Assembly: GCA_028818695.1 (NCBI GenBank)
Contig: JAPPNK010000029.1
Location: 225,450 to 289,449 of the forward strand
Source: Candidatus Poribacteria bacterium
GTDB taxonomy: Bacteria > Poribacteria > WGA-4E > GCA-2687025
Reading direction: 5' to 3'
Length of the DNA stretch: 64,000 nt
This document shows, one piece after another, positions 1-64,000 of this stretch. A program made the translations under genes and the position numbers. The notes under the pieces were generated by a model. The model did not search any database. It was not told the origin of the DNA and was given only the letters and a program-made list of their open reading frames with translations. Position 1 is the stretch's first letter. Each line of letters begins with the position of its first letter.

Positions 1-563
1 GCGGGGTTGCCCTCCGTGAGGCTGTACGGCGGCGCATCCTGCGTCACCTTCGAGTATCCGCCGATCATGGAGCCGCGCCCGACGCGCACGAACTGATGAA
101 ATCCGGCAAGCGCGCCGATGCGGCACGGTCCCTCAATTTCAACATGTCCGCCCAGCGACACAAAGTTCGCCATGATGATCCCGTCCCCGATAACGCAGTC
201 ATGGGCGATGTTTGTCCAATGCATGAGCAGGTTGCCGTTTCCGATCATGGTCGCTTTTCCGTCGAAGGAGGAGGCGGAAATGGTTACATACTCGCGGATA
301 ATGTTATGGTCTCCAATCACAGCTCTGCAGTCGCCGCCTTTAAATTTGAGGTCGACGGAGGAGTGGCCTATAGCGGCGCCCTGATGGATTCGACATTCCG
401 AGCCGATCGTCGCCGCGCCGTGTATGCGCACATGCGAATCGATCCATGTGTTCTTGCCGATGGACGCGCCGGCGTCAACGATGCTGTAAGCTCCAATCTC
501 GACGCCGTCTGCCAGTTTTGCATCGGGGCTGACGATGGCGGTAGGATGTATCTGGGAGCTCAT
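1..563 (-). CDS. lpxA: Acyl-ACP--UDP-N-acetylglucosamine O-acyltransferase LpxA, partial (C-terminus beyond window)
   Basis: Transfers an R-3-hydroxyacyl chain from ACP to UDP-GlcNAc, the first step of lipid A synthesis in the cytoplasm. About 187 codons are present. The translation (starts MSSQIHPTAIVSPDAKLADG) shows the left-handed beta-helix hexapeptide pattern and the family's active-site stretch NIAHDCVIGD, whose AHD histidine is the expected catalytic base, followed by GGHVEIEG and FHQFVRVG. An Asn stands where E. coli LpxA has His three residues before the catalytic His. The start ATG (561-563) overlaps the stop of lpxC-fabZ by 4 nt (ATGA), so the two are probably translationally coupled. 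The 3' end lies outside the window. Confidence 0.95.
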   Translation of the reverse strand, partial: MSSQIHPTAIVSPDAKLADGVEIGAYSIVDAGASIGKNTWIDSHVRIHGAATIGSECRIHQGAAIGHSSVDLKFKGGDCRAVIGDHNIIREYVTISASSFDGKATMIGNGNLLMHWTNIAHDCVIGDGIIMANFVSLGGHVEIEGPCRIGALAGFHQFVRVGRGSMIGGYSKVTQDAPPYSLTEGNP

Positions 564-1867
564 TTAGACGCCTCCTTTTCGCGGTTGACCAGCGCGAAGC
601 TGAAATCTGCCTCCGCGGTCCGTTTTGCATTGATGTAAGCGGTTCCGCGTAAAAAACCGATCGAACGGCGCAGGCGGGTTATTTCGACTCTCAATTCGAT
701 CTGATCGCCGGGAACCGCCGGCGCCCGAAACTTCACATTGTTCATCGTCATAAGATACGCAATCTTGCCCTCAAAATCGGCGTGTCGACTCACCAACACC
801 CCCGCTGTTTGCGCAAGCGCCTCCGCAATCAACACGCCCGGCATGACCGGATGCCCCGGAAAATGCCCCTGAAAAAACGGCTCATTATACGACACACACT
901 TAATCCCGGTAATGCGCTTGCCCTCTTCGATAGCAACGATGCGGTCAACCAGCAAAAACGGGAACCGGTGCGGTATCGCCGCCTCAATCTCCGCAGGTCC
1001 CATCGGCGGATTCAGCCGAAAACGCTCCTCGTCGATCCGATCGCGCAGCTGCTGCGCCAAACGGTGATTCAGCGCATGCTGCGAACGCGCCGCCAGCGCA
1101 TACCCCCGCGGCATCCGCCCCGCCAAACGCAGATCTCCGATCAGGTCAAGCAGCTTGTGGCGCGCCAGCTCGTTCTCAAAGCGAAACCGCCCCTTGCGCA
1201 AGCCGCGTTCATCGATCACCATCACATTCTCGTCGTTGGCGCCTTTGCCGAGACCTGCCGCCTTGAGCGTCTCAATCTCATCCGCAAAACAGAAGGTGCG
1301 CGCCGGGGCGATTTCACGCGCATATGTCTCCGGCGCGATGTTGAAGGTCGCGGTCTGGCTTTCGACGCCCCTTCGGTCGTATTTGTCGAACACGAAGCCG
1401 GCGCGGAACCCGTCCTCTGGATACAGCGTCACGGAGCGGTCGCCGTCCACAGCGGCCGTCGGCGCGTGGACCTCAATATAACGCCGCGGGGCGTCCTGCG
1501 TCTGTATGCCTGCCTTCTGAATCGCCTCGACAAACGGAAGCGCGCTCCCGTCGCCGATGGGCGGCTCCGGCGCGTTCAGCTCGGCGACGCAGTTGTCGAT
1601 GCCCATCCCTGTCAGCGCTGACAAAAGATGCTCTATCGTTTGAACGCGGGCGCCGTCCCGCTCAAGGGCGGCGCTGCGCCCCGCCCCGACGATGGAGCTC
1701 TCGCTGTTGACCGGTATTTCAGGACAGTCGGGCATATCTGTCCGCACAAACACAATGCCTGCGTCGGGAGATGCCGGCTTGAGCGTCAAGAGCGCGTCAA
1801 TTCCGAGCATCAGTCCAACGCCCGACACCTGTACCGGATCTGACAAGGTCTGCTGCGCCGCATTCAA
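560..1867 (-). CDS. lpxC-fabZ: Bifunctional UDP-3-O-acyl-GlcNAc deacetylase / 3-hydroxyacyl-ACP dehydratase (LpxC-FabZ fusion)
   Basis: Two enzymes in one 435-residue chain. Residues 1 to about 280 are LpxC, the zinc deacetylase that commits to lipid A: TIEHLLSAL (H80) and RHKLLDLIGD (H237, D241) give the zinc ligands, and SQHALNH (H264) the general acid. Residues about 290-435 are FabZ, the 3-hydroxyacyl-ACP dehydratase of fatty-acid synthesis: GHFPGHPVMPG carries catalytic H335 and ALAQ is preceded by E349. Such fusions are known in Bacteroidetes and some other diderms. The start is TTG at 1867 behind AGGAG. The N-terminal GVGL is followed by Met where LpxC usually has His. It is first in the operon with lpxA. 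Confidence 0.96.
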   Translation of the reverse strand: MNAAQQTLSDPVQVSGVGLMLGIDALLTLKPASPDAGIVFVRTDMPDCPEIPVNSESSIVGAGRSAALERDGARVQTIEHLLSALTGMGIDNCVAELNAPEPPIGDGSALPFVEAIQKAGIQTQDAPRRYIEVHAPTAAVDGDRSVTLYPEDGFRAGFVFDKYDRRGVESQTATFNIAPETYAREIAPARTFCFADEIETLKAAGLGKGANDENVMVIDERGLRKGRFRFENELARHKLLDLIGDLRLAGRMPRGYALAARSQHALNHRLAQQLRDRIDEERFRLNPPMGPAEIEAAIPHRFPFLLVDRIVAIEEGKRITGIKCVSYNEPFFQGHFPGHPVMPGVLIAEALAQTAGVLVSRHADFEGKIAYLMTMNNVKFRAPAVPGDQIELRVEITRLRRSIGFLRGTAYINAKRTAEADFSFALVNREKEASK

Positions 1868-1957
1868 CGTGTTTCTCCTCTTCTCGCCATTTCAAACGAC
1901 AACCCATCTTAGCAAAGGAGCTAACGCGGCGCAACCGAATCTGTTGAAAGGCGGCGT

Positions 1958-1986
1958 TTGTTTGCGGCGGTTGGATATGGTATGGT
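1958..1986 (+). promoter_or_regulatory. Possible sigma70-type promoter for the Gfo/Idh gene
   Basis: TTGTTT (1958-1963), 17-nt spacer, TATGGT (1981-1986), 30 nt before the ATG at 2017. The -35 is weak. It lies in the 149-nt divergent spacer shared with lpxC-fabZ. Confidence 0.35.
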
Positions 1987-2016
1987 CAATCTGACACAAG
2001 CACAGAAAGGCTCACT

Positions 2017-3204
2017 ATGTCAGAAAAGGTTCGAATCGCTCTTGTCGGCTGCGGCGGCATCTCCGGAGCGCACATGGGAGGCTACCGAAATCTGCTTGAC
2101 GCCGGCATTCTGAACGTCGAATTCGCCGCGACATGCGACATACGCAAAGACGCAGCCGAAGGACGCGCCAACCAAGCCGCCGAACTGCAAGACGGTAAAA
2201 AACCGAACGTCTACACCGACATCCATGAAATGCTCGAAAAAGAACCGGACATTGAAGCGGTCGACATCTGCGCCCTTCACCGCGTCCACCACGAACTGGC
2301 GGTCGCCGCGCTGGACGCCGGCAAACATGTGATCATCGAAAAACCGCTCGGCGTGACGATGAAAGCGTGCGCGCTCATGCTGAACGCCGCGCAGCGCAAC
2401 GACAAGATCCTCGCGGTCGCCGAAAACTACCGCCGCTCCCCCGGACGACGCGCCACAAAATGGGCAATCGACCGCGGCATGATCGGCGCGCCGAGGCTGC
2501 TCGTGTACATCGATTACGGCGAAGCGCTCGGACCATGGGGATGGCGCGACTCCAAACTGGACGCCGGAGCCGGCTGGGTTCTGGACGGCGGCGTCCATTA
2601 CACCGACCAGTTCATCTACTTCCTCGGCGAAGCGACCGAAGTGTTCGCCCACGCGCGCAGCTTCGACCCGCGCCGATACCGCGACGGAGCCGCCAAACAG
2701 GACCCGATCTGGGTCACAAACGAGGACTCCTGCATCGCCATCGTTCAATTTGCCAACGGCGCGGTCGCCGAATGGTCGTCGGTGCGCGCTGCGCCCGGCC
2801 GCGGCTTCAACCAGCACATCATCTACGGCGAAGACGGCTCGCTCGACTTCGGCGGCGGACTGACGCTCCGCGGACAGGAAACAAAGAACATCGTCGGCGA
2901 CTACAGAGAAAGCCTCTCGGACGACGAACGCGAACGAACCTACCCCGCCGGCGTGGAAAACTCCATCGCCACCGAGCTGTGGGAATTCGCGCAGTCGATA
3001 CGCGACGACTCCTACTACCCCGAAACGGACGGCGTGATCGGCATGAAAGCCATGGCGATCTGCATGGGGGCGCTCGAATCGGCATGGATCAACGCCCCTG
3101 TCAACCTGCGCCAAGTGGAGGCGTGCCGCATCACAGGCTACCAAGACGACATTGACCGAGAACTGGGCATCCTAGACACCCGATGGAACGTGTGGGCAAC
3201 CTGA
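2017..3204 (+). CDS. Gfo/Idh/MocA family NAD(P)-dependent oxidoreductase
   Basis: A 395-residue sugar or cyclitol dehydrogenase-type protein, cytosolic. The N-terminal Rossmann fold has IALVGCGGISG (residues 8-17). EKP (108-110, in KHVIIEKPLGV) is the conserved substrate/cofactor Lys motif. The second domain has LDGGVHYTDQFIYFLGE, matching the family's GGxxxD helix. The substrate cannot be read from sequence. AAAGG lies just before the ATG. The next gene (aldo/keto reductase) overlaps by 22 nt, so the pair probably acts on the same carbohydrate route. Confidence 0.93.
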   Translation: MSEKVRIALVGCGGISGAHMGGYRNLLDAGILNVEFAATCDIRKDAAEGRANQAAELQDGKKPNVYTDIHEMLEKEPDIEAVDICALHRVHHELAVAALDAGKHVIIEKPLGVTMKACALMLNAAQRNDKILAVAENYRRSPGRRATKWAIDRGMIGAPRLLVYIDYGEALGPWGWRDSKLDAGAGWVLDGGVHYTDQFIYFLGEATEVFAHARSFDPRRYRDGAAKQDPIWVTNEDSCIAIVQFANGAVAEWSSVRAAPGRGFNQHIIYGEDGSLDFGGGLTLRGQETKNIVGDYRESLSDDERERTYPAGVENSIATELWEFAQSIRDDSYYPETDGVIGMKAMAICMGALESAWINAPVNLRQVEACRITGYQDDIDRELGILDTRWNVWAT

Positions 3205-4733
3205 CAAAAATGAAGGAAAAACGCATCCGGGGATGGGCGGAACCGGGCGGCGGGCAAGAGCGCCGTCTCTTCCCGCCCGTCCATCCGGACGCGGTCCGAA
3301 CCCTCGGCAAAACAGGTCTGCGCGCCGCTAAAATCGGCTACGGAGCCTACCGCGCGCGGGCGGACATACAGGAGCATCGGCAAACGCTCGCGGACGCCCT
3401 CGCCGCCGGCTGCAACCTGATCGACACCTCCACAAACTATTCGGACGGGCTGTCGGAGCGGCTGATCGGCGAAACGCTGGAAACGCTGATTCAACATGAA
3501 AAAATCGAGCGCTCCGAAACGATTGTCGTCAGCAAGGCGGGCTATGTCCAAGCCTCCAACTACGACCGAGCGCAAAAGGCAGAAGCGGGCGGGCAGCCGT
3601 ATCCAGAGATGGTTCATTACGGCAGCGGGCTTTGGCATTGCATCCACCCTGTCTGGCTTGAAGAGGAGCTGGAGCGTTCCCTGTCTCGACTTCAGCTGGA
3701 GCGTCTCGATTTTTTACTGCTCCATAACCCAGAGTATTTTCTCTCGCATGCGGCAAAGCGGGGCGTTCCTTTAAATGAGGCGCGGGAGGCGTTTTATGAG
3801 CGCGTCAGGCGCGCTTTTGAAGCGATGGAGCGGTTTGCGCAGGAGAGCCGCATCGGCTGGTACGGCGTCTCATCGAACGCCTTCGCCGTACCGAAGGAGG
3901 ACCCGACGCATGTGTCGCTGGGGCGCCTGCTGGCATGCGCCGAGGCGGCTTCGGTCGGGGAGAGTCGTTTTGTGGCTGTGCAGGCGCCGTTGAATTTGCT
4001 GGAAACGGGCGCGTTTTCGGAAGCGGCAGATGAAAACGGACATTCTTTTTTACAAACGGCGCAGGAGAACGGGATCGCTGTTTTTGTGAATCGGCCTCTG
4101 AACGCGATTTTAGACGACGCTCTGTTCCGTTTAGCCGAGTATCCGGCGGATGAAAACGCGCCGGCGCCTCTTGAGACCTTCGCCGCAGCCGCGTCTGTTG
4201 AGCGGGACATCCATTTAGCCCTGCGAAAATGGCGCGCTGTAATTCAACCAGAAAATAGCTTCCGCATCGGCGAGACGGCAAAACGCCTTTACCCAAAAAC
4301 AGAGACCGCCGTCGACTGGATTCATCTTTTCGAACGCCATCTCGCCCCCGCCGCCATGTCAGCGGCGCTGGAAGCGGAACGGCAAATCGACGAGCGCCGG
4401 CGGGACGAATGGACAGCTTTAAAAAAACGGTACTCCGCGGCAATACAAACAATGGCGCATGCTTCTGTCAGCCAGCTCAACCGCAGCGACGCAAACGTCA
4501 GAGTCCCGCTGCGCGCCGCCCTCTCCAAGACGCTCGGCGCCGCCGCCGACAACATGACGCTAAGCGAAATCGCGCTGAACGCGGCAGCCTCCGTCCCAGG
4601 CGTCTCGATCGTTCTAAGCGGAATGAAGAGGCGCGCCTATGTGGCAGAGGCGCAAAATCTGCTGCGCTTGCCTGACTTCACAGATCCGCTTGCCGCCTTT
4701 CGCGCCGCGGCGGAATGGTTAAAAAACCGATAG
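3183..4733 (+). CDS. Aldo/keto reductase family protein, long form
   Basis: A 516-residue protein, clearly longer than the usual 300-350 residue aldo/keto reductase. The TIM-barrel landmarks are present: LRAAKIGYGAY near the start, then DTSTNYSDG (Asp and Tyr of the catalytic tetrad), IVVSKAGY (Lys) and FLLLHNPEYFL (His). The extra length sits in the centre and C-terminal half (Glu/Ala/Arg-rich helices around residues 330-430). It starts inside the preceding oxidoreductase gene; an ATG at 3210 is an alternative start. Role: NAD(P)H-linked carbonyl reduction or the reverse, substrate unknown. Confidence 0.85.
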   Translation: MERVGNLTKMKEKRIRGWAEPGGGQERRLFPPVHPDAVRTLGKTGLRAAKIGYGAYRARADIQEHRQTLADALAAGCNLIDTSTNYSDGLSERLIGETLETLIQHEKIERSETIVVSKAGYVQASNYDRAQKAEAGGQPYPEMVHYGSGLWHCIHPVWLEEELERSLSRLQLERLDFLLLHNPEYFLSHAAKRGVPLNEAREAFYERVRRAFEAMERFAQESRIGWYGVSSNAFAVPKEDPTHVSLGRLLACAEAASVGESRFVAVQAPLNLLETGAFSEAADENGHSFLQTAQENGIAVFVNRPLNAILDDALFRLAEYPADENAPAPLETFAAAASVERDIHLALRKWRAVIQPENSFRIGETAKRLYPKTETAVDWIHLFERHLAPAAMSAALEAERQIDERRRDEWTALKKRYSAAIQTMAHASVSQLNRSDANVRVPLRAALSKTLGAAADNMTLSEIALNAAASVPGVSIVLSGMKRRAYVAEAQNLLRLPDFTDPLAAFRAAAEWLKNR

Positions 4734-4742
4734 GAGACGCCC

Positions 4743-5087
4743 ATGGCAGAGACCGTCTTTGACAAGATCATCCGTAAAGAGATTCCTGCCGACATCGTCT
4801 ATGAGGATGAGCAGACGCTGGCGTTCAAGGACATCAACCCGCAGGCGCCGACGCATGTTCTCGTCATACCCAAAAAACAGATCGAGACAATCGCCGACAT
4901 CAACGAATCGGACGCCCCGCTCATCGGCCAGCTTTTCACAACAGCGGCGCAGATCGCAGAGAATCTAGGTCTGGCGGAAGACGGCTACCGCCTTGTCATC
5001 AACCACGGCGAACGCGGCGGCCAAACAGTGCAGCATCTACACATACACATCCTGGGCGGGCGCGCGATGACGTGGCCCCCAGGCTAA
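4743..5087 (+). CDS. HIT family nucleotide-binding hydrolase (HINT-like)
   Basis: A 114-residue, full-length HIT protein. It starts TVFDKIIRKEIPADIVYED and ends with the histidine triad QHLHIHILGGR (H-x-H-x-H-x-x), the nucleotide phosphoramidase/hydrolase active site. AGGAG precedes the ATG. It follows the aldo/keto reductase by 9 nt and is followed at 14 nt by the aldehyde dehydrogenase, so it probably lies in the same transcript. HIT proteins of this type cleave purine nucleoside phosphoramidates; the in vivo substrate is unknown. Confidence 0.94.
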   Translation: MAETVFDKIIRKEIPADIVYEDEQTLAFKDINPQAPTHVLVIPKKQIETIADINESDAPLIGQLFTTAAQIAENLGLAEDGYRLVINHGERGGQTVQHLHIHILGGRAMTWPPG

Positions 5088-5101
5088 CAACGAAAGGAAA
5101 C

Positions 5102-6559
5102 ATGATGGCTGAAGCGTACCAAAATTATATCGGCGGCGAGTGGGTGGACGCGCAGAGCGGCGCCGTTTTTGAAAACATCAACCCGGCGGACATCTCGGAG
5201 ACGGTCGGGACGCATCCAGAATCGGGGCGCGAGGATGTATTGGCGGCAATCAGGGCGGCTGAGGAAGCGTTGCCAGCTTGGCGCGCCATGTCCGCCCCCG
5301 CGCGCGGCAAGATACTTTTCAAAGCGGCGCAGATACTAGAAGAGCGCGCCGAAGAGGTCGGGCGAGACCTGACCCGCGAAGAAGGCAAAACGCTCCCTGA
5401 AGGCAAGGGCGAAACGCTCCGCTCCGTTGAACTGCTGGAATGGTACGCCGGCGAAGCGCGCCGCTTGACCGGCGAAACCTATCCGTCAGGACAACCAAAC
5501 ACATTCCTATACACCGTCAAAGAGCCGCTTGGAGTCGTCGGTCTCATCACGCCGTGGAACTTCCCCATCGCCATACCCGCGTGGAAGGCGCTTCCCGCTC
5601 TAGTCGCGGGAAATACGGTTGTCTTGAAGCCCGCCTCGCTGGCGCCGATTTCAAGCGTCCATCTTGCGCGAGCTTTGGAAGAAGCGGGGCTGCCGCCTGG
5701 GACGCTCAACCTTGTCACAGGTCCGGGCAGCGCCGTCGGAGACGAGCTGGCGATGAACCCCGCTGTCAAGGCGGTTTCGTTCACCGGCTCCAACGCCGTC
5801 GGAACGCGCCTCTACGGAGCCGTCACAGGGCGCGGCGCCAAATGTCAATGCGAAATGGGCGGAAAAAATCCCGTCATCGTCCTGAAAGACGCCGACGTCG
5901 AAAAAGCGGTCGACCTGGTCGTCGCCGGCGCCATGTGGTCAACAGGGCAAAAATGCACCGCCACAAGCCGCGTCTTCGTACACCGCTCAATTGCGCAAGC
6001 GTTCACCGACCTGCTCATCGAAGAGGTGGAGGCGCTGAAGGTCGGAGACGGCTCAAAAGAAGGAACGCAGATCGGCCCCGCCGTTGATGAACGCCAGCTC
6101 AAAAGCATTCTAGGCTACATCGAAATCGGAAAAAACGAGGGAGCCGAAATCGCAGCAGGCGGACGGCGCCTGACCGGCGGAGACTACGACAAAGGCTATT
6201 ACGTAGAGCCGACCGTCTTCACCGGCGTTCGCAGCAACATGCGCATCGCCCAAGAGGAAATCTTCGGTCCCGTCGTCGCCGTGGTGCCGTTTGAAACGTT
6301 CGACGAGGCGATGGACGGCGCGAACGATGTCGAATACGGCTTGTCGGCAAGCATCGTCACAGGCGATCTTCAGCGGACGTTCGAGTATATCGACAGGATA
6401 GAGACGGGACTTGTGCATGTGAATGCGCAGACGGCGGGCGCGGAGGTGCAGGTTCCGTTCGGCGGGTACAAAGGTTCCAGCACCGGGACGCGCGAACAGG
6501 GCAGCGCGGCGGTCGAGTTCTATACCCAGATCAAGACCGTTTACCTGCATTTCGACTAA
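5102..6559 (+). CDS. NAD(P)-dependent aldehyde dehydrogenase, 2,5-dioxovalerate/semialdehyde-type
   Basis: A 485-residue aldehyde dehydrogenase. The start at 5102 (MMAEAYQNYIGGEW) is chosen because AAAGG stands just before it; an upstream in-frame ATG would overlap the HIT gene and add ten non-conserved residues. Landmarks are PWNFP and KPASLAP for cofactor binding, FTGSNAVG, the general-base Glu in CEMGGKNP (about residue 250) and the nucleophile in GQKCTATSR (about residue 284). The pattern is closest to alpha-ketoglutaric semialdehyde dehydrogenases of sugar-acid catabolism. That would fit the sugar oxidoreductase upstream, but substrate choice is inference. Confidence 0.9.
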   Translation: MMAEAYQNYIGGEWVDAQSGAVFENINPADISETVGTHPESGREDVLAAIRAAEEALPAWRAMSAPARGKILFKAAQILEERAEEVGRDLTREEGKTLPEGKGETLRSVELLEWYAGEARRLTGETYPSGQPNTFLYTVKEPLGVVGLITPWNFPIAIPAWKALPALVAGNTVVLKPASLAPISSVHLARALEEAGLPPGTLNLVTGPGSAVGDELAMNPAVKAVSFTGSNAVGTRLYGAVTGRGAKCQCEMGGKNPVIVLKDADVEKAVDLVVAGAMWSTGQKCTATSRVFVHRSIAQAFTDLLIEEVEALKVGDGSKEGTQIGPAVDERQLKSILGYIEIGKNEGAEIAAGGRRLTGGDYDKGYYVEPTVFTGVRSNMRIAQEEIFGPVVAVVPFETFDEAMDGANDVEYGLSASIVTGDLQRTFEYIDRIETGLVHVNAQTAGAEVQVPFGGYKGSSTGTREQGSAAVEFYTQIKTVYLHFD

Positions 6560-6574
6560 AAACGGCGCGCGGCG

Positions 6575-7267
6575 ATGAGCTTTGAGACGATACACAAAGC
6601 GGCGGACACCTTACAGTTCCTGCTGGGCGGCTTGCAGTGGACGGCGGCGTTGATGGTCTGCTCCATGCTGGTCGGGCTGGCGCTCGGTCTGCTTCTGGCG
6701 GCTGGGCGCCTCTCCCGATTCCCCCTCCTGCGCTGGCCATGCGCTGGGTATATCGAAACGCTGCGCGGCGTCCCTCTCCTGGTGACGCTGCTCCTCGTTG
6801 TGTTCGGCATCCCAAGCGCCGCGCCCCAATGGAAGCTGCATGATTTCTGGCTGACCGTCGCCGCCTTCGGCGCATGCTACGGAGCTTATCTCGCCGAAAC
6901 TTTCCGCGCAGGCATCGAATCGGTCGACGTCGGACAGAGCGAAGCGGCGCGCGCCCTAGGTCTCAACTCAACGCAAACAATGGCGCATGTGATCCTCCCT
7001 CAAGCGGCGCGCAACGTCCTCCCCGCCCTGGTCAACGACGCGGTCTCCCTCCTAAAAGACACCTCCCTAGCCTCTATAGCGGCAATCCCTGAAGTCACCC
7101 TGCTCGCCCGCCGCAAGGTCGCCTTAACCTACGATGTGTTCTTTGTGTTCACTCTGCTCGGCTGCATCTATCTCTGTTTAACGCTGTGCCTCTCATACCT
7201 AGCCCGCATCCTTGAAAAAAGGGGGTTTCGCGCTGAATCCGCTCGTCTCCATTCGCGGTCTGCATAA
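6575..7267 (+). CDS. Polar amino-acid ABC transporter permease (HisM/GlnP family)
   Basis: A 230-residue inner-membrane permease with about five hydrophobic segments. The EAA loop reads [20 protein letters not shown] then ALGL, typical of the His/Glu/Gln transporter family, followed by [28 protein letters not shown] in family style. It begins 15 nt after the aldehyde dehydrogenase and its end overlaps the ATPase gene by 56 nt. No solute-binding protein gene is adjacent, so the binding protein must be encoded elsewhere or be shared. Confidence 0.92.
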
Positions 7268-7967
7268 ATCGTTCGGCAGCTTGAAGGTCCTAAAAGACGT
7301 CTCGCTGGATGTTTACCCTGGCGAAAAGGCGGTCATCATCGGTCCCAGCGGCTCCGGAAAATCCACCCTGCTGCGCTGCGTCAACTGGCTGGAACAGCCC
7401 GATTCAGGACAGATCGCCATCGACGGACAGGTCTTAAACAAAAAAACAACCAACATCAACAAAGTGCGCGCCGAAGTCGGCATGGTCTTTCAGCGGTTCA
7501 ATCTGTTCCCCCATCGAACCGCGCTTGAAAATGTCGCCCTAGCCCCGCGCCTCGCGCTGAAAGTCCCGCCTGAAGAGGCGAAGCAGAAGGCGCAGCGACT
7601 CCTGAAACAGGTCGGACTAGAGGACAAAGCGGACGCTTACCCAAGTCAGCTCTCCGGCGGGCAGCAACAGCGCGTCGCTATTGCGCGGGCTTTGGCGATG
7701 GATCCGAAGGTGATGCTGTTTGACGAGGTTACCTCCGCGCTGGACCCTGAACTGGTGTATGAAGTGCTAGAAGCGATGAAGCGGCTCGCCGACGAAGGAA
7801 TGACGATGCTGATCGTAACCCACGAGGTGCGGTTCGGAGAGGAGGTCGGCGACCGCCTGATCTTCATGGACGACGGGCAGATTGTGGAACAGGGCAACCC
7901 AAGAGAGCTCCTGCGCGAGCCAAAACATGAGCGGACGCAGGCGTTTCTAAAGCGGGTTCTCTGGTAA
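7212..7967 (+). CDS. Polar amino-acid ABC transporter ATP-binding protein (GlnQ/HisP family)
   Basis: A 251-residue ABC ATPase that pairs with the permease upstream. Walker A is [10 protein letters not shown]-loop [10 protein letters not shown], signature LSGGQQQR, Walker [14 protein letters not shown] and switch His VTHE. The listed start is a TTG at 7212; a CTG at 7233, behind a run of A then GGGGG, would give a 244-residue protein beginning just before the conserved core and may be the real start. The substrate is probably a polar amino acid, but cannot be fixed from sequence. Confidence 0.93.
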
Positions 7968-8009
7968 GCCCGCCCATCGTCGTTCTAAATTCAGCGGCAA
8001 AGCAGACGC

Positions 8010-8714
8010 TCAATTATTGGACTGCCCCTGTTTTTTTGCGCCGGCTCTTCTGTTCTTCCGCGCATTATTTGCTTTTTTATTTGCCTCTGTCTTTGGCTCG
8101 TCAACCGCCGGCTCTTCCGCCTCCTTAGCCGGTTCGTTTGCCGCTTTTTCTGGCGGGTTCTCTTCCGCCTTGCGCTGCTTCTTTTTCTTTTTTGGAGCCT
8201 GAGGAAGAGGCAAAACATCCCCAATCATCCGCTCGTCGGCGTAACCAATAAAACGCTTAATGATCTGCCCCCCGCGGACAACAAGCGTCGTCGGCAGATA
8301 ATTTGCCCCGCCGTAATCCTCGGCGACAGACCGAAGTTGTTCCTGAGAACCGATGAGAACATCGAAGTTGAGATTTTGTTCGCCCGCATACTCCTGAACC
8401 GCCGCCGCGTCGGCGTCCAGCGCAACCGCCGCAACCGCCAGCCCGCCCTTATGCTCATCGAAAACCTTGTTGATCGTATGGACTTGGTCAACGGAAGGTT
8501 TTTGCGTTGTTTCAAAAAAACAGAGCAGCAGCGTCTCTTTTTTTGCATACTCATCATATGAACGGCTCTCGCCGGCAAGGTTGTTTAAGGTGAACGGCTT
8601 CGGTCTGCCGACATTTTCCAACACCCCTTTGTTCCCCCGCCTCGAGTCGTCGCATCCTGCCGCTAAAACGGCAGCCGCAAGCAATGCCGCCGTCCATACA
8701 ACGCTTCGTTTCAT
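8010..8714 (-). CDS. Redoxin/TlpA-like lipoprotein lacking the CxxC motif, with charged C-terminal tail
   Basis: A 234-residue lipoprotein: hydrophobic signal and lipobox LAAGC (Cys about residue 20). Residues about 35-165 look like a TlpA/AhpC-type thioredoxin fold (PFTLNNLAG, LLLCFFETTQKPS, NYLPTTLVVRGGQII). The position where TlpA proteins have WCxxC reads ETTQK, so disulfide chemistry by that site is unlikely. The last 60 residues are a Lys/Glu/Ala-rich low-complexity tail. Its start overlaps the stop of the D-threonine-aldolase-like gene by 4 nt. Function is unknown; it could be a structural or binding relic of a redoxin. Confidence 0.8.
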   Translation of the reverse strand: MKRSVVWTAALLAAAVLAAGCDDSRRGNKGVLENVGRPKPFTLNNLAGESRSYDEYAKKETLLLCFFETTQKPSVDQVHTINKVFDEHKGGLAVAAVALDADAAAVQEYAGEQNLNFDVLIGSQEQLRSVAEDYGGANYLPTTLVVRGGQIIKRFIGYADERMIGDVLPLPQAPKKKKKQRKAEENPPEKAANEPAKEAEEPAVDEPKTEANKKANNARKNRRAGAKKQGQSNN

Positions 8715-9841
8715 CCCAGCCTCTCCCTCTCAATCTGCCATGCGCCCGTTATGATTCCATTTTCAACAGTCAGCGCCTGATTATGAAGCGCGACCGTCGG
8801 ACAGATATGCGTCGGACAGATATAGAGCGCGTCGCCCACCTTCAGATCGCTTCCGCTGTCAGCCTGCCGCGGAAGGGCGTTATGCGGCGGGATTCGTATT
8901 GTCCAATGCTCCTCGCTTTGCGGTCCAACTTCGGCGTCCGGCAGGTTCAAAACAACCCCCCGCGCCCCAGACGGATCCGCCGCAATCGCCTTATGCCCCA
9001 GATCGACGCAGACGATGTTCGGGCGCGGACGCGAGATGATCCGCGTCGCCAACGCCGCCGCCGGCGCAAATCCTAAATCCGGAAAGCGGGAGCTGTAACC
9101 ATAATCATGCAGCGCAAAGGTACCAGGCGACGCCTCAACATCCGACTGAACGGCGTAAAACGGAAACGGCGGCGCGCCTCCCGCGACGATCGACAATTCC
9201 GCAAATCCGATCCGTTCCAGACGTCCGCGCAGACGCCGCACAACTTCAAGGATCTTTTCGGTCGTTCGGCGCCGTTCGTCCACATCGGGGACGCGGTTAT
9301 GCCCGTCGTAAGCATGCAGCCCTCGAAGCCGCAAGTTCTCAAAGCCGCGCAACTGACGGCACAGCTGAACAGCGCGCTCGTCCGGCGCAATGCCGGTGCG
9401 CCCCATTCCGACATCCAGATCGATCCACACATCAACGCGGACGCCCTGCCGCTCCGCCGCTGAATTCAGCCCCCTCGCGGCGGAGAGGTCGTCCACAACG
9501 CTGCTAAACCGCGTCTCTGGACGCTCCGCGATGAGACGCGCCAAAGCCCCGGCGTTCGGTCCGACCATCTGATAGGCGATCAGGACATCTTCAGCGCCGC
9601 ATTCGGCGAGCATCTGCGCTTCTCGAAGCGTCGCGCACTTGTGCTTGAAAATGCCGGCGCTCAACGCCAGCTGGACAATTTCGGGGCATTTGTGCGTTTT
9701 CACATGCGGGCGCAGCCGATGCGTCTCTCCGCCGACCATCTCCACGGCGCGCCGCATGTTGAACTTGATCCGCTCAACGTCAAAAAGCAGCGCGGGAGTG
9801 AAAACATCGTCTAGATTCTCAACGGGCCGCCAATCGTACAT
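8711..9841 (-). CDS. D-threonine aldolase / D-serine dehydratase-like PLP enzyme (alanine racemase N-terminal fold)
   Basis: A 376-residue fold-type III PLP enzyme. FTPALLFDVERIKFNM opens the barrel and RPHVKTHK carries the Schiff-base lysine (about K48). CATLREAQMLAECGAEDVLIAY and the C-terminal HICPTVALHNQALTV match the D-threonine aldolase/DSD1 family, including its metal-binding His/Cys region. Expected activity is cleavage or deamination of a D-3-hydroxy amino acid in the cytosol. AAGGGAG precedes the ATG. It is coupled by a 4-nt overlap to the redoxin-like lipoprotein downstream. Confidence 0.9.
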   Translation of the reverse strand: MYDWRPVENLDDVFTPALLFDVERIKFNMRRAVEMVGGETHRLRPHVKTHKCPEIVQLALSAGIFKHKCATLREAQMLAECGAEDVLIAYQMVGPNAGALARLIAERPETRFSSVVDDLSAARGLNSAAERQGVRVDVWIDLDVGMGRTGIAPDERAVQLCRQLRGFENLRLRGLHAYDGHNRVPDVDERRRTTEKILEVVRRLRGRLERIGFAELSIVAGGAPPFPFYAVQSDVEASPGTFALHDYGYSSRFPDLGFAPAAALATRIISRPRPNIVCVDLGHKAIAADPSGARGVVLNLPDAEVGPQSEEHWTIRIPPHNALPRQADSGSDLKVGDALYICPTHICPTVALHNQALTVENGIITGAWQIERERLG

Positions 9842-9859
9842 CGCGCTCCCTTGCCTCGT

Positions 9860-10291
9860 TTACGAGTCTTCTTCATGCCCGTCCACCGACACCCAGCGCA
9901 CCGACGGGTCCGGTTCCTGCGGTTGCCGGCTTTTCCTGGCGCGCCGTTTCAGTTCCGCTTTCCGCCGCAAAAGAATGGCGCGGTCCTCCATCGGCGACAG
10001 AATGCTGTTGGAAGCCGCGTCCGTTTGATCGCTCTCCGCCGCAGGCTTCCCGCTCATAAAATCGGGGTCCAGACGTTTGTCGGAGACGGGGGAGCGGACG
10101 GGGCGTTCAAGATCGGCCGCTTGGCTGTTTTTTTCTTGAAGTTGCGCGCGTATCGCGTCAATGCGCTCCCGCGCCGCCGTCAGCGTCTTTTGCGTCTGCT
10201 CGTCGCTTTCTTCATACAACCGCTCTTCAAGCGCTTCCAGCTCCCGGCGGACATCCCGCTTTTCGGTTTCTCGGTCGTTTGGCTTACGCAT
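9860..10291 (-). CDS. Hypothetical charged, helical protein
   Basis: 143 residues, not recognised. There is no signal peptide or membrane segment. Residues about 5-60 are a highly charged Glu/Arg helix with coiled-coil character (ELEALEERLYEE). A Ser/Asp linker follows, then a second basic helix (LLRRKAELKRRARKSR). It starts 18 nt upstream of the D-threonine-aldolase-like gene in the same direction and is probably first in that transcript. The start lacks a clear Shine-Dalgarno site, so its extent is less certain. Confidence 0.6.
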   Translation of the reverse strand: MRKPNDRETEKRDVRRELEALEERLYEESDEQTQKTLTAARERIDAIRAQLQEKNSQAADLERPVRSPVSDKRLDPDFMSGKPAAESDQTDAASNSILSPMEDRAILLRRKAELKRRARKSRQPQEPDPSVRWVSVDGHEEDS

Positions 10292-10427
10292 GTTGTCCCG
10301 CCTTCGCTATGATGGAACATTCTTCTTCATTATATTCTACTGCGTCAGGCTGCAGCGCGCAACAAGCAGAAGTCTACAGCCGCGCAGAAACTTGTCCAAT
10401 CTCAAGCGTCGACATCCATACCTGCGC

Positions 10428-10456
10428 TTGCAGTTTGGCGCGGCATGCCTCATAAT
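10428..10456 (+). promoter_or_regulatory. Predicted sigma70-type promoter for the NIL-dnaJ pair
   Basis: TTGCAG (10428-10433), 17-nt spacer, CATAAT (10451-10456), 35 nt upstream of the ATG at 10492. It lies in the 200-nt divergent gap 10292-10491, in which I see nothing else. Confidence 0.5.
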
Positions 10457-10491
10457 GTAACGCAACGCGCATTCAAAGCAAGGAGAACAGC

Positions 10492-10734
10492 ATGCCTTCC
10501 CGCAGGGTTCGATTAACGTTTCCAACAAAGCTGGTCAAAGAGCCGATCATCTATAATGTCGGCGTGAACTTCCAAGTCGTGACAAACATCCGCCGCGCCA
10601 ACATCGAAAACAGCGCAGGCTGGGTAGTCCTAGAGATCAGCGGCGGCGAAGACGCTTTGACCCGTGCAGAAGAGTATATGCGAGACCTCGGCGTAGAGGT
10701 TGAGCCAATTGTAGGCGATATCGTCGACAGCTAA
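10492..10734 (+). CDS. Stand-alone NIL-domain protein
   Basis: 80 residues forming one NIL domain, the ferredoxin-like fold usually found at the C-terminus of the methionine transporter ATPase MetN and beside some ferredoxins. Typical features are VRLTFP at the start, EPIIYNVGVNFQVVTNIRRA and GWVVLEISG followed by an amphipathic helix with AEEYMRDLGVEVE. AAGGAG precedes the ATG. It is followed at 9 nt by a DnaJ homologue. NIL domains bind small ligands such as methionine in MetN; what this copy binds is unknown. Confidence 0.88.
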   Translation: MPSRRVRLTFPTKLVKEPIIYNVGVNFQVVTNIRRANIENSAGWVVLEISGGEDALTRAEEYMRDLGVEVEPIVGDIVDS

Positions 10735-10743
10735 GGCGGTTCC

Positions 10744-11631
10744 ATGCCAAAACGCGACTACTACGAAGTCTTGGGCGTGAAACGAACCGCCGGACAGGAC
10801 GAAATCAAAAAAGCCTATCGAAGGCTGGCTTTCGAAAATCATCCTGACAAAAACAAGGGCAAGCAGGCTGAAGCGGTCTTCAAAGAGGTGTGCGAGGCGT
10901 ACGCCGTTCTCAGCGACCCCAAAGAACGCGCAAAATACGACCGCCAGCTCCGCGTCGGCAATTTTCAGCAGTACGACTTCCAAGGCTTCGACAGAACAAA
11001 CGACATCTTCACACGATTCGGAGACGTCTTCGGCGATCTGGTCGGCAACCTGCGCCGAGACCGCCAATCTTCCGCCCAGCAGGAGTCAAAAATGCCCGCC
11101 CGAGGGGCCGACGTTCAGCATAATCTCTCCATTGACCTGTTTGAATCGCTGAAAGGGGTCGAAAAAACGCTCGTCGTGAAACGCGGAAAAGAGACAAAGC
11201 GCATTCGGCTCAATATCCCTGCCGGCATCGAAAGCGGAAAAACGCTGCGGGTTGAAGGAGCGGGTTACCCTGGAACGAACGGCGGACCGCCGGGCAGCCT
11301 GCGCGTCGCCGTCCATGTCAAGGAACATCCGCAGTACCGGCGGGAGGGGATGAATATCGCCGCCGACCTGGAGGTTCCGTTCACAACCGCCATCCTCGGC
11401 GGCAAGGCGCGCATCGAAACGCTGGACGGTCCGATCAACATCAACATACCGAAGGGGGCGCAAGCGGGGCAGAAGCTGCGGCTTGCCGGACGAGGGGTGA
11501 AAAAAGGGCGGACAGTCGGCGATTTACTGGTTAATGTTGTCATCACCGTGCCGAAGCCTCCGTTCACCAATGAGCAAATCGCCCTGGCGCGAAAAATGCG
11601 CGACATCAATGATCGGAGCAGCGGCGCTTGA
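10744..11631 (+). CDS. DnaJ/CbpA-type J-domain co-chaperone without zinc finger
   Basis: 295 residues. The J domain (residues 1-70) has YYEVLGV and the essential HPD tripeptide in [10 protein letters not shown], for stimulating DnaK. There follows a linker ([16 protein letters not shown]) and the two C-terminal beta-sandwich client-binding domains ([39 protein letters not shown]). The four CxxCxGxG zinc motifs of DnaJ proper are absent, so this is a type II protein like CbpA. AAGG precedes the ATG. It is cotranscribed with the NIL gene. Confidence 0.94.
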
Positions 11632-11704
11632 GCCTGTACCAACCCATCTAGCAATCGAAGTTTGGCGCGCCTTAGCCGTTCAATATCCTGACTTAAGATG
11701 TAAG

Positions 11705-12937
11705 TTAACGGAGATGTTTGTCGGCAAAATCAAGAAAACGCGCCCAGTCGTATGCCTTGACATCATGTCCGCCTCGGCGGATATGGTAGCCGATTCGGCT
11801 CATCGCAGGAGATTCGAGAGGCGGCATTTCCTCCGCCGACATGCCGTCCGTTCCGAGTAAACGGTACACGCTGTCCGCATGTTTCGCGCTTAAAAATTCG
11901 CCGCGCGGGTCTGCCCATCGATCCTCCTCCGCGCTGGCGACATACGCCGGGCGCGGCGCAATCAGCGCGATCAACTGGTGCTGGTCAAACGGAAGCGCGT
12001 TTTCATTTTCGTTGTAACGCTTGAAGTTGCCGCAGAACCAATGCGGGAACGCCGTATTGATGCGCGCGACCGTCTCGCCGAACCGCCGCCGAGACAGCGC
12101 CGCCCCGCCGCAGCCCGAATTGTTGGAGATCGTAAGCGCGAAACGCTCATCCTGCGCACCCGCCCAGAGAGCCGTCTTGCCCAAACGCGAATGGCCAAGA
12201 ACCGCGACGCGCGAACCGTCGACCCGCGCCGCAACGGAATTTTCCGACAGCAGCATGTCAAGCGCGCGGCTCAACCCCCATGCCCATGCGCCGATGGAAC
12301 CCCATTCGTCCGCCGCCGGAACGCCCTCGCCGTGAAAAAGCGGATGAACCCCGTTGCGGAAGCCGTCGTCCATATCCGGATCAATGTCGCCGTAGTAGGC
12401 GGTCGCCAGAGCGTATCCGCGGGATACGACCGTCTCCGCCTGCCATCTGCCCGCCGATTTGCCGCGCTCCTCTTCCGAAGCCGGCTCGCCTGTCCGCATC
12501 GGCGATTCGGGCAGACGTATGCCGGGGTCGGAATGAACCGTATGGTTTCCGCCAAAATTCAATCCGATAAACGCAGGCGCGGGAGAGGGCGCGCCGTTCG
12601 GCAGGAAAAGCAGGACGTCCATATGCAACGCGCCGCCGCTGAAATGGATGCGTATCTGTTTGCGAGTCGCGGCTCCGTCCAGCGCGTTTTCATCTACCGA
12701 CAGCGTTTCATACTCAACCGGCAGGGAGGCGCTCGGCGTCTTGCCGTACATCTGCTCGGCGAAGAGGCGCAGCAGTTCGGGACGCCGCTTTGTCCGCCAC
12801 GCTTCTGCCGTCTCAACGCGGGAGCCGTCCAGCGTTAAAAGCGCGTCCGGCAAGGCGTATTCGGGAACCTTGCTTTCATCGTAATTCGTTTCCGGCAGAG
12901 CCGACGCCGCCAGCGCCGCGATGAATAAAACGCTCAT
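11705..12937 (-). CDS. CE15-like glucuronoyl esterase / acetylxylan esterase-type alpha/beta hydrolase, secreted
   Basis: A 410-residue protein with a short hydrophobic signal (residues 2-14). The nucleophile elbow is [14 protein letters not shown] (Ser250), the form found in bacterial CE15 4-O-methyl-glucuronoyl methylesterases. [10 protein letters not shown] (about 336-344) supplies an acidic residue near the active site and [10 protein letters not shown] carries the probable catalytic His391. CE15 enzymes cut ester links between lignin and glucuronoxylan; a marine-polysaccharide ester is equally possible here. The start overlaps the PhyH stop by 4 nt (ATGA), so the two are coupled. No cellulosome or binding module is visible. 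Confidence 0.87.
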
Positions 12938-13905
12938 ACGGCGCGCATTTCCCTCTTCGGCTCAATCAACGCAGGCGAATGCCGCCGCGCAAACCGCTCC
13001 GCCAGCGGACCCTCATACGGCGCGCCCATCTGCTTCTCCGCCCAGGTCTGCCGTTTCCGCCGATGCAGCTTCACGCCCGAATCGCTCTCAGGGTCGCAAT
13101 CCTTTCCGGTGTCGCGGTCTAAAAACAGCGGCGAATCGGACTCAGGCGGCTTGGTCCGCGCGTAAGGCGAGGAGTAGCTGCGCATGATGATCCGCTGCTC
13201 CCGGTTGAGCGTTTTGAGCCAGGCGTCGTTGGAACGATGTCTGTCCGCTTCGCAGATCCAGGAGGGGCAGTAGGCAAGGAAGATGTTTTTGCGGACGACA
13301 TCGCTCAGGTTCGGCTCGACGCGGTGCCACAGGCTGGCATGCATGAGCGTCATCGTTCCCGCCTTGAGCGTGAGGATCCGCTCGCCGGGCAGCGATTCAT
13401 GCGTGTCGTATCCGCGCAGATAGTGCGTTCGATGGCTGCCAGGCATATAGACAAAGTTGCCCATTTTCGGCTCAGGCAGGTCGGTGAGCCAGTACCCGAT
13501 CTTCAACTGCATCGGCAGCTCTGGCGAGAAGACGCCGTACGGAACGCCCCTCGCTCCATCCGGATGCCAGATGTTGTGGCTGCCGCGCTTCGGACGCATG
13601 AAGATCTGCGAGATATGCAGTTTCAGCAGCTCGCCGTAGATGTCGTATGCGTATCCAACATGGCGCGGATGGTCAATCATTTCGGCGACGGCGCGGTGGC
13701 GTTCAACCGCGTTTGAGATCGAATAGGTTTTGGTTGGGTTGAATTTAGGGTCGGCGGCCGCGATCTGTTCGATGGCGTTCCGATAATAGGCAACCTCATC
13801 GCTGTCAAGAGCGTTTTCGATGATGAGAAAACCCTCTTCCATGAAATCGTCCCACTGCGTCCGTGTGAACCCGGACGGCGCCAACCGGTATGCTTGCTCT
13901 GCCAT
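12934..13905 (-). CDS. Phytanoyl-CoA dioxygenase (PhyH) family Fe(II)/2-oxoglutarate oxygenase
   Basis: 323 residues with the jelly-roll core of PhyH proteins. The iron triad is visible as WHPDG (H114, D116) and LWHRVEPN (H194). R205 in RKNIF is the expected 2-oxoglutarate anchor. SHRTH and GTMTLMHAS are typical of the branch common in Poribacteria and Planctomycetes, where substrates are mostly unknown. AGGAG lies before the ATG. It precedes the CE15-like esterase with a 4-nt overlap. It is probably a hydroxylase of a small molecule; phytanoyl-CoA itself should not be assumed. Confidence 0.92.
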
Positions 13906-13969
13906 GCCGTTCTCCTATGCTTCTGTGGAGACATGGGCATGGTAGCGGAACGGGGGGAGCGATGCAAGC

Positions 13970-14003
13970 GGCTCTCTTAGAGGATGCAGCCTATAAGAGA
14001 GCC
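13970..14003 (-). terminator. Perfect 10-bp stem-loop right after the paralog array
   Basis: GGCTCTCTTA at 13970-13979 pairs with TAAGAGAGCC at 13994-14003 around a 14-nt loop. It begins 3 nt after the stop of the last array gene (14007), the expected place of a terminator. There is no U-tract on the minus strand, so it may be a Rho-dependent or processing/stability hairpin instead. Confidence 0.5.
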
Positions 14004-14006
14004 CTA

Positions 14007-15110
14007 CTATTCTTCCTCTGCGCCTTCGTTTTCCTCTTGGGAGGAGCCGAATTTCATTGCGAGATAAATCCCTCCGAAAAGCAGAAGTACGACAGCTGCC
14101 GCTCCGATCATAAAGCGGCGAATCCCCGAATCCACCGTCTTCCCAGACGTCTTTATACTGAGCGTCGACATCAACGTAGACGGGAATTTATATGTTAAAG
14201 GGGCGCCGAAGGCGTCCAGCTGCTGACGGCCGGAGCTATCGTAAAAGGAAAATTCTGCCGCAGTTTCATCGAATTGGACGAGCGGAGCCTGTTTGTCAAA
14301 CTTCCGAACGATCTCGATCAACTTCCTGCCCAGTTTCTCGGCGCGCTCCTCGTCCGACCGCCCCTTTAAAGAGAGCTCCACATTCAACTTTGAGAGCTCA
14401 TAGTCGATATTCGCAATCATGGATTCGATCCCTCTTGGGTACTCCAGCGGCGAGATCGGAGAGGGGGTCGGCGTCAATCCTGGCAAAATGGAAGGGATCG
14501 TCGGGGAACCTGGCGAACGATGCCGGTGAATATGGGAGATGAGAAGCCCGAGGTTCGCGTGTTTAAAGCTGCGCCAGTTGTTTTCAAGATCCGACAATGC
14601 GGCGTTCAGATTGAACGCAAACGGATCGCGCTCAATCATATGGAATTTAAGCACACTGTTGAGTCGGGAAGCGAATGTGCCGCCTCCCCCTCCGCCGCTA
14701 TATCCGGACGATGTGATATGGTAATGGTAGCACATCAACGTTTGTTTTCGCTCGTTGTATTTGACGGAGGAGGAGCCGTCCGGCGTCAGTTCATGGAGTT
14801 TGCGCATCTCTGTGAGATACAGCTGGCGGAGCTTCGGCAGCCTCTCATTGACAGGGACATTTTCCTTTTTCAACTGCTCGTTCCGAAGCAGGAGCTGATT
14901 GCCGACGTCGGTAACGAGCGCATGCATGTCTTTAAACATAACAGAGCCTGGCTCACCGCGCATACGATGCTCGGTCCGTTGGGTCATCTCGTAGACGGCC
15001 GCTTGCAATTCGAGGGTGAAGTTTTCGGCGTCGGCGCGGATCGGCGCCAAACAGACGACAGCGGCGGTTACGGCGAAGGTTAAGGCGGTTGACGGGGCGT
15101 ATCGGCGCAT
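14007..15110 (-). CDS. Array paralog 13 (last): two-domain extracytoplasmic protein with C-terminal anchor
   Basis: 367 residues from the ATG at 15110, preferred because GGAAAG stands before it; an upstream ATG at 15122 lacks such a site. A Sec signal (MRRYAPSTALTFAV) is followed by domain copy 1 (about 25-120; core VNERLPKLRQLYLTEMRK then HELTPDG and VKYNERKQTL). Next come a six-glycine linker, domain copy 2 (about 215-285; ELSKLNVELSLKGRSDEERA then FSFYD), a TM segment (about 335-355) and an acidic tail. I do not recognise the family. It is the terminal gene of the minus-strand array and is very similar to the next paralog. Confidence 0.85.
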   Translation of the reverse strand: MRRYAPSTALTFAVTAAVVCLAPIRADAENFTLELQAAVYEMTQRTEHRMRGEPGSVMFKDMHALVTDVGNQLLLRNEQLKKENVPVNERLPKLRQLYLTEMRKLHELTPDGSSSVKYNERKQTLMCYHYHITSSGYSGGGGGGTFASRLNSVLKFHMIERDPFAFNLNAALSDLENNWRSFKHANLGLLISHIHRHRSPGSPTIPSILPGLTPTPSPISPLEYPRGIESMIANIDYELSKLNVELSLKGRSDEERAEKLGRKLIEIVRKFDKQAPLVQFDETAAEFSFYDSSGRQQLDAFGAPLTYKFPSTLMSTLSIKTSGKTVDSGIRRFMIGAAAVVLLLFGGIYLAMKFGSSQEENEGAEEE

Positions 15111-15216
15111 CGGTCTTTCCATTTATTTTGCGGTTTTAGGGCGGCGCCCTCTCTTTCTTAAGTATAAAAGAGCCTGCCTGCGCGAGGCGAGGGCGGCGCG
15201 CGTCATTCTGATCATC

Positions 15217-16320
15217 TTATTCGCTCTCTGCGCTTTCGTTTTTCTCTTGGGCGGAGCCGAATTTCATTGCGAGATAGATTCCTCCGAAGAGCAGAAGTAC
15301 AACGGCTGCCGCCCCGATCATAAAGCGGCGAATCCGCGATTCCACCGCCTTCTCAGACATGTGTATATTGAGCGCCGACATCAACATAGACGGGAATTTA
15401 TACGTTAAAGGGGCGCCGGAGGCGTCCAGCTGCTGACGACCGGATCTATCGTAAAAGGAAAATTCAGCAGCGCCTTCATCGAATTGAACGGTTGACGCCA
15501 GTTTGTCAAACTTCCGGACGATCTCGACCAACTTCTTGCGCAGTTTTTCAGCGCGCTCCTCGTCCGACCGCCCCTTTAAAGACAGCTCCACATCCAACTT
15601 TGAGAGCTCATAGTCGATATTCTCAATCATGGATTCGATCCCTCTTCGGTACTCCAGCGGCGAGATCGGAGCGGGGGTCCGCGTCAATCCTGGCAAAACG
15701 GGAGGGATTATCGGGGAACCTGGTGAACGATGCCGGTGAACATGGGGACCGACAAGCCCGTAATTTGAGCGTTGAAAGTTGCGCCAGTCGTTTTCAAAAT
15801 GCGACAATGCATCTTTCAGTTTGAGCGCAAACGGGTCGCGCTCAATCATATGGAATTCAAGCAGCCTGTTGAGTCGGGAAGCGAATGTGCCGCCTCCGCC
15901 TCCGCCGCTATATCCGGACGATGTGATATGGTAATGGTAGCACATCAACGTTTGTTTTCGCTCGTTGTATTTGACGGAGGAGGAGCCGTCCGGCGTCAGT
16001 TCATGGAGTTTGCGCATCTCTGTGAGATACAGCTGGCGGAGCTTCGGTCTCCTCTCATTGACAGGGACACTTTCCTTTTTCAACTGCTCGTTCCGAACCA
16101 GGAGCTGATTGCCGACGTCGGTAACGAGCGCATGCATGTCTTTAAACATGACGGAGCTTGGCTCACCGCTCATACGGCGCTCGGTCCGTTGGGTCATCTC
16201 GTGGACGGCCGCTTGCAGTTCGAGGGTGAAGCTCTCGGCGTCGGCGCGGATCGGCGCCAAACAGAATGCCGCGGCGGTTACGGCGAAGGTTAAGGCGGTT
16301 GACGGGGCGTATCGGCGCAT
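15217..16320 (-). CDS. Array paralog 12: two-domain extracytoplasmic protein with C-terminal anchor
   Basis: 367 residues from the ATG at 16320, behind GGAGAG. The order is as in its neighbour at 14007-15110: signal peptide, domain 1, Gly-run, domain 2, TM helix, acidic tail (AQEKNESAESE). Differences cluster in the middle (HFENDWRNFQRSNYGL) and in domain 2, while the first 120 residues and the TM are almost the same, pointing to a recent duplication or gene conversion. The 106-nt spacer after it holds a fragment resembling the 3' end of another array gene. Function unknown. Confidence 0.85.
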   Translation of the reverse strand: MRRYAPSTALTFAVTAAAFCLAPIRADAESFTLELQAAVHEMTQRTERRMSGEPSSVMFKDMHALVTDVGNQLLVRNEQLKKESVPVNERRPKLRQLYLTEMRKLHELTPDGSSSVKYNERKQTLMCYHYHITSSGYSGGGGGGTFASRLNRLLEFHMIERDPFALKLKDALSHFENDWRNFQRSNYGLVGPHVHRHRSPGSPIIPPVLPGLTRTPAPISPLEYRRGIESMIENIDYELSKLDVELSLKGRSDEERAEKLRKKLVEIVRKFDKLASTVQFDEGAAEFSFYDRSGRQQLDASGAPLTYKFPSMLMSALNIHMSEKAVESRIRRFMIGAAAVVLLLFGGIYLAMKFGSAQEKNESAESE

Positions 16321-16374
16321 TGGTCTCTCCATTTTATTCAGCGGTTTAGGGCAGCGCGCGTCATTCTGATCATC

Positions 16375-17469
16375 TTATTCGCTCTCTGCGCTTTCGTTTT
16401 CCTCTTGGGAGGAGCCGAATTTCATTGCGAGATAAATCCCTCCGAAAAGCAGAAGTACTACGGCTGCCGCTCCGATCATAAAGCGGCGAATCCGCGAGTC
16501 CACCGCCTTCTTAGACGTCTGCATATTGAGCGCCGACATCAACGGAGACGGAAATTTATACGTTAAAGGGGCGCCGGAGGCGTCCAGCTGCTGACGGCCG
16601 GAGCTATCGTAAAAGGAAAATTCAGCAGCGCCTTCATCGAATTGAACGGTCGGCGTCAGTTTGTCAAGCTTCCGGACGATCTCGATCAACCTCTTGCGCA
16701 GTTTCTCGGCGCGCTCCTCGTCCGACCGCCCCTTTAAAGAGAGCTCCACATCCAACTTTGAGAGCTCATAACTGATATTCTCAGCCATGGAGAGGATCCC
16801 TCTTGGGTACTCCAGGGGCGAGATCGAAGCGGGAGACGGCGCGAATCCTGGAAAAACGGGCGGGATCGGGGAACCTGTCGAAAAATGCCCGCGCCTATGG
16901 GCGCTGAGAAGCCCGAAGTTCGCGTGTCCAAATCTGCCCCAGTCGCGTTCAAGGCGCAACAATGCGGCGCTCAGATTCAGCGCAAACGAATCGCGCTCAG
17001 CCATATGGACTTCAAGCAGGAGAGTAAGGGAACCGATTCCGCCGCCTCCCCCTCCTCCTCCGCTGAATCCGCCGGACGAGCTGAACTCAAAATAGTAAAA
17101 CATCAGCGTTTGATTCATCTCATTATATCTCACGACGGTGTTTCCGTCCGGCTTCAGTTTATGGAGTTTGCGCATCTCTGTGAGATACAGCTGGCGGAGT
17201 ATCGGCAGCCTCTCGTTGACAGGGACCTTTTCCTTTTTCATCTGCTCGTTCCGATGCAGGAGCTGATTGCCGACGCCGACAACAAGCGCATGCATGTCTT
17301 TCGCCATGATGGACCTGGGATGCTGGCGCATTCGCGAATCGGTATATCGGGTTATCACTTGGACGCCCGCTTCCAGTTCAAGAGTGAACTTTTCAGCGTT
17401 GGCGCGGATCGGCAAGCAAACAACCGCCAGCGCAACAAGAACAGCGGTCGTCAAGGCGGTTCGGGTCAT
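16375..17469 (-). CDS. Array paralog 11: two-domain extracytoplasmic protein with C-terminal anchor
   Basis: 364 residues. Start ATG 17469 follows AAGGAG. The signal peptide is MTRTALTTAVLVALAVVCLP. Domain 1 is VNERLPILRQLYLTEMRK then HKLKPDG and VRYNEMNQTLMFYY, followed by SGGFSGGGGGGGG. Domain 2 is ELSKLDVELSLKGRSDEERA then FSFYD. The C-terminal TM IGAAAVVLLLFGGIYLAMK and tail match paralogs 12 and 13, whereas its signal peptide matches paralogs 8-10, so it looks like a hybrid between the two subgroups. It starts 12 nt after the stop of the preceding gene. Function unknown. Confidence 0.85.
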   Translation of the reverse strand: MTRTALTTAVLVALAVVCLPIRANAEKFTLELEAGVQVITRYTDSRMRQHPRSIMAKDMHALVVGVGNQLLHRNEQMKKEKVPVNERLPILRQLYLTEMRKLHKLKPDGNTVVRYNEMNQTLMFYYFEFSSSGGFSGGGGGGGGIGSLTLLLEVHMAERDSFALNLSAALLRLERDWGRFGHANFGLLSAHRRGHFSTGSPIPPVFPGFAPSPASISPLEYPRGILSMAENISYELSKLDVELSLKGRSDEERAEKLRKRLIEIVRKLDKLTPTVQFDEGAAEFSFYDSSGRQQLDASGAPLTYKFPSPLMSALNMQTSKKAVDSRIRRFMIGAAAVVLLLFGGIYLAMKFGSSQEENESAESE

Positions 17470-17481
17470 GGTTTCTCCTTG

Positions 17482-18555
17482 TTATTGCGTTTCGGCGTTG
17501 TGATCGGCTTCTTTGGCGGAGCCGCGCTTCATGACAAGAAAAACGCCAGCCAAAACAAGCAGCAAGAGAGCCGCCCCTCCGCCCAGCAGCAGCTGCAGAC
17601 CTTTCGCGTTCCCTTGTGTCGGCGCCTGCATGTTCAGCGCCGCCATGAACTTGGGCGGAAACTCAAACACGATTGGAGCGCCGGCGCTGTCAAGGATCGG
17701 GCCGCTGGCGTCGCGGAAAGGGATTTTCACCGCTCCGCCCTCAACCTGAACCTCCAGCCCGATATACTCGACTTTTCGGATCATCTCAAAGAAGAGATTG
17801 CGCAGTTTCTTGGCGCGCTCCTCGCGCGGCGTCTTCTGCTCCGCCAGCTCCACATCCAGTTTTGTCAGCTCATATTCGATCCGGTCCACGAGAAACATAA
17901 ATCTTCTCTCCATATACCGCTCCAGCATGGGAGAAGGCGGAGGGGTCAACCCCGACGGGTTGGGGCGGACAATCTCCCTCTCGATAATATGATTGATTTT
18001 GCCGATATGCTTGGAGAAAAAATCCATAAACCACTTATTTCTGAGCTCCTGCAATCCCTCCGTCAGCTCGCTCGCGGCAGGGTCGTCGCCTATACTCTCC
18101 TCTATCTTGAGCAGCGATTGCAACTTTGATGCGAATTCGTCGCCTCGTCTTCCGCCTCCTCCGCCTGTAGGACTGTAATGATAGAAGAGCAGCGACTGCT
18201 TGCGCTCATTGTACCGCGCTCTCGAATTGCCGTCCGGCTCCATCTCATGGATTTGGCGCATCTGCCGGAGATACATCTGGCGCAGGATCGGTATGCGCTC
18301 TTCGTTCGGCGTCTTTTGCGTTGCCATGTGCGCGTTCTGCAACAGCAGCTGATTGCCAACCTCCGAGAACAGTCTGGCAAGGTTTTGCGCCATGACAGAG
18401 CTAGGGTTGCCTTTGGCAAGCCCCTGCCCGTGTTCAACCAGCTGATAGACCGCCTCTTCCAGATGGGGGGTGAAAGCGTCCTGGTCGGCGCGCAGCGGCA
18501 GGCATACAAACGCCAGCGCGACAAGAACAGCGGTCGGCGGAGCGGTTCGGGTCAT
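17482..18555 (-). CDS. Array paralog 10: two-domain extracytoplasmic protein with C-terminal anchor
   Basis: 357 residues. The signal is MTRTAPPTAVLVALAFVCLP. Domain 1 holds NEERIPILRQMYLRQMRQIH and ARYNERKQSLLFYHY, followed by GGGGGRRGDEF. Domain 2 holds ELTKLDVELAEQKTPREERA and a beta segment (VQVEGGAVKIPFRD). TM LLLGGGAALLLLVLAGVFLV is followed by MKRGSAKEAD, so the domains face the periplasm or outside. Its start overlaps the previous stop by 4 nt. Long stretches are identical at DNA level to paralog 9 at an offset of about 1,070 bp, a recent tandem duplication. Function unknown. Confidence 0.86.
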   Translation of the reverse strand: MTRTAPPTAVLVALAFVCLPLRADQDAFTPHLEEAVYQLVEHGQGLAKGNPSSVMAQNLARLFSEVGNQLLLQNAHMATQKTPNEERIPILRQMYLRQMRQIHEMEPDGNSRARYNERKQSLLFYHYSPTGGGGGRRGDEFASKLQSLLKIEESIGDDPAASELTEGLQELRNKWFMDFFSKHIGKINHIIEREIVRPNPSGLTPPPSPMLERYMERRFMFLVDRIEYELTKLDVELAEQKTPREERAKKLRNLFFEMIRKVEYIGLEVQVEGGAVKIPFRDASGPILDSAGAPIVFEFPPKFMAALNMQAPTQGNAKGLQLLLGGGAALLLLVLAGVFLVMKRGSAKEADHNAETQ

Positions 18556-19625
18556 GATTCAGCTTCGGCGTTGCGATCGGCTTCTTTGGCGGAATCGCGC
18601 TTCATGACAAGAAAGACGCCCGCCAAAACAAGCAGCAAAACAGCCGCCCCTCCGCCCAGCAGCAGCTGCAGACCTTTCGCGTTCCCTTGTGTCGGCGCCT
18701 GCATGTTCAGCGCCGCCATGAACTTGGGCGGAAACTCAAACACGATTGGAGCGCCGGCGCTGTCAAGGATCGGGCCGCTGGCGTCGCGGAAAGGGATTTT
18801 CACCGCTCCGCCCTCAACCTGAACCTCCAGCCCGATATACTCGACTTTTCGGATCATCTCAAAGAAAAGGTTGCGCAGTTTCTCGGCGCGCTCCTCGCGC
18901 GGCGTCTTCTGCTCTGCCAGCTCCGCATCCAGTTTTGTCAGCTCATATTCGATCCGGTTCATGAGACTACTAAACCTTCTATCCGTATACCGCTCCAGCA
19001 TGGTAGGAGGCGGAGGGGTCAACCCCGACGGGTTGGGGCGGACAATCTCCCTCTCGATGATATGATGGATTTTTCTTTGATGCTTGAAATAATTCCTAAA
19101 CCACTTATGTAAGAGCTCCTGCAATCCCTCCGTCAGCTCGCTCGCGGCAGGGTCGTCGCCTATACTCTCCTCTATCTTGAGCAGCGATTGCAACTTTGAT
19201 GCGAATTCGTCGCCTCGTCTTCCGCCTCCTCCGCCTGTAGGACTGTAATGATAGAAGAGCAGCGACTGCTTGCGCTCATTGTACCGCGCTCTCGAATTGC
19301 CGTCCGGCTCCATCTCATGGATTTGGCGCATCTGCCGGAGATACATCTGGCGCAGGATCGGTATGCGCTCTTCGTTCGGCGTCTTTTGCGTTGCCATGTG
19401 CGCGTTCTGCAACAGCAGCTGATTGCCAACCTCCGAGAACAGCCTGGCAAGGTTTTGCGCCATGACAGAGCTAGGGTTGCCGTTGGCAAGCCCCTGCCCG
19501 TGTTCAACCAGCTGATAAACCGCCTCTGCCAGATGGGGGGCGAAAGCGTCCTGGTCGGCGCGCAGCGGCAGGCATACAACCGTCAGCGCAATTAGAACGG
19601 CGGTCGGCAGAGCGGTTCGGATCAT
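18552..19625 (-). CDS. Array paralog 9: two-domain extracytoplasmic protein with C-terminal anchor
   Basis: 357 residues, near-twin of paralog 10, with the same architecture and length. Differences are concentrated in the linker between the domains (KWFRNYFKHQRKIHH here, KWFMDFFSKHIGKINH there) and in a few signal-peptide residues. The TM is LLLGGGAAVLLLVLAGVFLV. It overlaps both neighbours by 4 nt (18552-18555 and 19622-19625), so translation of paralogs 8, 9 and 10 is probably coupled. Function unknown. Confidence 0.86.
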   Translation of the reverse strand: MIRTALPTAVLIALTVVCLPLRADQDAFAPHLAEAVYQLVEHGQGLANGNPSSVMAQNLARLFSEVGNQLLLQNAHMATQKTPNEERIPILRQMYLRQMRQIHEMEPDGNSRARYNERKQSLLFYHYSPTGGGGGRRGDEFASKLQSLLKIEESIGDDPAASELTEGLQELLHKWFRNYFKHQRKIHHIIEREIVRPNPSGLTPPPPTMLERYTDRRFSSLMNRIEYELTKLDAELAEQKTPREERAEKLRNLFFEMIRKVEYIGLEVQVEGGAVKIPFRDASGPILDSAGAPIVFEFPPKFMAALNMQAPTQGNAKGLQLLLGGGAAVLLLVLAGVFLVMKRDSAKEADRNAEAES

Positions 19626-21606
19626 GATTCAGTTTCAGCGTTGTGAACGGCTTCTTTGGCAGAGCCGCGCTTCATGACAAGAAAGACGCCCGCCAAAACA
19701 AGCAGCAAAACAGCCGCCCCTCCGCCCAGCAACAGCTGCAAACGCTTCGCGCTCCCTTGGCTGGCGCTCGAAATCATCACCGCCGCCATGAGCTTGGGCG
19801 GAAACTCAAACACGATTGGAGCGCCGGCGCTGTCAAGGATCGGTCCTCTGGCGTCGCGGAAGGGGATTTTCACCGCTGCGCCCTCAACCTGAACCTCCAG
19901 CCCGATATACTCGACTTTTCGGATTATCTCGAAGAAAAGGTTGCGCAGTTTCTTGGCGCGCTCCTCGCGCGGCGTCTTCTGCTCCGCCAGCTCCACATCC
20001 AGTTTTGTCAGCTCATATTCGATCTGCCTCATGAGATCGCGGAGGTTTCTACGCATAGACCGCTCCAGGGGGGTAGGAGGCGGAGGGGTCAACCCCCCAG
20101 GATTGGGGGGGACGATCTCCCTCTCGACAATATGACGGATTTCGCTTCGATGCTTGTGTTCAAGATCCCACAACCTATGGGAGAGCTCCTGCAATCCCTC
20201 CGTCAGCTCGCTCGCGGCAGGGTCGTCGACTATACTTTTCTCTAACTTGAGCAGCGATTGCAACTTTGATGAGAATCCGGTTCCGCCTCCGCCGCCTCCC
20301 CCTGTAGGACCATAATGATAGAAGGACAGCGACTGCTCGCGCTCATTGTATAAAACCATCGAATTGCCGTCCGGCTTCATCTCATGGATTTGGCGCATCT
20401 GCCGGAGATACTGCTGGCGCAGGATCGGTATGCGCTCTTCGTCCGGCGTCTTTTGCGCTTCCATCTGTTCGTTCTGCAACAACAGCTGGTTGCCAATCTC
20501 TGAGAACAGTCTGGCGAGGTTTTGCGCCATGACGGAGCTAGGGTCGTCTTTGGCAAGCTTCCGCCCATGTTCAGTCAGCTGATAGACCGCCTCTTCCAGC
20601 TGCGCGGTGAAGCTCATAGGGGGAAGCGGTTTGGGAGGCTCGGGCGGCTGAGCGGAGGCAGGCAGAGCGACCGTCTTCAACCCTAGAATGCTCATCAGCT
20701 TGTGAGGATAGGCAAAGACGATCGGGTTGCCGGCAGGGTCGACTCTCGGTTTACCGATACAGTCTAAAAAGAGAATCTGACCCGTCGGCTCATTGTATCG
20801 AACGACCGGCCATATCTCGCCGACCCGCTGAACGATTTCTAAAAACCGCTCGCGCAGTTTCTTGGAGCGCTCCTCGTCGGTCAGATTCTGTTCGCCCAGC
20901 TGAATATCCAGTTTCGAGAGCTCGTAGAAGACGGTATTAACCATGGATTCAGCGCCGTCCGGAAACTCCAGCATAAGGGCGACAGGGGACGCCGTACCGC
21001 TTGCTGGAGACGCTGGCTCAGCGTGGCGCAGATCGCTAATATGATCATGGTTTGTGAAAGAGAAATCGCTCCAACTGTCATTGAGCTCCATCAAAGCGAG
21101 CAACAGATTGTCCGAATATGAATCGTAGTCCTCTTGATTTAGCCCGATATTGAGCAGTTCCCTGAGTCTCCTACATATGCCGCCGCCCCCGCCCCCGCCG
21201 CCGAATCCGCCGGACGATCGGACGTTGTAATGGTAAAAGCTCAGCGATTGCATCCGTTCATTGTAGATCGCCGCGGAGGCTCCGTCCGGCTTCATCTCAT
21301 GGATCTTACGCATCTGCTGGAGATACAGCCGTCGCAGAATCGGTATGCGCTCCTCAACGGGCGTTTTTTTCTGGCGCAGCTGCGCGTTCTCTTGAATCAG
21401 CTGTTGTCCGATATTCGTAAACAGCTCGCTCAGGTCTTTCGCCATGAAAGAATTTGGGTCATCTTCGGCAAGTTTCTCCCCCTCTTTTTTAGCTCTTCAA
21501 CGCCCGCTTTCAGCTCGCGGGTGAAAGCGGCGTCGTCGGCGCGCAGCGGCAGGCATACAACAGCCAGCGCAACAAGAACGGCGGTCGTCAAGGCGGTTCG
21601 TATCAT
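19622..21606 (-). CDS. Array paralog 8: four-domain fused protein read across a -1 frameshift
   Basis: From ATG 21606 (behind GGAG) frame 0 gives a signal peptide and EFTRELKAGVEELKKR-type helix, then stops at 21430-21432 after 58 residues. The rest of the protein lies in the -1 frame. Slippage on the A-AAA-AAG heptamer (21484-21490) restores EGEKLAEDDPNSFMAKD, exactly the paralog consensus, giving about 661 residues. It holds four domain copies (two two-domain units joined by PPEPPKPLPP) and one C-terminal TM. Either a programmed frameshift, or a lost A in a homopolymer (mutation or assembly error). A start at the internal ATG 21445 (607 residues) would lack a signal peptide. Confidence 0.8.
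21484..21490 (-). promoter_or_regulatory. Candidate -1 ribosomal frameshift heptamer A-AAA-AAG
   Basis: On the minus strand the frame reads CTA AAA AAG AGG GGG, giving the X-XXY-YYZ heptamer of the dnaX type in the correct phase. A GA-rich, Shine-Dalgarno-like stretch (AGAGGGGGAG) follows immediately. A -1 slip yields the frame conserved in the paralogs. Confidence 0.5.
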
Positions 21607-21666
21607 GGCGTCTCCTTTCAGCCAATGCGGCGGCAGATCAAGCGCGCCGACCTTTTACCATTGCGA

Positions 21667-21695
21667 AGTATAAAGCGCAAAAGTGCCGACCGCAA
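21667..21695 (-). promoter_or_regulatory. Possible promoter upstream of paralog 8
   Basis: Minus-strand TTGCGG (21690-21695), 17-nt spacer, TATACT (21667-21672), about 60 nt before ATG 21606, in the 125-nt gap 21607-21731. The gap also carries a relic gene start (GGAGAAACCG then ATGCGCCGAT at about 21706-21724) resembling those of paralogs 12 and 13. Confidence 0.4.
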
Positions 21696-21731
21696 ATTGG
21701 CGGGCTGCATCGGCGCATCGGTTTCTCCAGT

Positions 21732-22757
21732 TTATCCAGCGGTTTTAGGGCGGCGCTCTCTCTTTCTAAAGTATAAGAAAGCCAGCCCGCATACCGCAAA
21801 TGCCGCCGCGATAGCGATGCGAAGGCGCCGCGTTTTGTTCCGATGATTCCATATGTCGAGAACCCCAAGAATTTCCGCTGAAATCCTCCCGCCGCCGCGT
21901 TCATAACTTCCCGGATCGGGGGTATGGATGAACAGAAGCGTGAAGTCGCCCGCGTCGTATTCCACCTCGTAATTCTCGACAGGTTTAAAATCGTTGAACC
22001 GCTTCATCCATTTTTGAAACCGACCGCGCAGCTTGGAGACGCGTTTGTCGTATGAGGCGTTTTGTCGGCGCAGTTCGCCGTCCAATTTGATCATATCGGC
22101 GCTGATTTCGGAGATGCGCTCGTTGAATCGCTGCGCAAACTCCCTATCCGTCTTGTCCTTGTAGATGTTTCGATACGCTTCTTTGAAATCGTCAAGCGCG
22201 TATTTCAAGGCGCGGGTGAAGGCGTTTGGGTCGGTTCGCAGCTCCTGTTCGACAAACGAATGCAGATCGAAGAGCCGCTCAAGATTGCTCCCTAAGCCGA
22301 TCTCAAAGAGGCTGACGCTGCCGCTCGCCAACAGATCTCCTTTAGAAGAAGCGCGGGAAACGGAGCCGGATTCGTAGATTCTCATGTTCTGATGCGCTTC
22401 ATCGTATCTCACTTTCGCCCCGTTGATCGGTTTCAGATCATGCAGCGGCTCCATCTGTTCGCGGTAACGCTTGCGAAGCATGTCAATGCTCTCCTCGCGG
22501 GAAATGTTCCGCGCGAGGAGCTGCTCGTCATATTCGGTCAACGCCGTTGCCGTATTGGAGAGGATGTCGGCAATCTGTTTCGCCAGTTCAGATTCGGGGA
22601 GCTCTCGGTGAATGGTTTGGCTGGCAGTCATGAGATCGTTGACGCCCGCTTGAAGCTGTGTCGAAATGGAGTCTAGATTCGTTTGCGCCGCGTTTTGGAG
22701 AAGCGGCGCGGCGGTCAAAGCAAGCAAGACGGCAGTTGCTGAGGCGCGGCGGGACAT
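21732..22757 (-). CDS. Array paralog 7: divergent two-domain protein linking the small and large subgroups
   Basis: 341 residues from ATG 22757, preferred over 22772 because GGAG lies 6 nt before it. Signal peptide SATAVLLALTAAPLL. Domain 1 has ALTEYDEQLLARNISREES and HDLKPINGAKVRYDEAHQNM. Domain 2 has IKLDGELRRQNASYDKRVS and FNDFKPVENYEVEYDAGDF. The C-terminal TM (IAIAAAFAVCGLAFLYF) is followed by RKRERRPK. Domain 1 keeps features of both subgroups (YDEQLL-x-x-N as in the small proteins, LKP-VRYDE as in the large ones), so it ties the whole array into one family. No glycine run. Function unknown. Confidence 0.83.
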   Translation of the reverse strand: MSRRASATAVLLALTAAPLLQNAAQTNLDSISTQLQAGVNDLMTASQTIHRELPESELAKQIADILSNTATALTEYDEQLLARNISREESIDMLRKRYREQMEPLHDLKPINGAKVRYDEAHQNMRIYESGSVSRASSKGDLLASGSVSLFEIGLGSNLERLFDLHSFVEQELRTDPNAFTRALKYALDDFKEAYRNIYKDKTDREFAQRFNERISEISADMIKLDGELRRQNASYDKRVSKLRGRFQKWMKRFNDFKPVENYEVEYDAGDFTLLFIHTPDPGSYERGGGRISAEILGVLDIWNHRNKTRRLRIAIAAAFAVCGLAFLYFRKRERRPKTAG

Positions 22758-22768
22758 GGGTCTCTCCT

Positions 22769-23419
22769 TCATTGCCCAATTTCGAGCAGGGTGTAGATTT
22801 TTGGCAAGGGAATGCCGTCAAAATAAGTCATGACTTCGTCGGCTGTGTTGGATAAGCTTGGGTCTCTATCCAGCTCGTCAAATTTCTTTCCTGTTTCTAC
22901 ATACCGCTCGCGCAGCGCGGCGATTCGCTCTTGGCGCGGAAGATTTTGTTGGCGCGATTCCGCATCGATACGGGCAAGATCGACGCTTAAATCGGAGAAC
23001 ATGACCGCGATCCCCGCCGCGAATTCGGAACTAGAAAACTTGTCGTTGATATCTTGCGCGATCTGGTCAAGCTCTTGGATCGCCTCTTGAAGCTGAACCG
23101 CGAAGGCGTCTGGGGCGTCCGCTTCAAGGGCGTCGGACGGAGAGGCGGATTCGCCGCCGCTGTCGGACGAGGAGGCGGACTCTTTGGCTTCGGCGTTTTC
23201 AGGAACGGGAGGCTCTTCTTGACTCTCCGGCGCGGAGATTTCGTCGGCGGTTTGCGTCGGCTCTTCCGCAGATTTTTGCTCAATGCTTGGCGACTGCTCC
23301 TCTACGGGGAGTCCGTTTTCAGCCTCGTCTCCAGAGCCGCCGGCGATGACGAAATATAAAACGGCGAAGGCGGCTAAAATAACAACCGCTAAGACAGCGA
23401 AAATGACATTCAGGCGCAT
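22769..23419 (-). CDS. Array paralog 6: small one-domain protein with N-terminal anchor
   Basis: 216 residues. Residues 1-27 (MRLNVIFAVLAVVILAAFAV then LYFVIAGG) are a signal anchor with an Arg before it, predicting N-in/C-out. Residues about 30-105 are an acidic Glu/Pro/Ala/Ser linker without cysteine. One domain copy follows (LQEAIQELDQIAQDIN, then SDLSVDLARIDAESRQQNLP and RQERIAALRERY). The end KIYTLLEIGQ is a variant of the KLxTLLGL ending shared by the small paralogs. It lies 11 nt before paralog 7. Function unknown. Confidence 0.83.
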   Translation of the reverse strand: MRLNVIFAVLAVVILAAFAVLYFVIAGGSGDEAENGLPVEEQSPSIEQKSAEEPTQTADEISAPESQEEPPVPENAEAKESASSSDSGGESASPSDALEADAPDAFAVQLQEAIQELDQIAQDINDKFSSSEFAAGIAVMFSDLSVDLARIDAESRQQNLPRQERIAALRERYVETGKKFDELDRDPSLSNTADEVMTYFDGIPLPKIYTLLEIGQ

Positions 23420-23483
23420 TGTGTTTTCCTTTCATGCGCGTTGCGCCTCTGGTCAAATAGAGGCGGTTGAAGCACCGCGGCCG

Positions 23484-24116
23484 TCAGTCCAGGCCAAGCA
23501 GCGTTACGAGCTTCAAACGTTCTATTTCCTCCATTGCCGTCGCTATTGCCGGATCGTTCTCATCATGTTCCGGCTCCCCGACCTGTTCCGCAATCTGGAA
23601 GGAGCGCGCCTTCAGCTTCGCAATCCGCTCTTCTTTCGTCAAGTTCTGGCTCAGCAGCTGCTCGTTATAGCGCGTCAGCTCGTCCGAATGGCGGGCGGCC
23701 ATATCCGTCATATACATGCTCACCGGATTGTTTGGAAATCGCGACCGCAAGGAGTTGGCGAATTGGGTGAACTCTTCGAGCGCGTCCAGAAGTTCGACGG
23801 TGAACGGGTCTTGCGGAGCGGCTTGCGGAGCGTCGGGCTGTGTCGCGCCGGCGCTCTCGCCGGACAGGATGGCGGACTCTTCGACTTCGGCGTTTTCAGG
23901 AACAGAAACTTCTTCTTGCCGCTCGGGCGTAGAGGTTTCGGCGGCGGTTTGCGTCGGCGTTTCGGCAGCGCTCTGCTCAATGCGCGGCGATTGATCCTCT
24001 ACAGAGAGGCCGTTTTCAGGCTCGTCTCCAGAGCCGCCGGCGATGATGAAGTATAAAACGGCGAAGGCGGCCAAAACAACGACCGCTAAAACAGCGAGAA
24101 TGACGTTCAGACGCAT
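23484..24116 (-). CDS. Array paralog 5: small one-domain protein with N-terminal anchor
   Basis: 210 residues: signal anchor MRLNVILAVLAVVVLAAFAV, acidic linker, then one domain (FTVELLDALEEFTQFANSL, SDELTRYNEQLLSQNLTKEE then RIAKLKARSFQ). It ends KLVTLLGLD. It has its own predicted promoter (24149-24177). Its linker and domain start are nearly the same as in paralogs 2 and 3, with substitutions mostly after the SQNL motif. Function unknown. Confidence 0.83.
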   Translation of the reverse strand: MRLNVILAVLAVVVLAAFAVLYFIIAGGSGDEPENGLSVEDQSPRIEQSAAETPTQTAAETSTPERQEEVSVPENAEVEESAILSGESAGATQPDAPQAAPQDPFTVELLDALEEFTQFANSLRSRFPNNPVSMYMTDMAARHSDELTRYNEQLLSQNLTKEERIAKLKARSFQIAEQVGEPEHDENDPAIATAMEEIERLKLVTLLGLD

Positions 24117-24148
24117 TACATATTTTCCATAGTTTATAAATCGCCCTT

Positions 24149-24177
24149 ATTCTAAAATGACAGCGCCTGATTGTCAA
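24149..24177 (-). promoter_or_regulatory. Internal sigma70-type promoter in the array
   Basis: Minus-strand TTGACA (24172-24177), 17-nt spacer, TAGAAT (24149-24154), 33 nt before ATG 24116, in the widest spacer between small paralogs (24117-24239). The close match to consensus suggests the array is read as at least two units. Confidence 0.6.
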
Positions 24178-24187
24178 TTGCCGTCCA

Positions 24188-24208
24188 GCGCCTTTCCAGT
24201 GAAGGCGC
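24188..24208. other. 7-bp perfect stem-loop between paralogs 4 and 5
   Basis: GCGCCTT (24188-24194) pairs with AAGGCGC (24202-24208) around a 7-nt loop, about 32 nt after the stop of paralog 4 and just upstream of the internal promoter. There is no U-tract, so it is a weak terminator candidate. Confidence 0.35.
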
Positions 24209-24239
24209 GTCAGGGCATGACGCTCTCCCTTCTCGTCTG

Positions 24240-24896
24240 TTATAAGCCGAGCAGCTGTGTGAGTTTTTTCGGTTCATTCGATTCGAGAAATTGCGAAACC
24301 GCTTCCACATCTTCACTCATCGGATCAAAGCCCGCCATCATCGACTCCATCTCCTCTTCAAACCGCTTACCGACTTCCTCAGCCCGCTGTTTCAACTTGG
24401 CGATGCGCTCTTCTCTTGTCAGGCTCTGCCTGCTCAATTCAGCGTCGTATCGCATCAGCGTGGAACCAAGATCGGAGAATAAATCTGCGGAAATTTCTGC
24501 AAGCTTAGAATTTGGAAACCTGTCAAGCATCCTTTGCACAATATCGTTCATTTCATCGACTCCCTCTTGAAGCTCAAGTGTGAACGGGTCTTGCGGAGCG
24601 GCTTGCGGGGCGTCAGGTTGTGTCGCGCCGGCGCTCTCGCCGGACGGGGCGGCGGACTCTTCAGCCTCGGCGTCTTCATAGACAGGAGCCTCTTCTTGCC
24701 GCTCCGGCGCAGAGGTTTCGTCGGCGGTTTGCGTCGGCGTTTCGGCAGCGCTCTGTTCAATGCGCGGCGATTGATCCTCTACAGAGAGGCTGTTTTCAGG
24801 CGCGTCTCCGGAGCCGCCGGCGATGACGAAGTAAAGAACGGCGAAGGCGGCCAAAATAACAACCGTTAAGACAGCGAAAATGACATTTAGGCGCAT
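24240..24896 (-). CDS. Array paralog 4: small one-domain protein with N-terminal anchor
   Basis: 218 residues: anchor MRLNVIFAVLTVVILAAFAV, acidic linker containing ENSLSVEDQSPRIEQSAAET (shared almost exactly with paralogs 2, 3 and 5), one domain (LELQEGVDEMNDIVQRMLD, STLMRYDAELSRQSLTREER then IAKLKQRAEEVGKRFEEEM). It ends KKLTQLLGL. The domain is more divergent than in paralogs 2, 3 and 5 while the linker is nearly identical, a mosaic pattern. Function unknown. Confidence 0.83.
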   Translation of the reverse strand: MRLNVIFAVLTVVILAAFAVLYFVIAGGSGDAPENSLSVEDQSPRIEQSAAETPTQTADETSAPERQEEAPVYEDAEAEESAAPSGESAGATQPDAPQAAPQDPFTLELQEGVDEMNDIVQRMLDRFPNSKLAEISADLFSDLGSTLMRYDAELSRQSLTREERIAKLKQRAEEVGKRFEEEMESMMAGFDPMSEDVEAVSQFLESNEPKKLTQLLGL

Positions 24897-24963
24897 TGTG
24901 TTTTCCTTTCATGCGCGTTTGCGCCTCCGGTCAAATAGAGGCGCGGTTGGGGAGCTGCGGCCG

Positions 24964-25596
24964 TCAGTTCCAGCCAAGCAGCGTTCTGATCTTCAATCGT
25001 TCTATTTCCTTCATTGCCGTTGCTATTGCCGGATCGTCCTCATCAAATTCTGGCTCCTCGACTTGATCGGTAATCTGGGAGGAACGCTCCTTCAGCCTCG
25101 CAATCCGTTCTTCTCTCGTCAAGTTCTGGCTCAGCAGCTGCTCGTTATAGCGCGTTATCTTGTCCGAATGGCGGGCGGCTATATCCGTAATATACATGCT
25201 CACCAGACTGTTTGGAAATCGCGACTGCAAGGAGTCAGCAAACAGGGTAAACTCTTCGAGCGCGTCCTGAAGTTCGACGGTGAGCGGGTCTTTCGGAGCG
25301 GCTTGCGGGGCGTCGGGTTGCGTCGCGCCGGCGCTCTCGTCGGACGGGGCGGCGGACTCTTCGGCTTCGGCGCTTTCAAGGACGGGAGCCTCTTCTTGCC
25401 GCTCCGGCGCAGAGGTTTCGTCGGCGGTTTGCGTCGGCGTTTCGGCAGCGTTCTGTTCAATGCGCGGCGATTGATCCTCTATGGAGAGGCCGTTTTCAGC
25501 CTCGTCTCCGGAGCCGCCGGCGAGAACAAAATAGAGAACAACGAAGGCAGCCAAGACCGCTGCCGCTAAGACGGCGAGAATGATGTTGAGACGCAT
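24964..25596 (-). CDS. Array paralog 3: small one-domain protein with N-terminal anchor
   Basis: 210 residues: anchor MRLNIILAVLAAAVLAAFVV, acidic linker, one domain (LTVELQDALEEFTLFADSL, SDKITRYNEQLLSQNLTREE then RIARLKERSSQITDQ). It ends KIRTLLGWN. Very similar to paralog 5. The 67-nt spacer to the next gene contains no strong promoter match. Function unknown. Confidence 0.83.
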   Translation of the reverse strand: MRLNIILAVLAAAVLAAFVVLYFVLAGGSGDEAENGLSIEDQSPRIEQNAAETPTQTADETSAPERQEEAPVLESAEAEESAAPSDESAGATQPDAPQAAPKDPLTVELQDALEEFTLFADSLQSRFPNSLVSMYITDIAARHSDKITRYNEQLLSQNLTREERIARLKERSSQITDQVEEPEFDEDDPAIATAMKEIERLKIRTLLGWN

Positions 25597-25632
25597 GGCG
25601 GTTTCCTTTCATGCGGGGTTGAGGCGCCGCGG

Positions 25633-26295
25633 TCACCAGTCGAGGCCAAGCAGAGTCATGAGCTTCCTCGGCATGTTCGCTTCCATATAACGCCCCATCT
25701 CCTCCATGGACGCCGCCAGCGCCGGATCGTCTATATCAAATTCCGGCTCATCGGCTTGATCGGTGATCTGTTCGGCGCGCTCCTTCAGCTTCGCAATCCG
25801 TTTCTCTCTTGTCAAGTTCTGGCTCAGCAGCTGCTCGTCATAGCGTGTCAACTCGTCCGAGAGACGGCCGACCACATCGACAACGAATACGCTCATCGGA
25901 TTGTTTGGAAATCGCGACCGCAAGGAGTCGGCAAATTGGGTGAACTCTTCGAGCGCTTCCAGAAGTTCGACGGTGAACGGGTCTTGCGGACCGGCTTGCG
26001 AGGCGTCGGACTGCGTCGCGCCGGCGCTCACGCTGTCGTCGGACGGGGAAGCAGACTCTTCTGCCTCGGCGTTTTCAAGGATGGGAGCCTCTTCTTGCCG
26101 CTCCGGCGCGGAGGTTTCGTCGGCGGTTTGCGTCGGCTCTTCGGCAACGCTCTGTTCAATGCGCGGCGATTGATCCTCTACGGAGAGGCCGTTTTCAAGC
26201 TCGTCTCCGGAGCCGCCAGCGATGACGAAGTAAAGAACGACAAAGGCGGCCAAAATGACCGCCGCTAAGACAGCGAAAATGATGCTCAAACGCAT
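25633..26295 (-). CDS. Array paralog 2: small one-domain protein with N-terminal anchor
   Basis: 220 residues: anchor MRLSIIFAVLAAVILAAFVV, acidic linker, one domain (FTVELLEALEEFTQFADSL, SDELTRYDEQLLSQNLTREK then RIAKLKERAEQ). It ends KLMTLLGLDW. It lies 36 nt before paralog 3 and 15 nt after paralog 1. Function unknown. Confidence 0.83.
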   Translation of the reverse strand: MRLSIIFAVLAAVILAAFVVLYFVIAGGSGDELENGLSVEDQSPRIEQSVAEEPTQTADETSAPERQEEAPILENAEAEESASPSDDSVSAGATQSDASQAGPQDPFTVELLEALEEFTQFADSLRSRFPNNPMSVFVVDVVGRLSDELTRYDEQLLSQNLTREKRIAKLKERAEQITDQADEPEFDIDDPALAASMEEMGRYMEANMPRKLMTLLGLDW

Positions 26296-26310
26296 GGCGA
26301 TTTCCTTTCT

Positions 26311-26976
26311 TTATTGGTGAGGCAATCCGAGAAGGGCGAACAGTTTGCGGGGTTTGTTGTTTTCAAAGAATTGGTCGTACGCCTCCTCTTCTCCAGGGTC
26401 CATTGCGTCCGTTACCGCATCAACCTCCGGCTGGAGCCGTTGCGCGGTCTCGCTGAGGCGGGCGGCAAGCCTGGCGGCGCGCTCCCCGCGCTCCAAGTTT
26501 TGATCTTGCAGCTCCTCGTTGTATTCCGCCACGCTGTCTGCAACTTCATTCATCAGAGCTGCGATGTCGGTTGCCCTCGGACCTGGATGCAATTCAACAA
26601 AACGCTGGGTCAGCTCCTTAAATTCAGTGAGAGCGTCCTGAAGTTCGACGGTGAACGGATCTTGCAGAGCGGCTTGCGGGGCGTCGGGCTGCGCCGCGCC
26701 GGCGCTCTCGCTGTCGGAGGACGGGGCGTCAGACTCTTCAGAGGCGGTTGACTCTTCAAAAGCGGGCGTTTCCTTTTCCCCCGCCGGCGCAGAGGCATCG
26801 GCGGCGGTTTGCTGTGTGGCTTCGTCAGATTTCTGTTCAATGCGCGGCGACTGCTCTTCTACAGAGAGGCCGTTTTCAAGCCCGTCGTTTGAACCGCCGG
26901 CGATGACGAAGTAAAGAACGGCGAAGACTGCCAAGACAACCGCCGCCAAAACTGCTATCATAACGTTCAGACGCAT
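26311..26976 (-). CDS. Array paralog 1 (first): small one-domain protein with N-terminal anchor
   Basis: 221 residues from ATG 26976, chosen because GGAG lies before it; an ATG at 26988 is weaker. Anchor MRLNVMIAVLAAVVLAVFAV, an acidic linker richer in Ser/Thr than its neighbours, then one domain (FTVELQDALTEFKELTQRF, ADSVAEYNEELQDQNLERGE then RAARLAARLSE). It ends KLFALLGLPHQ. It is the promoter-proximal gene of the 13-gene array. Function unknown. Confidence 0.83.
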   Translation of the reverse strand: MRLNVMIAVLAAVVLAVFAVLYFVIAGGSNDGLENGLSVEEQSPRIEQKSDEATQQTAADASAPAGEKETPAFEESTASEESDAPSSDSESAGAAQPDAPQAALQDPFTVELQDALTEFKELTQRFVELHPGPRATDIAALMNEVADSVAEYNEELQDQNLERGERAARLAARLSETAQRLQPEVDAVTDAMDPGEEEAYDQFFENNKPRKLFALLGLPHQ

Positions 26977-27009
26977 GTGTTTCTCCAATCGACTTTGCTA
27001 ATCGCATAC

Positions 27010-27039
27010 ACTATAACGCAGCGTCGGGAACGTTGTCAA
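27010..27039 (-). promoter_or_regulatory. Main predicted promoter of the 13-gene paralog array
   Basis: Minus-strand TTGACA (27034-27039), 18-nt spacer, TATAGT (27010-27015), 34 nt upstream of the first array ATG (26976). A second TTGACA lies at 27049-27054, spaced 15 bp from the first, possibly a repeated operator or an alternative -35. Confidence 0.6.
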
Positions 27040-27109
27040 GTTTAATGTTGTCAAAGTTCACTTTTTAATTTGGGCTTTGAAAGGCGCGGTTCGAGAAAGG
27101 ATTTTAAAA

Positions 27110-27406
27110 ATGCAATCTTCAAAAGGCAAATCGGTCGCTTTCATTGACCCTGACAATTGCACCGGCTGCGCGGTCTGCCTCGAATTCCGCCCAACCGATC
27201 CGAAGAACCGACCCGAACTGCTGGAATGCATACTCCTAGAAAAAGGCACCATCGCCCAGCTGAACGGCATCTGCGTCATTGATCAGGTCGCCTGCGTCGG
27301 CTGCACGCTGTGCGTCCAATACTGCCCCTGGGAAGCGATCCAGATGGTGTATCAGGACGGAACGATTCAGCCGACGGTTCAGGCGGTCGGTTATCTGAAG
27401 GCTTAA
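27110..27406 (+). CDS. Small ferredoxin-type 4Fe-4S protein, one ligand replaced
   Basis: 98 residues from ATG 27110 (AAAGGA nearby); an upstream ATG at 27077 is less likely. Two iron-sulfur motifs are visible: CTGCAVC near the start and CVGCTLCVQYCP near the end, the ferredoxin-fold arrangement. The first motif should end in Cys-Pro but reads FRP, so one cluster lacks its usual fourth ligand. Cys in LLECILLE or GICVID could substitute, or one cluster is 3Fe-4S or lost. A 30-residue insertion separates the motifs. Its partner redox enzyme is not nearby. Confidence 0.85.
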   Translation: MQSSKGKSVAFIDPDNCTGCAVCLEFRPTDPKNRPELLECILLEKGTIAQLNGICVIDQVACVGCTLCVQYCPWEAIQMVYQDGTIQPTVQAVGYLKA

Positions 27407-28215
27407 TCTCCCGGCTTTTGCGCCGCGACGCACAGATGCGGCGAATAACGCGGCGCAAACCTGCCCATCAGCCGCCCCTTCCAGCTGACCGGCGCCGTCA
27501 ACGCAAGCAGTTTCCAGCCCCGCGCCTGAAACCACTGTTCAAGATCGACCGTCGCGGAGATGTAGGCGCTGTCCGCGTCGCCTCCGACAGCGGGCTTTTC
27601 CAGCTCAGGCTCTCGATAGAGAAACGAGGGCTGCCCCTTCCGTTTTTTAGCGCCTACCGTCCGCGCGTTCTGCCATATTTTTTGAAGCGCGTCCCGCTTA
27701 GAATTTGTCCAGATATACGGAATGTCCCGCCGGCGCAGCCGATGCGCAAGTTCGCGCAGCGGTATGAACGGCGAGCAAAGGTTCGGTCCGGCGATCAGAA
27801 CGCGCCCGTTCGGCGCCGTCACGCGCGCCATCTCTTGAAGGGCGGCTTCGGCGTCCGCCGTGTGTTCGATGTACTCGTTTGAGCAGACCGCGTCGAACGC
27901 TTCGTCTGGAAACGGGAGCTGCAAGCCGTCTGCCGCGGCGTAGGCGAGCCTGTCCGTCTGCCATTCCGCCGCCTTTGAAAGAAACAACGGCGAAATCTCC
28001 GCGCAGACCATGTCCATCCCCGCCTGTTGAAGCATCCGCGCGGCGACGCCGTTTCCCCCGCCAATCTCCAGCGCGCGCGACTGCGGCGGAATAAACCGAA
28101 GAACGGCGTTCACATAGGCGGCTAAAAACTGCTCGTCATGCGCCTCCAGCAGCGCAAGGTACTCCGCCGATCCGCCGTAAAAGGCGCGCATCCGTTCGCG
28201 CAGATCGCCGCTCAT
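27403..28215 (-). CDS. Class I SAM-dependent methyltransferase
   Basis: 270 residues. The SAM-binding motif I is ALEIGGGNGVAARML, followed by MVCAEISP (motif II acidic) and AAADGLQLPFPDEAFDAVCS then EYIEH (motifs III/IV), as in the Methyltransf_11 group. The C-terminal part is basic and hydrophobic without a clear membrane helix. The substrate is unknown. It is last in the five-gene unit that starts at 32186; its ATG overlaps the oxidoreductase stop by 4 nt. Its 3' end meets the ferredoxin gene tail to tail (4-nt overlap). Confidence 0.88.
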   Translation of the reverse strand: MSGDLRERMRAFYGGSAEYLALLEAHDEQFLAAYVNAVLRFIPPQSRALEIGGGNGVAARMLQQAGMDMVCAEISPLFLSKAAEWQTDRLAYAAADGLQLPFPDEAFDAVCSNEYIEHTADAEAALQEMARVTAPNGRVLIAGPNLCSPFIPLRELAHRLRRRDIPYIWTNSKRDALQKIWQNARTVGAKKRKGQPSFLYREPELEKPAVGGDADSAYISATVDLEQWFQARGWKLLALTAPVSWKGRLMGRFAPRYSPHLCVAAQKPGD

Positions 28216-29180
28216 GCGCCGACGGCTGGAACCTCGGCGACCTCGCCCGTTCGGAGCGATTCATTCGCGGCAAGCGTTAGCGCAAGGCTCTTCAGTCCGT
28301 CCTCGTAGTCGGAGCGGATCAACTCGGTTTCGCCGTCTCGAACCGCCCTGACGAACCGCTCAACCTGAATGTAGTAGCCGCTCTCTTCGGCGTTGAATTG
28401 AACCGCCTCTCCGTCCGCGTGTCCGCTCATATGATTGGCTCCGTAGTTCAGGTTCAGGTTGAATCCGCCGCCGATGAGCCGCAGCGTATAGCCGCCTCCG
28501 CCTGCCGAGATGGAGGTGTTGCTGATGTTGCCGCAGGATCCGTTTTGGAAGAGTATGTTGACGGTCGCGGAGTCTTCAAAGTCGATGGCGGGGTTCAGCT
28601 CGGAGACGCCCCAGGCATGAACGCGCGCCGCGTCGCCGCAGAAATACCGCGCGGCGTCGTACACATGCGTCGCCTGTTCGACGATCTGTCCGCCCGATTG
28701 GTCAAAGACGCGCCACCATGCGGTCCCAGGCGTTCCGACATGCGTCGTTCCGACGGCGAGCGCGATCTTGCGTCCGCGTATCATCTCCTCCGCTTTGTCG
28801 GTCAGGTCGGAATGGCGCCACATGTAGCCGACGCTCGTTATGACGCCCGCTTTCCGCGTCGCCTCTAGAACGCGGAGCGAGTTGTCAAACGAGAGGCCGA
28901 CAGGCTTCGCAATGAACAGATGCATCCCTTTTTCGGCGGCGATGATCTCCTGGTCTGTATGCGCAAAGGGCGGAATGCAGACGAACAGCGCGTCCAGCGT
29001 CTCGTTGTCGAGCATGCGGCGGTGGTCGGCGTATGCGTTCGCGTTGAACCGCCGCTTTGCGGCTTCGGCGCGGTCGGGGTTGATGTCGCAGACGGCGGAG
29101 ACGCGCGTCCCGTCGATACGATCTAGGCTGTTGAGATAGTTGCCGGCGATGCCGCCGAGGCCGATGAATCCGATGTTCAT
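28212..29180 (-). CDS. Gfo/Idh/MocA family oxidoreductase
   Basis: 322 residues from ATG 29180, where MNIGFIGLGGIAGNYL begins the Rossmann fold; the upstream extension is not conserved and lies inside nagA. IAKPVGLS stands for the family EKP motif with Glu replaced by Ala, keeping the Lys. The C-terminal domain includes GGQIVEQATHVYDAARYFCG, whose His fits the catalytic helix. It overlaps both neighbours by 4 nt. Beside a NagA-like deacetylase it probably handles an amino-sugar-derived compound (inference). Confidence 0.9.
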   Translation of the reverse strand: MNIGFIGLGGIAGNYLNSLDRIDGTRVSAVCDINPDRAEAAKRRFNANAYADHRRMLDNETLDALFVCIPPFAHTDQEIIAAEKGMHLFIAKPVGLSFDNSLRVLEATRKAGVITSVGYMWRHSDLTDKAEEMIRGRKIALAVGTTHVGTPGTAWWRVFDQSGGQIVEQATHVYDAARYFCGDAARVHAWGVSELNPAIDFEDSATVNILFQNGSCGNISNTSISAGGGGYTLRLIGGGFNLNLNYGANHMSGHADGEAVQFNAEESGYYIQVERFVRAVRDGETELIRSDYEDGLKSLALTLAANESLRTGEVAEVPAVGA

Positions 29181-30379
29181 GAGATGTCTTTCGCATTGGG
29201 TGTCAGCGTTTCGTTTCGATAAACAGTTTCTCCGTTCAGAACCGTTTCGAGGACGCGCGCTTGCGCGTTCTGCGCGTCCCATTCGATGATCGTCAGGTTG
29301 GCGGGAGCGCCCGCTTCAAGCGCGCTAGAGCCGCCGTTCAAAAAGCGCATCGGGTTCGTTGAGGCGAGCTGCGCCGCTTCGTTCAGCGTTAAGCCCGCAT
29401 ACCGTACAGCGTTTTCAACCCCGCGCAGCAACGGCAGGGCGGCTCCCGCCAGATACGGCGTGTCGGCAAGCTGCACGCGCCCGTTCGCCAGCTTGTCAAG
29501 CGGCTGTCCGTCGGCTCCTTCATACCGGCCTGGGGGCATATCGGCAAGCCATACGGCGTCGCTGACGAGGACGGAGCGTTGAAGCGTCTTAGCGCGAATC
29601 ATACAGCAGAGCGTTTTGGGCGGCAGATGATGCCCGTCTGCGATGAAGCTCGCCCATAGCCGGTCGTCGCCCAGCTGCTCCCAGATGTAGTTTGGATGCC
29701 GCGGTAGAGTCGCATGGGCGCCGTTGCCGAGGTGCGTCGATATTTTGGCTCCCGCTTCAACAGCCGCGTTCAGCTGCCGCGCGTCCGCATTCGTGTGTCC
29801 AATGGCGGCGGCGACGCCTGCGTCAACAGCGCGCTCTATGAACTGCGGGGCGTCCCATTCGGGAGAGAGGGTGAGGATGCGTATCTCGCCCTCGGCGTCC
29901 TCCTGCCACTGCCGGAACTCGTCCCAGTCGGGCGGGCGGACATGCTGTTTAGGATGGGCGCCGCGCGGCCCGTCTTCGGGGGAGATGTAAGGTCCTTCGA
30001 CATGAATGCCAAACGCGGATTGACCGAAAAGCGGGTCTTGACGGGCGGCGGCGCGTATCGTTTGGATCGACCTGCGCATGCGCTCGCGCGAGCCTGTGAT
30101 GACGGTCGGGCAGAAGAGCGGCGCGCCGGACGCCCAGACGCGGCGCGCCATTCGAAGCAACTGTTCGGGCTGGACGGTCGGGCTGTTGAAGTTGACACCC
30201 GCGTATCCGTTGATCTGAATGTCGCAGAGGCCGGGGAGGATGCGCAGCGCGCCGTTTTTCGTGAGGGCGTCTTGCGGCGCCGGCGAGACGCGCGCGAGGG
30301 TTTCGCCGCTCCATTCGACGCAGACGGGCGCGCCGTTGGCGTCCTGTCCGACGCGCCGGCGGGCTTGGCTGTTCGTCAT
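29177..30379 (-). CDS. nagA: N-acetylglucosamine-6-phosphate deacetylase-like amidohydrolase
   Basis: A 400-residue TIM-barrel metallo-amidohydrolase. NagA landmarks appear in order: GLCDIQINGYAGVNFNS, PTVITGS, GIHVEGPYISPEDGPRGAHP (metal Glu), AAIGHTNADA (His), STHLGNGAH (His), FIADGHHLP (substrate His) and VLVSDAVW (catalytic Asp). It would remove acetate from GlcNAc-6-P or a related amino sugar in the cytosol. THLGNG where NagA usually has THLFNAM suggests a side branch with altered substrate. GGAG precedes the ATG, and both ends overlap neighbours by 4 nt. Confidence 0.88.
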   Translation of the reverse strand: MTNSQARRRVGQDANGAPVCVEWSGETLARVSPAPQDALTKNGALRILPGLCDIQINGYAGVNFNSPTVQPEQLLRMARRVWASGAPLFCPTVITGSRERMRRSIQTIRAAARQDPLFGQSAFGIHVEGPYISPEDGPRGAHPKQHVRPPDWDEFRQWQEDAEGEIRILTLSPEWDAPQFIERAVDAGVAAAIGHTNADARQLNAAVEAGAKISTHLGNGAHATLPRHPNYIWEQLGDDRLWASFIADGHHLPPKTLCCMIRAKTLQRSVLVSDAVWLADMPPGRYEGADGQPLDKLANGRVQLADTPYLAGAALPLLRGVENAVRYAGLTLNEAAQLASTNPMRFLNGGSSALEAGAPANLTIIEWDAQNAQARVLETVLNGETVYRNETLTPNAKDIS

Positions 30380-31038
30380 GTCGCCCTCTCCGTTTGAAAA
30401 AGCCGTTCGATATGACGCAAACGCTCCAAGGCGCGGGAGAGGCTGGGGGAGGCGTTCGCGGCGATGTCGATGCGCCAGCGGTTTTGGATGTAATCGCGCA
30501 TATATGAATTATATCCAGACCCAGCGCTTTTCCCTGTCACAGAAGCGAATGCCCTGCGTGTTTTAGAAAGTCGGGACATTTGACCCAAGCTCATTAACTT
30601 TTGCTTTGGATGGTCAATTTCATCCGGTTTCAGGGGTATATTGTCAGGAGAGACGGATAAAAATTGCGCGATGCCCTCTCGATCCGCCATGAGCCAAGCT
30701 TCTGTTGAACGCACCGCGATATTGACGATGAAGTTGTCGGGCATGACGCCGGCGAGTTCCCACTTCGTCAACAGAGCGGGAGCGCAAGGATAGTCATGCT
30801 CTAGATCAAACAGAATGACATACGCTTGGCCCGCCTTCGCCGCCGCGTTTCTATATCGATGAATATTTTTCTGAAGCGAATCGCGCCCGGAGGCTTTTGT
30901 TTCCCGATTCGGTATTTTTCGTTCCAACAGCGAATCGAAGATTGCGATTTTTGGACATGAATAGGCTATCAGCTGTCTGAGCGCATCTTGTTCAAGCTGA
31001 CCCTCCGGCACGATCGTAACGTACACAGGCGTACTCAA
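30376..31038 (-). CDS. DUF4276-like protein, partner of the adjacent ATPase
   Basis: 220 residues. TIVPEGQLEQDALRQL resembles the N-terminal acidic motif of DUF4276/TOPRIM-like proteins, AYVILFDLEHD gives the D-x-x-x-D strand and AVRSTEAWLMAD matches the family's E-x-W-L-x-A-D signature. Such proteins are usually encoded directly downstream of an AAA ATPase, as here with a 4-nt overlap, in defence-type modules distantly like RloAB and PARIS. A nuclease or toxin role is inference. Confidence 0.72.
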   Translation of the reverse strand: MSTPVYVTIVPEGQLEQDALRQLIAYSCPKIAIFDSLLERKIPNRETKASGRDSLQKNIHRYRNAAAKAGQAYVILFDLEHDYPCAPALLTKWELAGVMPDNFIVNIAVRSTEAWLMADREGIAQFLSVSPDNIPLKPDEIDHPKQKLMSLGQMSRLSKTRRAFASVTGKSAGSGYNSYMRDYIQNRWRIDIAANASPSLSRALERLRHIERLFQTERAT

Positions 31039-32186
31039 TCCAACGCAAAGGCGAGCTGATGGGCGTCTTTCGGGTCGGTCGACGGAATAGCCGCGTTCCC
31101 CGCAGTGATATTCTCTTGCATGAGAGCTCGAATATGGGGAATTTCGTTCACAAGTTGAATCTTTGTGCCTTCCTTCATTGGATAAAATGCTGCCACCTCC
31201 TCCGGGCCGATTCCCTCGTCCATCAGAAGCGTTGCGTTGTGCGTGCTAATCACCACCTGCCGCGGCGTCCTTCGCTTCATGATCAGCGCGCGGTAGATGA
31301 GCTGCGGCAGATGCTGAACAACGGCTTCATGAAGCGACAGTTCCGGCTCTTCCATTAGAAGAGGTCCTTCACCGTCTTGAAGGGCCCAGAGCAAGCCAAT
31401 CAATCTCAATGTCCCATCCGAAAACTGCTCCTCTGTCTGGTTCGCTCCATGCGGTCTCCAATGCTCATATTTCGCATTCAGATGGGGGACTCCTCTGTCG
31501 TCTCTTTCAATGCTTAAATTCGTCAATTGCGGAACTGTCGTCTGGAGGGCTTTTTCAATGCGTCTAAAACGCGCCCTCCGCGTTGTTTTGTTGGCAGAAG
31601 CCATGCGTTCCAGCAACCCATGTCCGTATGTCTGAAACGCGGGGCTTTGAACATTCAAGTCCTTCGAACCGCGAACGACCTGTGGCACGAGGTGTAGGTA
31701 CGAGATCTTCTCAAACGCGTCGGCGACCTCGCGGAAGTCGGCGTTGGCGGAGATCTGCTCTAAGTAAGTTTGAGAGAGCCGTACGAGATCCTTATCGTCA
31801 TATTTATCGGGGCGCAAAAGAATCCGTTCGCCGTTGCGTTGGACAATCTCTTTTTTGAGAACGGGACGCCGTTTACCGTACGGCTCTTGAGTGAACTCCA
31901 GCTGGTACGACCATTCGTTGTCGCCGATCAGCATTTCAACTTTAATGCTGAGACGGGATGAACCTCTGGCGGAGAGGCAACGTATCTTAGAGACGCCGCC
32001 GCGCGCATCGCATGCGGAACGCAGCCCTCCGCCGGGCAGAACAAGGTCGCGCAGAAAGCGGATCGCGTCCAAAAAGTTGGACTTTCCGCAAGCGTTCGGG
32101 CCGATCAGAAAGACGCGCGGACCGACCTTTATATCGATATTTTGAAAGTTTTTCCAGTTGCGCAGCTGAATGCGGGTGAAACGCAT
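31035..32186 (-). CDS. AAA (AAA_21/OLD-like) ATPase
   Basis: 383 residues. RIQLRNWKNFQNIDI is followed by Walker A GPNACGKSN (residues 29-37), a signature region FSDGTLRLIGLLWAL, Walker B PLLMEEPELSLH and the ABC-like His in VVISTHNATLLMD. There is no C-terminal TOPRIM domain; that role may be taken by the coupled DUF4276-like protein. GGAG precedes the ATG. It is first in the five-gene unit 32186-27403. No promoter of good quality is seen in the 211-nt gap to 32398. Confidence 0.88.
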   Translation of the reverse strand: MRFTRIQLRNWKNFQNIDIKVGPRVFLIGPNACGKSNFLDAIRFLRDLVLPGGGLRSACDARGGVSKIRCLSARGSSRLSIKVEMLIGDNEWSYQLEFTQEPYGKRRPVLKKEIVQRNGERILLRPDKYDDKDLVRLSQTYLEQISANADFREVADAFEKISYLHLVPQVVRGSKDLNVQSPAFQTYGHGLLERMASANKTTRRARFRRIEKALQTTVPQLTNLSIERDDRGVPHLNAKYEHWRPHGANQTEEQFSDGTLRLIGLLWALQDGEGPLLMEEPELSLHEAVVQHLPQLIYRALIMKRRTPRQVVISTHNATLLMDEGIGPEEVAAFYPMKEGTKIQLVNEIPHIRALMQENITAGNAAIPSTDPKDAHQLAFALD

Positions 32187-32397
32187 CGGTCTCCTCTATG
32201 GACGGGCGCGGCTCGTAGGGGCATGGTAGGCGGTAGTGAGGCAAATGTCAAATGGCGGGAATGGGCGCAGCCTCTTGAACTGGGCGGAAAACCATGCCAC
32301 CATACGCTGTGTTGAAACGGAAATGGCGAATAGATTGCGCAATGCGCTTGACATCTAAGGTCAGACGCGCCATTCAACCATAACGAATGGAGCAAGC

Positions 32398-32718
32398 ATG
32401 TTTTTTGAATTGAGACAGTATCGAACCCGCCCAGGAAAACGGAGCGAATGGATTGAATTCATGGAAGGCGAAATCATCCCTTACCAGATCTCCAAAGGGA
32501 TGGTCGTCATCGGCAGCTTTGTTGGAGAGGAAGAGGAGGACCTGTACATCTGGATTCGCCGCTTTGAAAGCGAGGAGCAGCGCGAACAGCTTTACGCCGC
32601 CGTGTACGACGACCCGCATTGGAAAGAGACGCTTAGCCTAAGAGTCGGCGAGCTGATCGACCGCGAGCGCATTGTTGTAACGCGCCTGAACGCCACGCCG
32701 CGCTCCGTCGTCCAATAA
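32398..32718 (+). CDS. NIPSNAP family protein
   Basis: 106 residues, one dimeric alpha-beta barrel domain. FFELRQYRTRPGKRSEWIEF and LYIWIRRFESEEQRE are the two family hallmarks. GGAG stands before the ATG; TTGACA at about 32349 may belong to its promoter but no good -10 follows. NIPSNAP proteins have no agreed biochemical role; in such bacteria they are common small cytosolic proteins. It is followed at 52 nt by the nucleotidyltransferase gene. Confidence 0.88.
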   Translation: MFFELRQYRTRPGKRSEWIEFMEGEIIPYQISKGMVVIGSFVGEEEEDLYIWIRRFESEEQREQLYAAVYDDPHWKETLSLRVGELIDRERIVVTRLNATPRSVVQ

Positions 32719-32770
32719 TCCGCTGACGAAACCCGCGCCAGCCGCCGTTCGTTATCTTGAACGACTCCAT

Positions 32771-33706
32771 ATGGAATCATCGCCGATGCGACAAGAAGAT
32801 GTCCGCGCCCGCTACCAAGACGCCGTTGAGACCCTGTGCGACAAACTGAAACGGGACAGCCATGTCCTCGCCGCAATCCTGTGGGGAAGCCTCGCCTACG
32901 ATCAGGTGTGGGACAAGTCGGACATCGACATGTATATCGTCATGCGGGACGAGAAGATGAAGCCGACCTCGTATGTTCTCGTGGAGAACGACGTCTTCAT
33001 TCACGCGCAGCTGTATCCGCGCAACAGATTCAAAAAGATGCTGGAGGGACGGAATATCTTTTTTCAGTCGACGATTGAGCTCTCAACGCTGCTTTTTTCG
33101 CATGACGAAACGATTGAACAGTTTTATGTCGAGCGCGGACAAAAGATCGGCGCGAAAGACCGCGAAAACGCCCTGATACGAGAGGCGTGCGGGCTGTTTC
33201 CGACGCTTGTCAAGGCGGAAAAATGGCACTATGTGAAGAACGACGTCGAGTACGCTTTCATGTGGCTCATGTGGGTCGTCGAAAGCCTCGCGCGGATAGA
33301 GGTGATCTCGCGCGGGGAGATTGTCCGCAGAGAGGTGATTCATCAGGCAATTCAGTTCAACCCCGACTTCTTCAACGCGATCTATACCGATTTAATTCAT
33401 CAACCGAAAACGACGGAGGCGAACCAAGCCGCGCTGGACGCTGTGAACGGGTATATTGAGGAGCGGGTGGACGACATCTTTGAGAGCCTGTTTCAGTTTT
33501 TGGCGGAAGCGCACGGTCCCCGCTCCATGCGCGAAATCAACGACCGGTTCCGCCGCGTCGCGCAAACAGGGATGACCAGCGCGTGCGAGTGGCTCTCCGA
33601 CCGCGGGTATATCGATAAGGTTTCCGCGCCGATGCGCTTGGTAAAGGGGAGCCGCGTCAATGTGGAGGAAGCCGCCTTTTATTTTGACGAGGAGATGCGA
33701 TTTTGA
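32771..33706 (+). CDS. Nucleotidyltransferase-domain protein with C-terminal winged-helix-like region
   Basis: 311 residues. [20 protein letters not shown] contains the polymerase-beta-superfamily motif GS followed by D-x-D. The centre is helical and the last 60 residues ([37 protein letters not shown]) look like a winged helix. It resembles minimal or antitoxin-type NTases, but no HEPN partner is adjacent. The start could also be ATG 32786. Its stop overlaps the TTG start of uvrA, linking their expression. Confidence 0.8.
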
Positions 33707-36573
33707 GAAACACGATAGAGGTGATCGGAGCGCGCGAGAACAATCTCAAGGACATCCATGTTGAGATGCCGCGCGATCGGTTGATCGTTGTAACGGGCGT
33801 CAGCGGTTCGGGCAAATCGTCCCTTGCGTTTGAGACGGTGTACGCCGAGGGGCAGCGCCGTTTTCTTGAGTCGCTGTCGTCGTTTGCGAAGCGTTTCATC
33901 GCGCAGCTGAAAAAGCCGGACGTCGATTTTGTGTACGGACTTTCGCCCGTTGTTTCTATTGAACAAAAAACGACGGGGAACAACCCGCGCTCCACCGTCG
34001 GCACCATGACCGACATCAGCAACTATCTTCAGCTGCTTTACGCCGCCGTCGGAGAGCCGCGATGCCCCGTCTGCCAAGAGCGAATCGCATATAAATCGGT
34101 TCATCAGATGGTGGAGCGCGTTCTGTCGCTGCCAGAAGGCGCCTCCGTAGAGCTGCGCGCGCCTGTTTGGAAAATCTTCGGCGAAGATTACCCGTATATG
34201 CTCGGAACGATACGCGGCAAAGGTTACCGCCGGCTCTACATTGACGGCAAATTGACCGACATCAGCGACGAGGTCGAACTGGACGAGGACGCCGAATATG
34301 AGATGGAGGCGCTGGTTGATCGGTTTGTCGTCAAGCCAGGGATCGACAAGAACCTGCATGTGTCGATAGAGCAGGCGCTGGATCTTGGGGAAGGGTTTGT
34401 ACGGTTTCATATCGATAAGCCAGAGGAACATGGGATCGATTTGGACGCGTTCCACAGCGGCTTCTCATGCGGCAAACACCGCCTGTCGATGGGGGAACCG
34501 GCGCCGACCTATTTTCAGTTCAACAATCCGGACGCCGCATGCCAGACCTGCTCAGGGCTAGGCTCCTATCTGCAGGTGCATCCCAGCCTGCTTGTGCCGG
34601 ACCGATCGCGCTCCATACGGGACGGGGCGTTTGTGAGAGAGGCGTTCAAATACAACCCCGACACATGGGACGGGCAGATGATGTACAGCCTCTCCCAGCA
34701 TTACGGGTTCAGCCTGGACGACCCGTACGAGAAGCTGTCCCCAAAGACGATAGGGATTCTTCTTTACGGGACGAAAGGGGAGCGGTTCCCGATGGCGATC
34801 CCGCCTGAATCAAAAAAGAAGGGGCGGGAAGGGCATGAGTTTCGATTCGACGGAATTGCGAACCGCATCGACCGGCACTACCGGCATTACCGCCGCAAGC
34901 AGGAAGCGCACACCGGGATGGAAAACTACCTGCGCAAGGTGATGGTCGAACACACATGCCCGGAATGCGCAGGAACGCGCCTGAAACCGCAGCGGACGCT
35001 CGTGACGGTGAACCGAATGAACATACACGAGCTGGGAAACCTGCATCTGTCCGATCTGCGCGCCTATTTTGACGAGGTTCAGCTGCCTGAGGAGAAGGCG
35101 GAGGTCGGCGGGCAGGTCATGAAGGAGATCACGGACAGGCTGGATGTGCTGCTCGGCATCGGCTTGGATTATCTGAATCTGAATCGGCGCTCCGGGACGT
35201 TGTCGGGGGGAGAATCGCAGCGGATACGGCTCTCAACGCAGATCGGGTCGGGGCTGATGGGCATGTTGTATGTCTTGGACGAGCCGAGCATCGGCCTTCA
35301 CCCGAAGGACAATCTGAAGATGATTGCGACGCTGAAACATCTGCAGAGCCTCGGCAACACGGTCATTGTGGTTGAACATGACGAAGCGACGATGCGCGCC
35401 GCCGACCATATCATCGAGATCGGACCAGGGCCGGGGATTTACGGGGGAGAGATTGTCGCGGAGGGGGACATTGAGAAGATTTTGGCGAATCCCGCGTCTT
35501 TGACAGGGCAGTACCTGAGCGGACGAAAGAAGATTGAGCTGCCGCCGAGCCGGCGCGAGTCGAACGGAAAGGCGCTGCGCATCCGCGGCGCGCGCGAGAA
35601 CAACCTAAAAGAGATCGACGTTGAGATACCGCTCGGAATGTTCGTGTGCGTGACGGGCGTCTCCGGCTCCGGCAAAAGCACGCTCATCAATGAGATTCTT
35701 TACAAGAAGCTCTACTCAATCTATTACGACAGCCGCACGCTTTCAGGCGACCATGACGAGCTGATCGGGCATGAATATGTGACCGACATCATCAACATTG
35801 ACCAGTCGCCCATCGGACGGACGCCGCGCTCCAACCCAGCGACCTATATCGGCGTGTACGACCATATCCGCGGGCTGTTTGCCGGGGTGGAGGAATCGCA
35901 GGCGCGCGGGTATAAGCCCGGCCGTTTCTCGTTCAACCTCAAAGGCGGGCGGTGCGAAGAGTGCGCGGGAGACGGAGCCATCAAAACGCCCATGCATTTC
36001 ATGCCGGATGTGGAGGTGACCTGCCCCGTCTGCAAGGGCGCGCGGTACAACCAAGAGACGCTTGAAATCTTATACAACGGAAAAACGATCAAGGACATAC
36101 TCGATATGCCGCTGGAGGAGGCGGAACTCTTCTTTGCGGAAGCGAAGACCGTCAGCAAAAAAATCGGCGTCATGAACGAGCTGGGGCTGGGTTATCTGAA
36201 CCTGGGGCAGTCCTCAACGACGCTCTCCGGCGGAGAGGCGCAGCGCGTCAAGCTCGCCAAAGAGCTCAGCAAGATCAAGCGCGGGGCGCATAAGCTGTAT
36301 CTCCTGGACGAACCGACGACAGGCTTGCATGCCGCCGACATTCAGCGCCTTCTGGACGCGCTCAATCGGCTTGTTGACGCCGGCAACACGGCGATTGTCA
36401 TAGAGCATCATCTGGATGTCGTCAAAACGGCCGACCATGTCATCGACCTTGGTCCTGAAGGCGGACACAGCGGCGGAGAGGTCATGGCGGTCGGGACGCC
36501 CGAACAGATCGCCGAGGTTGAAGCGTCGCACACGGGGCGTTATTTGCGCAAGACGCTTGCGTCCTCACGGTGA
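33703..36573 (+). CDS. uvrA: Excinuclease ABC subunit A
   Basis: 956 residues, full length. Both ABC modules are complete: Walker [10 protein letters not shown] (about 32-40) and GVSGSGKST (about 651), signatures [12 protein letters not shown] (about 499) and [12 protein letters not shown] (about 839), and Walker [10 protein letters not shown] and LDEPTTGLH. The UvrB-binding region is present, so this is UvrA proper, the DNA-damage sensor. The insertion-domain zinc site is altered: its first pair reads SCGKH instead of CxxC, while [16 protein letters not shown] and [14 protein letters not shown] are intact. TTG start, 4 nt inside the NTase gene. Confidence 0.97.
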
Positions 36574-36639
36574 GCTGCGTTTCTTTCTGATAACGGTTTG
36601 GCGGTATATCAATCGAAGTGCCTCCGCCTTGCGTTTAGC

Positions 36640-36674
36640 TAAGCTGCCTCGTTTGTCGCTCGTTCTTTACTCAT
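36640..36674 (-). pseudogene. Truncated MSKER-type gene start
   Basis: Overlapping the stop of the 36667-38208 gene, AAGGAGG and 6 nt precede an ATG at 36674 that reads MSKERATNEAA before a stop. The same N-terminus opens all members of the adjacent repeat family, so this is probably the remnant of a deleted further copy. The 93-nt gap after uvrA holds nothing else. Confidence 0.4.
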
Positions 36675-38208
36675 CAACGCCCTCCTTCAGCGCGGCCAAA
36701 TACGCCTCCGTCGCCGCATGCCATGCCGCTAGCGCCTTCGTCGCTCGCACCAGTGCCGTTTCAACTAACGTCAATGCCCACTGTGTCTCCGAGGCTTCCG
36801 ATACCGCCAGTATCGCCCGTGCCTTCTTATACGCCTCCAGTGCCTTCGCCACCGCCGCCCGCGCCTTTTCAACAGCCGCCCATTCATCCGGTGCCGACGC
36901 TTTATACTTCTTCAGTGCTGTAAAATACGCCTCCGACGCCAGAGCCTTTTCATACGTCTCTAGAGCCCCTCCAACACCAGGTGCCAACGCTAGTGCCTTT
37001 GCCGCCGACGCCAGTGTTTTTGCCGCCACCTGCGCCTTCGCTGCCGCCGCTCGCGCCGGCAGCGCGTCCTGTACCAACGCTTCATTCAGCACCGTTCCAA
37101 GTGCCGCTTTCGCCTCTTCAAACGCCGCCCAGGCTCCCGCCTTTCTACTCACCATCTCTGCCCGCGCCCTTTCATACGCTGCATACTCCGCTGGCGCCTT
37201 CTCCTCCAGCGCAAGCCGCGCTGTCAAATACGCCGCATACCCATCCACCGCCGTCGCAAGCAGCTCTGCCCGCGCCTTTTTAACCTCTCTCTCCGCATGC
37301 GCCCGCAACTCTGCCATCAACGCTAACACCGACTCCTGCTCCATCCCTGCGTCTATCATGCGCGCCTCTGCCTGCGCCGCATACTCATCCTGCGCCCACT
37401 GCACCTTCCCTGCCCGTGCCTTTTCATAGACCTCCCATTCATCAGCCGCCGACGCTTTTAACGCCTCCACCGCCGTTTCATACAACTCATACTCCTCCTG
37501 CGCTTTCTCCTTTAGCGGAAGCCGCGCCGTTTCATACGCCGCCAGTATATCCGCCTGAATCGCTGCTATCGCTTTCTTCTTAAACAACACCCGATAACGC
37601 TCCACCCTTGCTGCCGACGCCTTCGTCTCCGCCTGTTCAAAAGCCACCCATTCATCAGCCGCCGACGCTTTTAACGTCGCCATCGCTTTTTTAACCGCCT
37701 CCTGCGTCTTCGCATTCTGCGCTGTCGCCCACTCAACCGGAGCCTTCTCCTCCAGCGCAAGCAGCGCCTTTTCAACAGCTGCCTCCGCCGCCTCCACCGC
37801 TTCATCCAACACCTTTTCATATGTCGCATACTCCTCCGGCGTTAACCGCGCCAGCATCTGCAGCCCAAGCTTCGCCTCCAAATACGCCTTATATTCCTCC
37901 GGTGCCGCCGCAAGCCGCGCCTTTACAACCGCCGCAAACGCTTTCTCATACGCCGCCCATTCCTCCGGTGCCGCCGACGCCAACAGCACCTGAAAAGGCG
38001 TCTCCGCCTTCCCCTCCAGTTCCTTTTCATGCTCCATCCACCCATCAAGCGCTGCATATTCAGCCCGCGCCGCCTGCAACGCCGCATACTTATCAGGCAC
38101 CGCAGCCTCCGGCTCCGCGTCCGCCGGCTGACCGCCACAGCCCGCCCAGGTCAACGCCAACGCCACGCACACCCATGCTGTCGTCTTTATCAAACGCTCT
38201 TTACTCAT
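36667..38208 (-). CDS. Large Ala/Glu-rich repeat lipoprotein (APDEWAAYEKA repeats)
   Basis: 513 residues from ATG 38208 (GGAGGA before it). MSKERLIKTTAWVCVALALT then WAGC is a lipoprotein-like signal, with an unusual Trp at -3. The mature part is almost wholly helical and holds about 13 copies of a degenerate 12-mer, consensus A-P-x-E-[WY]-x-x-[YFV]-E-x-A (for example APEEWAAYEKAF, AADEWEVYEKAR, APAEYAAYERAR, APDEWAAVEKAR), at irregular spacing near 20 residues. Only the lipobox Cys and two signal-region Cys are present. I know no family with this repeat; an extended coiled-coil or solenoid on the membrane is plausible. Confidence 0.8.
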   Translation of the reverse strand: MSKERLIKTTAWVCVALALTWAGCGGQPADAEPEAAVPDKYAALQAARAEYAALDGWMEHEKELEGKAETPFQVLLASAAPEEWAAYEKAFAAVVKARLAAAPEEYKAYLEAKLGLQMLARLTPEEYATYEKVLDEAVEAAEAAVEKALLALEEKAPVEWATAQNAKTQEAVKKAMATLKASAADEWVAFEQAETKASAARVERYRVLFKKKAIAAIQADILAAYETARLPLKEKAQEEYELYETAVEALKASAADEWEVYEKARAGKVQWAQDEYAAQAEARMIDAGMEQESVLALMAELRAHAEREVKKARAELLATAVDGYAAYLTARLALEEKAPAEYAAYERARAEMVSRKAGAWAAFEEAKAALGTVLNEALVQDALPARAAAAKAQVAAKTLASAAKALALAPGVGGALETYEKALASEAYFTALKKYKASAPDEWAAVEKARAAVAKALEAYKKARAILAVSEASETQWALTLVETALVRATKALAAWHAATEAYLAALKEGVDE

Positions 38209-38237
38209 CCGATTCCTCCATCCGCCCGTTATTCGTA

Positions 38238-38939
38238 TCAGCACTGCAGCAGCCGCCAACGCACCGCTGTCCGCGCCTCCTTAAACTCTGCCCACTCATC
38301 CGGCACCGCCCGTTTCAACGCTTCCAGTGTTTCCTCAACCGCTGTCCGCGCCTCCTCAACCGCCGCCCACTCACCCGGCGCCTCCGCCTCCAGTGCCAAC
38401 TGCGCTGCTGTCCGCTCCTCATACGCCGCGTCCAGCGCAATCCCCGCCTCCGTAAATACCGTCCACTCACCTGGCACCGACGCCATCAACACCTCTGCCG
38501 CAGCCGCCTTTGCCGCTGCTTCAACCTGCTCATCCGACGCCCCATCCGCTGATGCTCTTGCTCCCGCCGCAGACGCAGCCGTCCGCGCCGCTTCACGCTC
38601 CGCCTCACACGCATTCAGTGCCGCTAAAGCCTTCGCTTCCGCCGCTTCCCTAACCTCAACAGCTGTCTGCGCCGCCTCACGCTCCGCCCATTTATCAGGC
38701 GCTGCCGCTTTTAACCTTCGTTGCGCCTCCTTAACCGCCGTTCGCGCCGCCCCCACTGCAGCCCATTTATCAGGCGCCTCTCGTTTCAACGCTTCTAGTG
38801 CCTCATACGCTACCTTATATTCAGCCGCCGCAGCTGCCTCATCCGCCGGCAGCACTGACCTCAACCCAAACGCCTCCCCCATCTCCTCCAACGTTGGCTT
38901 GTCCTCACAGCCCGCCTGCATCAACCGCTCTTTACTCAT
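38238..38939 (-). CDS. APDEWAAYEKA-repeat protein without signal segment
   Basis: 233 residues from ATG 38939, behind GGAGG; the ORF is open further upstream but only through promoter sequence. It starts MSKERLMQAGCEDKPTLEEM. Compared with the larger paralog, the hydrophobic stretch between MSKERL and AGC is missing, so export is doubtful. Repeats include APDKWAAVGAARTAV, APDKWAEREAAQTAV, APGEWAAVEEARTAV and VPDEWAEFKEARTAV. Ala/Glu/Arg-rich, helical. It lies 30 nt before the larger paralog and has its own predicted promoter. Confidence 0.75.
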   Translation of the reverse strand: MSKERLMQAGCEDKPTLEEMGEAFGLRSVLPADEAAAAAEYKVAYEALEALKREAPDKWAAVGAARTAVKEAQRRLKAAAPDKWAEREAAQTAVEVREAAEAKALAALNACEAEREAARTAASAAGARASADGASDEQVEAAAKAAAAEVLMASVPGEWTVFTEAGIALDAAYEERTAAQLALEAEAPGEWAAVEEARTAVEETLEALKRAVPDEWAEFKEARTAVRWRLLQC

Positions 38940-38975
38940 CCGTCGCCTCCGTCCATTTGTATTGCCTTGCCAGCA

Positions 38976-39073
38976 GTAGATATAGCGCCAATTGCCCGCG
39001 ATGTCAATTTTCCAATTGCGAGGGGCGGTTGCGGTATAATTGAGCGGGTATAAGGTCGTCAACGAATTTCCGA
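38976..39073. repeat. Promoter-bearing direct repeat, copy 1
   Basis: 98 bp nearly identical to 39592-39690; the only difference I see is one A missing near the right end. It lies just upstream of the 38238-38939 gene and carries its predicted promoter, with partial similarity continuing into the 5' leader. It marks a duplicated promoter-plus-gene-start cassette. Confidence 0.9.
38979..39007 (-). promoter_or_regulatory. Near-consensus promoter, copy 1
   Basis: Minus-strand TTGACA (39002-39007), exactly 17-nt spacer, TATATC (38979-38984), 40 nt upstream of ATG 38939. Confidence 0.7.
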
Positions 39074-39129
39074 AACGACAGGGAGCGCGGCGGTCCTCTC
39101 ATGCCAACGCCGCGCACGCCCATGCCCCT

Positions 39130-39240
39130 CTATTTACCGCCTGCCTCCGCTTTTCCAACTTCCTCCAACGCTGCATATGCCTTTTCAGGCGCCGCCGCTT
39201 TGAGCTCCGCAGCCGCCTTGACCAACTGCTCTTTACTCAT
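39130..39240 (-). CDS. 36-residue member of the MSKE(R/Q)L family
   Basis: ATG 39240 begins 5 nt after the stop of the 39246-39551 gene. It encodes MSKEQLVKAAAELKAAAPEK then a short helix with AYAALEEVG and the end EAGGK, stop at 39130-39132. It keeps the family N-terminus and one degenerate repeat unit (APEKAYAALEE). The nearest GGAGG lies about 16 nt upstream, so expression may rely on coupling. Too short to judge by codon use alone; the conserved start is the main support. Confidence 0.55.
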   Translation of the reverse strand: MSKEQLVKAAAELKAAAPEKAYAALEEVGKAEAGGK

Positions 39241-39245
39241 CGCGG

Positions 39246-39551
39246 TCATGCTTCGCCATCCTCCATTTGAGCCAGCTGGGCTTTGACCTCTGCCTCCGCT
39301 GTCTCTATCGCCGCGTCATGTTCAGCCCCCGCCGCCTCCCACACCGTTTCATCCTCCTCCCATGCCGCCGCTTCCGCTTTCAACCGGCGCTCCGTCGCTT
39401 TCAACCGCGCTGCTGCAAATTCAAATCCCGCCGCCTGCATCGCCGCCGCGAGTTCTTCACCCGCCGCCTGCATCGCCGCCGCCAGTTCACTCGCCGCCGC
39501 CCCAAACGCCTCTTCCGCAGTCTCTGCCTTTATCAACCGCTCTTTGCTCAT
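39246..39551 (-). CDS. Small Ala/Glu-rich helical protein of the MSKERL family
   Basis: 101 residues from ATG 39551, behind GGAGGCGG. It starts MSKERLIKAETAEEAFG, then shows an internal 11-residue duplication, (E)ELAAAMQAAG appearing twice in a row, followed by charged helices. No cysteine, no signal segment, no clear APDEW unit, but start and composition link it to the adjacent family. It has its own copy of the duplicated promoter. Function unknown. Confidence 0.7.
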   Translation of the reverse strand: MSKERLIKAETAEEAFGAAASELAAAMQAAGEELAAAMQAAGFEFAAARLKATERRLKAEAAAWEEDETVWEAAGAEHDAAIETAEAEVKAQLAQMEDGEA

Positions 39552-39591
39552 CTACCGCCTCCGTCCACTTGTTTTGATTTTGCCGGCGGCT

Positions 39592-39690
39592 GTAGATATA
39601 GCGCCAATTGCCCGCGATGTCAATTTTCCAATTGCGAGGGGCGGTTGCGGTATAATTGAGCGGGTATAAGGTCGTCAAACGAATTTCCGA
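39592..39690. repeat. Promoter-bearing direct repeat, copy 2
   Basis: 99 bp, partner of 38976-39073, upstream of the 39246-39551 gene. It lies in the 410-nt gap 39552-39961; the remaining part of that gap (39691-39961) shows only the hairpin listed separately and no credible gene. Confidence 0.9.
39595..39623 (-). promoter_or_regulatory. Near-consensus promoter, copy 2
   Basis: Minus-strand TTGACA (39618-39623), 17-nt spacer, TATATC (39595-39600), 44 nt upstream of ATG 39551. Same boxes as copy 1. Confidence 0.7.
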
Positions 39691-39843
39691 TAATGATTAT
39701 TATGTGTATTTCCAAAGCGGCGAATCGCCCAAACCTGCGCCAGCGCTAGATTCGAGGCGGAAGCAGAGCTTCGGCTCCTATGCGGGCGAACGCGTTAACC
39801 TCACGTCTTCCAGCGCATGTTCACTTGACGTTCACCGACAACC

Positions 39844-39877
39844 GAACCGTACGTTCAACCCGTACATACGAACGGCT
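39844..39877 (-). other. 34-nt hairpin resembling group II intron domain V
   Basis: The minus strand begins AGCCGTT and ends ACGGTTC over exactly 34 nt: AGC pairs with GTT and CCGT with ACGG, as in the base of domain V with its AGC triad. The upper stem and a GNRA loop are poor. No intron-encoded reverse transcriptase is nearby, so at best it is a relic. Confidence 0.2.
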
Positions 39878-39961
39878 GCCCGGAGCGCCCTGCCCATCCG
39901 AAGGGGGTATGGCAAGGACGGATCCGGACAGCCGCTGCGGAAGCGTCCATCCGAAAGACGG

Positions 39962-40702
39962 TTAGCGAGCGGTAAGCGACAGAAACTGAATCACGCCCCC
40001 GCCGAGAGCCTCCGCCAGCTTCTGCTGATACGCGGCGGTCTGTAGGGCGTTCCTCTCCGTTGTGTTGCTCAAAAAACCAAGCTCCACCAAAATAGACGGC
40101 ATCTGCGAATAAAACAGAACATAAAAGGGAGCCTGGCGGACGCGCCGGTCATGCGCATGCGCCCGTTTGATGATCTCCGTATGGACCGACTTCGCGAGAT
40201 CGTTCGAACGGGCGCTATGCAGCTTGTTGTTCATGTCCAGCAGGATCATGCTGTAGTTGCCCTGCGCCCCGACATTTTCGCGTCTCGCCAGACGGGCTGC
40301 CCGCGCGTCGCTCGCCTTGTTGTTATGGACATATGTCTCAATGCCGCGCGCCGACCTGTTGTATGCGGAGTTGCAGTGCAGACTGATGAAGAGTCCGTTC
40401 ATGCCGGGTTTTTGCGCGTTATTGGCGATATTCGCCCGCTGCGCCAGCGAAAGCGTCTGGTCGCCCGTTCGAGTCATGACGATGTGCGCTGTCGTGTGTT
40501 TTTGCAGATAATCGTTCAGCCGCTTTGCGACATCAAGGTTCACATCTTTTTCGAGCACATTTCCTTTCACCGCCCCTGGATCGATTCCGCCATGCCCGGC
40601 GTCGATCACAATCAGATCCAACGCCGTCGACGGGTTGGAGGCGGCAAACGCTGCGGCGGCGCATATTGCGGCAAGTAGAGCGGAGCAGGATCGCTTGTTC
40701 AT
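39962..40702 (-). CDS. N-acetylmuramoyl-L-alanine amidase (Amidase_3), secreted
   Basis: 246 residues from ATG 40702, which overlaps the aminotransferase stop by 4 nt. Signal peptide (residues 1-27), then a single zinc amidase domain: IVIDAGHGGIDPGA (zinc His37), EKDVNLDVAKRL (zinc Glu51), LFISLHCNSAYN (zinc His) and ILVELGFLSNTTER (catalytic Glu). It cleaves the amide between MurNAc and the stem peptide in the periplasm. There is no AMIN, LysM or SPOR targeting domain, so localisation must come from elsewhere. Confidence 0.93.
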   Translation of the reverse strand: MNKRSCSALLAAICAAAAFAASNPSTALDLIVIDAGHGGIDPGAVKGNVLEKDVNLDVAKRLNDYLQKHTTAHIVMTRTGDQTLSLAQRANIANNAQKPGMNGLFISLHCNSAYNRSARGIETYVHNNKASDARAARLARRENVGAQGNYSMILLDMNNKLHSARSNDLAKSVHTEIIKRAHAHDRRVRQAPFYVLFYSQMPSILVELGFLSNTTERNALQTAAYQQKLAEALGGGVIQFLSLTAR

Positions 40703-41916
40703 TGCTGCGCCTTTCCGTTTCCGTTCTGTTTGTTCGGCAGTTGGAGGGCGCGGCGTATTTGACGCGCCGCCTGCCGTATTCGGTTTTCGTTCTCGACAAG
40801 CGCGATGCGCACATGCCCGTCCCCCTGCGTTCCAAAGCCGACGCCGGGAGAGACGCACACCTCCGCCTCGTTCAGCAGGCGCGTCGCAAATTTGAGCGAG
40901 CCTTCCGCCCTGTAAGGCTCCGGTATCGGCGCCCAGGCAAAGATGGTCGCGGGCGGGGTCGGGATTTCCCAGCCGCTGCGCGCAAACGAGTCGATCAGAA
41001 CGTCGCGGCGTTTTCGGTAGGTCGCCGCCGTCTCTTTGAGAATATGCTCCTCGGTGCGGAGCGCCATGATTGCGGCGACCTGTATCGGCAGGAAGATGCC
41101 GTAGTCGCTGTAGCTTTTGATCTTCGCCAGCGCGGCAATGATGTCGCGGTTGCCGACGCAGAAACCGGTTCGCCAGCCCGCCATGCTGTGGGACTTGGAG
41201 AGCGAATAGAACTCGACGGCGATCTCTTTAGCCTTCGGAACCTGCAGAACGCTCGGCGCCTCAACGCCGTCAAAGGTGAGATCGGCGTACGCCATATCAT
41301 GAACCAGCAGAATTTCATGCCGCAGCGCAAACTGAACCGCCTCTTCAAAAAAGGCAAGGTCGACCACCGCGCCGGTCGGGTTGTGCGGAAAGCTGAGAAT
41401 CATCATCTTCGGCTTGGGGCGAATCGATTCCACAATTTGCGCGACGCTTGGAATGAAGGTTTCGACGTCGTTCAGGGGAACGCTGATGACGCTTCCGCCG
41501 GCAATCACGACGCTGTACATATGTATCGGGTAGGTCGGATCGGGAATCAGAGCAATGTCGCCCTCGTCCACGATGGCAAGCGCAAGGTTGGCGATACCCT
41601 CCTTGGTGCCGATGACCGAGACCGCTTCCGTTTCAGGGTCCAGCATGACGTTATAGCGGGAGGCGTATAGCCGGCAGATCTCGCGCCGAAGATTGAAGAT
41701 GCCCTTAGACGGCGCGTATCGGTGGTTGCGCGCTTCCTGCGCCGTCTCGCACAGCTTGTCAATCACATGCTGCGGCGTCCGCTGATCGGGATTTCCCATG
41801 CCAAGATCGATCACATCAATGCCGGATCGGCGCATCTGATGCGTTTTCTGTCGAAGCGTCCCAAGCATGTAGGGCGGGAGTCGGAGCAGCCGTTTCGATT
41901 CAATGTTCATGTTCAT
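40699..41916 (-). CDS. alaC: AlaC-like alanine/glutamate aminotransferase
   Basis: 405 residues, fold-type I PLP aminotransferase. RLPPYMLG, GMGNPD, YAPSKGIFNLRREI, IGTKEGIANL, PDPTYPIHMYSVVIAG, FPHNPTGAVV, VHDMAYADLTFDG, SLSKSHSMAGWRTGFCVGN (Lys241, Schiff base) and CVSPGVGFG run parallel to E. coli AlaC along the whole chain. It makes alanine from pyruvate and glutamate in the cytosol; a diaminopimelate aminotransferase role is less likely. It is translationally coupled to the downstream amidase. Alanine supply and cell-wall turnover are a loose functional link. Confidence 0.87.
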   Translation of the reverse strand: MNMNIESKRLLRLPPYMLGTLRQKTHQMRRSGIDVIDLGMGNPDQRTPQHVIDKLCETAQEARNHRYAPSKGIFNLRREICRLYASRYNVMLDPETEAVSVIGTKEGIANLALAIVDEGDIALIPDPTYPIHMYSVVIAGGSVISVPLNDVETFIPSVAQIVESIRPKPKMMILSFPHNPTGAVVDLAFFEEAVQFALRHEILLVHDMAYADLTFDGVEAPSVLQVPKAKEIAVEFYSLSKSHSMAGWRTGFCVGNRDIIAALAKIKSYSDYGIFLPIQVAAIMALRTEEHILKETAATYRKRRDVLIDSFARSGWEIPTPPATIFAWAPIPEPYRAEGSLKFATRLLNEAEVCVSPGVGFGTQGDGHVRIALVENENRIRQAARQIRRALQLPNKQNGNGKAQQ

Positions 41917-42745
41917 TCTCGCTCATTTGCGTTTCGTCCAATAGAAAAATAGGCGTTCCGTCAACCGTTTTAAACGTAATTCCCTCCGACGCGCATTCCG
42001 CCGCGCCGTTCGACCAGATCAGCTCGCCCTTGCATGAAGGGCATACCGCGAGCTCTTGGAGAGAAACATTCGGCCGCGCGGAACGGCTCCATCTGGAAAT
42101 CGTCCGCTTGGCAAAACGGCGCGCTGCTGTCGGAACAACCGACCCGAAGCGGCGCTGCCAACTTGGCTTCGGCATGTCCAGCATGGAGCGCGCCGATTCG
42201 GCTTCGCGCAGGTCGTACGGCTCGAAGTCCGCCGGCTCCATGCGGTAATCGATGCGCCCGCTCCATTCGTACTGCGTGAGCAGCAGACGGCTGGAGTTGC
42301 GGTGAAAAGCGGCGAAGCTGCGGCTCCGCTTGACCAGCTCGTGAAACAGCAGCCCGAAAGCGTTCGAAAAGGTCTTGGGGCGTATGATGAGCCGATTGTC
42401 GATGCGGTCGATGAGCCATCGGTGGTAATCCCATCCGTATAAGCGTTCGGCGATGGAGGAGGGCGTTTCGATATACCCCGCTCTTCCGACGCGCTGAACT
42501 TCCTTTAGGAAACGTTCGATGTCGCGCGCATGTTCCACCACATGCGAGCAGATGACGTAGTCGAAGGCGTTCTCTCTGAAAGGGAGCGCTTCGGCGTCGG
42601 CGATGACAAGGGGGCGGTCGGCGACAAGCGGGCCGCCGCGCTCTCTGTCGTTGATGAGCTCCTTGTCGCACAAAACGTCGGAGCGCGGATGCGGGTTGTG
42701 TCCGCTGCCGATTTCCAGAACGAGGTGATTGGGGCTTATGTTCAT
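41900..42745 (-). CDS. SAM-dependent methyltransferase with C-terminal Trm112-like zinc motif
   Basis: 281 residues. Motif I is VLEIGSGHNPHP, then IADAEALPFRENAFDYVICS and HVVEHA as in Methyltransf_11 proteins of glycan and lipid modification. The C-terminus (about 235-275: CPSCKGELIW then ECASEG and IPIFLLDE) resembles the Trm112-type domain usually placed at the N-terminus of such methyltransferases. It precedes and overlaps the aminotransferase gene by 17 nt. Substrate unknown. Confidence 0.86.
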   Translation of the reverse strand: MNISPNHLVLEIGSGHNPHPRSDVLCDKELINDRERGGPLVADRPLVIADAEALPFRENAFDYVICSHVVEHARDIERFLKEVQRVGRAGYIETPSSIAERLYGWDYHRWLIDRIDNRLIIRPKTFSNAFGLLFHELVKRSRSFAAFHRNSSRLLLTQYEWSGRIDYRMEPADFEPYDLREAESARSMLDMPKPSWQRRFGSVVPTAARRFAKRTISRWSRSARPNVSLQELAVCPSCKGELIWSNGAAECASEGITFKTVDGTPIFLLDETQMSENEHEH

Positions 42746-42774
42746 GCGTTCCGCTTCGCCATGATTCCATGAAC

Positions 42775-42803
42775 ATCATAGCGCGCTTCACCCGTTTTGT
42801 CGA
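42775..42803 (-). promoter_or_regulatory. Predicted promoter of the methyltransferase-alaC-amidase operon
   Basis: Minus-strand TCGACA (42798-42803), 17-nt spacer, TATGAT (42775-42780), 30 nt before ATG 42745. It lies in the 276-nt divergent gap 42746-43021. Confidence 0.55.
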
Positions 42804-42952
42804 GTGCTCCGCCCTCTAATATACAATAGAATTATTATCGGAAATTGAGATTGGCGCGCGTTATCCTCCTCATCGCGCAGCTGCCTTGTCTTTCCAAGCT
42901 TGACGCTTCGAGGAGTCTGGTCATGGGAATTGAAGCCTGCCGCGCAAGCTTC

Positions 42953-42981
42953 TTGACAACGCGGCCAAACAGATTTACCCT
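42953..42981 (+). promoter_or_regulatory. Predicted promoter for the 43022 gene
   Basis: TTGACA (42953-42958), 17-nt spacer, TACCCT (42976-42981); perfect -35, weak -10. Confidence 0.45.
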
Positions 42982-43021
42982 GTGATCATGCCTGAAGTCG
43001 AGACGTCATAAGGTTAGGTAC

Positions 43022-44206
43022 ATGAAAAAATCAAAAAAGGTTGCGGCAGGAATCCTAGCCGTATTGGTTGTCGGGGCTATGGTTAGCGTTTATGTTCTGA
43101 AGAAATTTTCGACGAAACCAGCCATCGATTTGGTTGATGACTCGCAGTCGGAGTCCTCTTTAATGGAGCGGCATGACAGCCATTCTGACGATGCTGCGGC
43201 GATCGACAATGGAGACAGAGTCGCCCCCACTGGAGAAAGCGCGGAGATGGTCAATGGAGGCGGAGTCGCCTCCACAGGCGAAAGCGCGGCGATGGACATA
43301 CTTCCTGACAGCAAATCGGCTTTATACGACGCTTTCCGGAAGGAATTTCGAGATCGATTGAATGAAAACGACAGTCGCGAAGTTTCCATGGCTATGGCGC
43401 AGGCTCTTGCAGAAAAGTATGGAAACGGCGATCCAGATTTGACCAAGCTTCTTTTTCTTGAGGCGGAATGGGACGTGAGGATGTCTCATGGGGGTCCCGG
43501 CCGGACAAGCAAGGAGATGATTGACGTCTTTGAATTGAAGGCTAAGACCCTGGGCCTCTCCGAGTACGACGCTGCCGATTTAGTGCACCACCGTCTTGCG
43601 TTGAAATATAACGACGACGATAGGGCTGAAGTGAACCGCCGATCTAGTCCAGTCAGTGAGGTTGTCGCTTGGATGGAAAAAAATGCCCCGTCCGAATACG
43701 AGGTTTACATAGAACGCTACATGGATGTCCTTGACGGTATGATTTGGAAAGGTATGCAGTACCCGCTTACTTTTGAAAATTATCCAACGATCGAAAAGCG
43801 GACAAACGAGGTTTATACTGCCTTTTTTGAGGCGCTTTCACAGCTTCCAGACGATTCAAAGGTCTTTACAGAGTATTTTGGCAGAGCTCGCGCCGACGCC
43901 CAGAAGTCGATCGACTCCGACCGTGCCGCCATCGAAGAAAAATCTTACTCCAGACCGCTTCGAGCGCCCGCAACGTCAAAAAAAGAAATGCCGGCGTCAG
44001 ATCAGGGTTCACTGCCGCCTGCGCCGAGCGATCTTGCTTTTGAGGCGGCCGCGCTTGAGTCGATTCGACGTTTCGGCCCCGAGAAAGGATTGGTTGAATT
44101 GGTGCGGTCAAGCGCCGTGTGGCGGGAACGGCTCCTGTCCGATCCTGCGGAGGCGCTGCGATTGATCGAACAAGCGCAAAATGAGAAAGAACGCAAACGC
44201 CGTTAG
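43022..44206 (+). CDS. Hypothetical signal-anchored protein
   Basis: 394 residues. MKKSKKVAAGILAVLVVGAM with the following VSVYVLKKF is a signal anchor or uncleaved signal. A low-complexity stretch follows with a near-exact internal duplication (residues about 60-90: a NGxxVAxTGESAxM unit twice). Residues 95-330 are mainly helical and acidic; one segment, APSEYEVYIERYMD, resembles the repeat unit of the 36667-39551 family once. The end is basic (NEKERKRR). AAGG precedes the ATG. I do not recognise a family. Confidence 0.75.
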   Translation: MKKSKKVAAGILAVLVVGAMVSVYVLKKFSTKPAIDLVDDSQSESSLMERHDSHSDDAAAIDNGDRVAPTGESAEMVNGGGVASTGESAAMDILPDSKSALYDAFRKEFRDRLNENDSREVSMAMAQALAEKYGNGDPDLTKLLFLEAEWDVRMSHGGPGRTSKEMIDVFELKAKTLGLSEYDAADLVHHRLALKYNDDDRAEVNRRSSPVSEVVAWMEKNAPSEYEVYIERYMDVLDGMIWKGMQYPLTFENYPTIEKRTNEVYTAFFEALSQLPDDSKVFTEYFGRARADAQKSIDSDRAAIEEKSYSRPLRAPATSKKEMPASDQGSLPPAPSDLAFEAAALESIRRFGPEKGLVELVRSSAVWRERLLSDPAEALRLIEQAQNEKERKRR

Positions 44207-44330
44207 ACCTGATGGACCGAGGACGAATTGAATTGAAAGCCGTAGGTTTGCAAGGCGCAGGAAGTCGGTTTACAATTCGTGGAGCAGCCGATGTTTGACT
44301 TGCGACACCACCGAAAGAAGGAGCATGAAC

Positions 44331-44450
44331 ATGACGCGCATTCGCAAAACTCTCGCTTCGTTCTTCTCTGGTCTGTCCGGACAGATCAAGCCGTTCTTAG
44401 ACCGAGACGTGATCATCGCAATCTGTGTCGCAACGATTTCGACCAAATAA
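44331..44450 (+). CDS. Possible 39-residue small protein
   Basis: ATG 44331 lies 7 nt after AAGGAG. The product starts MTRIRKTLASFFSGLSGQIK and ends with a hydrophobic helix (DRDVIIAICVATISTK). A basic amphipathic N-terminus plus hydrophobic C-terminus is typical of small membrane or toxin-like peptides, but no homologue is known to me. The spacing and good ribosome site are the main support. Confidence 0.4.
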   Translation: MTRIRKTLASFFSGLSGQIKPFLDRDVIIAICVATISTK

Positions 44451-44503
44451 GACGGTATTTAGTAATAATCAGATCAGTTTGATAAGAAAGGACAATGATA
44501 TAC

Positions 44504-44842
44504 ATGGAAAAACTAATTTCCGAAGAAATGACGATAATTTTCTCTTGTTTGCGCGCTGTCGCTGAAGGACCTTTTATTCATGACAGATCGATTCATAGTC
44601 GACTTGGCGTTTATCGAGAGACGCTATATAACATCGTTGAGCAATGGCCGGAAATTGACGATTCAATTTTAGATTTGGACATGTATCTGGCGATCAACAA
44701 CTCAATGAACGAAGTTTGCAACGGGATTCGCTTTTCCCACGCCGATTGGGAAGCATGGTTTCATGTGGATAGAGATGTCGTCAGGAAAGTGTTTAAAAAA
44801 TGGAAGAGACTTCAAGATTTTAAAACTGACAATGGCCCATGA
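44504..44842 (+). CDS. Hypothetical small acidic protein
   Basis: 112 residues from ATG 44504, about 11 nt after AAAGGA; an ATG at 44495 lies too close to that site. Sequence MEKLISEEMTIIFSCLRAVA then helical, with several Trp (EQWPEIDD, HADWEAWFHVD) and no signal or TM. Its stop overlaps the start of the cysteine-rich gene by 4 nt, so the two are likely coupled. Function unknown. Base composition is visibly more AT-rich than the surrounding genes. Confidence 0.6.
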   Translation: MEKLISEEMTIIFSCLRAVAEGPFIHDRSIHSRLGVYRETLYNIVEQWPEIDDSILDLDMYLAINNSMNEVCNGIRFSHADWEAWFHVDRDVVRKVFKKWKRLQDFKTDNGP

Positions 44843-45216
44843 GTGCGCTCGAATCAGGATTCTTCAGTTGGAATAGCGTTGACAGCGACGGCAGCAACGA
44901 CATCGCCGGCGTCAGCGAATCCAGCGATAGCAGCAGCAATGCATGCAGTTGCGACCTAAATAGTTGCACCTGTGGAGATAAAGAAAACGGGAATAACCCA
45001 TGTGGAGACAGAAACATACGCATGCCCTGCGGGCCAAAGGCGGAAAAGGGCAAGGGGGCGTGTCGCCATCAAAATTCTCATGCCTTTGACGAATGTTGCA
45101 AATGTTACCCAAAGAGATCGACTAAGATGTGCGAAAACAATAATAAATCGGGCTGCGCAACAAAGAACAAAAGAGGAGGATACGAAAATTGCAGATATGA
45201 CTGCAATTCCAAATAG
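44839..45216 (+). CDS. Small cysteine-rich protein
   Basis: 125 residues with 14 cysteines after residue 35, in groups (NACSCDLNSCTCG, NPCGD, MPCGP, GACRH, DECCKCYP, KMCEN, SGCAT, ENCRYDC). The first 35 residues are Ser/Asp-rich with no Sec signal. It may be a metal-binding protein, a disulfide-rich effector or a modified-peptide precursor; nothing distinguishes these. It overlaps the previous gene by 4 nt and the WD40 gene start by 20 nt. Confidence 0.5.
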   Translation: MSALESGFFSWNSVDSDGSNDIAGVSESSDSSSNACSCDLNSCTCGDKENGNNPCGDRNIRMPCGPKAEKGKGACRHQNSHAFDECCKCYPKRSTKMCENNNKSGCATKNKRGGYENCRYDCNSK

Positions 45217-47146
45217 ATGGGGAGCGGTGCAAAAAGATGACTCCATTTCAGCAGGTGTAGCCGACACTTCGCAATGGGGCCTGCCAGATTCGACGGATCT
45301 GATCGCTCGTTTGGGGCAAGGTCGTTTAAACGCTCTCGCGCTTTCTCCAGATGCGGCATGGCTTGCTGTTGCATGCGACGTAGGCATTTGGCGGTATGAC
45401 ACCGCCTCCATGTCCCCCGTATCCCTCTGGACCGGGAAGGCTGCCCGTTCGTACAGCGTCTCCTTCTCGCCGTCGGGGCGGCAGATGGCTACAGACGATC
45501 GGGGCGTTGTGCATATATGGGATGTTGAAAGCGGAAACCTGGATCTCGTTCTGAAGCATACATCCAAAAGTTGGATAGAAGAGACCGCATTTTCGCAGGA
45601 CGGACGCTGGTTTGCCGCCATTGCGACCGACCGAGGCGGCGACCCCGGCAGCCTCGCGCTATGGCGGGCGGACGCGGGAGAAAAGATTTCCTTGCTAAAA
45701 GAAAATATCACCGATCATTGGAACGGCCCGCTTGCGTTTTCTCCTGACGGACGCCTCTTGGCATGCTATACGGGTTATCGCGATTATGAAAACAAAGTTG
45801 ACGGCGAAACGCCCGAAATCCATGCCGTCACCGTTTGGGATATGGAAACGGGAAAAATCGCCGCGCATCTCACAGACGCTAGAGCGCGCAACCTCTGTAT
45901 TTCTCCCTGCGGACGGTATCTTGCGGCGGGGTTGTGGGCGTCCATTGAGGTTTGGGACATCGCCGCCGGTCAAATGGTTCAATCCTATTCTGACTACGGA
46001 GAGCGGTATATACATGTCTCCTATACGCCGGAGGGCGTCCTGCGCGCCGCGGCGGTACCAGGGACTTTACCAAGGAGCGACGGATCCCTATCCGTGTGGG
46101 ATGTGGAGCAAAAGCGGACGATCTACATAGATGAGCCGCGAGAAAATTATATTCACGCCGCCTTTCTGGATGGAACGACGTTGGCGTATTTCACGGATCG
46201 TGAATGGCGCGTCTGGGAATACGGCGAAGAGGAACCGCGCGTCGGAAAACACACCCATATTGACTGTCCCCATTCGCTTCGTTTTTTGCCGGACGGCAAA
46301 ACCTTAGCGGCTGTTTCCATTCAAAACGGCGTCGATTTGTGGGACGTCCAAACCCCTCAGCGTCCGCCTCGCGTCTTCCGTCCGGCAGGCGAAGGAAAGT
46401 TTTCGATAGATGTATCGCCGGAGGGAAAGTTGTTCATCGTAAGCGTCAACGAGAACGAAAACGCCGTTCGGCTGCGGGAGATCGACAGCGCCGCGCCTCC
46501 GATTGAGTACAAGGGTCCTATTTTCGCGGAGATTAGTCATACGTCGCTTTCAATAGCTGCGGGGCTTGCCTCCCACAGCGACGAGGGCGGGAACACCTAT
46601 CTCTGGGACGCCGGCGACGGAAGACTGATTCGCATTGAGGATTCTCGTTATTCAGGCTTCCAAATCAGCCCCGACGGAAAATACTTGATTGGTGGGGGGG
46701 AGTGGGAAGGATGGAATCTACGGGACATCCAAAGCAGAGAATATGTGTTGAACGCCGAAGAAAAGCGGATCGATACCAGTGAAGATCACAACAGCGCCTT
46801 TTCGCCGGATGGGCGTACCATTGTCGGCTATGGACATGACGAAGAGATGATTGTGTTGTGGGGCATTGAGCGGCGCGAAGCCCGCTTGACCATCCCATGG
46901 CCTGACGCTTGGGATATATCCCAAACAAGCTGCGAATCCTACGCCTTTTCGTCGGACGGGCGTTATCTGGCAGGCTGCTACAAAGAAGGAACCGGGCATG
47001 TATGGTCGGTTGACACTGGGGAACAGGTTGCCGTTTTCGAGTGTCCCGGCGCATACTGCCTCGCCTTTTCGCCGGACGGATCTATATTGGCGGTTGCCGA
47101 CTTTGGCGGAACAATACGGCTTTGGGATATGACCCCATACATTTAA
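45197..47146 (+). CDS. WD40-repeat beta-propeller protein
   Basis: 649 residues from ATG 45197; GAGGAGG stands rather far upstream (about 18 nt), so an unusual start cannot be excluded. WD40 blades run through the protein: LSPDAAWLAVACDVGIWRYD, FSPSGRQMATDDRGVVHIWD, FSPDGRLLACYTG, ISPCGRYLAAG-IEVWD, ISPDGKYLIGG, FSSDGRYLAGC, FSPDGSILAVADFGGTIRLW and others, about 13-14 blades, enough for two propellers. No kinase, caspase or TIR domain is attached and no signal peptide is seen. Probably a scaffold, partner unknown. Confidence 0.88.
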   Translation: MTAIPNRWGAVQKDDSISAGVADTSQWGLPDSTDLIARLGQGRLNALALSPDAAWLAVACDVGIWRYDTASMSPVSLWTGKAARSYSVSFSPSGRQMATDDRGVVHIWDVESGNLDLVLKHTSKSWIEETAFSQDGRWFAAIATDRGGDPGSLALWRADAGEKISLLKENITDHWNGPLAFSPDGRLLACYTGYRDYENKVDGETPEIHAVTVWDMETGKIAAHLTDARARNLCISPCGRYLAAGLWASIEVWDIAAGQMVQSYSDYGERYIHVSYTPEGVLRAAAVPGTLPRSDGSLSVWDVEQKRTIYIDEPRENYIHAAFLDGTTLAYFTDREWRVWEYGEEEPRVGKHTHIDCPHSLRFLPDGKTLAAVSIQNGVDLWDVQTPQRPPRVFRPAGEGKFSIDVSPEGKLFIVSVNENENAVRLREIDSAAPPIEYKGPIFAEISHTSLSIAAGLASHSDEGGNTYLWDAGDGRLIRIEDSRYSGFQISPDGKYLIGGGEWEGWNLRDIQSREYVLNAEEKRIDTSEDHNSAFSPDGRTIVGYGHDEEMIVLWGIERREARLTIPWPDAWDISQTSCESYAFSSDGRYLAGCYKEGTGHVWSVDTGEQVAVFECPGAYCLAFSPDGSILAVADFGGTIRLWDMTPYI

Positions 47147-47285
47147 CTGGAAATTTCGGGCGGGATAGATCGCCAACGCTTCGTTTTCTTTCGCGCGGAA
47201 CGCAGGACAGGAGATCCGCCTGAGTTAATTGCTAGCGCGCGGCGAGCGCAAACGGTCCTGGCATGGAAACCTCCGGCGGATAAGG

Positions 47286-47314
47286 TTGCAACGGCATCGA
47301 AAGACGAGTATAAT
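47286..47314 (+). promoter_or_regulatory. Promoter for the first DUF1080-like gene
   Basis: TTGCAA (47286-47291), 17-nt spacer, perfect TATAAT (47309-47314), 28 nt before ATG 47343. Confidence 0.65.
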
Positions 47315-47342
47315 GCGCACAACCATACCATGGAGGATCAGC

Positions 47343-48104
47343 ATGCGACACAGAGCGACAACAATGTTCCGCGCTTCGAACCGAATCGGTCTCTTGACGA
47401 CGGCCGCAATTGCGGCAACGGCGTTCTTTGCGGCGTCCTCCGTTCATGCGGGAATGTGGGTGGACGATTTTGAAGACAGCGTCATGGAGGACTGGCAAAT
47501 TTACAACCCCGACCCGACCGTCAAATCCTGGGAAGAAAAAGACGGCGTCATGACTGGGCAGATCAATGTCGACGGCTTTACCACTCTGCATCTGAAGCCG
47601 GAAGGCGAAGACACAAGCGTTTGGTCAAACTACACCGTCCGCGCGCGGTTGCGCTTGAACTCCGACCCGCAGCCTGGCGGCTCAACCAGCTTCGGCTTCG
47701 CCGTTTACGACCGAATCGAAGAAACGATGTACCATCTCTGCTTGCTTCAATATCAAGATGAAAATGTTCTGTTGTATATCCGCATCGGCAACGGCATCGG
47801 CTTTGAAACGTTTCCGATGGCCTTCGAACCCAATGTCTGGTACGACCTGGCGGTGAGGATTGAAACGGACGGAGACACCGAAACGATCATCTTCCGAGTG
47901 GACGACGGCGATACGATCGGATTGACATGGCAGGCTTCCATCGGTTCCGGCGGCGTCGGCCTCCTCGTAGAAGGCGGGCAAGTCTCGTTTGACAACTTCT
48001 CCATCGAAGGCGACAACATACCGGACGGCGGCCATATGGCGCAGACATCTGTGTCGCCCGCTGGACGCGCCGCGCAGGTCTGGGGAGAAATCAAACGGCA
48101 GTAA
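47343..48104 (+). CDS. Secreted DUF1080/LamG-like protein 1
   Basis: 253 residues from ATG 47343, with GGAGG 6 nt before it. Sec signal (LLTTAAIAATAFFAASSVHA) then a jelly-roll of the DUF1080/3-keto-disaccharide-hydrolase-like type: MWVDDFED, DWQIY, SNYTVRARLRL, WYDLAVRIET, VDDGDTIGLTW and ASIGSGGVGLLVEGGQVSFD then NFSIEG. It ends with a tag, SVSPAGRAAQVWGEIKRQ, shared by the three following paralogs. Carbohydrate binding is likely, enzyme activity uncertain: catalytic residues cannot be assigned. Periplasmic or extracellular. Confidence 0.85.
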   Translation: MRHRATTMFRASNRIGLLTTAAIAATAFFAASSVHAGMWVDDFEDSVMEDWQIYNPDPTVKSWEEKDGVMTGQINVDGFTTLHLKPEGEDTSVWSNYTVRARLRLNSDPQPGGSTSFGFAVYDRIEETMYHLCLLQYQDENVLLYIRIGNGIGFETFPMAFEPNVWYDLAVRIETDGDTETIIFRVDDGDTIGLTWQASIGSGGVGLLVEGGQVSFDNFSIEGDNIPDGGHMAQTSVSPAGRAAQVWGEIKRQ

Positions 48105-48260
48105 CGCCCCGAAGCGCAAATGTCGGATTGACAAGAATCGGCTGTCTGGGCGGTACCTGAAGGCGATGCGGGATTGCGCGGGACTGACGCCTGAGTCGAC
48201 GAACCGCCGCATCAAAACGCATGTCGCCGCCTATAGGCGCTGTGCCGTTGTCAGTTTTGT

Positions 48261-48289
48261 TTGCCGCTTTGGAGCATGCAATGTATTCT
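48261..48289 (+). promoter_or_regulatory. Possible promoter for DUF1080-like gene 2
   Basis: TTGCCG (48261-48266), 17-nt spacer, TATTCT (48284-48289), 31 nt before ATG 48321. The 216-nt gap 48105-48320 contains no other feature I can support. Confidence 0.4.
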
Positions 48290-48320
48290 ATGTTCATAAG
48301 CGCAAACTTGGAGTACGCTG

Positions 48321-49091
48321 ATGCAACATACGAAAAACAGTCTGGACAGCGCGCGCCGATCAGCATTGCTCATTTGGGCGGCCGTCGCCGCGGCTTCGGC
48401 GTTGGTTGTTTCAACAGCCTCGGCAGGCGCATGGTATGACGACTTTGAGAGAGGCGGATTAGCCGATTGGATCATTTACGACTTCAACCGTGGCGCTGGA
48501 AGTTGGGATGAAAAGGGCGGGTTCGTTGTCGGCGAAATCAATCGGGCGGGGTCCAACAGCCTCCTGCAGCTGAAGCCGCGCAGACCTGCCGGCGTCAACA
48601 CCGACGACTGGAGTAATTATACGGTCAAGGTCAAAATGCGTCTGGAATCGAAACCGCGGAACAATCAGAACACCAGCTTCGGACTCGCGCTTTACGATCG
48701 TCATGACCTAAACAGGTACCATTACATCCTTTTCGAATACCAGCAAGCGGAAATTATAACATATATCCGCATAGGGAATAGCGCCGGCCGCAACACCGTC
48801 CCGTTCAATGTGGAGCAGGGAGTATGGTATGATCTGACAGCGAGCATTGAGACGTTTGAAGATACCGAACGCGTCACTTTCCAGGTGAACGATCATCGGC
48901 TGATGGGGACCCACTGGAACGGGCAAGTGAATTCAGGCGGCGTCGCCCTCGTCGTCAGCGATGGGCGCGTCTCGTTCGACGATTTCGTCGTTGAGGGGGA
49001 CTCCATACCAGACGGCGGAAACGGCCTGCCAAGGTCGGTCTCTCCGGCTGGTCTTTCGACGCAGCTATGGGCGGAGATCAAACGCAGGTGA
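48321..49091 (+). CDS. Secreted DUF1080/LamG-like protein 2
   Basis: 256 residues; GGAG precedes the ATG. Signal peptide (SALLIWAAVAAASALVVSTA), then the same fold order as protein 1: AWYDDFERGGLADWIIYD, WSNYTVKVKMRLESK, YITYIRIGN-like strand, VWYDLTASIETFED, VSFDDFVVEG and the C-terminal tag SVSPAGLSTQLWAEIKRR. It differs from its neighbours in an insertion (LQLKPRRPAGVNTDDW). Probably exported and carbohydrate-binding; exact role unknown. Confidence 0.85.
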   Translation: MQHTKNSLDSARRSALLIWAAVAAASALVVSTASAGAWYDDFERGGLADWIIYDFNRGAGSWDEKGGFVVGEINRAGSNSLLQLKPRRPAGVNTDDWSNYTVKVKMRLESKPRNNQNTSFGLALYDRHDLNRYHYILFEYQQAEIITYIRIGNSAGRNTVPFNVEQGVWYDLTASIETFEDTERVTFQVNDHRLMGTHWNGQVNSGGVALVVSDGRVSFDDFVVEGDSIPDGGNGLPRSVSPAGLSTQLWAEIKRR

Positions 49092-49147
49092 GCCGCAGGC
49101 GCGCAGAACATTCTTTGAACGGCGAAGGTTTGTTAAGCGCAATTATG

Positions 49148-49177
49148 TTGCAGGCGTCGGCGTCTGTAGTGTATATT
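49148..49177 (+). promoter_or_regulatory. Possible promoter for DUF1080-like gene 3
   Basis: TTGCAG (49148-49153), 18-nt spacer, TATATT (49172-49177), 28 nt before ATG 49206. Confidence 0.5.
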
Positions 49178-49205
49178 TTGATGAAAGAAAATGGAGAATG
49201 CGTCT

Positions 49206-49952
49206 ATGCGAAAATTGGTAAAAACGGCGGCCTTCGCGGCCGCGGCAATGCTCGTCATACAAGCCTCTGCGGGAACATGGCACGAAAATTTTGAAGGCGG
49301 CCTTGACGACTGGGAAGCGTTCACTGATCCGCAGGGAGCGGACGACCCGACTCAAGCAGTATGGGAGAAACGAAGGGAGATGGGCAACGGCATCGTCACA
49401 GGCGAAGTACATGGGCCCACACTGATCAGCACTCTGCGGCTCAGACCGCCCAATGTGGACACAAACCAGTGGACAAACTACACGGTTCAAGCGCGCGCCC
49501 GAATGGATTCCAGAATTCAGGACGGCGAATTGGCTGTCTTCGGGTTCAGCCTCTACGACCATTGGGACGCCGTCACGCACCAGAGCTGTCTCGTGCGGGT
49601 TCAACAGGGATTGTCCGAGGTGCGTTTCTACACCCCGAACGACTTCGGCGTATATAGATGGCTTCGAGCGTTTGAAGACAGGGTCTGGTATGACATCTCG
49701 GCGACAGTAGAAACGGACGCGGAGACCGGCAAAGACCGCATCACTTTCCAGATCGACGATGACGATCCGCTCATTGTGGATTGGCCCGCAAGCATCGGGT
49801 CGGGCGGCGTTGGGTTGATGATTGGACGCGGCGTTTTTTCGTTCGACGAGGTGCTCATCGAGGGCGAATCGATACCCACCGGCGGAAAAGGTCCGCTTTC
49901 CGTCTCGTCGACGGGCAAGACGGCGCAAGTGTGGGCGAACCTGAAAAGATGA
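49206..49952 (+). CDS. Secreted DUF1080/LamG-like protein 3
   Basis: 248 residues from ATG 49206 (GGAG 9 nt upstream), preferred over 49191. Signal peptide LVKTAAFAAAAMLVIQASA, then TWHENFEGGLDDWEAF, TNYTVQARARMDSR, VWYDISATVETDAETGKDRI, ASIGSGGVGLMIGRGVFSFD and the tag SVSSTGKTAQVWANLKR. Same family and likely location as its neighbours; function unknown. Confidence 0.85.
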   Translation: MRKLVKTAAFAAAAMLVIQASAGTWHENFEGGLDDWEAFTDPQGADDPTQAVWEKRREMGNGIVTGEVHGPTLISTLRLRPPNVDTNQWTNYTVQARARMDSRIQDGELAVFGFSLYDHWDAVTHQSCLVRVQQGLSEVRFYTPNDFGVYRWLRAFEDRVWYDISATVETDAETGKDRITFQIDDDDPLIVDWPASIGSGGVGLMIGRGVFSFDEVLIEGESIPTGGKGPLSVSSTGKTAQVWANLKR

Positions 49953-49983
49953 GAGCAGAGCTCAAAAAAGAGGAGAAAGCGAA

Positions 49984-50742
49984 ATGCAGGTTCTGATTCG
50001 GACAACGGCATTGACGATAGCGGCGGCGATGGCGCTGCCGTCCTTTGCAGGCGTCTGGCAAGACAACTTCGAAAACGAGGGGCTGGACGACTGGGAAATC
50101 TTCAACTTCGCTCCAGGCGTTGAGTCATGGGAAGAGCGGACGGACGAGGACGGGAACGGCGTCCTCACGGGCTGGATCGAACAGGCAGATAGCTTCAGCA
50201 TTTTGGAGCTGAAGCCCGAAGGCGCTGATCCAGCCCAATGGAACAACTACACGGTGCGCGTCCGGGCGCGCTTGGACTCTGAACTGGTGGGCGAGTTCAA
50301 CACCTACTTCGGACTTTGGCTCTACTCCAACATTGATCGAGGAATCTACCACGAATGCTACATCAATCCGCAGATAGCGCGCGCGGGTACTGCGGGTATC
50401 TGGAGCCGTATCGGCGACAGCTTTGGCACATTTCAGAGAGGCCAGAATTTTGAACAAGGCGTCTGGTACAACATCAAGGCGAGTGTTGAAACGATCGATA
50501 GGAACAGGGACAGAATCACCTTCCAGATTGACGACAACGAACCGCTCGTCGTGACATGGGCGTCGTCAATCGGGTCAGGAGGCGTCGGTCTCGTTGTCTA
50601 TTATGGAACGGTCTCGTTCGACGATTTTGAGCTGGACGGCGCCTTCATACCCTTCGACGGCGCCCCCAACGGCGGCGGCGCGCTGTCGGTTGATCCGAAG
50701 CAGAAGTCCGCGCAGATCTGGGGCGAATTGAAAAGCCGATGA
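49984..50742 (+). CDS. Secreted DUF1080/LamG-like protein 4
   Basis: 252 residues; GAGGAG 7 nt before the ATG. Signal peptide VLIRTTALTIAAAMALPSFA, then VWQDNFENEGLDDWEIFNF, NNYTVRVRARLDSELVG, VWYNIKASVETIDRNRDRIT, SSIGSGGVGLVVYYGTVSFD and the tag SVDPKQKSAQIWGELKSR. It follows protein 3 at 31 nt without its own promoter. Its stop overlaps the start of queF by 4 nt, an unexpected pairing of a secreted protein with a tRNA-modification enzyme. Confidence 0.85.
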   Translation: MQVLIRTTALTIAAAMALPSFAGVWQDNFENEGLDDWEIFNFAPGVESWEERTDEDGNGVLTGWIEQADSFSILELKPEGADPAQWNNYTVRVRARLDSELVGEFNTYFGLWLYSNIDRGIYHECYINPQIARAGTAGIWSRIGDSFGTFQRGQNFEQGVWYNIKASVETIDRNRDRITFQIDDNEPLVVTWASSIGSGGVGLVVYYGTVSFDDFELDGAFIPFDGAPNGGGALSVDPKQKSAQIWGELKSR

Positions 50743-51116
50743 AAGAGTTCGACTCGCCCGACAGCATCAACGCGGGCGTACTGGAGACCTTCCCGTATGA
50801 CGGGGTTGAGCAGGAGATCGCCTGCGAAACGGCGGAGTTCAGCGCAGTTTGCCCCTTCTCGGGCTTGCCGGACATCGCCCGCGTCACGATCCAGTATGTT
50901 CCAAGCGATCGGTGCGTTGAGCTCAAGTCGCTCAAATACTACTTCCTCTCCTATCGGAATGTCGGCATCTACCAAGAGCATGCGACGGACCGGATCTTGA
51001 CCGATCTGGTCCGTCTCTTGTCTCCGAAGCGGATGACTGTCACGACCGATTATAATATACGCGGCGGCATTCATACCGTTTGCCGCGCGTCGCATCCTCA
51101 GCAAACCGATTCTTGA
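50739..51116 (+). CDS. queF: NADPH-dependent 7-cyano-7-deazaguanine reductase QueF
   Basis: 125 residues, the short type I form. TAEFSAVCPFSGLPDIARV carries the thioimide-forming Cys and the Asp after it, ELKSLKYYFLSYRNVGIYQE is the QueF signature and DYNIRGGIHTV closes the T-fold. It reduces the nitrile preQ0 to preQ1 in queuosine synthesis, in the cytosol. The other queuosine genes are not in this window. It starts within the stop of the preceding gene (ATGA). Confidence 0.95.
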   Translation: MKEFDSPDSINAGVLETFPYDGVEQEIACETAEFSAVCPFSGLPDIARVTIQYVPSDRCVELKSLKYYFLSYRNVGIYQEHATDRILTDLVRLLSPKRMTVTTDYNIRGGIHTVCRASHPQQTDS

Positions 51117-51193
51117 CATTTGCGCTGGCGGCAGGCACCATAATCTGGCGCGGCGCTCGCCTCGCAACCTGTAGGCGTTAGAAAGGCGGAGTA

Positions 51194-52198
51194 TTGCGGA
51201 AGCGAAGGTCGTTGAAAATCGGGCTGCAAAGTATCGCCGAAGCGCAGCAATTGTTTGGTCAGCAGGACAGCTTTCTCAAGATCATTGAGGCGGACCGCAA
51301 CGTCCATGTTCTGTTGCGGAGCGATTATCTTGAGGTGGTCGGCGACGATCAGGATGTCGAACATGTCGGCGAGATTTTGAACAAGCTGCTCGGAATAACG
51401 CGTTCAGGAGCCTCCCTACAGCTGCGCGACGTGCAGGAGGCTGTCCGAAAAAACGCCCGTCCGGAGCCAGCTGAAACAAAGCTCCCTTCAACCGAAGAAG
51501 AACGCGGCGGCGCCTTGTCCTCGCTCGCTATTCACGCGAAACAGGGGCCGATCCGCCCCCGCTCCAAAAATCAAAGCCTCTACATTGAGGCGATGCGCCG
51601 ACAAGACCTTGTCTTCGGCGTCGGACCGGCGGGGACAGGCAAAACCTATCTCGCCATGGCTATGGCGGCGTCCGCGCTCAAATCTGGGACGGTTGACCGC
51701 ATCATGATGACGCGCCCTGCAGTTGAAGCGGGCGAAAAACTGGGTTTCCTTCCCGGCGACATCCAGGCGAAGATCGACCCGTATCTGCGGCCGCTCTACG
51801 ACGCCCTTTACGATATGTTCACGATCAACATCATCTCGCAGTATATTGAGCGGGGAGTCATTGAGATCGCGCCGCTGGCGTTTATGCGCGGAAGGACGCT
51901 GAACCGCGCCTTTGTGGTGCTGGACGAGGCGCAAAACGCGACGATACCGCAGATGAAAATGTTTCTCACACGGCTAGGGTTCGACTCAAAGGCGGTCGTC
52001 ACGGGGGACGCGACGCAGAGCGATCTGCCGGACGGCAACCCATCAGGCCTCATGCATGCTGTCGGCGTTCTGCGCCATATCGATGGCATCGGCGTGGTGG
52101 AGTTCTCGTCGGCGGATGTGGTGCGGCATGAGCTTGTGCAGCGCATCGTGGAAGCGTACGACGCCAATTCCAGATCCTACGCAAACGAAAATCCTTAA
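51194..52198 (+). CDS. phoH: PhoH-family ATPase (PhoH/YbeZ)
   Basis: 334 residues. A KH-like N-terminus (about 20-75) is followed by the P-loop domain: FGVGPAGTGKTYLAMAMA (Walker A about 146), MTRPAVEAGEKLGFLPGD, LAFMRGRTLNRAFVVLDEAQ then N (Walker B) and VVTGDATQSDLP. PhoH proteins are RNA-linked ATPases that commonly neighbour ybeY, as here. The start is a TTG at 51194 behind GAAAGG. Role in rRNA/RNA metabolism is inferred from this gene neighbourhood. Confidence 0.94.
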   Translation: MRKRRSLKIGLQSIAEAQQLFGQQDSFLKIIEADRNVHVLLRSDYLEVVGDDQDVEHVGEILNKLLGITRSGASLQLRDVQEAVRKNARPEPAETKLPSTEEERGGALSSLAIHAKQGPIRPRSKNQSLYIEAMRRQDLVFGVGPAGTGKTYLAMAMAASALKSGTVDRIMMTRPAVEAGEKLGFLPGDIQAKIDPYLRPLYDALYDMFTINIISQYIERGVIEIAPLAFMRGRTLNRAFVVLDEAQNATIPQMKMFLTRLGFDSKAVVTGDATQSDLPDGNPSGLMHAVGVLRHIDGIGVVEFSSADVVRHELVQRIVEAYDANSRSYANENP

Positions 52199-52214
52199 TC
52201 CGCTGCATTCATGG

Positions 52215-52243
52215 TTGACATATCGGCGCGGTTGTATTATTGT
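52215..52243 (+). promoter_or_regulatory. Near-consensus promoter upstream of pgpH
   Basis: TTGACA (52215-52220), 17-nt spacer, TATTGT (52238-52243), 44 nt before ATG 52288. Confidence 0.6.
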
Positions 52244-52287
52244 CATGTCGCTTGGGTTCATGCCATCAAAGAGAAGGATACGAACAG

Positions 52288-54576
52288 ATGAGACGTCTCC
52301 GCAAATCAAGCGTTAGCCGCGGCAACCGCCGGCAGCGCGCGGCAAGCAAAAGCGTTGAGCGGCGCTACGGAAAAGCCGCCTCGCTCATACGGATAAACAA
52401 TCCGACCGTAGGCAAGAAACGCAAATGGGCGTTGATTGTGGCGGGGGCGTCCTTCCTGCTGACATGGATCTGCATGCCGATCTACGAAAGCGGAGAGGAT
52501 GTAGCGGCGACCGAAGAAGAGCGCGAGATCGCGAGAAAAAACACCATTCCGATCTTCAATCTGGAGTTAAAGCCGCACAGTGCGGCGAAGGACCTCTTTG
52601 AGCAGATTTCAGATCCCATTAGAAACTCTGGATCGGGCGACGAAGCGCAGCGCAAAGCGGAGATTTTGGACAACACTGCGATCAATTCCTATTTTCGCGA
52701 CCCCACTCTCGTGGACCGCCTCATACAGCATAAGGACTCTTTCTCTTACATACAGGACGAAACGCTGGATGTGTTCGAATCCGTTTTACTGGGGGGAGTG
52801 AGAATTGCGGGAGATTATGAGGGCACCTTGCTAGGGATATTGCATGAATACTATGACCCTGACCGCGCTAGAAGGTGGAGCAGCGTTGCTGAGATGGAGA
52901 TTGAGATCGTCCCGTCAGACACCGAAAAAGGAGAAATTGTCAAGGTTGAAGACATTCCAGATATTCACGAAGCCACTGAATCCGCCCATCAACAAATCGA
53001 TGAACTCAACGAGCCTTTGAATCCTGAAGTGAAGCAGCTCATGAAGGACATCTTGGGGGGTCTGTTTACCAACAGCTTCAACCTATCTTTCGACAAAGCC
53101 GCCACAACAGCTCAGCAGGAAAAAAATGCTGCAGAGGTGAAGCCGATATACAAAACCAGCGCGGTCAAGGTGTCCTCCGTCTTCCTTGGAACCTTCCTGC
53201 TGGTCGCGTCCATCTTAGGCTCCGCCGTCTTCTACTGCTTGGAGATACAGGTCGGATCGGGACCGACAGCGCGCGAATGGGCCGCGTACGGGCTATGCGT
53301 TCTCGTCGCAATTGGGGCGCTCCGGGTCGGCTCCATGATTCTGGAATCGCCGACGCTCGGCGTTGGAACATGGGTAGCGTTTCCCGCGCTGTTGCTGCCG
53401 GTGGGTACCGCGGCGGGCCTCTCCACCATACTGATCGGACCTGCATACGGGATACTTACGACGCTCGCTCTCTCCATTTTGGCAGGCGTCATGAGCAGCA
53501 TCTCGCACGATGCAAGCTTGCCGCAGCTGTTGACGCTTCTGGCAAGCGGTTTTGTGTCCACATTCGCCATGTTAAATATCCGCAGGCGCAAGGATCTTGT
53601 CACGGTGAGCGTTTACACCACGGGCGCCGCCGTTTTAATAGCGCTGGCGGCTTCCGCGCTTCATTCCGACATTGCCAGTTTGGAGACCCTTCGAGTGGGC
53701 GGTTCGGCGTTGGTCGCCGGCTTTCTCAGCGCCGCGTTCATTCCGCTCGCCCTTCCTGGCTTGGAGTTTATCGCCGGCTCCGCGACCGACCTGGAGCTGA
53801 TGGACCTGTCGGATCTAGACCATCCGCTGCTTGAGCGCGTTCAAAAAACCGCCTCTGGCACCTTCAACCACAGCCTGAACGTGGCGCGTCTAGCGGAGGC
53901 TGCCGCTATAACGCTGGATGAAAACGTTCTCTTGGCGCGCGTCGGAGCCTATTTTCATGACATCGGAAAGATAAACTCCCCCGCAACCGCCAACTACTTC
54001 ATCGAAAACCAGAAGGGCGGACCAAATCCACACGACCAGCTCAAACCGACCATGAGCGCCCGCATTCTGATCGCCCATGTTAAAGACGGGGTCGCGCTCG
54101 GACGCGACAACCGACTCCCGAAAGCTGCGCTGGATCTGATTATGCAGCACCATGGGACATCGCTCATTCGCAGCTTTTACCACAAGGCGCGGCAGGCGGG
54201 AGAAGCGGTTGACGAATCCAGCTTCCGATACCCTGGGCCGAAACCTCAAACAAAGCTGGCAGCGATTATGATGCTGGCAGATTCCATCGAAGCGGCGGCG
54301 AACGCGAAGTTTCAAACAACAAGAGAGCTCACCCGAAGAGACTGCGAAAATGTCGTCCAAGAGATTGTCAGTTACTATGCGCAGGACGGCCAGCTGGACG
54401 AAAGCGAACTCACATTAAACGACTTGAGACTTCTGTCAGAGCAGTTTGAGCGGACGCTCCTCGGTATGTACCACTCCAGAATTCAGTATCCAGAAGACAG
54501 CAAAACAGGTCCCGACCCCACCGAGCTTAGCTCCGAAGTTGAACCGTCCACCGCTCTTGACAACACAACCCACTGA
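52288..54576 (+). CDS. pgpH: 7TM-HD family cyclic-di-AMP phosphodiesterase-like membrane protein (PgpH/YqfF)
   Basis: 762 residues from ATG 52288 (GAAGGA before it). A basic N-terminus and TM (about 52-70) lead to an extracytoplasmic 7TMR-HDED domain (about 75-285). A seven-helix region follows (about 290-490), then a cytosolic HD phosphohydrolase domain with TFNHSLNVARLAEAAA (His about 528), YFHDIGKI (HD about 557), LIMQHHGTS and ADSIEAAA. PgpH hydrolyses c-di-AMP; c-di-AMP use in this organism is inferred. The order phoH-pgpH-ybeY is the classic arrangement. Confidence 0.93.
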   Translation: MRRLRKSSVSRGNRRQRAASKSVERRYGKAASLIRINNPTVGKKRKWALIVAGASFLLTWICMPIYESGEDVAATEEEREIARKNTIPIFNLELKPHSAAKDLFEQISDPIRNSGSGDEAQRKAEILDNTAINSYFRDPTLVDRLIQHKDSFSYIQDETLDVFESVLLGGVRIAGDYEGTLLGILHEYYDPDRARRWSSVAEMEIEIVPSDTEKGEIVKVEDIPDIHEATESAHQQIDELNEPLNPEVKQLMKDILGGLFTNSFNLSFDKAATTAQQEKNAAEVKPIYKTSAVKVSSVFLGTFLLVASILGSAVFYCLEIQVGSGPTAREWAAYGLCVLVAIGALRVGSMILESPTLGVGTWVAFPALLLPVGTAAGLSTILIGPAYGILTTLALSILAGVMSSISHDASLPQLLTLLASGFVSTFAMLNIRRRKDLVTVSVYTTGAAVLIALAASALHSDIASLETLRVGGSALVAGFLSAAFIPLALPGLEFIAGSATDLELMDLSDLDHPLLERVQKTASGTFNHSLNVARLAEAAAITLDENVLLARVGAYFHDIGKINSPATANYFIENQKGGPNPHDQLKPTMSARILIAHVKDGVALGRDNRLPKAALDLIMQHHGTSLIRSFYHKARQAGEAVDESSFRYPGPKPQTKLAAIMMLADSIEAAANAKFQTTRELTRRDCENVVQEIVSYYAQDGQLDESELTLNDLRLLSEQFERTLLGMYHSRIQYPEDSKTGPDPTELSSEVEPSTALDNTTH

Positions 54577-54580
54577 TCAG

Positions 54581-55027
54581 ATGGACGATCTGTACGAAGC
54601 GGCGCATCGATTGGTTGAGCGCGCCGCGGCGATCGCTTTGAGAGCGCCGAACGCGCGCATCGACATCTTGATCGCCGGGGACGAACAGATACGCGCCCTG
54701 AACCGCGACTACAGAGGCGTGGACGCCGCCACCGACGCGCTCGCCTTCCCCCCGGACGACGAAAACGCGGAGTACGGATCCATTGCGATCTCTATTGAAA
54801 CAGCCGCGCGGCAGGCAAAAAAGGCGGGCTGCGCGCTTTCAGATGAAACGGCGCGCCTTGCCGTCCATGCGGCGCTGCATCTCAATGGGCATGACCATCA
54901 TGGCGAGGCGGAGGCGTCCCGAATGCTGAAGGCGGAAGCGGAGGCTATGACCGCTCTTCAACAGGACCCGACGACAATCTCTCTGGCTCGCCAACTGGAC
55001 TCGGCAGAGCGCGCGCTCCAACGTTGA
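54581..55027 (+). CDS. ybeY: rRNA maturation endoribonuclease YbeY
   Basis: 148 residues from ATG 54581, 4 nt after pgpH; an upstream in-frame ATG would lie inside pgpH. The zinc motif reads VHAALHLNGHDHHGEAEASR, matching H-x3-H-x5-H with the family's Tyr replaced by His (GHDH for GYDH). ALNRDYRGVDAATDALAF is the other signature. A metal-dependent RNase acting on 16S rRNA 3' end and ribosome quality control in the cytosol. Confidence 0.95.
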   Translation: MDDLYEAAHRLVERAAAIALRAPNARIDILIAGDEQIRALNRDYRGVDAATDALAFPPDDENAEYGSIAISIETAARQAKKAGCALSDETARLAVHAALHLNGHDHHGEAEASRMLKAEAEAMTALQQDPTTISLARQLDSAERALQR

Positions 55028-55096
55028 CATCGGGCGCCGATAGCGTTATCATCTAATGTTGGCTGCGAATTTAGACGATGAAAGATAGGGCGATAC

Positions 55097-56449
55097 GTGT
55101 TTGAGAGCCTGTCCGAAAAACTGCAATCCGCATTTGACCAGCTGAGAGGCCGCGGACGCCTCACCGAACGGCAGATCAAAGATGTGCTGCGGGAGCTGCG
55201 TATGGCGATGCTGGAAGCGGATGTGAACTATAGAGTCACGCGCGATTTTATCGATAAAGTGCAGCGGCGCGCCCTGGAGTCTGAATCGCTCAAAAGCCTC
55301 ACGCCCGATCAGCAGACATTGACGATCGTCAAAGAGGAACTGACAGCTCTCATGGGCGAGACGGCTGAGCCGATTCAAGTTCCTGAAACAGGTCAGCTCA
55401 CCGTTCTCATGACGGGGTTGAACGGAGCCGGGAAAACAACCGCCTGCGCCAAACTGGCTCTGCGCCTCAAAAATGAGGGGCATACCCCAATTATGGCGGC
55501 ATGCGATGTGTACCGCCCCGCCGCCATTGATCAGCTGCAGAAACTGGGCAGTCAGATCGACGTCCCCGTCTTCACTTTAGAACGCGCAACTCCTGAAAAG
55601 ATCGCCCAAGAGTGCATGCGCGTCGTCCAAAAAGAGAGCTATTCAGCCGCAATCATCGATACGGCGGGGCGCATGCAGACAAACGAGGAGCTGATGGACG
55701 AGCTGGTCGCCGTCAAGAAGGCCGCCCAGCCGACCGAAACGTTCCTAGTGGCGGACGCGACAGTCGGTCAAGAAGCGGTTTCGGTCGCTGAAGCGTTCGA
55801 TGAACGGCTCGATTTAACGGGCGTGATTCTATCGAAGATCGATGGAGACGCGCGCGGCGGAGCGGCGATCTCGATACGCGCCGTCACAGGAACCCCCATC
55901 AAGTTTTTCAGTTCGGGGGAGCGGCTGGACGCCTTTGAGGAGTTTCATCCTGACCGGATCGCCTCGCGCATTCTCGGACGGGGCGATATGCAGACGCTCA
56001 TGGAAAAGGCGGAGGCGGTCATCGACGAGGAAAAAGCGAAAGATCTGGAATCGCGCATTCTTGCTCAGCAGGGACTCACCTTCAACGACTTTTTAGACCA
56101 ACTTTCTCATATTCAAAAAATGGGCAGCCTGGAGCAGGTTCTCGGCATGATACCGGGATTCGACAAAATGAAAAGCTTAGGCTTTCAACCGGACGAGCGG
56201 CAACTGAAACGAGTTGAAGCGATCGTTCTGTCCATGACGCCGGAGGAGCGGAACAACCATCGGCTTCTTGACGCCAGCCGAAAACGGCGCATCGCCAAAG
56301 GCAGCGGCTCAAGCGTTCAACAGATCAACCAACTCGTTCAGCAGCTGAGTCAGATGAATCGGGCAATGAAGCAGCTGACCGGCGGCGCCGCTCCCAGAAA
56401 GCGCCGAACGAAGAAGCGAATTATTCGACACAATTTCCCATTCAAATAA
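55097..56449 (+). CDS. ffh: Signal recognition particle protein Ffh (SRP54)
   Basis: 450 residues, GTG start. N domain (1-85), G domain with P-loop GLNGAGKTT (about 107), [43 protein letters not shown], and a Met-rich M domain (about 320-440, ending [20 protein letters not shown]). It binds signal sequences at the ribosome and targets them to the membrane. The basic C-terminal tail ([13 protein letters not shown]) is somewhat unusual. It is followed at 28 nt by rpsP, a common neighbour. Confidence 0.97.
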
Positions 56450-56477
56450 AACGAAAACAGATAGACTGGAGGCGCAA

Positions 56478-56795
56478 ATGGCAGCGCGTATTCGACTTCA
56501 ACGAGCCGGACGAAAAAAAAGAGCGTTCTTTCGCATTGTCGTCGCGGACAGCCGCGCAAACAGAGACGGACGCTACATCGAACGGCTCGGACATTACGAC
56601 CCGATCCCTGATCCTGCCGAGGTGGTTGTCAACAACGAGCGGGCTTTATACTGGCTTCGACAGGGCGCGCAGCCGACCGACACCGCGCGGAGCCTGCTGA
56701 AACAAACAGGCGCATGGCAGCTCTTTAAACAACCTTGGCAGTTAGAAACGCGGTTAGAGCAAGCAAGCGGCGGCGCCGACCAAAGCGAAGAGTGA
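56478..56795 (+). CDS. rpsP: Small ribosomal subunit protein bS16
   Basis: 105 residues. [39 protein letters not shown] and [20 protein letters not shown] are diagnostic of bS16. The C-terminal 20 residues are a Gln/Glu-rich extension. GGAGG precedes the ATG. It heads the rpsP-khpA-trmD-rplS cluster. Confidence 0.97.
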
Positions 56796-56799
56796 GCCG

Positions 56800-57027
56800 A
56801 TGAAAGAGCTGATCGAATACATCGTGAAATTGTTGGTGGACAGCCCCGACGAAGTGCAGGTTACAGAGTACGAAGGGCGCACCATCGTGTATGAATTGAG
56901 CGTAGCCGAAGCGGATATCGGAAAGGTGATCGGAAGGCAGGGGCGCACCGTCCATGCAATCCGCACTGTGTTGACAGCCGCCGCCGCTCGCCAGAACAAA
57001 CGCGCCGCTCTCGAAATCATCGAGTAG
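56800..57027 (+). CDS. khpA: KH-domain RNA-binding protein KhpA
   Basis: 75 residues, a single KH domain: [18 protein letters not shown], then [20 protein letters not shown] with the GxxG loop (GRQG) and a C-terminal helix. It is the usual partner between rpsP and rimM/trmD. It binds RNA, in some bacteria as a heterodimer with KhpB. Four nt separate it from rpsP. Confidence 0.94.
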
Positions 57028-57074
57028 CGGACGCGGCTGCAAGCCGCAGGCGCGACAGGAACGGCGGACGCATT

Positions 57075-57851
57075 GTGGAACTTTTGTTGACATGCCGCAT
57101 CATCACGATCTTTCCAGAGCTCATTCAGGCTGGGCTGCGGCACGGCATACTGCGCCAAGCGCAGGAGCGCGGAAAGCTGCGCGCGGAACCGCTTGACCTG
57201 CGCGATTTTGCGCAAGGCAAACATCGACAGGTGGACGACTACCCATACGGCGGCGGCCCCGGCATGGCGCTCAAACCGGAGCCTGTCATGAAAGCGGTTG
57301 AGCATGCAAAGCGCGCCGCTGGCGGAGAAACGCGCGTACTGTTTATGACGCCGCAGGGCGCGCCGCTGACGCAGAACGACTGCGAACGCCTGTCGATGCG
57401 ACGGCATCTCATCATCCTGTGCGGGCGGTATAAGGGCGTGGACGAGCGGGCGCGCGCATGCGTTGTGGACGAGGAAATCTCCGTCGGCGATTATGTGCTA
57501 AGCGGAGGCGAGCTGCCCGCGCTGACGCTGCTGGACGCCGTAGCGCGTCTGCTGCCCGGCGCAATCGGAGACGCGCAGTCGGCGATGGAGGATTCTTTCG
57601 CAAACGGGCTGCTGGAGGGACGCTGTTATACACGGCCGGCCGAATGGAACGGGCTTCGAGTGCCTGACATTCTCTTGAGCGGCGATCCCGTCAAGATCGC
57701 CGAATGGCGCCGCCGAGATTCTCTTCGCCGCACCATGAAACGGCGCCCCGACCTTCTCAAACAGGCGGAACTGACCGAACAAGACGAAGCCCATTTGAAA
57801 CATCTTCAAACATCAGAAGGAGACGACCATGAATCTCATCAAACATGTTGA
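57075..57851 (+). CDS. trmD: tRNA (guanine-N1)-methyltransferase TrmD
   Basis: 258 residues, GTG start at 57075. SPOUT knot motifs: [23 protein letters not shown] and [40 protein letters not shown] and [10 protein letters not shown] complete the family. It methylates G37 of tRNAs with G at 36, preventing frameshifting. Only 47 nt separate it from khpA, so the rimM usually found here is absent. Its end overlaps rplS by 23 nt. Confidence 0.96.
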
Positions 57852-58215
57852 GCAGCCGCAATTAAAATCGCTCGAAGAGATGGTGAAATCGCGCGACAAC
57901 GACCTGAACTTTTACCCTGGCGACACGGTGAAGGTGAACGTCCGCGTCGTCGAAGGCGACAAAGAGCGCATTCAGCCTTTTGAAGGGGTGATCATGCGCC
58001 GGCGCTCCAACGGCACCGGCTCAACCTTCACCGTTCGGCGCATGTCGTTCGGCGTCGGGATTGAGCGCACCTTTCCGCTTCATTCGCCGCGCGTTGAAAG
58101 CGTAGAGGTGGTTCGCCGAGGCGCTGTGCGGAGGGCAAAGCTGTACTATCTGCGTCAGCGCAGCGGGAAGCGGGCGCGCATCAAGGAGAAGACGATCCAA
58201 AGAGCGAAAAGCTGA
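57829..58215 (+). CDS. rplS: Large ribosomal subunit protein bL19
   Basis: 128 residues. [60 protein letters not shown] and [18 protein letters not shown] are diagnostic of bL19. GGAG precedes the ATG, which lies inside the trmD 3' end. The stop is followed directly by the N-terminal coding region of rnhB. Confidence 0.97.
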
Positions 58216-58283
58216 TCGAATCCGCGCCCGATTTTTCGCGCGAGGACGCCCTTTACAGGAACGGATGGGCGCGCGTCGCCGGC

Positions 58284-58871
58284 GTGGACGAGGCGGGGCG
58301 CGGCGCCTTGGCAGGTCCTGTGGTCGCCGCGGCCGTCGTCTTTTCAAGCAAGGCGGAAGCTGTCTCTATTGACGGGCTGAACGACTCGAAGCGGATGGAC
58401 GCCGAGGAGAGGGAGCGGATCTATGCGGCTCTCTCGAAAAGCGGCTCCGACATTGCAGTCGCGCGCGTTGAGGCGCGGGAGATTGATCGTATGAACATAC
58501 TCCAGGCGGCTCTGGAAGCGATGGCGCGCGCTGCGATGCGTCTTGCCGCTTCGCCGGATGCGCTTCTGGTGGACGGCAACCGCAGCCCCGCGCCTCGATT
58601 CGCCCATAACCCGCCTCATATCGAGACCGTTGTGAAGGGGGACGCGCTGTCGCTGTCGATTGCCGCGGCGTCGGTCGCCGCCAAGGTGGAGCGAGACCGA
58701 ATCATGAAGCGGATCGACGCCCAGTATCCGCAGTACGGATTCGCGCGCCACAAAGGCTATCCGACCCGCGCGCACCGGGAGGCGATCGCGCTGCATGGCG
58801 CTTCGCCGATACACCGGCGCGCCTTCAAAGGCGTGCGGGAGCATCTTTCCAATGCAAACTCTAACGAATAA
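58284..58871 (+). CDS. rnhB: Ribonuclease HII, start uncertain
   Basis: Listed from the GTG at 58284, which begins VDEAGRG: the catalytic DEAGRG motif would then be at the very N-terminus. The frame is open upstream to before 58200 and encodes a typical RnhB lead-in (FSREDALYRNGWARVAG), so the true protein probably starts earlier, perhaps at CTG 58212; no ATG, GTG or TTG is available there. Other motifs are VVAAAVVFSSKA, LNDSKRM, LLVDGNRSP and SVAAKVERDRIM. It removes RNA from RNA-DNA hybrids. Confidence 0.9.
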   Translation: MDEAGRGALAGPVVAAAVVFSSKAEAVSIDGLNDSKRMDAEERERIYAALSKSGSDIAVARVEAREIDRMNILQAALEAMARAAMRLAASPDALLVDGNRSPAPRFAHNPPHIETVVKGDALSLSIAAASVAAKVERDRIMKRIDAQYPQYGFARHKGYPTRAHREAIALHGASPIHRRAFKGVREHLSNANSNE

Positions 58872-59232
58872 ACAGACAGGCAATCGAGGCGAAGAGGCGG
58901 CTGTCCGGTTTCTCAAATCGCGCGGCTATGCGATCTTGAAGCGCAACTACAGAACCGTCCACGGCGAGATCGATTGCGTCGCGCAGAAAGACGGAGCCGT
59001 CATTTTTGTTGAAGTCAAAACGCGCCGCAGCCGTCAATACGGAACCGCTTTAGAAGCCGTGACCTCAAAGCAGCAGACGCGCATCTGCCTCACTGCCGCC
59101 CTGTTTTTACAAGAGAGAGGGATGATGGACTCCCCGTGCAGATTCGATGTGCTGACGGTGGAAGCGAGAGGCGGCCGCGCTCTTTGCCGGCATCTTCAAA
59201 ACGCTTTCGATTGCTCCAACGCCGGACTTTAG
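58852..59232 (+). CDS. yraN: YraN/UPF0102 nuclease-fold protein
   Basis: 126 residues from ATG 58852, overlapping rnhB by 20 nt. NRGEEAAVRFLKSRGYAIL and GEIDCVAQKDGAVIFVEVKT then RRS give the E-D-ExK arrangement of the PD-(D/E)xK fold, as in the UPF0102 family that usually follows rnhB. Biochemical role is not well defined. It ends the plus-strand housekeeping block. Confidence 0.94.
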   Translation: MQTLTNKQTGNRGEEAAVRFLKSRGYAILKRNYRTVHGEIDCVAQKDGAVIFVEVKTRRSRQYGTALEAVTSKQQTRICLTAALFLQERGMMDSPCRFDVLTVEARGGRALCRHLQNAFDCSNAGL

Positions 59233-59247
59233 CCGACTAACCCGCGC

Positions 59248-59496
59248 TCAACGCTCCAACCGGCTGCGGCTCAGATCGTCCATCAAGATTGTCATTTCAG
59301 CTTGCCGCTCTTTGAGTTGATTCATCTCAATCCGTATCTGCTCCAGTTGGCTCTGTATCTGGGCGAGCTCGTTATGCGAAGAGCCGCCCCCGCCGTCCCG
59401 CCAGCGCGTCACATAATGCATCACGATCGAAAAGGCGAGCAGCAGAAAGCCGCATCCTAAAACGAGCAACAGTAAAAGGATCAGCCCAGCGTTCAT
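59248..59496 (-). CDS. Small membrane protein with coiled coil
   Basis: 82 residues: one TM helix (about 4-30, LILLLLLVLGCGFLLLAFSI), a short GGGGSS hinge, and a coiled coil (NELAQIQSQLEQIRIEMNQL then KERQAEMTILMD). The order resembles PspB/PspC-region or envelope-stress small proteins but no specific family can be named. It is encoded downstream of holA on the same strand, 16 nt apart. Confidence 0.7.
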   Translation of the reverse strand: MNAGLILLLLLVLGCGFLLLAFSIVMHYVTRWRDGGGGSSHNELAQIQSQLEQIRIEMNQLKERQAEMTILMDDLSRSRLER

Positions 59497-59512
59497 TGCC
59501 TTGTTCCTGTTT

Positions 59513-60925
59513 TCATGGTCGATCCTTCAACGCTTTTTCTCCGCGCATCAGCTCAAGAACCGTATGCTGAAGAATGGAAAATTCGGACGCGCCGGTCGAT
59601 TTGAGCGCCTCGTCCGCGTTCAGCAGATGCGCATACGCCGCGTCCAGCTCCGCCAGCGTGAAACGCGCCGCCTGCGTCATGATCTTATACATCGCATACG
59701 GCGACTGCTTCAAAAGGTTGAGCGACGCATTGCTCGGAAGCCGCTGCGTCAGCGCGTCGTCCCATTTGCGGTACACAACGCCGTTAAAGGCGCGGTAGGT
59801 CATGTTCGGTTTGAAGTTGGAGAATTGGCCGGCGGCTTTCAACAGATGCGCCTGCTTCATGAGCCGCGTTTGGCGGATGAACATGGCGAGTATGCGCAGC
59901 GCCGGCTCGCCGTTCATGAGCAGATTGTGGAGCGCGGATAAGCCCGCCTCAAGTTTCCGCTCGCCGACCGCGTCCATCAGGTTGAACACCGTTTGCGTCG
60001 AGCTGTCCGACACCACCGCCTCCGCCTCCGCAGGGGAGATTTTGCCGCCTTGTCCGACATAGGCGATCAACTTCTCGATCTCATCTGAAATCAGCTGTAG
60101 GTTGTCGTTGGCGCGTTCGCGCAGTATTTTGACCGCACTTGGCTCTATCGAAATCTTCCGCTTTTTGAGCTGCGATTCGATGAATAAGGCGACAGAATCT
60201 TTCCCGTACCGCTTCTGCGACAGGAGCGTGTCCACATTCGCAAGCGTCCCGCATTTTCCCAAGCGCGTCAGGACGCCTTTAGGGGGAGGCGAATCGAAGC
60301 GAAGGATGAGCGTTGACGCGGAGGAACGCTCTCCCTCCAACCACGCAAAAAAGCGGTCCTGGTCGTTGTCGGCGGACGTTTCAGGAATCGGCGCGCCCTC
60401 AAACCTTTCAGGCGCGGCGTCCAAAAACGGCAGCAGGTCGGGCTGACGTTCCGCCGCCTCGACGCGCAGCGCCTCTAGCTTCGACTGAACGGAAGAGGAA
60501 TCGAGCGGCGCGGGATCCATCTCCAGCGCCTTGAAGAGCAGCGAGAGGGCGCGCGTCTCGTTCCCTAATGAAAGCGCTTTTTCCGCTTGGTCGACTCGCT
60601 GCATGCGCGTCGGCTGCGCGCCGCCGGTCAAGAAGCCGAGGTTTTTCACCGACACGATGCGCCTGCCGCCGCCCATCGGCGCGGTGTCGACCATCGCCGC
60701 CAGCTCCTGAAACGCCGCGACCGATCCGTCCAGCGCGTCAAAATTGAAGTTCGCCAACGCGCCCGCGTCCGCCTGCAGCGCCTTCACTAGGCTTTCATGC
60801 AGCCTGTCAAGCAGATACTGGTCGGAGCCGTATATGGTATAGAGGGGCGAGGTCTCGCCGCTTTTGATCGCCTTAGACAGGTCTTGCAGGTTTCTCAGGG
60901 AGCCTTGCGCAGCAGTTTGGCGCAT
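59513..60925 (-). CDS. holA: DNA polymerase III delta subunit HolA with an internal insertion
   Basis: 470 residues from ATG 60925, against about 340 usual. YTIYGSDQYLLDRLHESLV (residues 29-47) opens the clamp-loader fold, RRIVSVKNLGFL is the usual strand, and SQLKKRKISIEPSAVKILRE, NDNLQLISDEIEKLIAYVG and VFNLMDAVGERKLEAGLSAL match domains II-III. Between residues about 100 and 190 an extra segment with a TPR-like helix pair (KALSLGNETRALSLLFKALE) interrupts domain I. Delta opens the sliding clamp during loading. It begins 4 nt after the MoxR gene. Confidence 0.88.
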   Translation of the reverse strand: MRQTAAQGSLRNLQDLSKAIKSGETSPLYTIYGSDQYLLDRLHESLVKALQADAGALANFNFDALDGSVAAFQELAAMVDTAPMGGGRRIVSVKNLGFLTGGAQPTRMQRVDQAEKALSLGNETRALSLLFKALEMDPAPLDSSSVQSKLEALRVEAAERQPDLLPFLDAAPERFEGAPIPETSADNDQDRFFAWLEGERSSASTLILRFDSPPPKGVLTRLGKCGTLANVDTLLSQKRYGKDSVALFIESQLKKRKISIEPSAVKILRERANDNLQLISDEIEKLIAYVGQGGKISPAEAEAVVSDSSTQTVFNLMDAVGERKLEAGLSALHNLLMNGEPALRILAMFIRQTRLMKQAHLLKAAGQFSNFKPNMTYRAFNGVVYRKWDDALTQRLPSNASLNLLKQSPYAMYKIMTQAARFTLAELDAAYAHLLNADEALKSTGASEFSILQHTVLELMRGEKALKDRP

Positions 60926-60929
60926 CGTC

Positions 60930-61931
60930 TCATGTCCGGCGGTGCGGTATCGGCGTCGATTCCACCAGCCGAGAGACAATCTCCCGGCTGTCGATGCCGT
61001 CCGCTTCGGCGTTGAAATTCACGAGCGTTCGATGGCGCAAGACAGGCTCGGCGACCGCCTGGATGTCTTCTTCGGTGGCATGGCTGCGCCCGCGCAGGAC
61101 AGCGCGCGCTTTCGCGCCGAGCGTCAAATACTGGGACGCCCTCGGCCCGGCTCCCCAAGAGACCCAGTCTTTCACAAAATCGGGCGCGCTCGGCGAAGAC
61201 GGACGCGTACGCCCAACCAGCTCCACCGCATATTCCACCACATACGCCGGCGCCGGAACCTGCCGCACAATGCCTTGAACCCGCTCAATGTCGTCTAGCG
61301 TCAGCGCAGGCTCAATCTCCGGGTCTAGAGCCGAGGTGGTCGCCTCCACAATCTCCATCTCTTCTTCTGGCGACGGGTAATCAAGGTACAGGTTGAACAT
61401 GAACCTGTCCAGCTGCGCCTCCGGCAACGGATAGGTGCCTTCCTGCTCAATCGGATTCTGCGTCGCCAAGACGAAGAACGGCTTCGGCAGCTCGTATGTG
61501 GTTCCGCCGACGGTCGCCCGCATCTCCTGCATCGCCTGAAGCAGCGCCGCCTGCGTTTTCGGCGGCGTCCGGTTGATCTCGTCCGCGAGCAGCACATTGG
61601 TAAATATCGGACCTTTGAGAAACTGAAACGCGCGCAAGCCCGTCTCAGGGTCGTCCTGCAGAATGTCGGTGCCGACGATATCGGTCGGCATCAGGTCGGG
61701 CGTGAACTGAATGCGATCGTAATCGAGATCCAACGCCTTCGCCATGGAGCTCACCAGCAGCGTCTTGGCGAGGCCCGGGACGCCCACCAGCAGGCAATGC
61801 CCCCGCGAGACGAGCGCGATCAACAGATTGTCAATGACCTCCTCCTGACCGACGATGACTTTTCGCAGCTCCTTGATAAGCCGCTCGCGTATCTCCGCAA
61901 AGAAAGCGATGTCAGGGGCTTCTGCAGACAC
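60930..61931 (-). CDS. MoxR-family AAA ATPase
   Basis: 333 residues. [16 protein letters not shown], Walker [10 protein letters not shown] (about 50-57), [11 protein letters not shown], Walker [21 protein letters not shown], sensor [20 protein letters not shown] then LDRF, and the C-terminal lid domain are complete. MoxR ATPases act as chaperones for metalloproteins or von Willebrand factor-A proteins; no VWA or DUF58 gene is next to it, the neighbour being holA. Confidence 0.93.
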
Positions 61932-61982
61932 TCTATCTATCTCCTTCGTGGATGCGCTGAACTACCCTATAACATACCGCCG

Positions 61983-62016
61983 TTTGACGGCGAGGTCAAG
62001 TCTTCGTTCCGTCAAA
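61983..62016. other. 8-bp perfect inverted repeat in the 61932-62166 gap
   Basis: TTTGACGG (61983-61990) and CCGTCAAA (62009-62016) with an 18-nt loop, about 55 nt upstream of the MoxR start on the minus strand. Possible operator; it overlaps no recognised promoter. Confidence 0.35.
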
Positions 62017-62049
62017 TGCCCGATGAGGAACCTGATCAGAAAAAAGCCG

Positions 62050-62078
62050 TTGACAGTAAAACGAAACCATGTTACGCT
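62050..62078 (+). promoter_or_regulatory. Upstream candidate promoter
   Basis: TTGACA (62050-62055), 17-nt spacer, TACGCT (62073-62078). Perfect -35, poor -10; about 90 nt upstream of the leader ORF. Confidence 0.35.
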
Positions 62079-62117
62079 GAAAATGGGCAATGTTCGCACG
62101 TGATCGATAGAAAACGG

Positions 62118-62146
62118 TTGATGCGCTAATGATTTTCTGCTATAAT
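62118..62146 (+). promoter_or_regulatory. Strong predicted promoter for the leader and FlgD-tailed gene
   Basis: TTGATG (62118-62123), 17-nt spacer, perfect TATAAT (62141-62146), 20 nt before the leader ATG at 62167. Confidence 0.65.
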
Positions 62147-62166
62147 AAGGACGAAGAGGTGGTTTG

Positions 62167-62268
62167 ATGTTTCGCAAAAAGTTGTGGACGCGAAAACGAA
62201 TCTCCGCTATAATGGCGTCTGCCCAGATGTTCGTTAGTTATCTGGCGTCAACAAAAATGTGGGAGTAG
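62167..62268 (+). CDS. Possible 33-residue leader peptide
   Basis: ATG 62167 follows GAGG at 7 nt. It encodes MFRKKLWTRKRISAIMASAQ then MFVSYLASTKMWE, stop at 62266-62268, only 3 nt before the next ATG. Basic N-terminus, three Met and two Trp. The position between a strong promoter and the structural gene fits a leader or coupled small protein. Confidence 0.4.
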   Translation: MFRKKLWTRKRISAIMASAQMFVSYLASTKMWE

Positions 62269-62271
62269 CAA

Positions 62272-63018
62272 ATGCGCAGTTTTTTATTTTTCAGACATCA
62301 TGATGTTGGGAGAGTTGGGCGCGCTTTTTTCTGGCTCACAGCAAGAACCGCCGCTGTCCTGTTTGCGGTTACGCTGTTTGTCACTCAGTCCAATGCCGCT
62401 GAATTGTCCATTGAACGAGGAAGGACGCTGGAAATCACATTGCAGTTGGTAAACATCGGCGACACTCGCCTTGAGAGGGTGAGAGTCGATCTAGATCCGG
62501 TTTCGACTGCGCGCGGCGTAAAGATGGTTTCCAGACCGGACATCGTTGAGATTGCGGCTAAGACAGGCAACCGCCCTTGCCCGTTCGCTGAGATACCCGT
62601 CACGTTAACAGCAGATCAATACGCGCGAGTGAATAATCCGTTCCTTCTGCGTTTTGTCGTCAGCAGCGGGACCACGCGATGGTATGTAAACACGCCAGCG
62701 GTTATTGTTCCGCGAGCGACACCGAACGTTCCCAGACTAAGCCCGAACTTTCCGAATCCTTTCAACCCTGAGACGTGGATTCCTTTTCAGTTAACAGAGG
62801 GAACCCATGCGCTTATTGACATATACGACATGCGCGGCCGGTTGATTCGACGTCTTGATTTGGGATACCGAGAAGCGGGTTATTACCACACGACCGGCGA
62901 AGCCGCATATTGGGACGGTCGAAATGGTTTCGGCGAACCTGTTTCAAGCGGGACCTATTTCTATCGCTTCAGGGCGGGAAGTTTCTCTTCGACGGGACGC
63001 ATGACAATCATAAAATGA
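62272..63018 (+). CDS. Secreted protein with FlgD-like C-terminal sorting/Ig domain
   Basis: 248 residues. A long signal (about 20-42, ending SNAAE) is followed by a cohesin-like beta domain (about 43-150: LSIERGRTLEITLQLVNIGD). The C-terminal 95 residues (from LSPNFPNPFNPETWIPFQL to STGRMTIIK) form the FlgD-Ig/T9SS-type-A-like module: IDIYDMRGRLIRRLDLGY, AYWDGRNGFGEPVSSGTYFY. This version is abundant in Poribacteria. GGGAG precedes the ATG. Probably displayed at the cell surface; the partner is unknown. Confidence 0.85.
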   Translation: MRSFLFFRHHDVGRVGRAFFWLTARTAAVLFAVTLFVTQSNAAELSIERGRTLEITLQLVNIGDTRLERVRVDLDPVSTARGVKMVSRPDIVEIAAKTGNRPCPFAEIPVTLTADQYARVNNPFLLRFVVSSGTTRWYVNTPAVIVPRATPNVPRLSPNFPNPFNPETWIPFQLTEGTHALIDIYDMRGRLIRRLDLGYREAGYYHTTGEAAYWDGRNGFGEPVSSGTYFYRFRAGSFSSTGRMTIIK

Positions 63019-63031
63019 GAAGGGATTTCTT

Positions 63032-63991
63032 ATGAAAATCGGACACGTCAAAACGGGGATTGTGTTATCTGTTGCGGCGGTTGGCACCGCGGCTCTGATG
63101 TTTTGGGTTGCACACAAGATTGAAGCGCAGCAGCAGCCGGTTGTGATAAAAGCGGAGATCGGCGTCAACGCAGAATTGGAGGTTGATGCGATTTTTTCCG
63201 AAGCTCATCAGTTGGAAACAGAAGGCCGTCAGTTGGCGGCTCTTATTAAGTACCAACGAGTATTGAGCGAGTACCCAGGAAGCTCCCGGGCTGCGGAAGC
63301 ACTTTTGGCGATTGGCGATATTGAGTTTCACCACAACGACGCGGCAGCGCATGCTTTGAAGGCTTACGAGAAAGCACTCTCAGATCATCCGAATAGCCTG
63401 CAGGTCGCCGCGGCGAAGTTGGGAAAAGCAAGCTGCTTGATTGATCTTCTGATGCCAGACGCTTACGAGGCGCTGGTGGATGTGACAGAGAATCATGCGG
63501 ATTCAGACGCAGCGGACTGCGCATCGGTTTGGCGAATGTTCATGGAGGTTGCGCAGGAAAAATATACTTACGAGGAAGCGATAGAACATTATCGAGTCGT
63601 CGCCCGCCAATCGTCTTCCGAACGCGCTAAAGCAGACGCTCAATACGCCATCGTCGGTTCGTATTTCTGGATGGGCAAGAATGAAGCGGCGATTAGAGAG
63701 ATTGAGGAACTGCTTGCGAGCGGGTTGTATAAGTCGCGCCGCAGCCTAGCAATTGTCCATGATATGGCGGCGATTCTCTACAACGGCGCAGAAGATTATG
63801 AAAATGCAGCCCGGCATGCAGACATCATTGTCCGACGCTATCCGAAGTCACAGGTGATTGAAAGCGCCAAAGCGATCCGATCGTACGCCGAAAAGAAGAT
63901 CGCCGAGGCTGAGGATTCTAGGGTTTCCCAACCGCATGACCGAAAAAAGACTGCTGAGGTCATGGATTTAAATCGGAGGATAGACCAATGA
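63032..63991 (+). CDS. TPR-repeat protein with N-terminal signal anchor
   Basis: 319 residues. TGIVLSVAAVGTAALMFWVA (about 8-27) is a signal anchor. From about 55 on, TPR/Tol-Pal YbgF-like helix pairs follow: LAALIKYQRVLSEYPGSSRA, HALKAYEKALSDHPNS, EEAIEHYRVVARQSSSERAK and YENAARHADIIVRRYPKS. The periplasmic location is inferred. It follows the FlgD-tailed gene at 13 nt and overlaps the next start by 4 nt, so they form one operon. Confidence 0.86.
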   Translation: MKIGHVKTGIVLSVAAVGTAALMFWVAHKIEAQQQPVVIKAEIGVNAELEVDAIFSEAHQLETEGRQLAALIKYQRVLSEYPGSSRAAEALLAIGDIEFHHNDAAAHALKAYEKALSDHPNSLQVAAAKLGKASCLIDLLMPDAYEALVDVTENHADSDAADCASVWRMFMEVAQEKYTYEEAIEHYRVVARQSSSERAKADAQYAIVGSYFWMGKNEAAIREIEELLASGLYKSRRSLAIVHDMAAILYNGAEDYENAARHADIIVRRYPKSQVIESAKAIRSYAEKKIAEAEDSRVSQPHDRKKTAEVMDLNRRIDQ

Positions 63992-64000
63992 AACGGTTTT
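63988..64000 (+). CDS. Start of the next gene, cut by the window edge
   Basis: ATG 63988 overlaps the preceding stop (ATGA) and has GGAGG 8 nt upstream; only MKRF is visible. Identity unknown. Confidence 0.5.

Follow-up and report, generated by a model that had tools for sequence, protein, structure and literature searches.

A tandem array in a poribacterial genome carries, without the sigma part, the ectodomain of membrane-tethered ECF sigma factors

Only a few groups are known to have sigma factors that carry an outward-facing domain on their own chain, and the signal of that domain is rarely known. ECF52/ECF53 (SCO4117 of Streptomyces) combine an ECF sigma, a transmembrane helix, a linker, and an extracytoplasmic domain in one chain, and their proteolytic activation has been proposed (PMC8999054, PMC5826349). 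IutY (ECF243) of Pseudomonas putida is an ECF sigma with a C-terminal membrane-spanning regulatory part and is freed by Prc and RseP (PMC8999054). In Clostridium thermocellum, the RsgI anti-sigma I factors are membrane signal transducers with various ectodomains (PMC6056542).

The window, i.e., the whole stretch of 64,000 nucleotides from a Candidatus Poribacteria genome that was analysed, includes an array of 13 minus-strand genes (14007-26973). These hold 22 copies of one domain, with six in the small genes, two in gene 7, four in gene 8, and two in each of genes 9-13. The count agrees with an earlier note, which had described 13 same-strand genes with about 22 copies; its claim of local amplification is also right. 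Features of the array, and of one protein elsewhere in the window, are as follows:

27010-27039, minus strand: sigma-70-like promoter TTGACA-18-TATAGT upstream of gene 1, 11/12 matches
26311-26973, minus strand: gene 1, small form, transmembrane helix, QSPR motif, acidic linker, and one domain (26314-26661)
26836-26865, minus strand: juxtamembrane motif of gene 1
25633-26295, minus strand: gene 2, small form, domain 25636-25983 (unit modelled by AlphaFold2)
26158-26187, minus strand: juxtamembrane motif LSVEDQSPRI of gene 2
24964-25596, minus strand: gene 3, small form, domain 24967-25290
25459-25488, minus strand: juxtamembrane motif of gene 3
24240-24896, minus strand: gene 4, small form, domain 24243-24590
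24759-24788, minus strand: juxtamembrane motif of gene 4
24149-24177, minus strand: sigma-70-like promoter TTGACA-17-TAGAAT upstream of gene 5, 11/12 matches
23484-24116, minus strand: gene 5, small form, domain 23487-23810
23979-24008, minus strand: juxtamembrane motif of gene 5
22769-23419, minus strand: gene 6, small form, domain 22772-23110
23282-23311, minus strand: juxtamembrane motif of gene 6
21732-22772, minus strand: gene 7, domains 22260-22673 and 21849-22226, signal peptide, C-terminal transmembrane helix; bridge between small and large forms
19622-21606, minus strand: gene 8, domains 21146-21496 (partial), 20672-21124, 20240-20617, and 19772-20227; frame broken near 21492
18552-19625, minus strand: gene 9, large form, domains 19170-19550 and 18702-19157
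17482-18555, minus strand: gene 10, large form, domains 18100-18480 and 17629-18087; modelled full-length
16375-17469, minus strand: gene 11, large form, domains 17002-17394 and 16522-16995
15217-16332, minus strand: gene 12, large form, domains 15847-16236 and 15364-15840
14007-15122, minus strand: gene 13, large form, domains 14637-15026 and 14154-14630
43022-44206, plus strand: sigma-less transmembrane protein, ectodomain 38% identical to that of another ECF sigma (C9, L032)

The six small forms (26311-22769) have few residues ahead of an N-terminal transmembrane helix, which is followed by the juxtamembrane QSPR motif, an acidic linker, and a single domain. Genes 7 and 9-13 encode a signal peptide, two domains, and a C-terminal transmembrane helix. 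Large forms have two to four domains, G-rich linkers, and a short tail behind the transmembrane helix. Because their topology is opposite to that of the small forms and they lack the QSPR motif, the large forms may have a different role. The K-P-D-G..Y-N-E motif, previously ascribed to the large forms as such, is found in their first domain, but the second has a variant. An apparent frameshift splits the reading frame of gene 8, whose first domain is missing the first helix in the open frame. For gene 1, ATG 26973 is the most natural start. Since frames are intact except in gene 8, and ribosome sites and promoters are present, the array genes are probably expressed.

A profile built from the six small-form domains matches all seven large genes, and gene 7, proposed earlier as a bridge between subgroups, is the nearest large form for each domain (47 and 30 bits). 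Failure of the subgroups to align had been set beforehand as grounds for refuting a single domain; in profile-profile comparisons, small domains do align with large first domains (97.5%, E 6.4e-12) and with large second domains (97.3%, E 1.7e-11). The modelled unit is a small helical bundle. Helical, low-complexity likeness instead of homology would be consistent with a PDB sequence search, in which the hits of the 22-unit profile were all generic helices such as designed helical proteins, with apolipoproteins among the weak matches. Nevertheless, the chance of such an artefact is negligible: the large genes score 43-94 bits, whereas none of 700 shuffled large proteins exceeds 6.4 bits, the conserved core aligns ungapped, the unit model is confident (pLDDT 94), and the profile-profile comparisons also contradict it.

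As the earlier note held, the domain appears undescribed. No family exceeds its cut-off for array proteins or units in Pfam, NCBIfam, PADLOC, or PHROGs, and no sugar-binding or enzyme family is recognisable in the family searches of array proteins. Two candidates were rejected. NCBIfam NF042931 (E 1.6e-4) covers the transmembrane helix and acidic linker and, at 21.8 of 80 bits, is far under its cut-off. PhoU (PF01895) reaches 17.7 bits in gene 7 against a gathering cut-off of 23.5 and matches 2 of 22 units (best E 0.0024). Foldseek returned nothing at E <= 0.001 for models of the unit and gene 10. The known folds weighed against the unit model were copper storage proteins, YtfE, invertase/PME inhibitors, and designed bundles; the best VIA Z, 7.7 with designed bundles, is under the level separating helical bundles from chance. 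It is well supported that the 22 units represent one helical domain, undescribed in the sequence families searched.

The same genome has 35 copies of the domain in 24 proteins. Five of these proteins are fusions in which an ECF sigma factor (Sigma70_r2 and r4) is linked to the domain via a transmembrane helix, giving 19 sigma-less and 5 sigma-fused carriers. The five fused proteins (on C21, C2, and C35) match sigma70-ECF TIGR02937 at 71-75 bits (cut-off of 42.9), as well as Sigma70_r2 and r4_2 above curated cut-offs. Their order is sigma2, sigma4, transmembrane helix, juxtamembrane QSP motif, acidic linker, and the domain as C-terminal half. The small array genes have this architecture minus the sigma, and the nearest relative of the gene 1 ectodomain is a sigma-fused protein (L017, 8751-10004). 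Scans found no sigma domain and no cytoplasmic anti-sigma domain (class I anti-sigma/RsgI type) in the window proteins scanned, and the array itself has no sigma-fused copy. It is well supported that the array belongs to the ectodomains of a membrane-tethered ECF sigma family, without the sigma part. Fused genes s1, s2, and s4 have, by eye, an upstream block in common, but no shared ECF-type promoter links fused genes to the heads of the array and we make no regulon claim; the two good promoters inside the array are sigma-70-like and therefore give no sign of it being an ECF regulon.

The pattern extends to other ectodomains. The genome has 12 ECF sigmas of the membrane-tethered kind that bear several unrelated ectodomains, and the QSPR motif is common to the small array genes and ECF sigma fusions with unrelated ectodomains. 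In the motif, L37, E40, Q42, and P44 are invariant in 13 of 13 sequences and S43 is present in 12 of 13. The motif could be a mark of shared ancestry of one expanding gene family, not a working site. Three more ectodomain types are likewise found both on ECF sigmas and on sigma-less membrane proteins (fused plus sigma-less counts of 1 + 9, 1 + at least 2, and 3 + 1), and one of these types is in a tandem array. The commonest of the four types is mostly in the 22-unit array described here. The protein at 43022-44206 follows the same sigma-fused/sigma-less logic with a different ectodomain. In other Poribacteria, a handful of sigma-less matches lie next to ECF genes; most are cut by locus ends, and they are excluded from the counts.

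Homologous arrays, which the earlier note had raised as a check, do not recur in other Poribacteria. Only 4 of 83 other genomes have a credible distant single-copy homologue, all of one family (f6; L074-L077). Like the array proteins, f6 proteins have a transmembrane helix and the same three-helix core (79 ungapped columns), and they align with the array domain in hhalign (95.6%, E 1e-8). They differ in being one copy per genome with no array and no sigma fusion seen, and in the tail beyond the core. Reverse searches from the four f6 proteins alone are weak (best E 0.0065), so the evidence for homology comes from the forward profile and hhalign. A profile widened with f6 homologues found no additional genomes. 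A match in G025 (L078) was dropped because it is gapped, coil-like, and lost under the widened profile. With the small proteins as queries, no homologue was found in the named genome collection, from which the Poribacterium's own genome was left out.

Phylogenies of the two parts of these proteins disagree. In the tree of the transmembrane module, window genes split from the sigma-fused set (support 100/100), a split that the ectodomain tree rejects (AU p 3e-6). Conversely, the ectodomain tree joins gene 1, sigma-fused s2, and sigma-less t1 (100/99), a grouping that the transmembrane module rejects (AU p 7e-5). This strong conflict indicates that ectodomains moved between sigma-fused and sigma-less carriers. 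Neighbours s1 and s2 have their sigma in common (dS 0.06), but their ectodomains are only 27% identical. The diversification suggested earlier finds support: close pairs of second domains have dN/dS of about 0.7-1.2 at low dS, values that show no clear positive selection and also fit relaxed constraint.

Rather than a coat of the cell, the array resembles a set of sensor parts that lack the switch. Tentatively, and at a little under even odds, we suggest as the likeliest reading that it supplies sigma-less partner or competitor ectodomains for the membrane-tethered sigmas. In the fused proteins, the ectodomain would lie outside the membrane; the domain had been called extracytoplasmic, which we judge right, with the side predicted from hydrophobicity and charge only. 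The ectodomain would keep the sigma domain at the membrane until contact with a ligand or protein, upon which a protease would cut the juxtamembrane region and an RseP-type protease would free the sigma, as for IutY. Array proteins, predicted to have almost no cytoplasmic part, would therefore be unable to signal themselves. They would adjoin fused copies in the membrane and set output by pairing or by competing for ligand. With varied ectodomains that are reshuffled among carriers, the cell would have many inputs into sigma. Points against this model are the opposite topology of the large forms and their missing QSPR motif, the location of all sigma-fused copies outside the array, its sigma-70-like promoters, and the chance that the motif is a mark of common ancestry.

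Nearly as good a reading, though a somewhat unlikely one, is that array proteins are working surface proteins, which bind polysaccharide, a partner, or each other, and that ECF sigmas copy the domain to measure the same ligand. Likewise, RsgI proteins of Clostridium thermocellum bear carbohydrate-binding modules that cellulosome proteins use too, and they are presumed to have modules in common with secreted proteins. A precedent for extracytoplasmic sensory modules (PMC6056542), the excess of sigma-less over sigma-fused carriers, the large forms resembling multivalent binding proteins with their 2-4 copies, and the repetition of the pattern by three further ectodomain types are consistent with such effectors. 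Conversely, the array has no recognisable sugar-binding or enzyme family, and small forms retain the regulators' transmembrane and QSPR module, for which a plain effector would have no use. It is very improbable that the array proteins form a structural coat or a matrix-facing layer unconnected with signalling. Surface-type topology, tandem amplification, and the multidomain large forms with G-rich linkers fit the host- or matrix-facing coat proposed in the earlier note, but the same domain is behind a transmembrane helix in five ECF sigma factors, making a signalling role the better reading, and the juxtamembrane motif of the small forms is common to ECF sigmas with other ectodomains.

The tree conflict also bears on whether sigma-less copies chiefly donate ectodomain variants to sigma-fused genes via gene conversion. 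Like the tree conflict, contrasts in dS along genes favor such a store of cassettes, as does a decayed MRLN-type module just upstream of t1 (L017), whose ectodomain groups with that of MRLN-type gene 1. We consider it quite unlikely: expression of the array genes is probable, exchange between paralogues often happens without serving a purpose, and the genus is represented by one genome only. A combination is rather improbable, in which tethered ECF sigmas would swap hypervariable ectodomains with sigma-less arrays by segmental recombination and the arrays would in addition act as partners or decoys that tune sigma output; if true, such a bacterial signalling system would combine a diversity store with a titration layer.

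Membrane-tethered ECF sigmas are known and the ectodomain is what is new. One genome has 12 tethered sigmas with several ectodomain types, four of which also occur as sigma-less membrane proteins. Should the array ectodomains interact with those of the sigmas, or bind a ligand in common, they would show how an uncultured phylum connects transcription to many outside signals with no separate anti-sigma factors. The domain common to both is a direct handle on the ligand, and, owing to the tree conflict, exchange of ectodomains can be tested in strain collections and metagenomes.

The literature searched has no report treating Poribacteria together with ECF sigma, and no sigma-less ectodomain array is reported in that on ECF52/ECF53 (PMC8999054, PMC5826349). 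Among poribacterial ECFs with long tails, 27 of 33 have a transmembrane helix behind sigma4, while nearly all ECFs recovered from other phyla stop within about 17 residues of sigma4. Fused proteins resemble ECF52/ECF53 of Actinobacteria in the transmembrane helix behind sigma4 and the large C-terminal ectodomain. Unlike these, they have no zinc-finger anti-sigma Pfam match between sigma4 and the transmembrane helix, no cysteine in that segment or the whole chain (four checked), and, as in array ectodomains, no Pfam match to a carbohydrate-binding domain. With IutY, they share an ECF sigma with a membrane-spanning C-terminal part, and RseP homologues are present; but the tail is not a recognisable FecR-like anti-sigma part (Pfam at E up to 0.1) and no TonB-linked receptor is seen alongside the fused genes. 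RsgI proteins differ in being separate anti-sigma proteins, the ectodomain here being part of the sigma factor's own chain.

The helical domain shared by the 13 array genes is not confined to the array. A search of the genome (G000; 3.57 Mb in 35 contigs) yielded 35 matches in 24 proteins: 13 in the window, on contig C13, and five on C21, three on C26, two on C2, and one on C35. Five of the 24 proteins (three on C21 and one each on C2 and C35) are ECF sigma factors that carry the domain as their C-terminal part. All five exceed the cut-offs for Sigma70_r2 and Sigma70_r4_2, score 71–75 bits with TIGR02937, and have the same order of parts, with sigma domains followed by a TM helix, an acidic linker, and the array domain. 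The genome encodes 12 ECF sigmas composed of sigma, TM helix, and ectodomain, among which are several unrelated ectodomains.

The array runs from 26973 to 14007 on the minus strand of the window. Proteins of genes 1–6 (210–220 aa) carry a TM helix at the extreme N terminus, then an acidic linker and a single domain; in those of genes 7 and 9–13 (346–371 aa), two domains lie between a signal peptide and a C-terminal TM helix. Gene 8 encodes four copies of the domain, and its frames differ: between the signal-peptide start (ATG at 21606) and the remaining four-domain body (19622–21496) is a frameshift at 21480–21500, at the run AAAAAAGAGGGGG, which may be a sequencing error, slippage, or the mark of a pseudogene. 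A profile of the six small domains alone matched all seven large genes at 43–94 bits, relative to a best of 6.4 bits in 700 shuffled large proteins. This bears out the earlier note, which had described 13 genes built from one domain, and its estimate of about 22 units agrees with the 22 counted. The small and large subgroups likewise align in profile–profile comparison, the small domains matching the first (97.5%, E = 6.4e-12) and second (97.3%, E = 1.7e-11) domains of the large genes. Judged by sequence, the small array genes are sigma-fused proteins minus the sigma half; array genes are neither sigma factors nor anti-sigma factors. The array has two good promoters, both sigma-70-like (TTGACA-18-TATAGT and TTGACA-17-TAGAAT), and so shows no sign of being an ECF regulon in its own right. 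Elsewhere in the window, two minus-strand ORFs at 36667–39062 have A/E/K-rich repeats of the type APEEWAAYEKA and lie within its strongest GC skew (−0.24 to −0.30). Repeat-rich ORFs (LDPSGEYATEV repeats) at L019:1763-3603, another locus, are open in more than one frame and include a masked stretch.

No family in Pfam, NCBIfam, or PHROGs exceeded its cut-off for the array domain, and PADLOC gave weak stray matches only. With the 22 units as input, AlphaFold2 modeled the gene 2 unit (pLDDT 94.3) with helices at 2–24, 29–54, 59–76, and 87–103, plus a short one at 107–112. The gene 10 model (pLDDT 74) keeps three long helices in each half, with a beta-hairpin inserted after helix 3, ahead of the short final helix. 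Foldseek found nothing at E ≤ 0.001 with the unit model or the gene 10 model; the best VIA-align match was a designed bundle (Z 7.7), a score that among helical bundles may reflect common arrangement only. The domain is thus an undescribed sequence family, yet its fold need not be new.

The split between sigma-fused and sigma-less carriers is general in this genome, extending to three further ectodomain types. Nine sigma-less proteins are related to the ectodomain of the ECF sigma on C3 (a tandem set of four on C14, two each on C13 and C16, and one on C9). For the C9 sigma, a sigma-less protein in the window and a broken-looking one on C3 have related ectodomains; the ectodomain type of the C19 sigmas occurs in three fused copies and one sigma-less copy, adjoining. 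Sigma-less members include:

C13:221409-222850, two proteins with C3-type ectodomains, just upstream of the window, ~3 kb outside its start
C14:108483-112014 (L063), tandem array of four TM proteins with the motif DETDQSPR and C3-type ectodomains
Window 43022-44206, plus strand, TM protein with an ectodomain 38% identical to that of the C9 ECF sigma (L032)

With the C13 pair, ~50 kb of that contig holds three ectodomain types. The C14 array is a second array on the plan of that in the window, and with the gene at 43022–44206 the window contains two ectodomain types of this system. In addition, the ectodomain of an ECF sigma at L030:1468-2658 has weak, sub-cut-off similarity (E = 1.3e-4) to the DnaJ C-terminal domain; a truncated copy at L038:1483-1986 on C26 is missing most of sigma.

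Proteins with and without a fused sigma have, directly after the TM helix, the motif L-(T/S)-(V/I/L)-E-(E/D)-Q-S-P, followed by R in most; DETDQSPR of the C14 array is a variant. An alignment of 13 proteins shows no variation at L, E, Q, and P of the motif, and a TM-plus-motif profile matches ~20 proteins in the genome. The motif is possibly a cleavage or docking site, and is present even between proteins with unrelated ectodomains; it may instead reflect common descent of one expanding family.

Ectodomains have moved between sigma-fused and sigma-less carriers. In the TM-module tree, the small window genes and one C26 gene form one side of a split (support 100/100), with the sigma-fused genes and the sigma-less genes of C21 on the other; the ectodomain tree rejects this split (AU p = 3e-6). 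It instead groups window gene 1 with sigma-fused s2 (L017:8751-10004) and sigma-less t1 (L017:11727-12386; support 100/99), which the TM module rejects (p = 7e-5). The sigma parts of s2 and its sigma-fused neighbor s1 are 98% identical (dS 0.06) and their ectodomains 27% identical; the ectodomains of s2 and gene 1 are 68% identical (dS 0.32). Directly upstream of t1, at L017:11497-11726, is a decayed MRLN-type TM module, with an early stop and then an AGGSGDE stretch in a different frame, possibly the scar of a module replacement; gene 1 still has a module of this type. Close pairs of second domains have dN/dS of 0.7–1.2 at low dS, suggesting weak or diversifying constraint but falling short of demonstrating positive selection.

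Among named relatives of the sigma part, the nearest five all come from Candidatus Poribacteria, which agrees with and supports the earlier note's placement of this DNA. Long tails are the rule for ECF sigmas in the Poribacterial loci examined (at least 120 aa in 33 of 37, with a TM helix in 27 of these 33); of the ECFs recovered from other phyla, nearly all stop within ~17 residues past sigma4. Among genomes searched, the array domain is limited to this one, the sole member of its genus compared, and four of Poribacteria family f6, whose homologues are single-copy, distant TM proteins (hhalign 95.6%, E = 1e-8). Two genomes from the family of the window's genome but another genus, G004 and G005, have 19 and 16 ECF sigma matches; most lie in long open frames, the tails are of many kinds, and together they form a large group of membrane-tethered sigmas yet to be studied.

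IutY combines a sigma factor with a membrane part, and the sigma factor is held inactive and released by proteolysis (PMC8999054), as also proposed for ECF52 and ECF53 (PMC8999054; PMC5826349). By analogy, sigma in the sigma-fused proteins would be kept inactive at the membrane and then freed by proteolysis; the genome encodes RseP homologues. Array proteins are nearly without a cytoplasmic part and thus would not signal inward by themselves, which favors the view that their ectodomains act as partners or competitors of the sigma-fused copies and so set how active those copies are. Nearly as likely is an RsgI-like arrangement (PMC6056542), with array proteins as effectors and sigmas carrying the same domain to gauge the same ligand.

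Although the sigma-fused relatives probably work in a manner like ECF52, ECF53, and IutY, they differ in composition. Relative to ECF52 and ECF53, they are without the zinc-finger segment (no cysteine in four of four checked) and no carbohydrate-binding domain was found; relative to IutY, no FecR part was found. Membrane-tethered ECF sigmas are already known as a kind from these three systems. What we rate as new are the ectodomain on such sigmas, its amplified sigma-less copies, and the exchange of cassettes between them.
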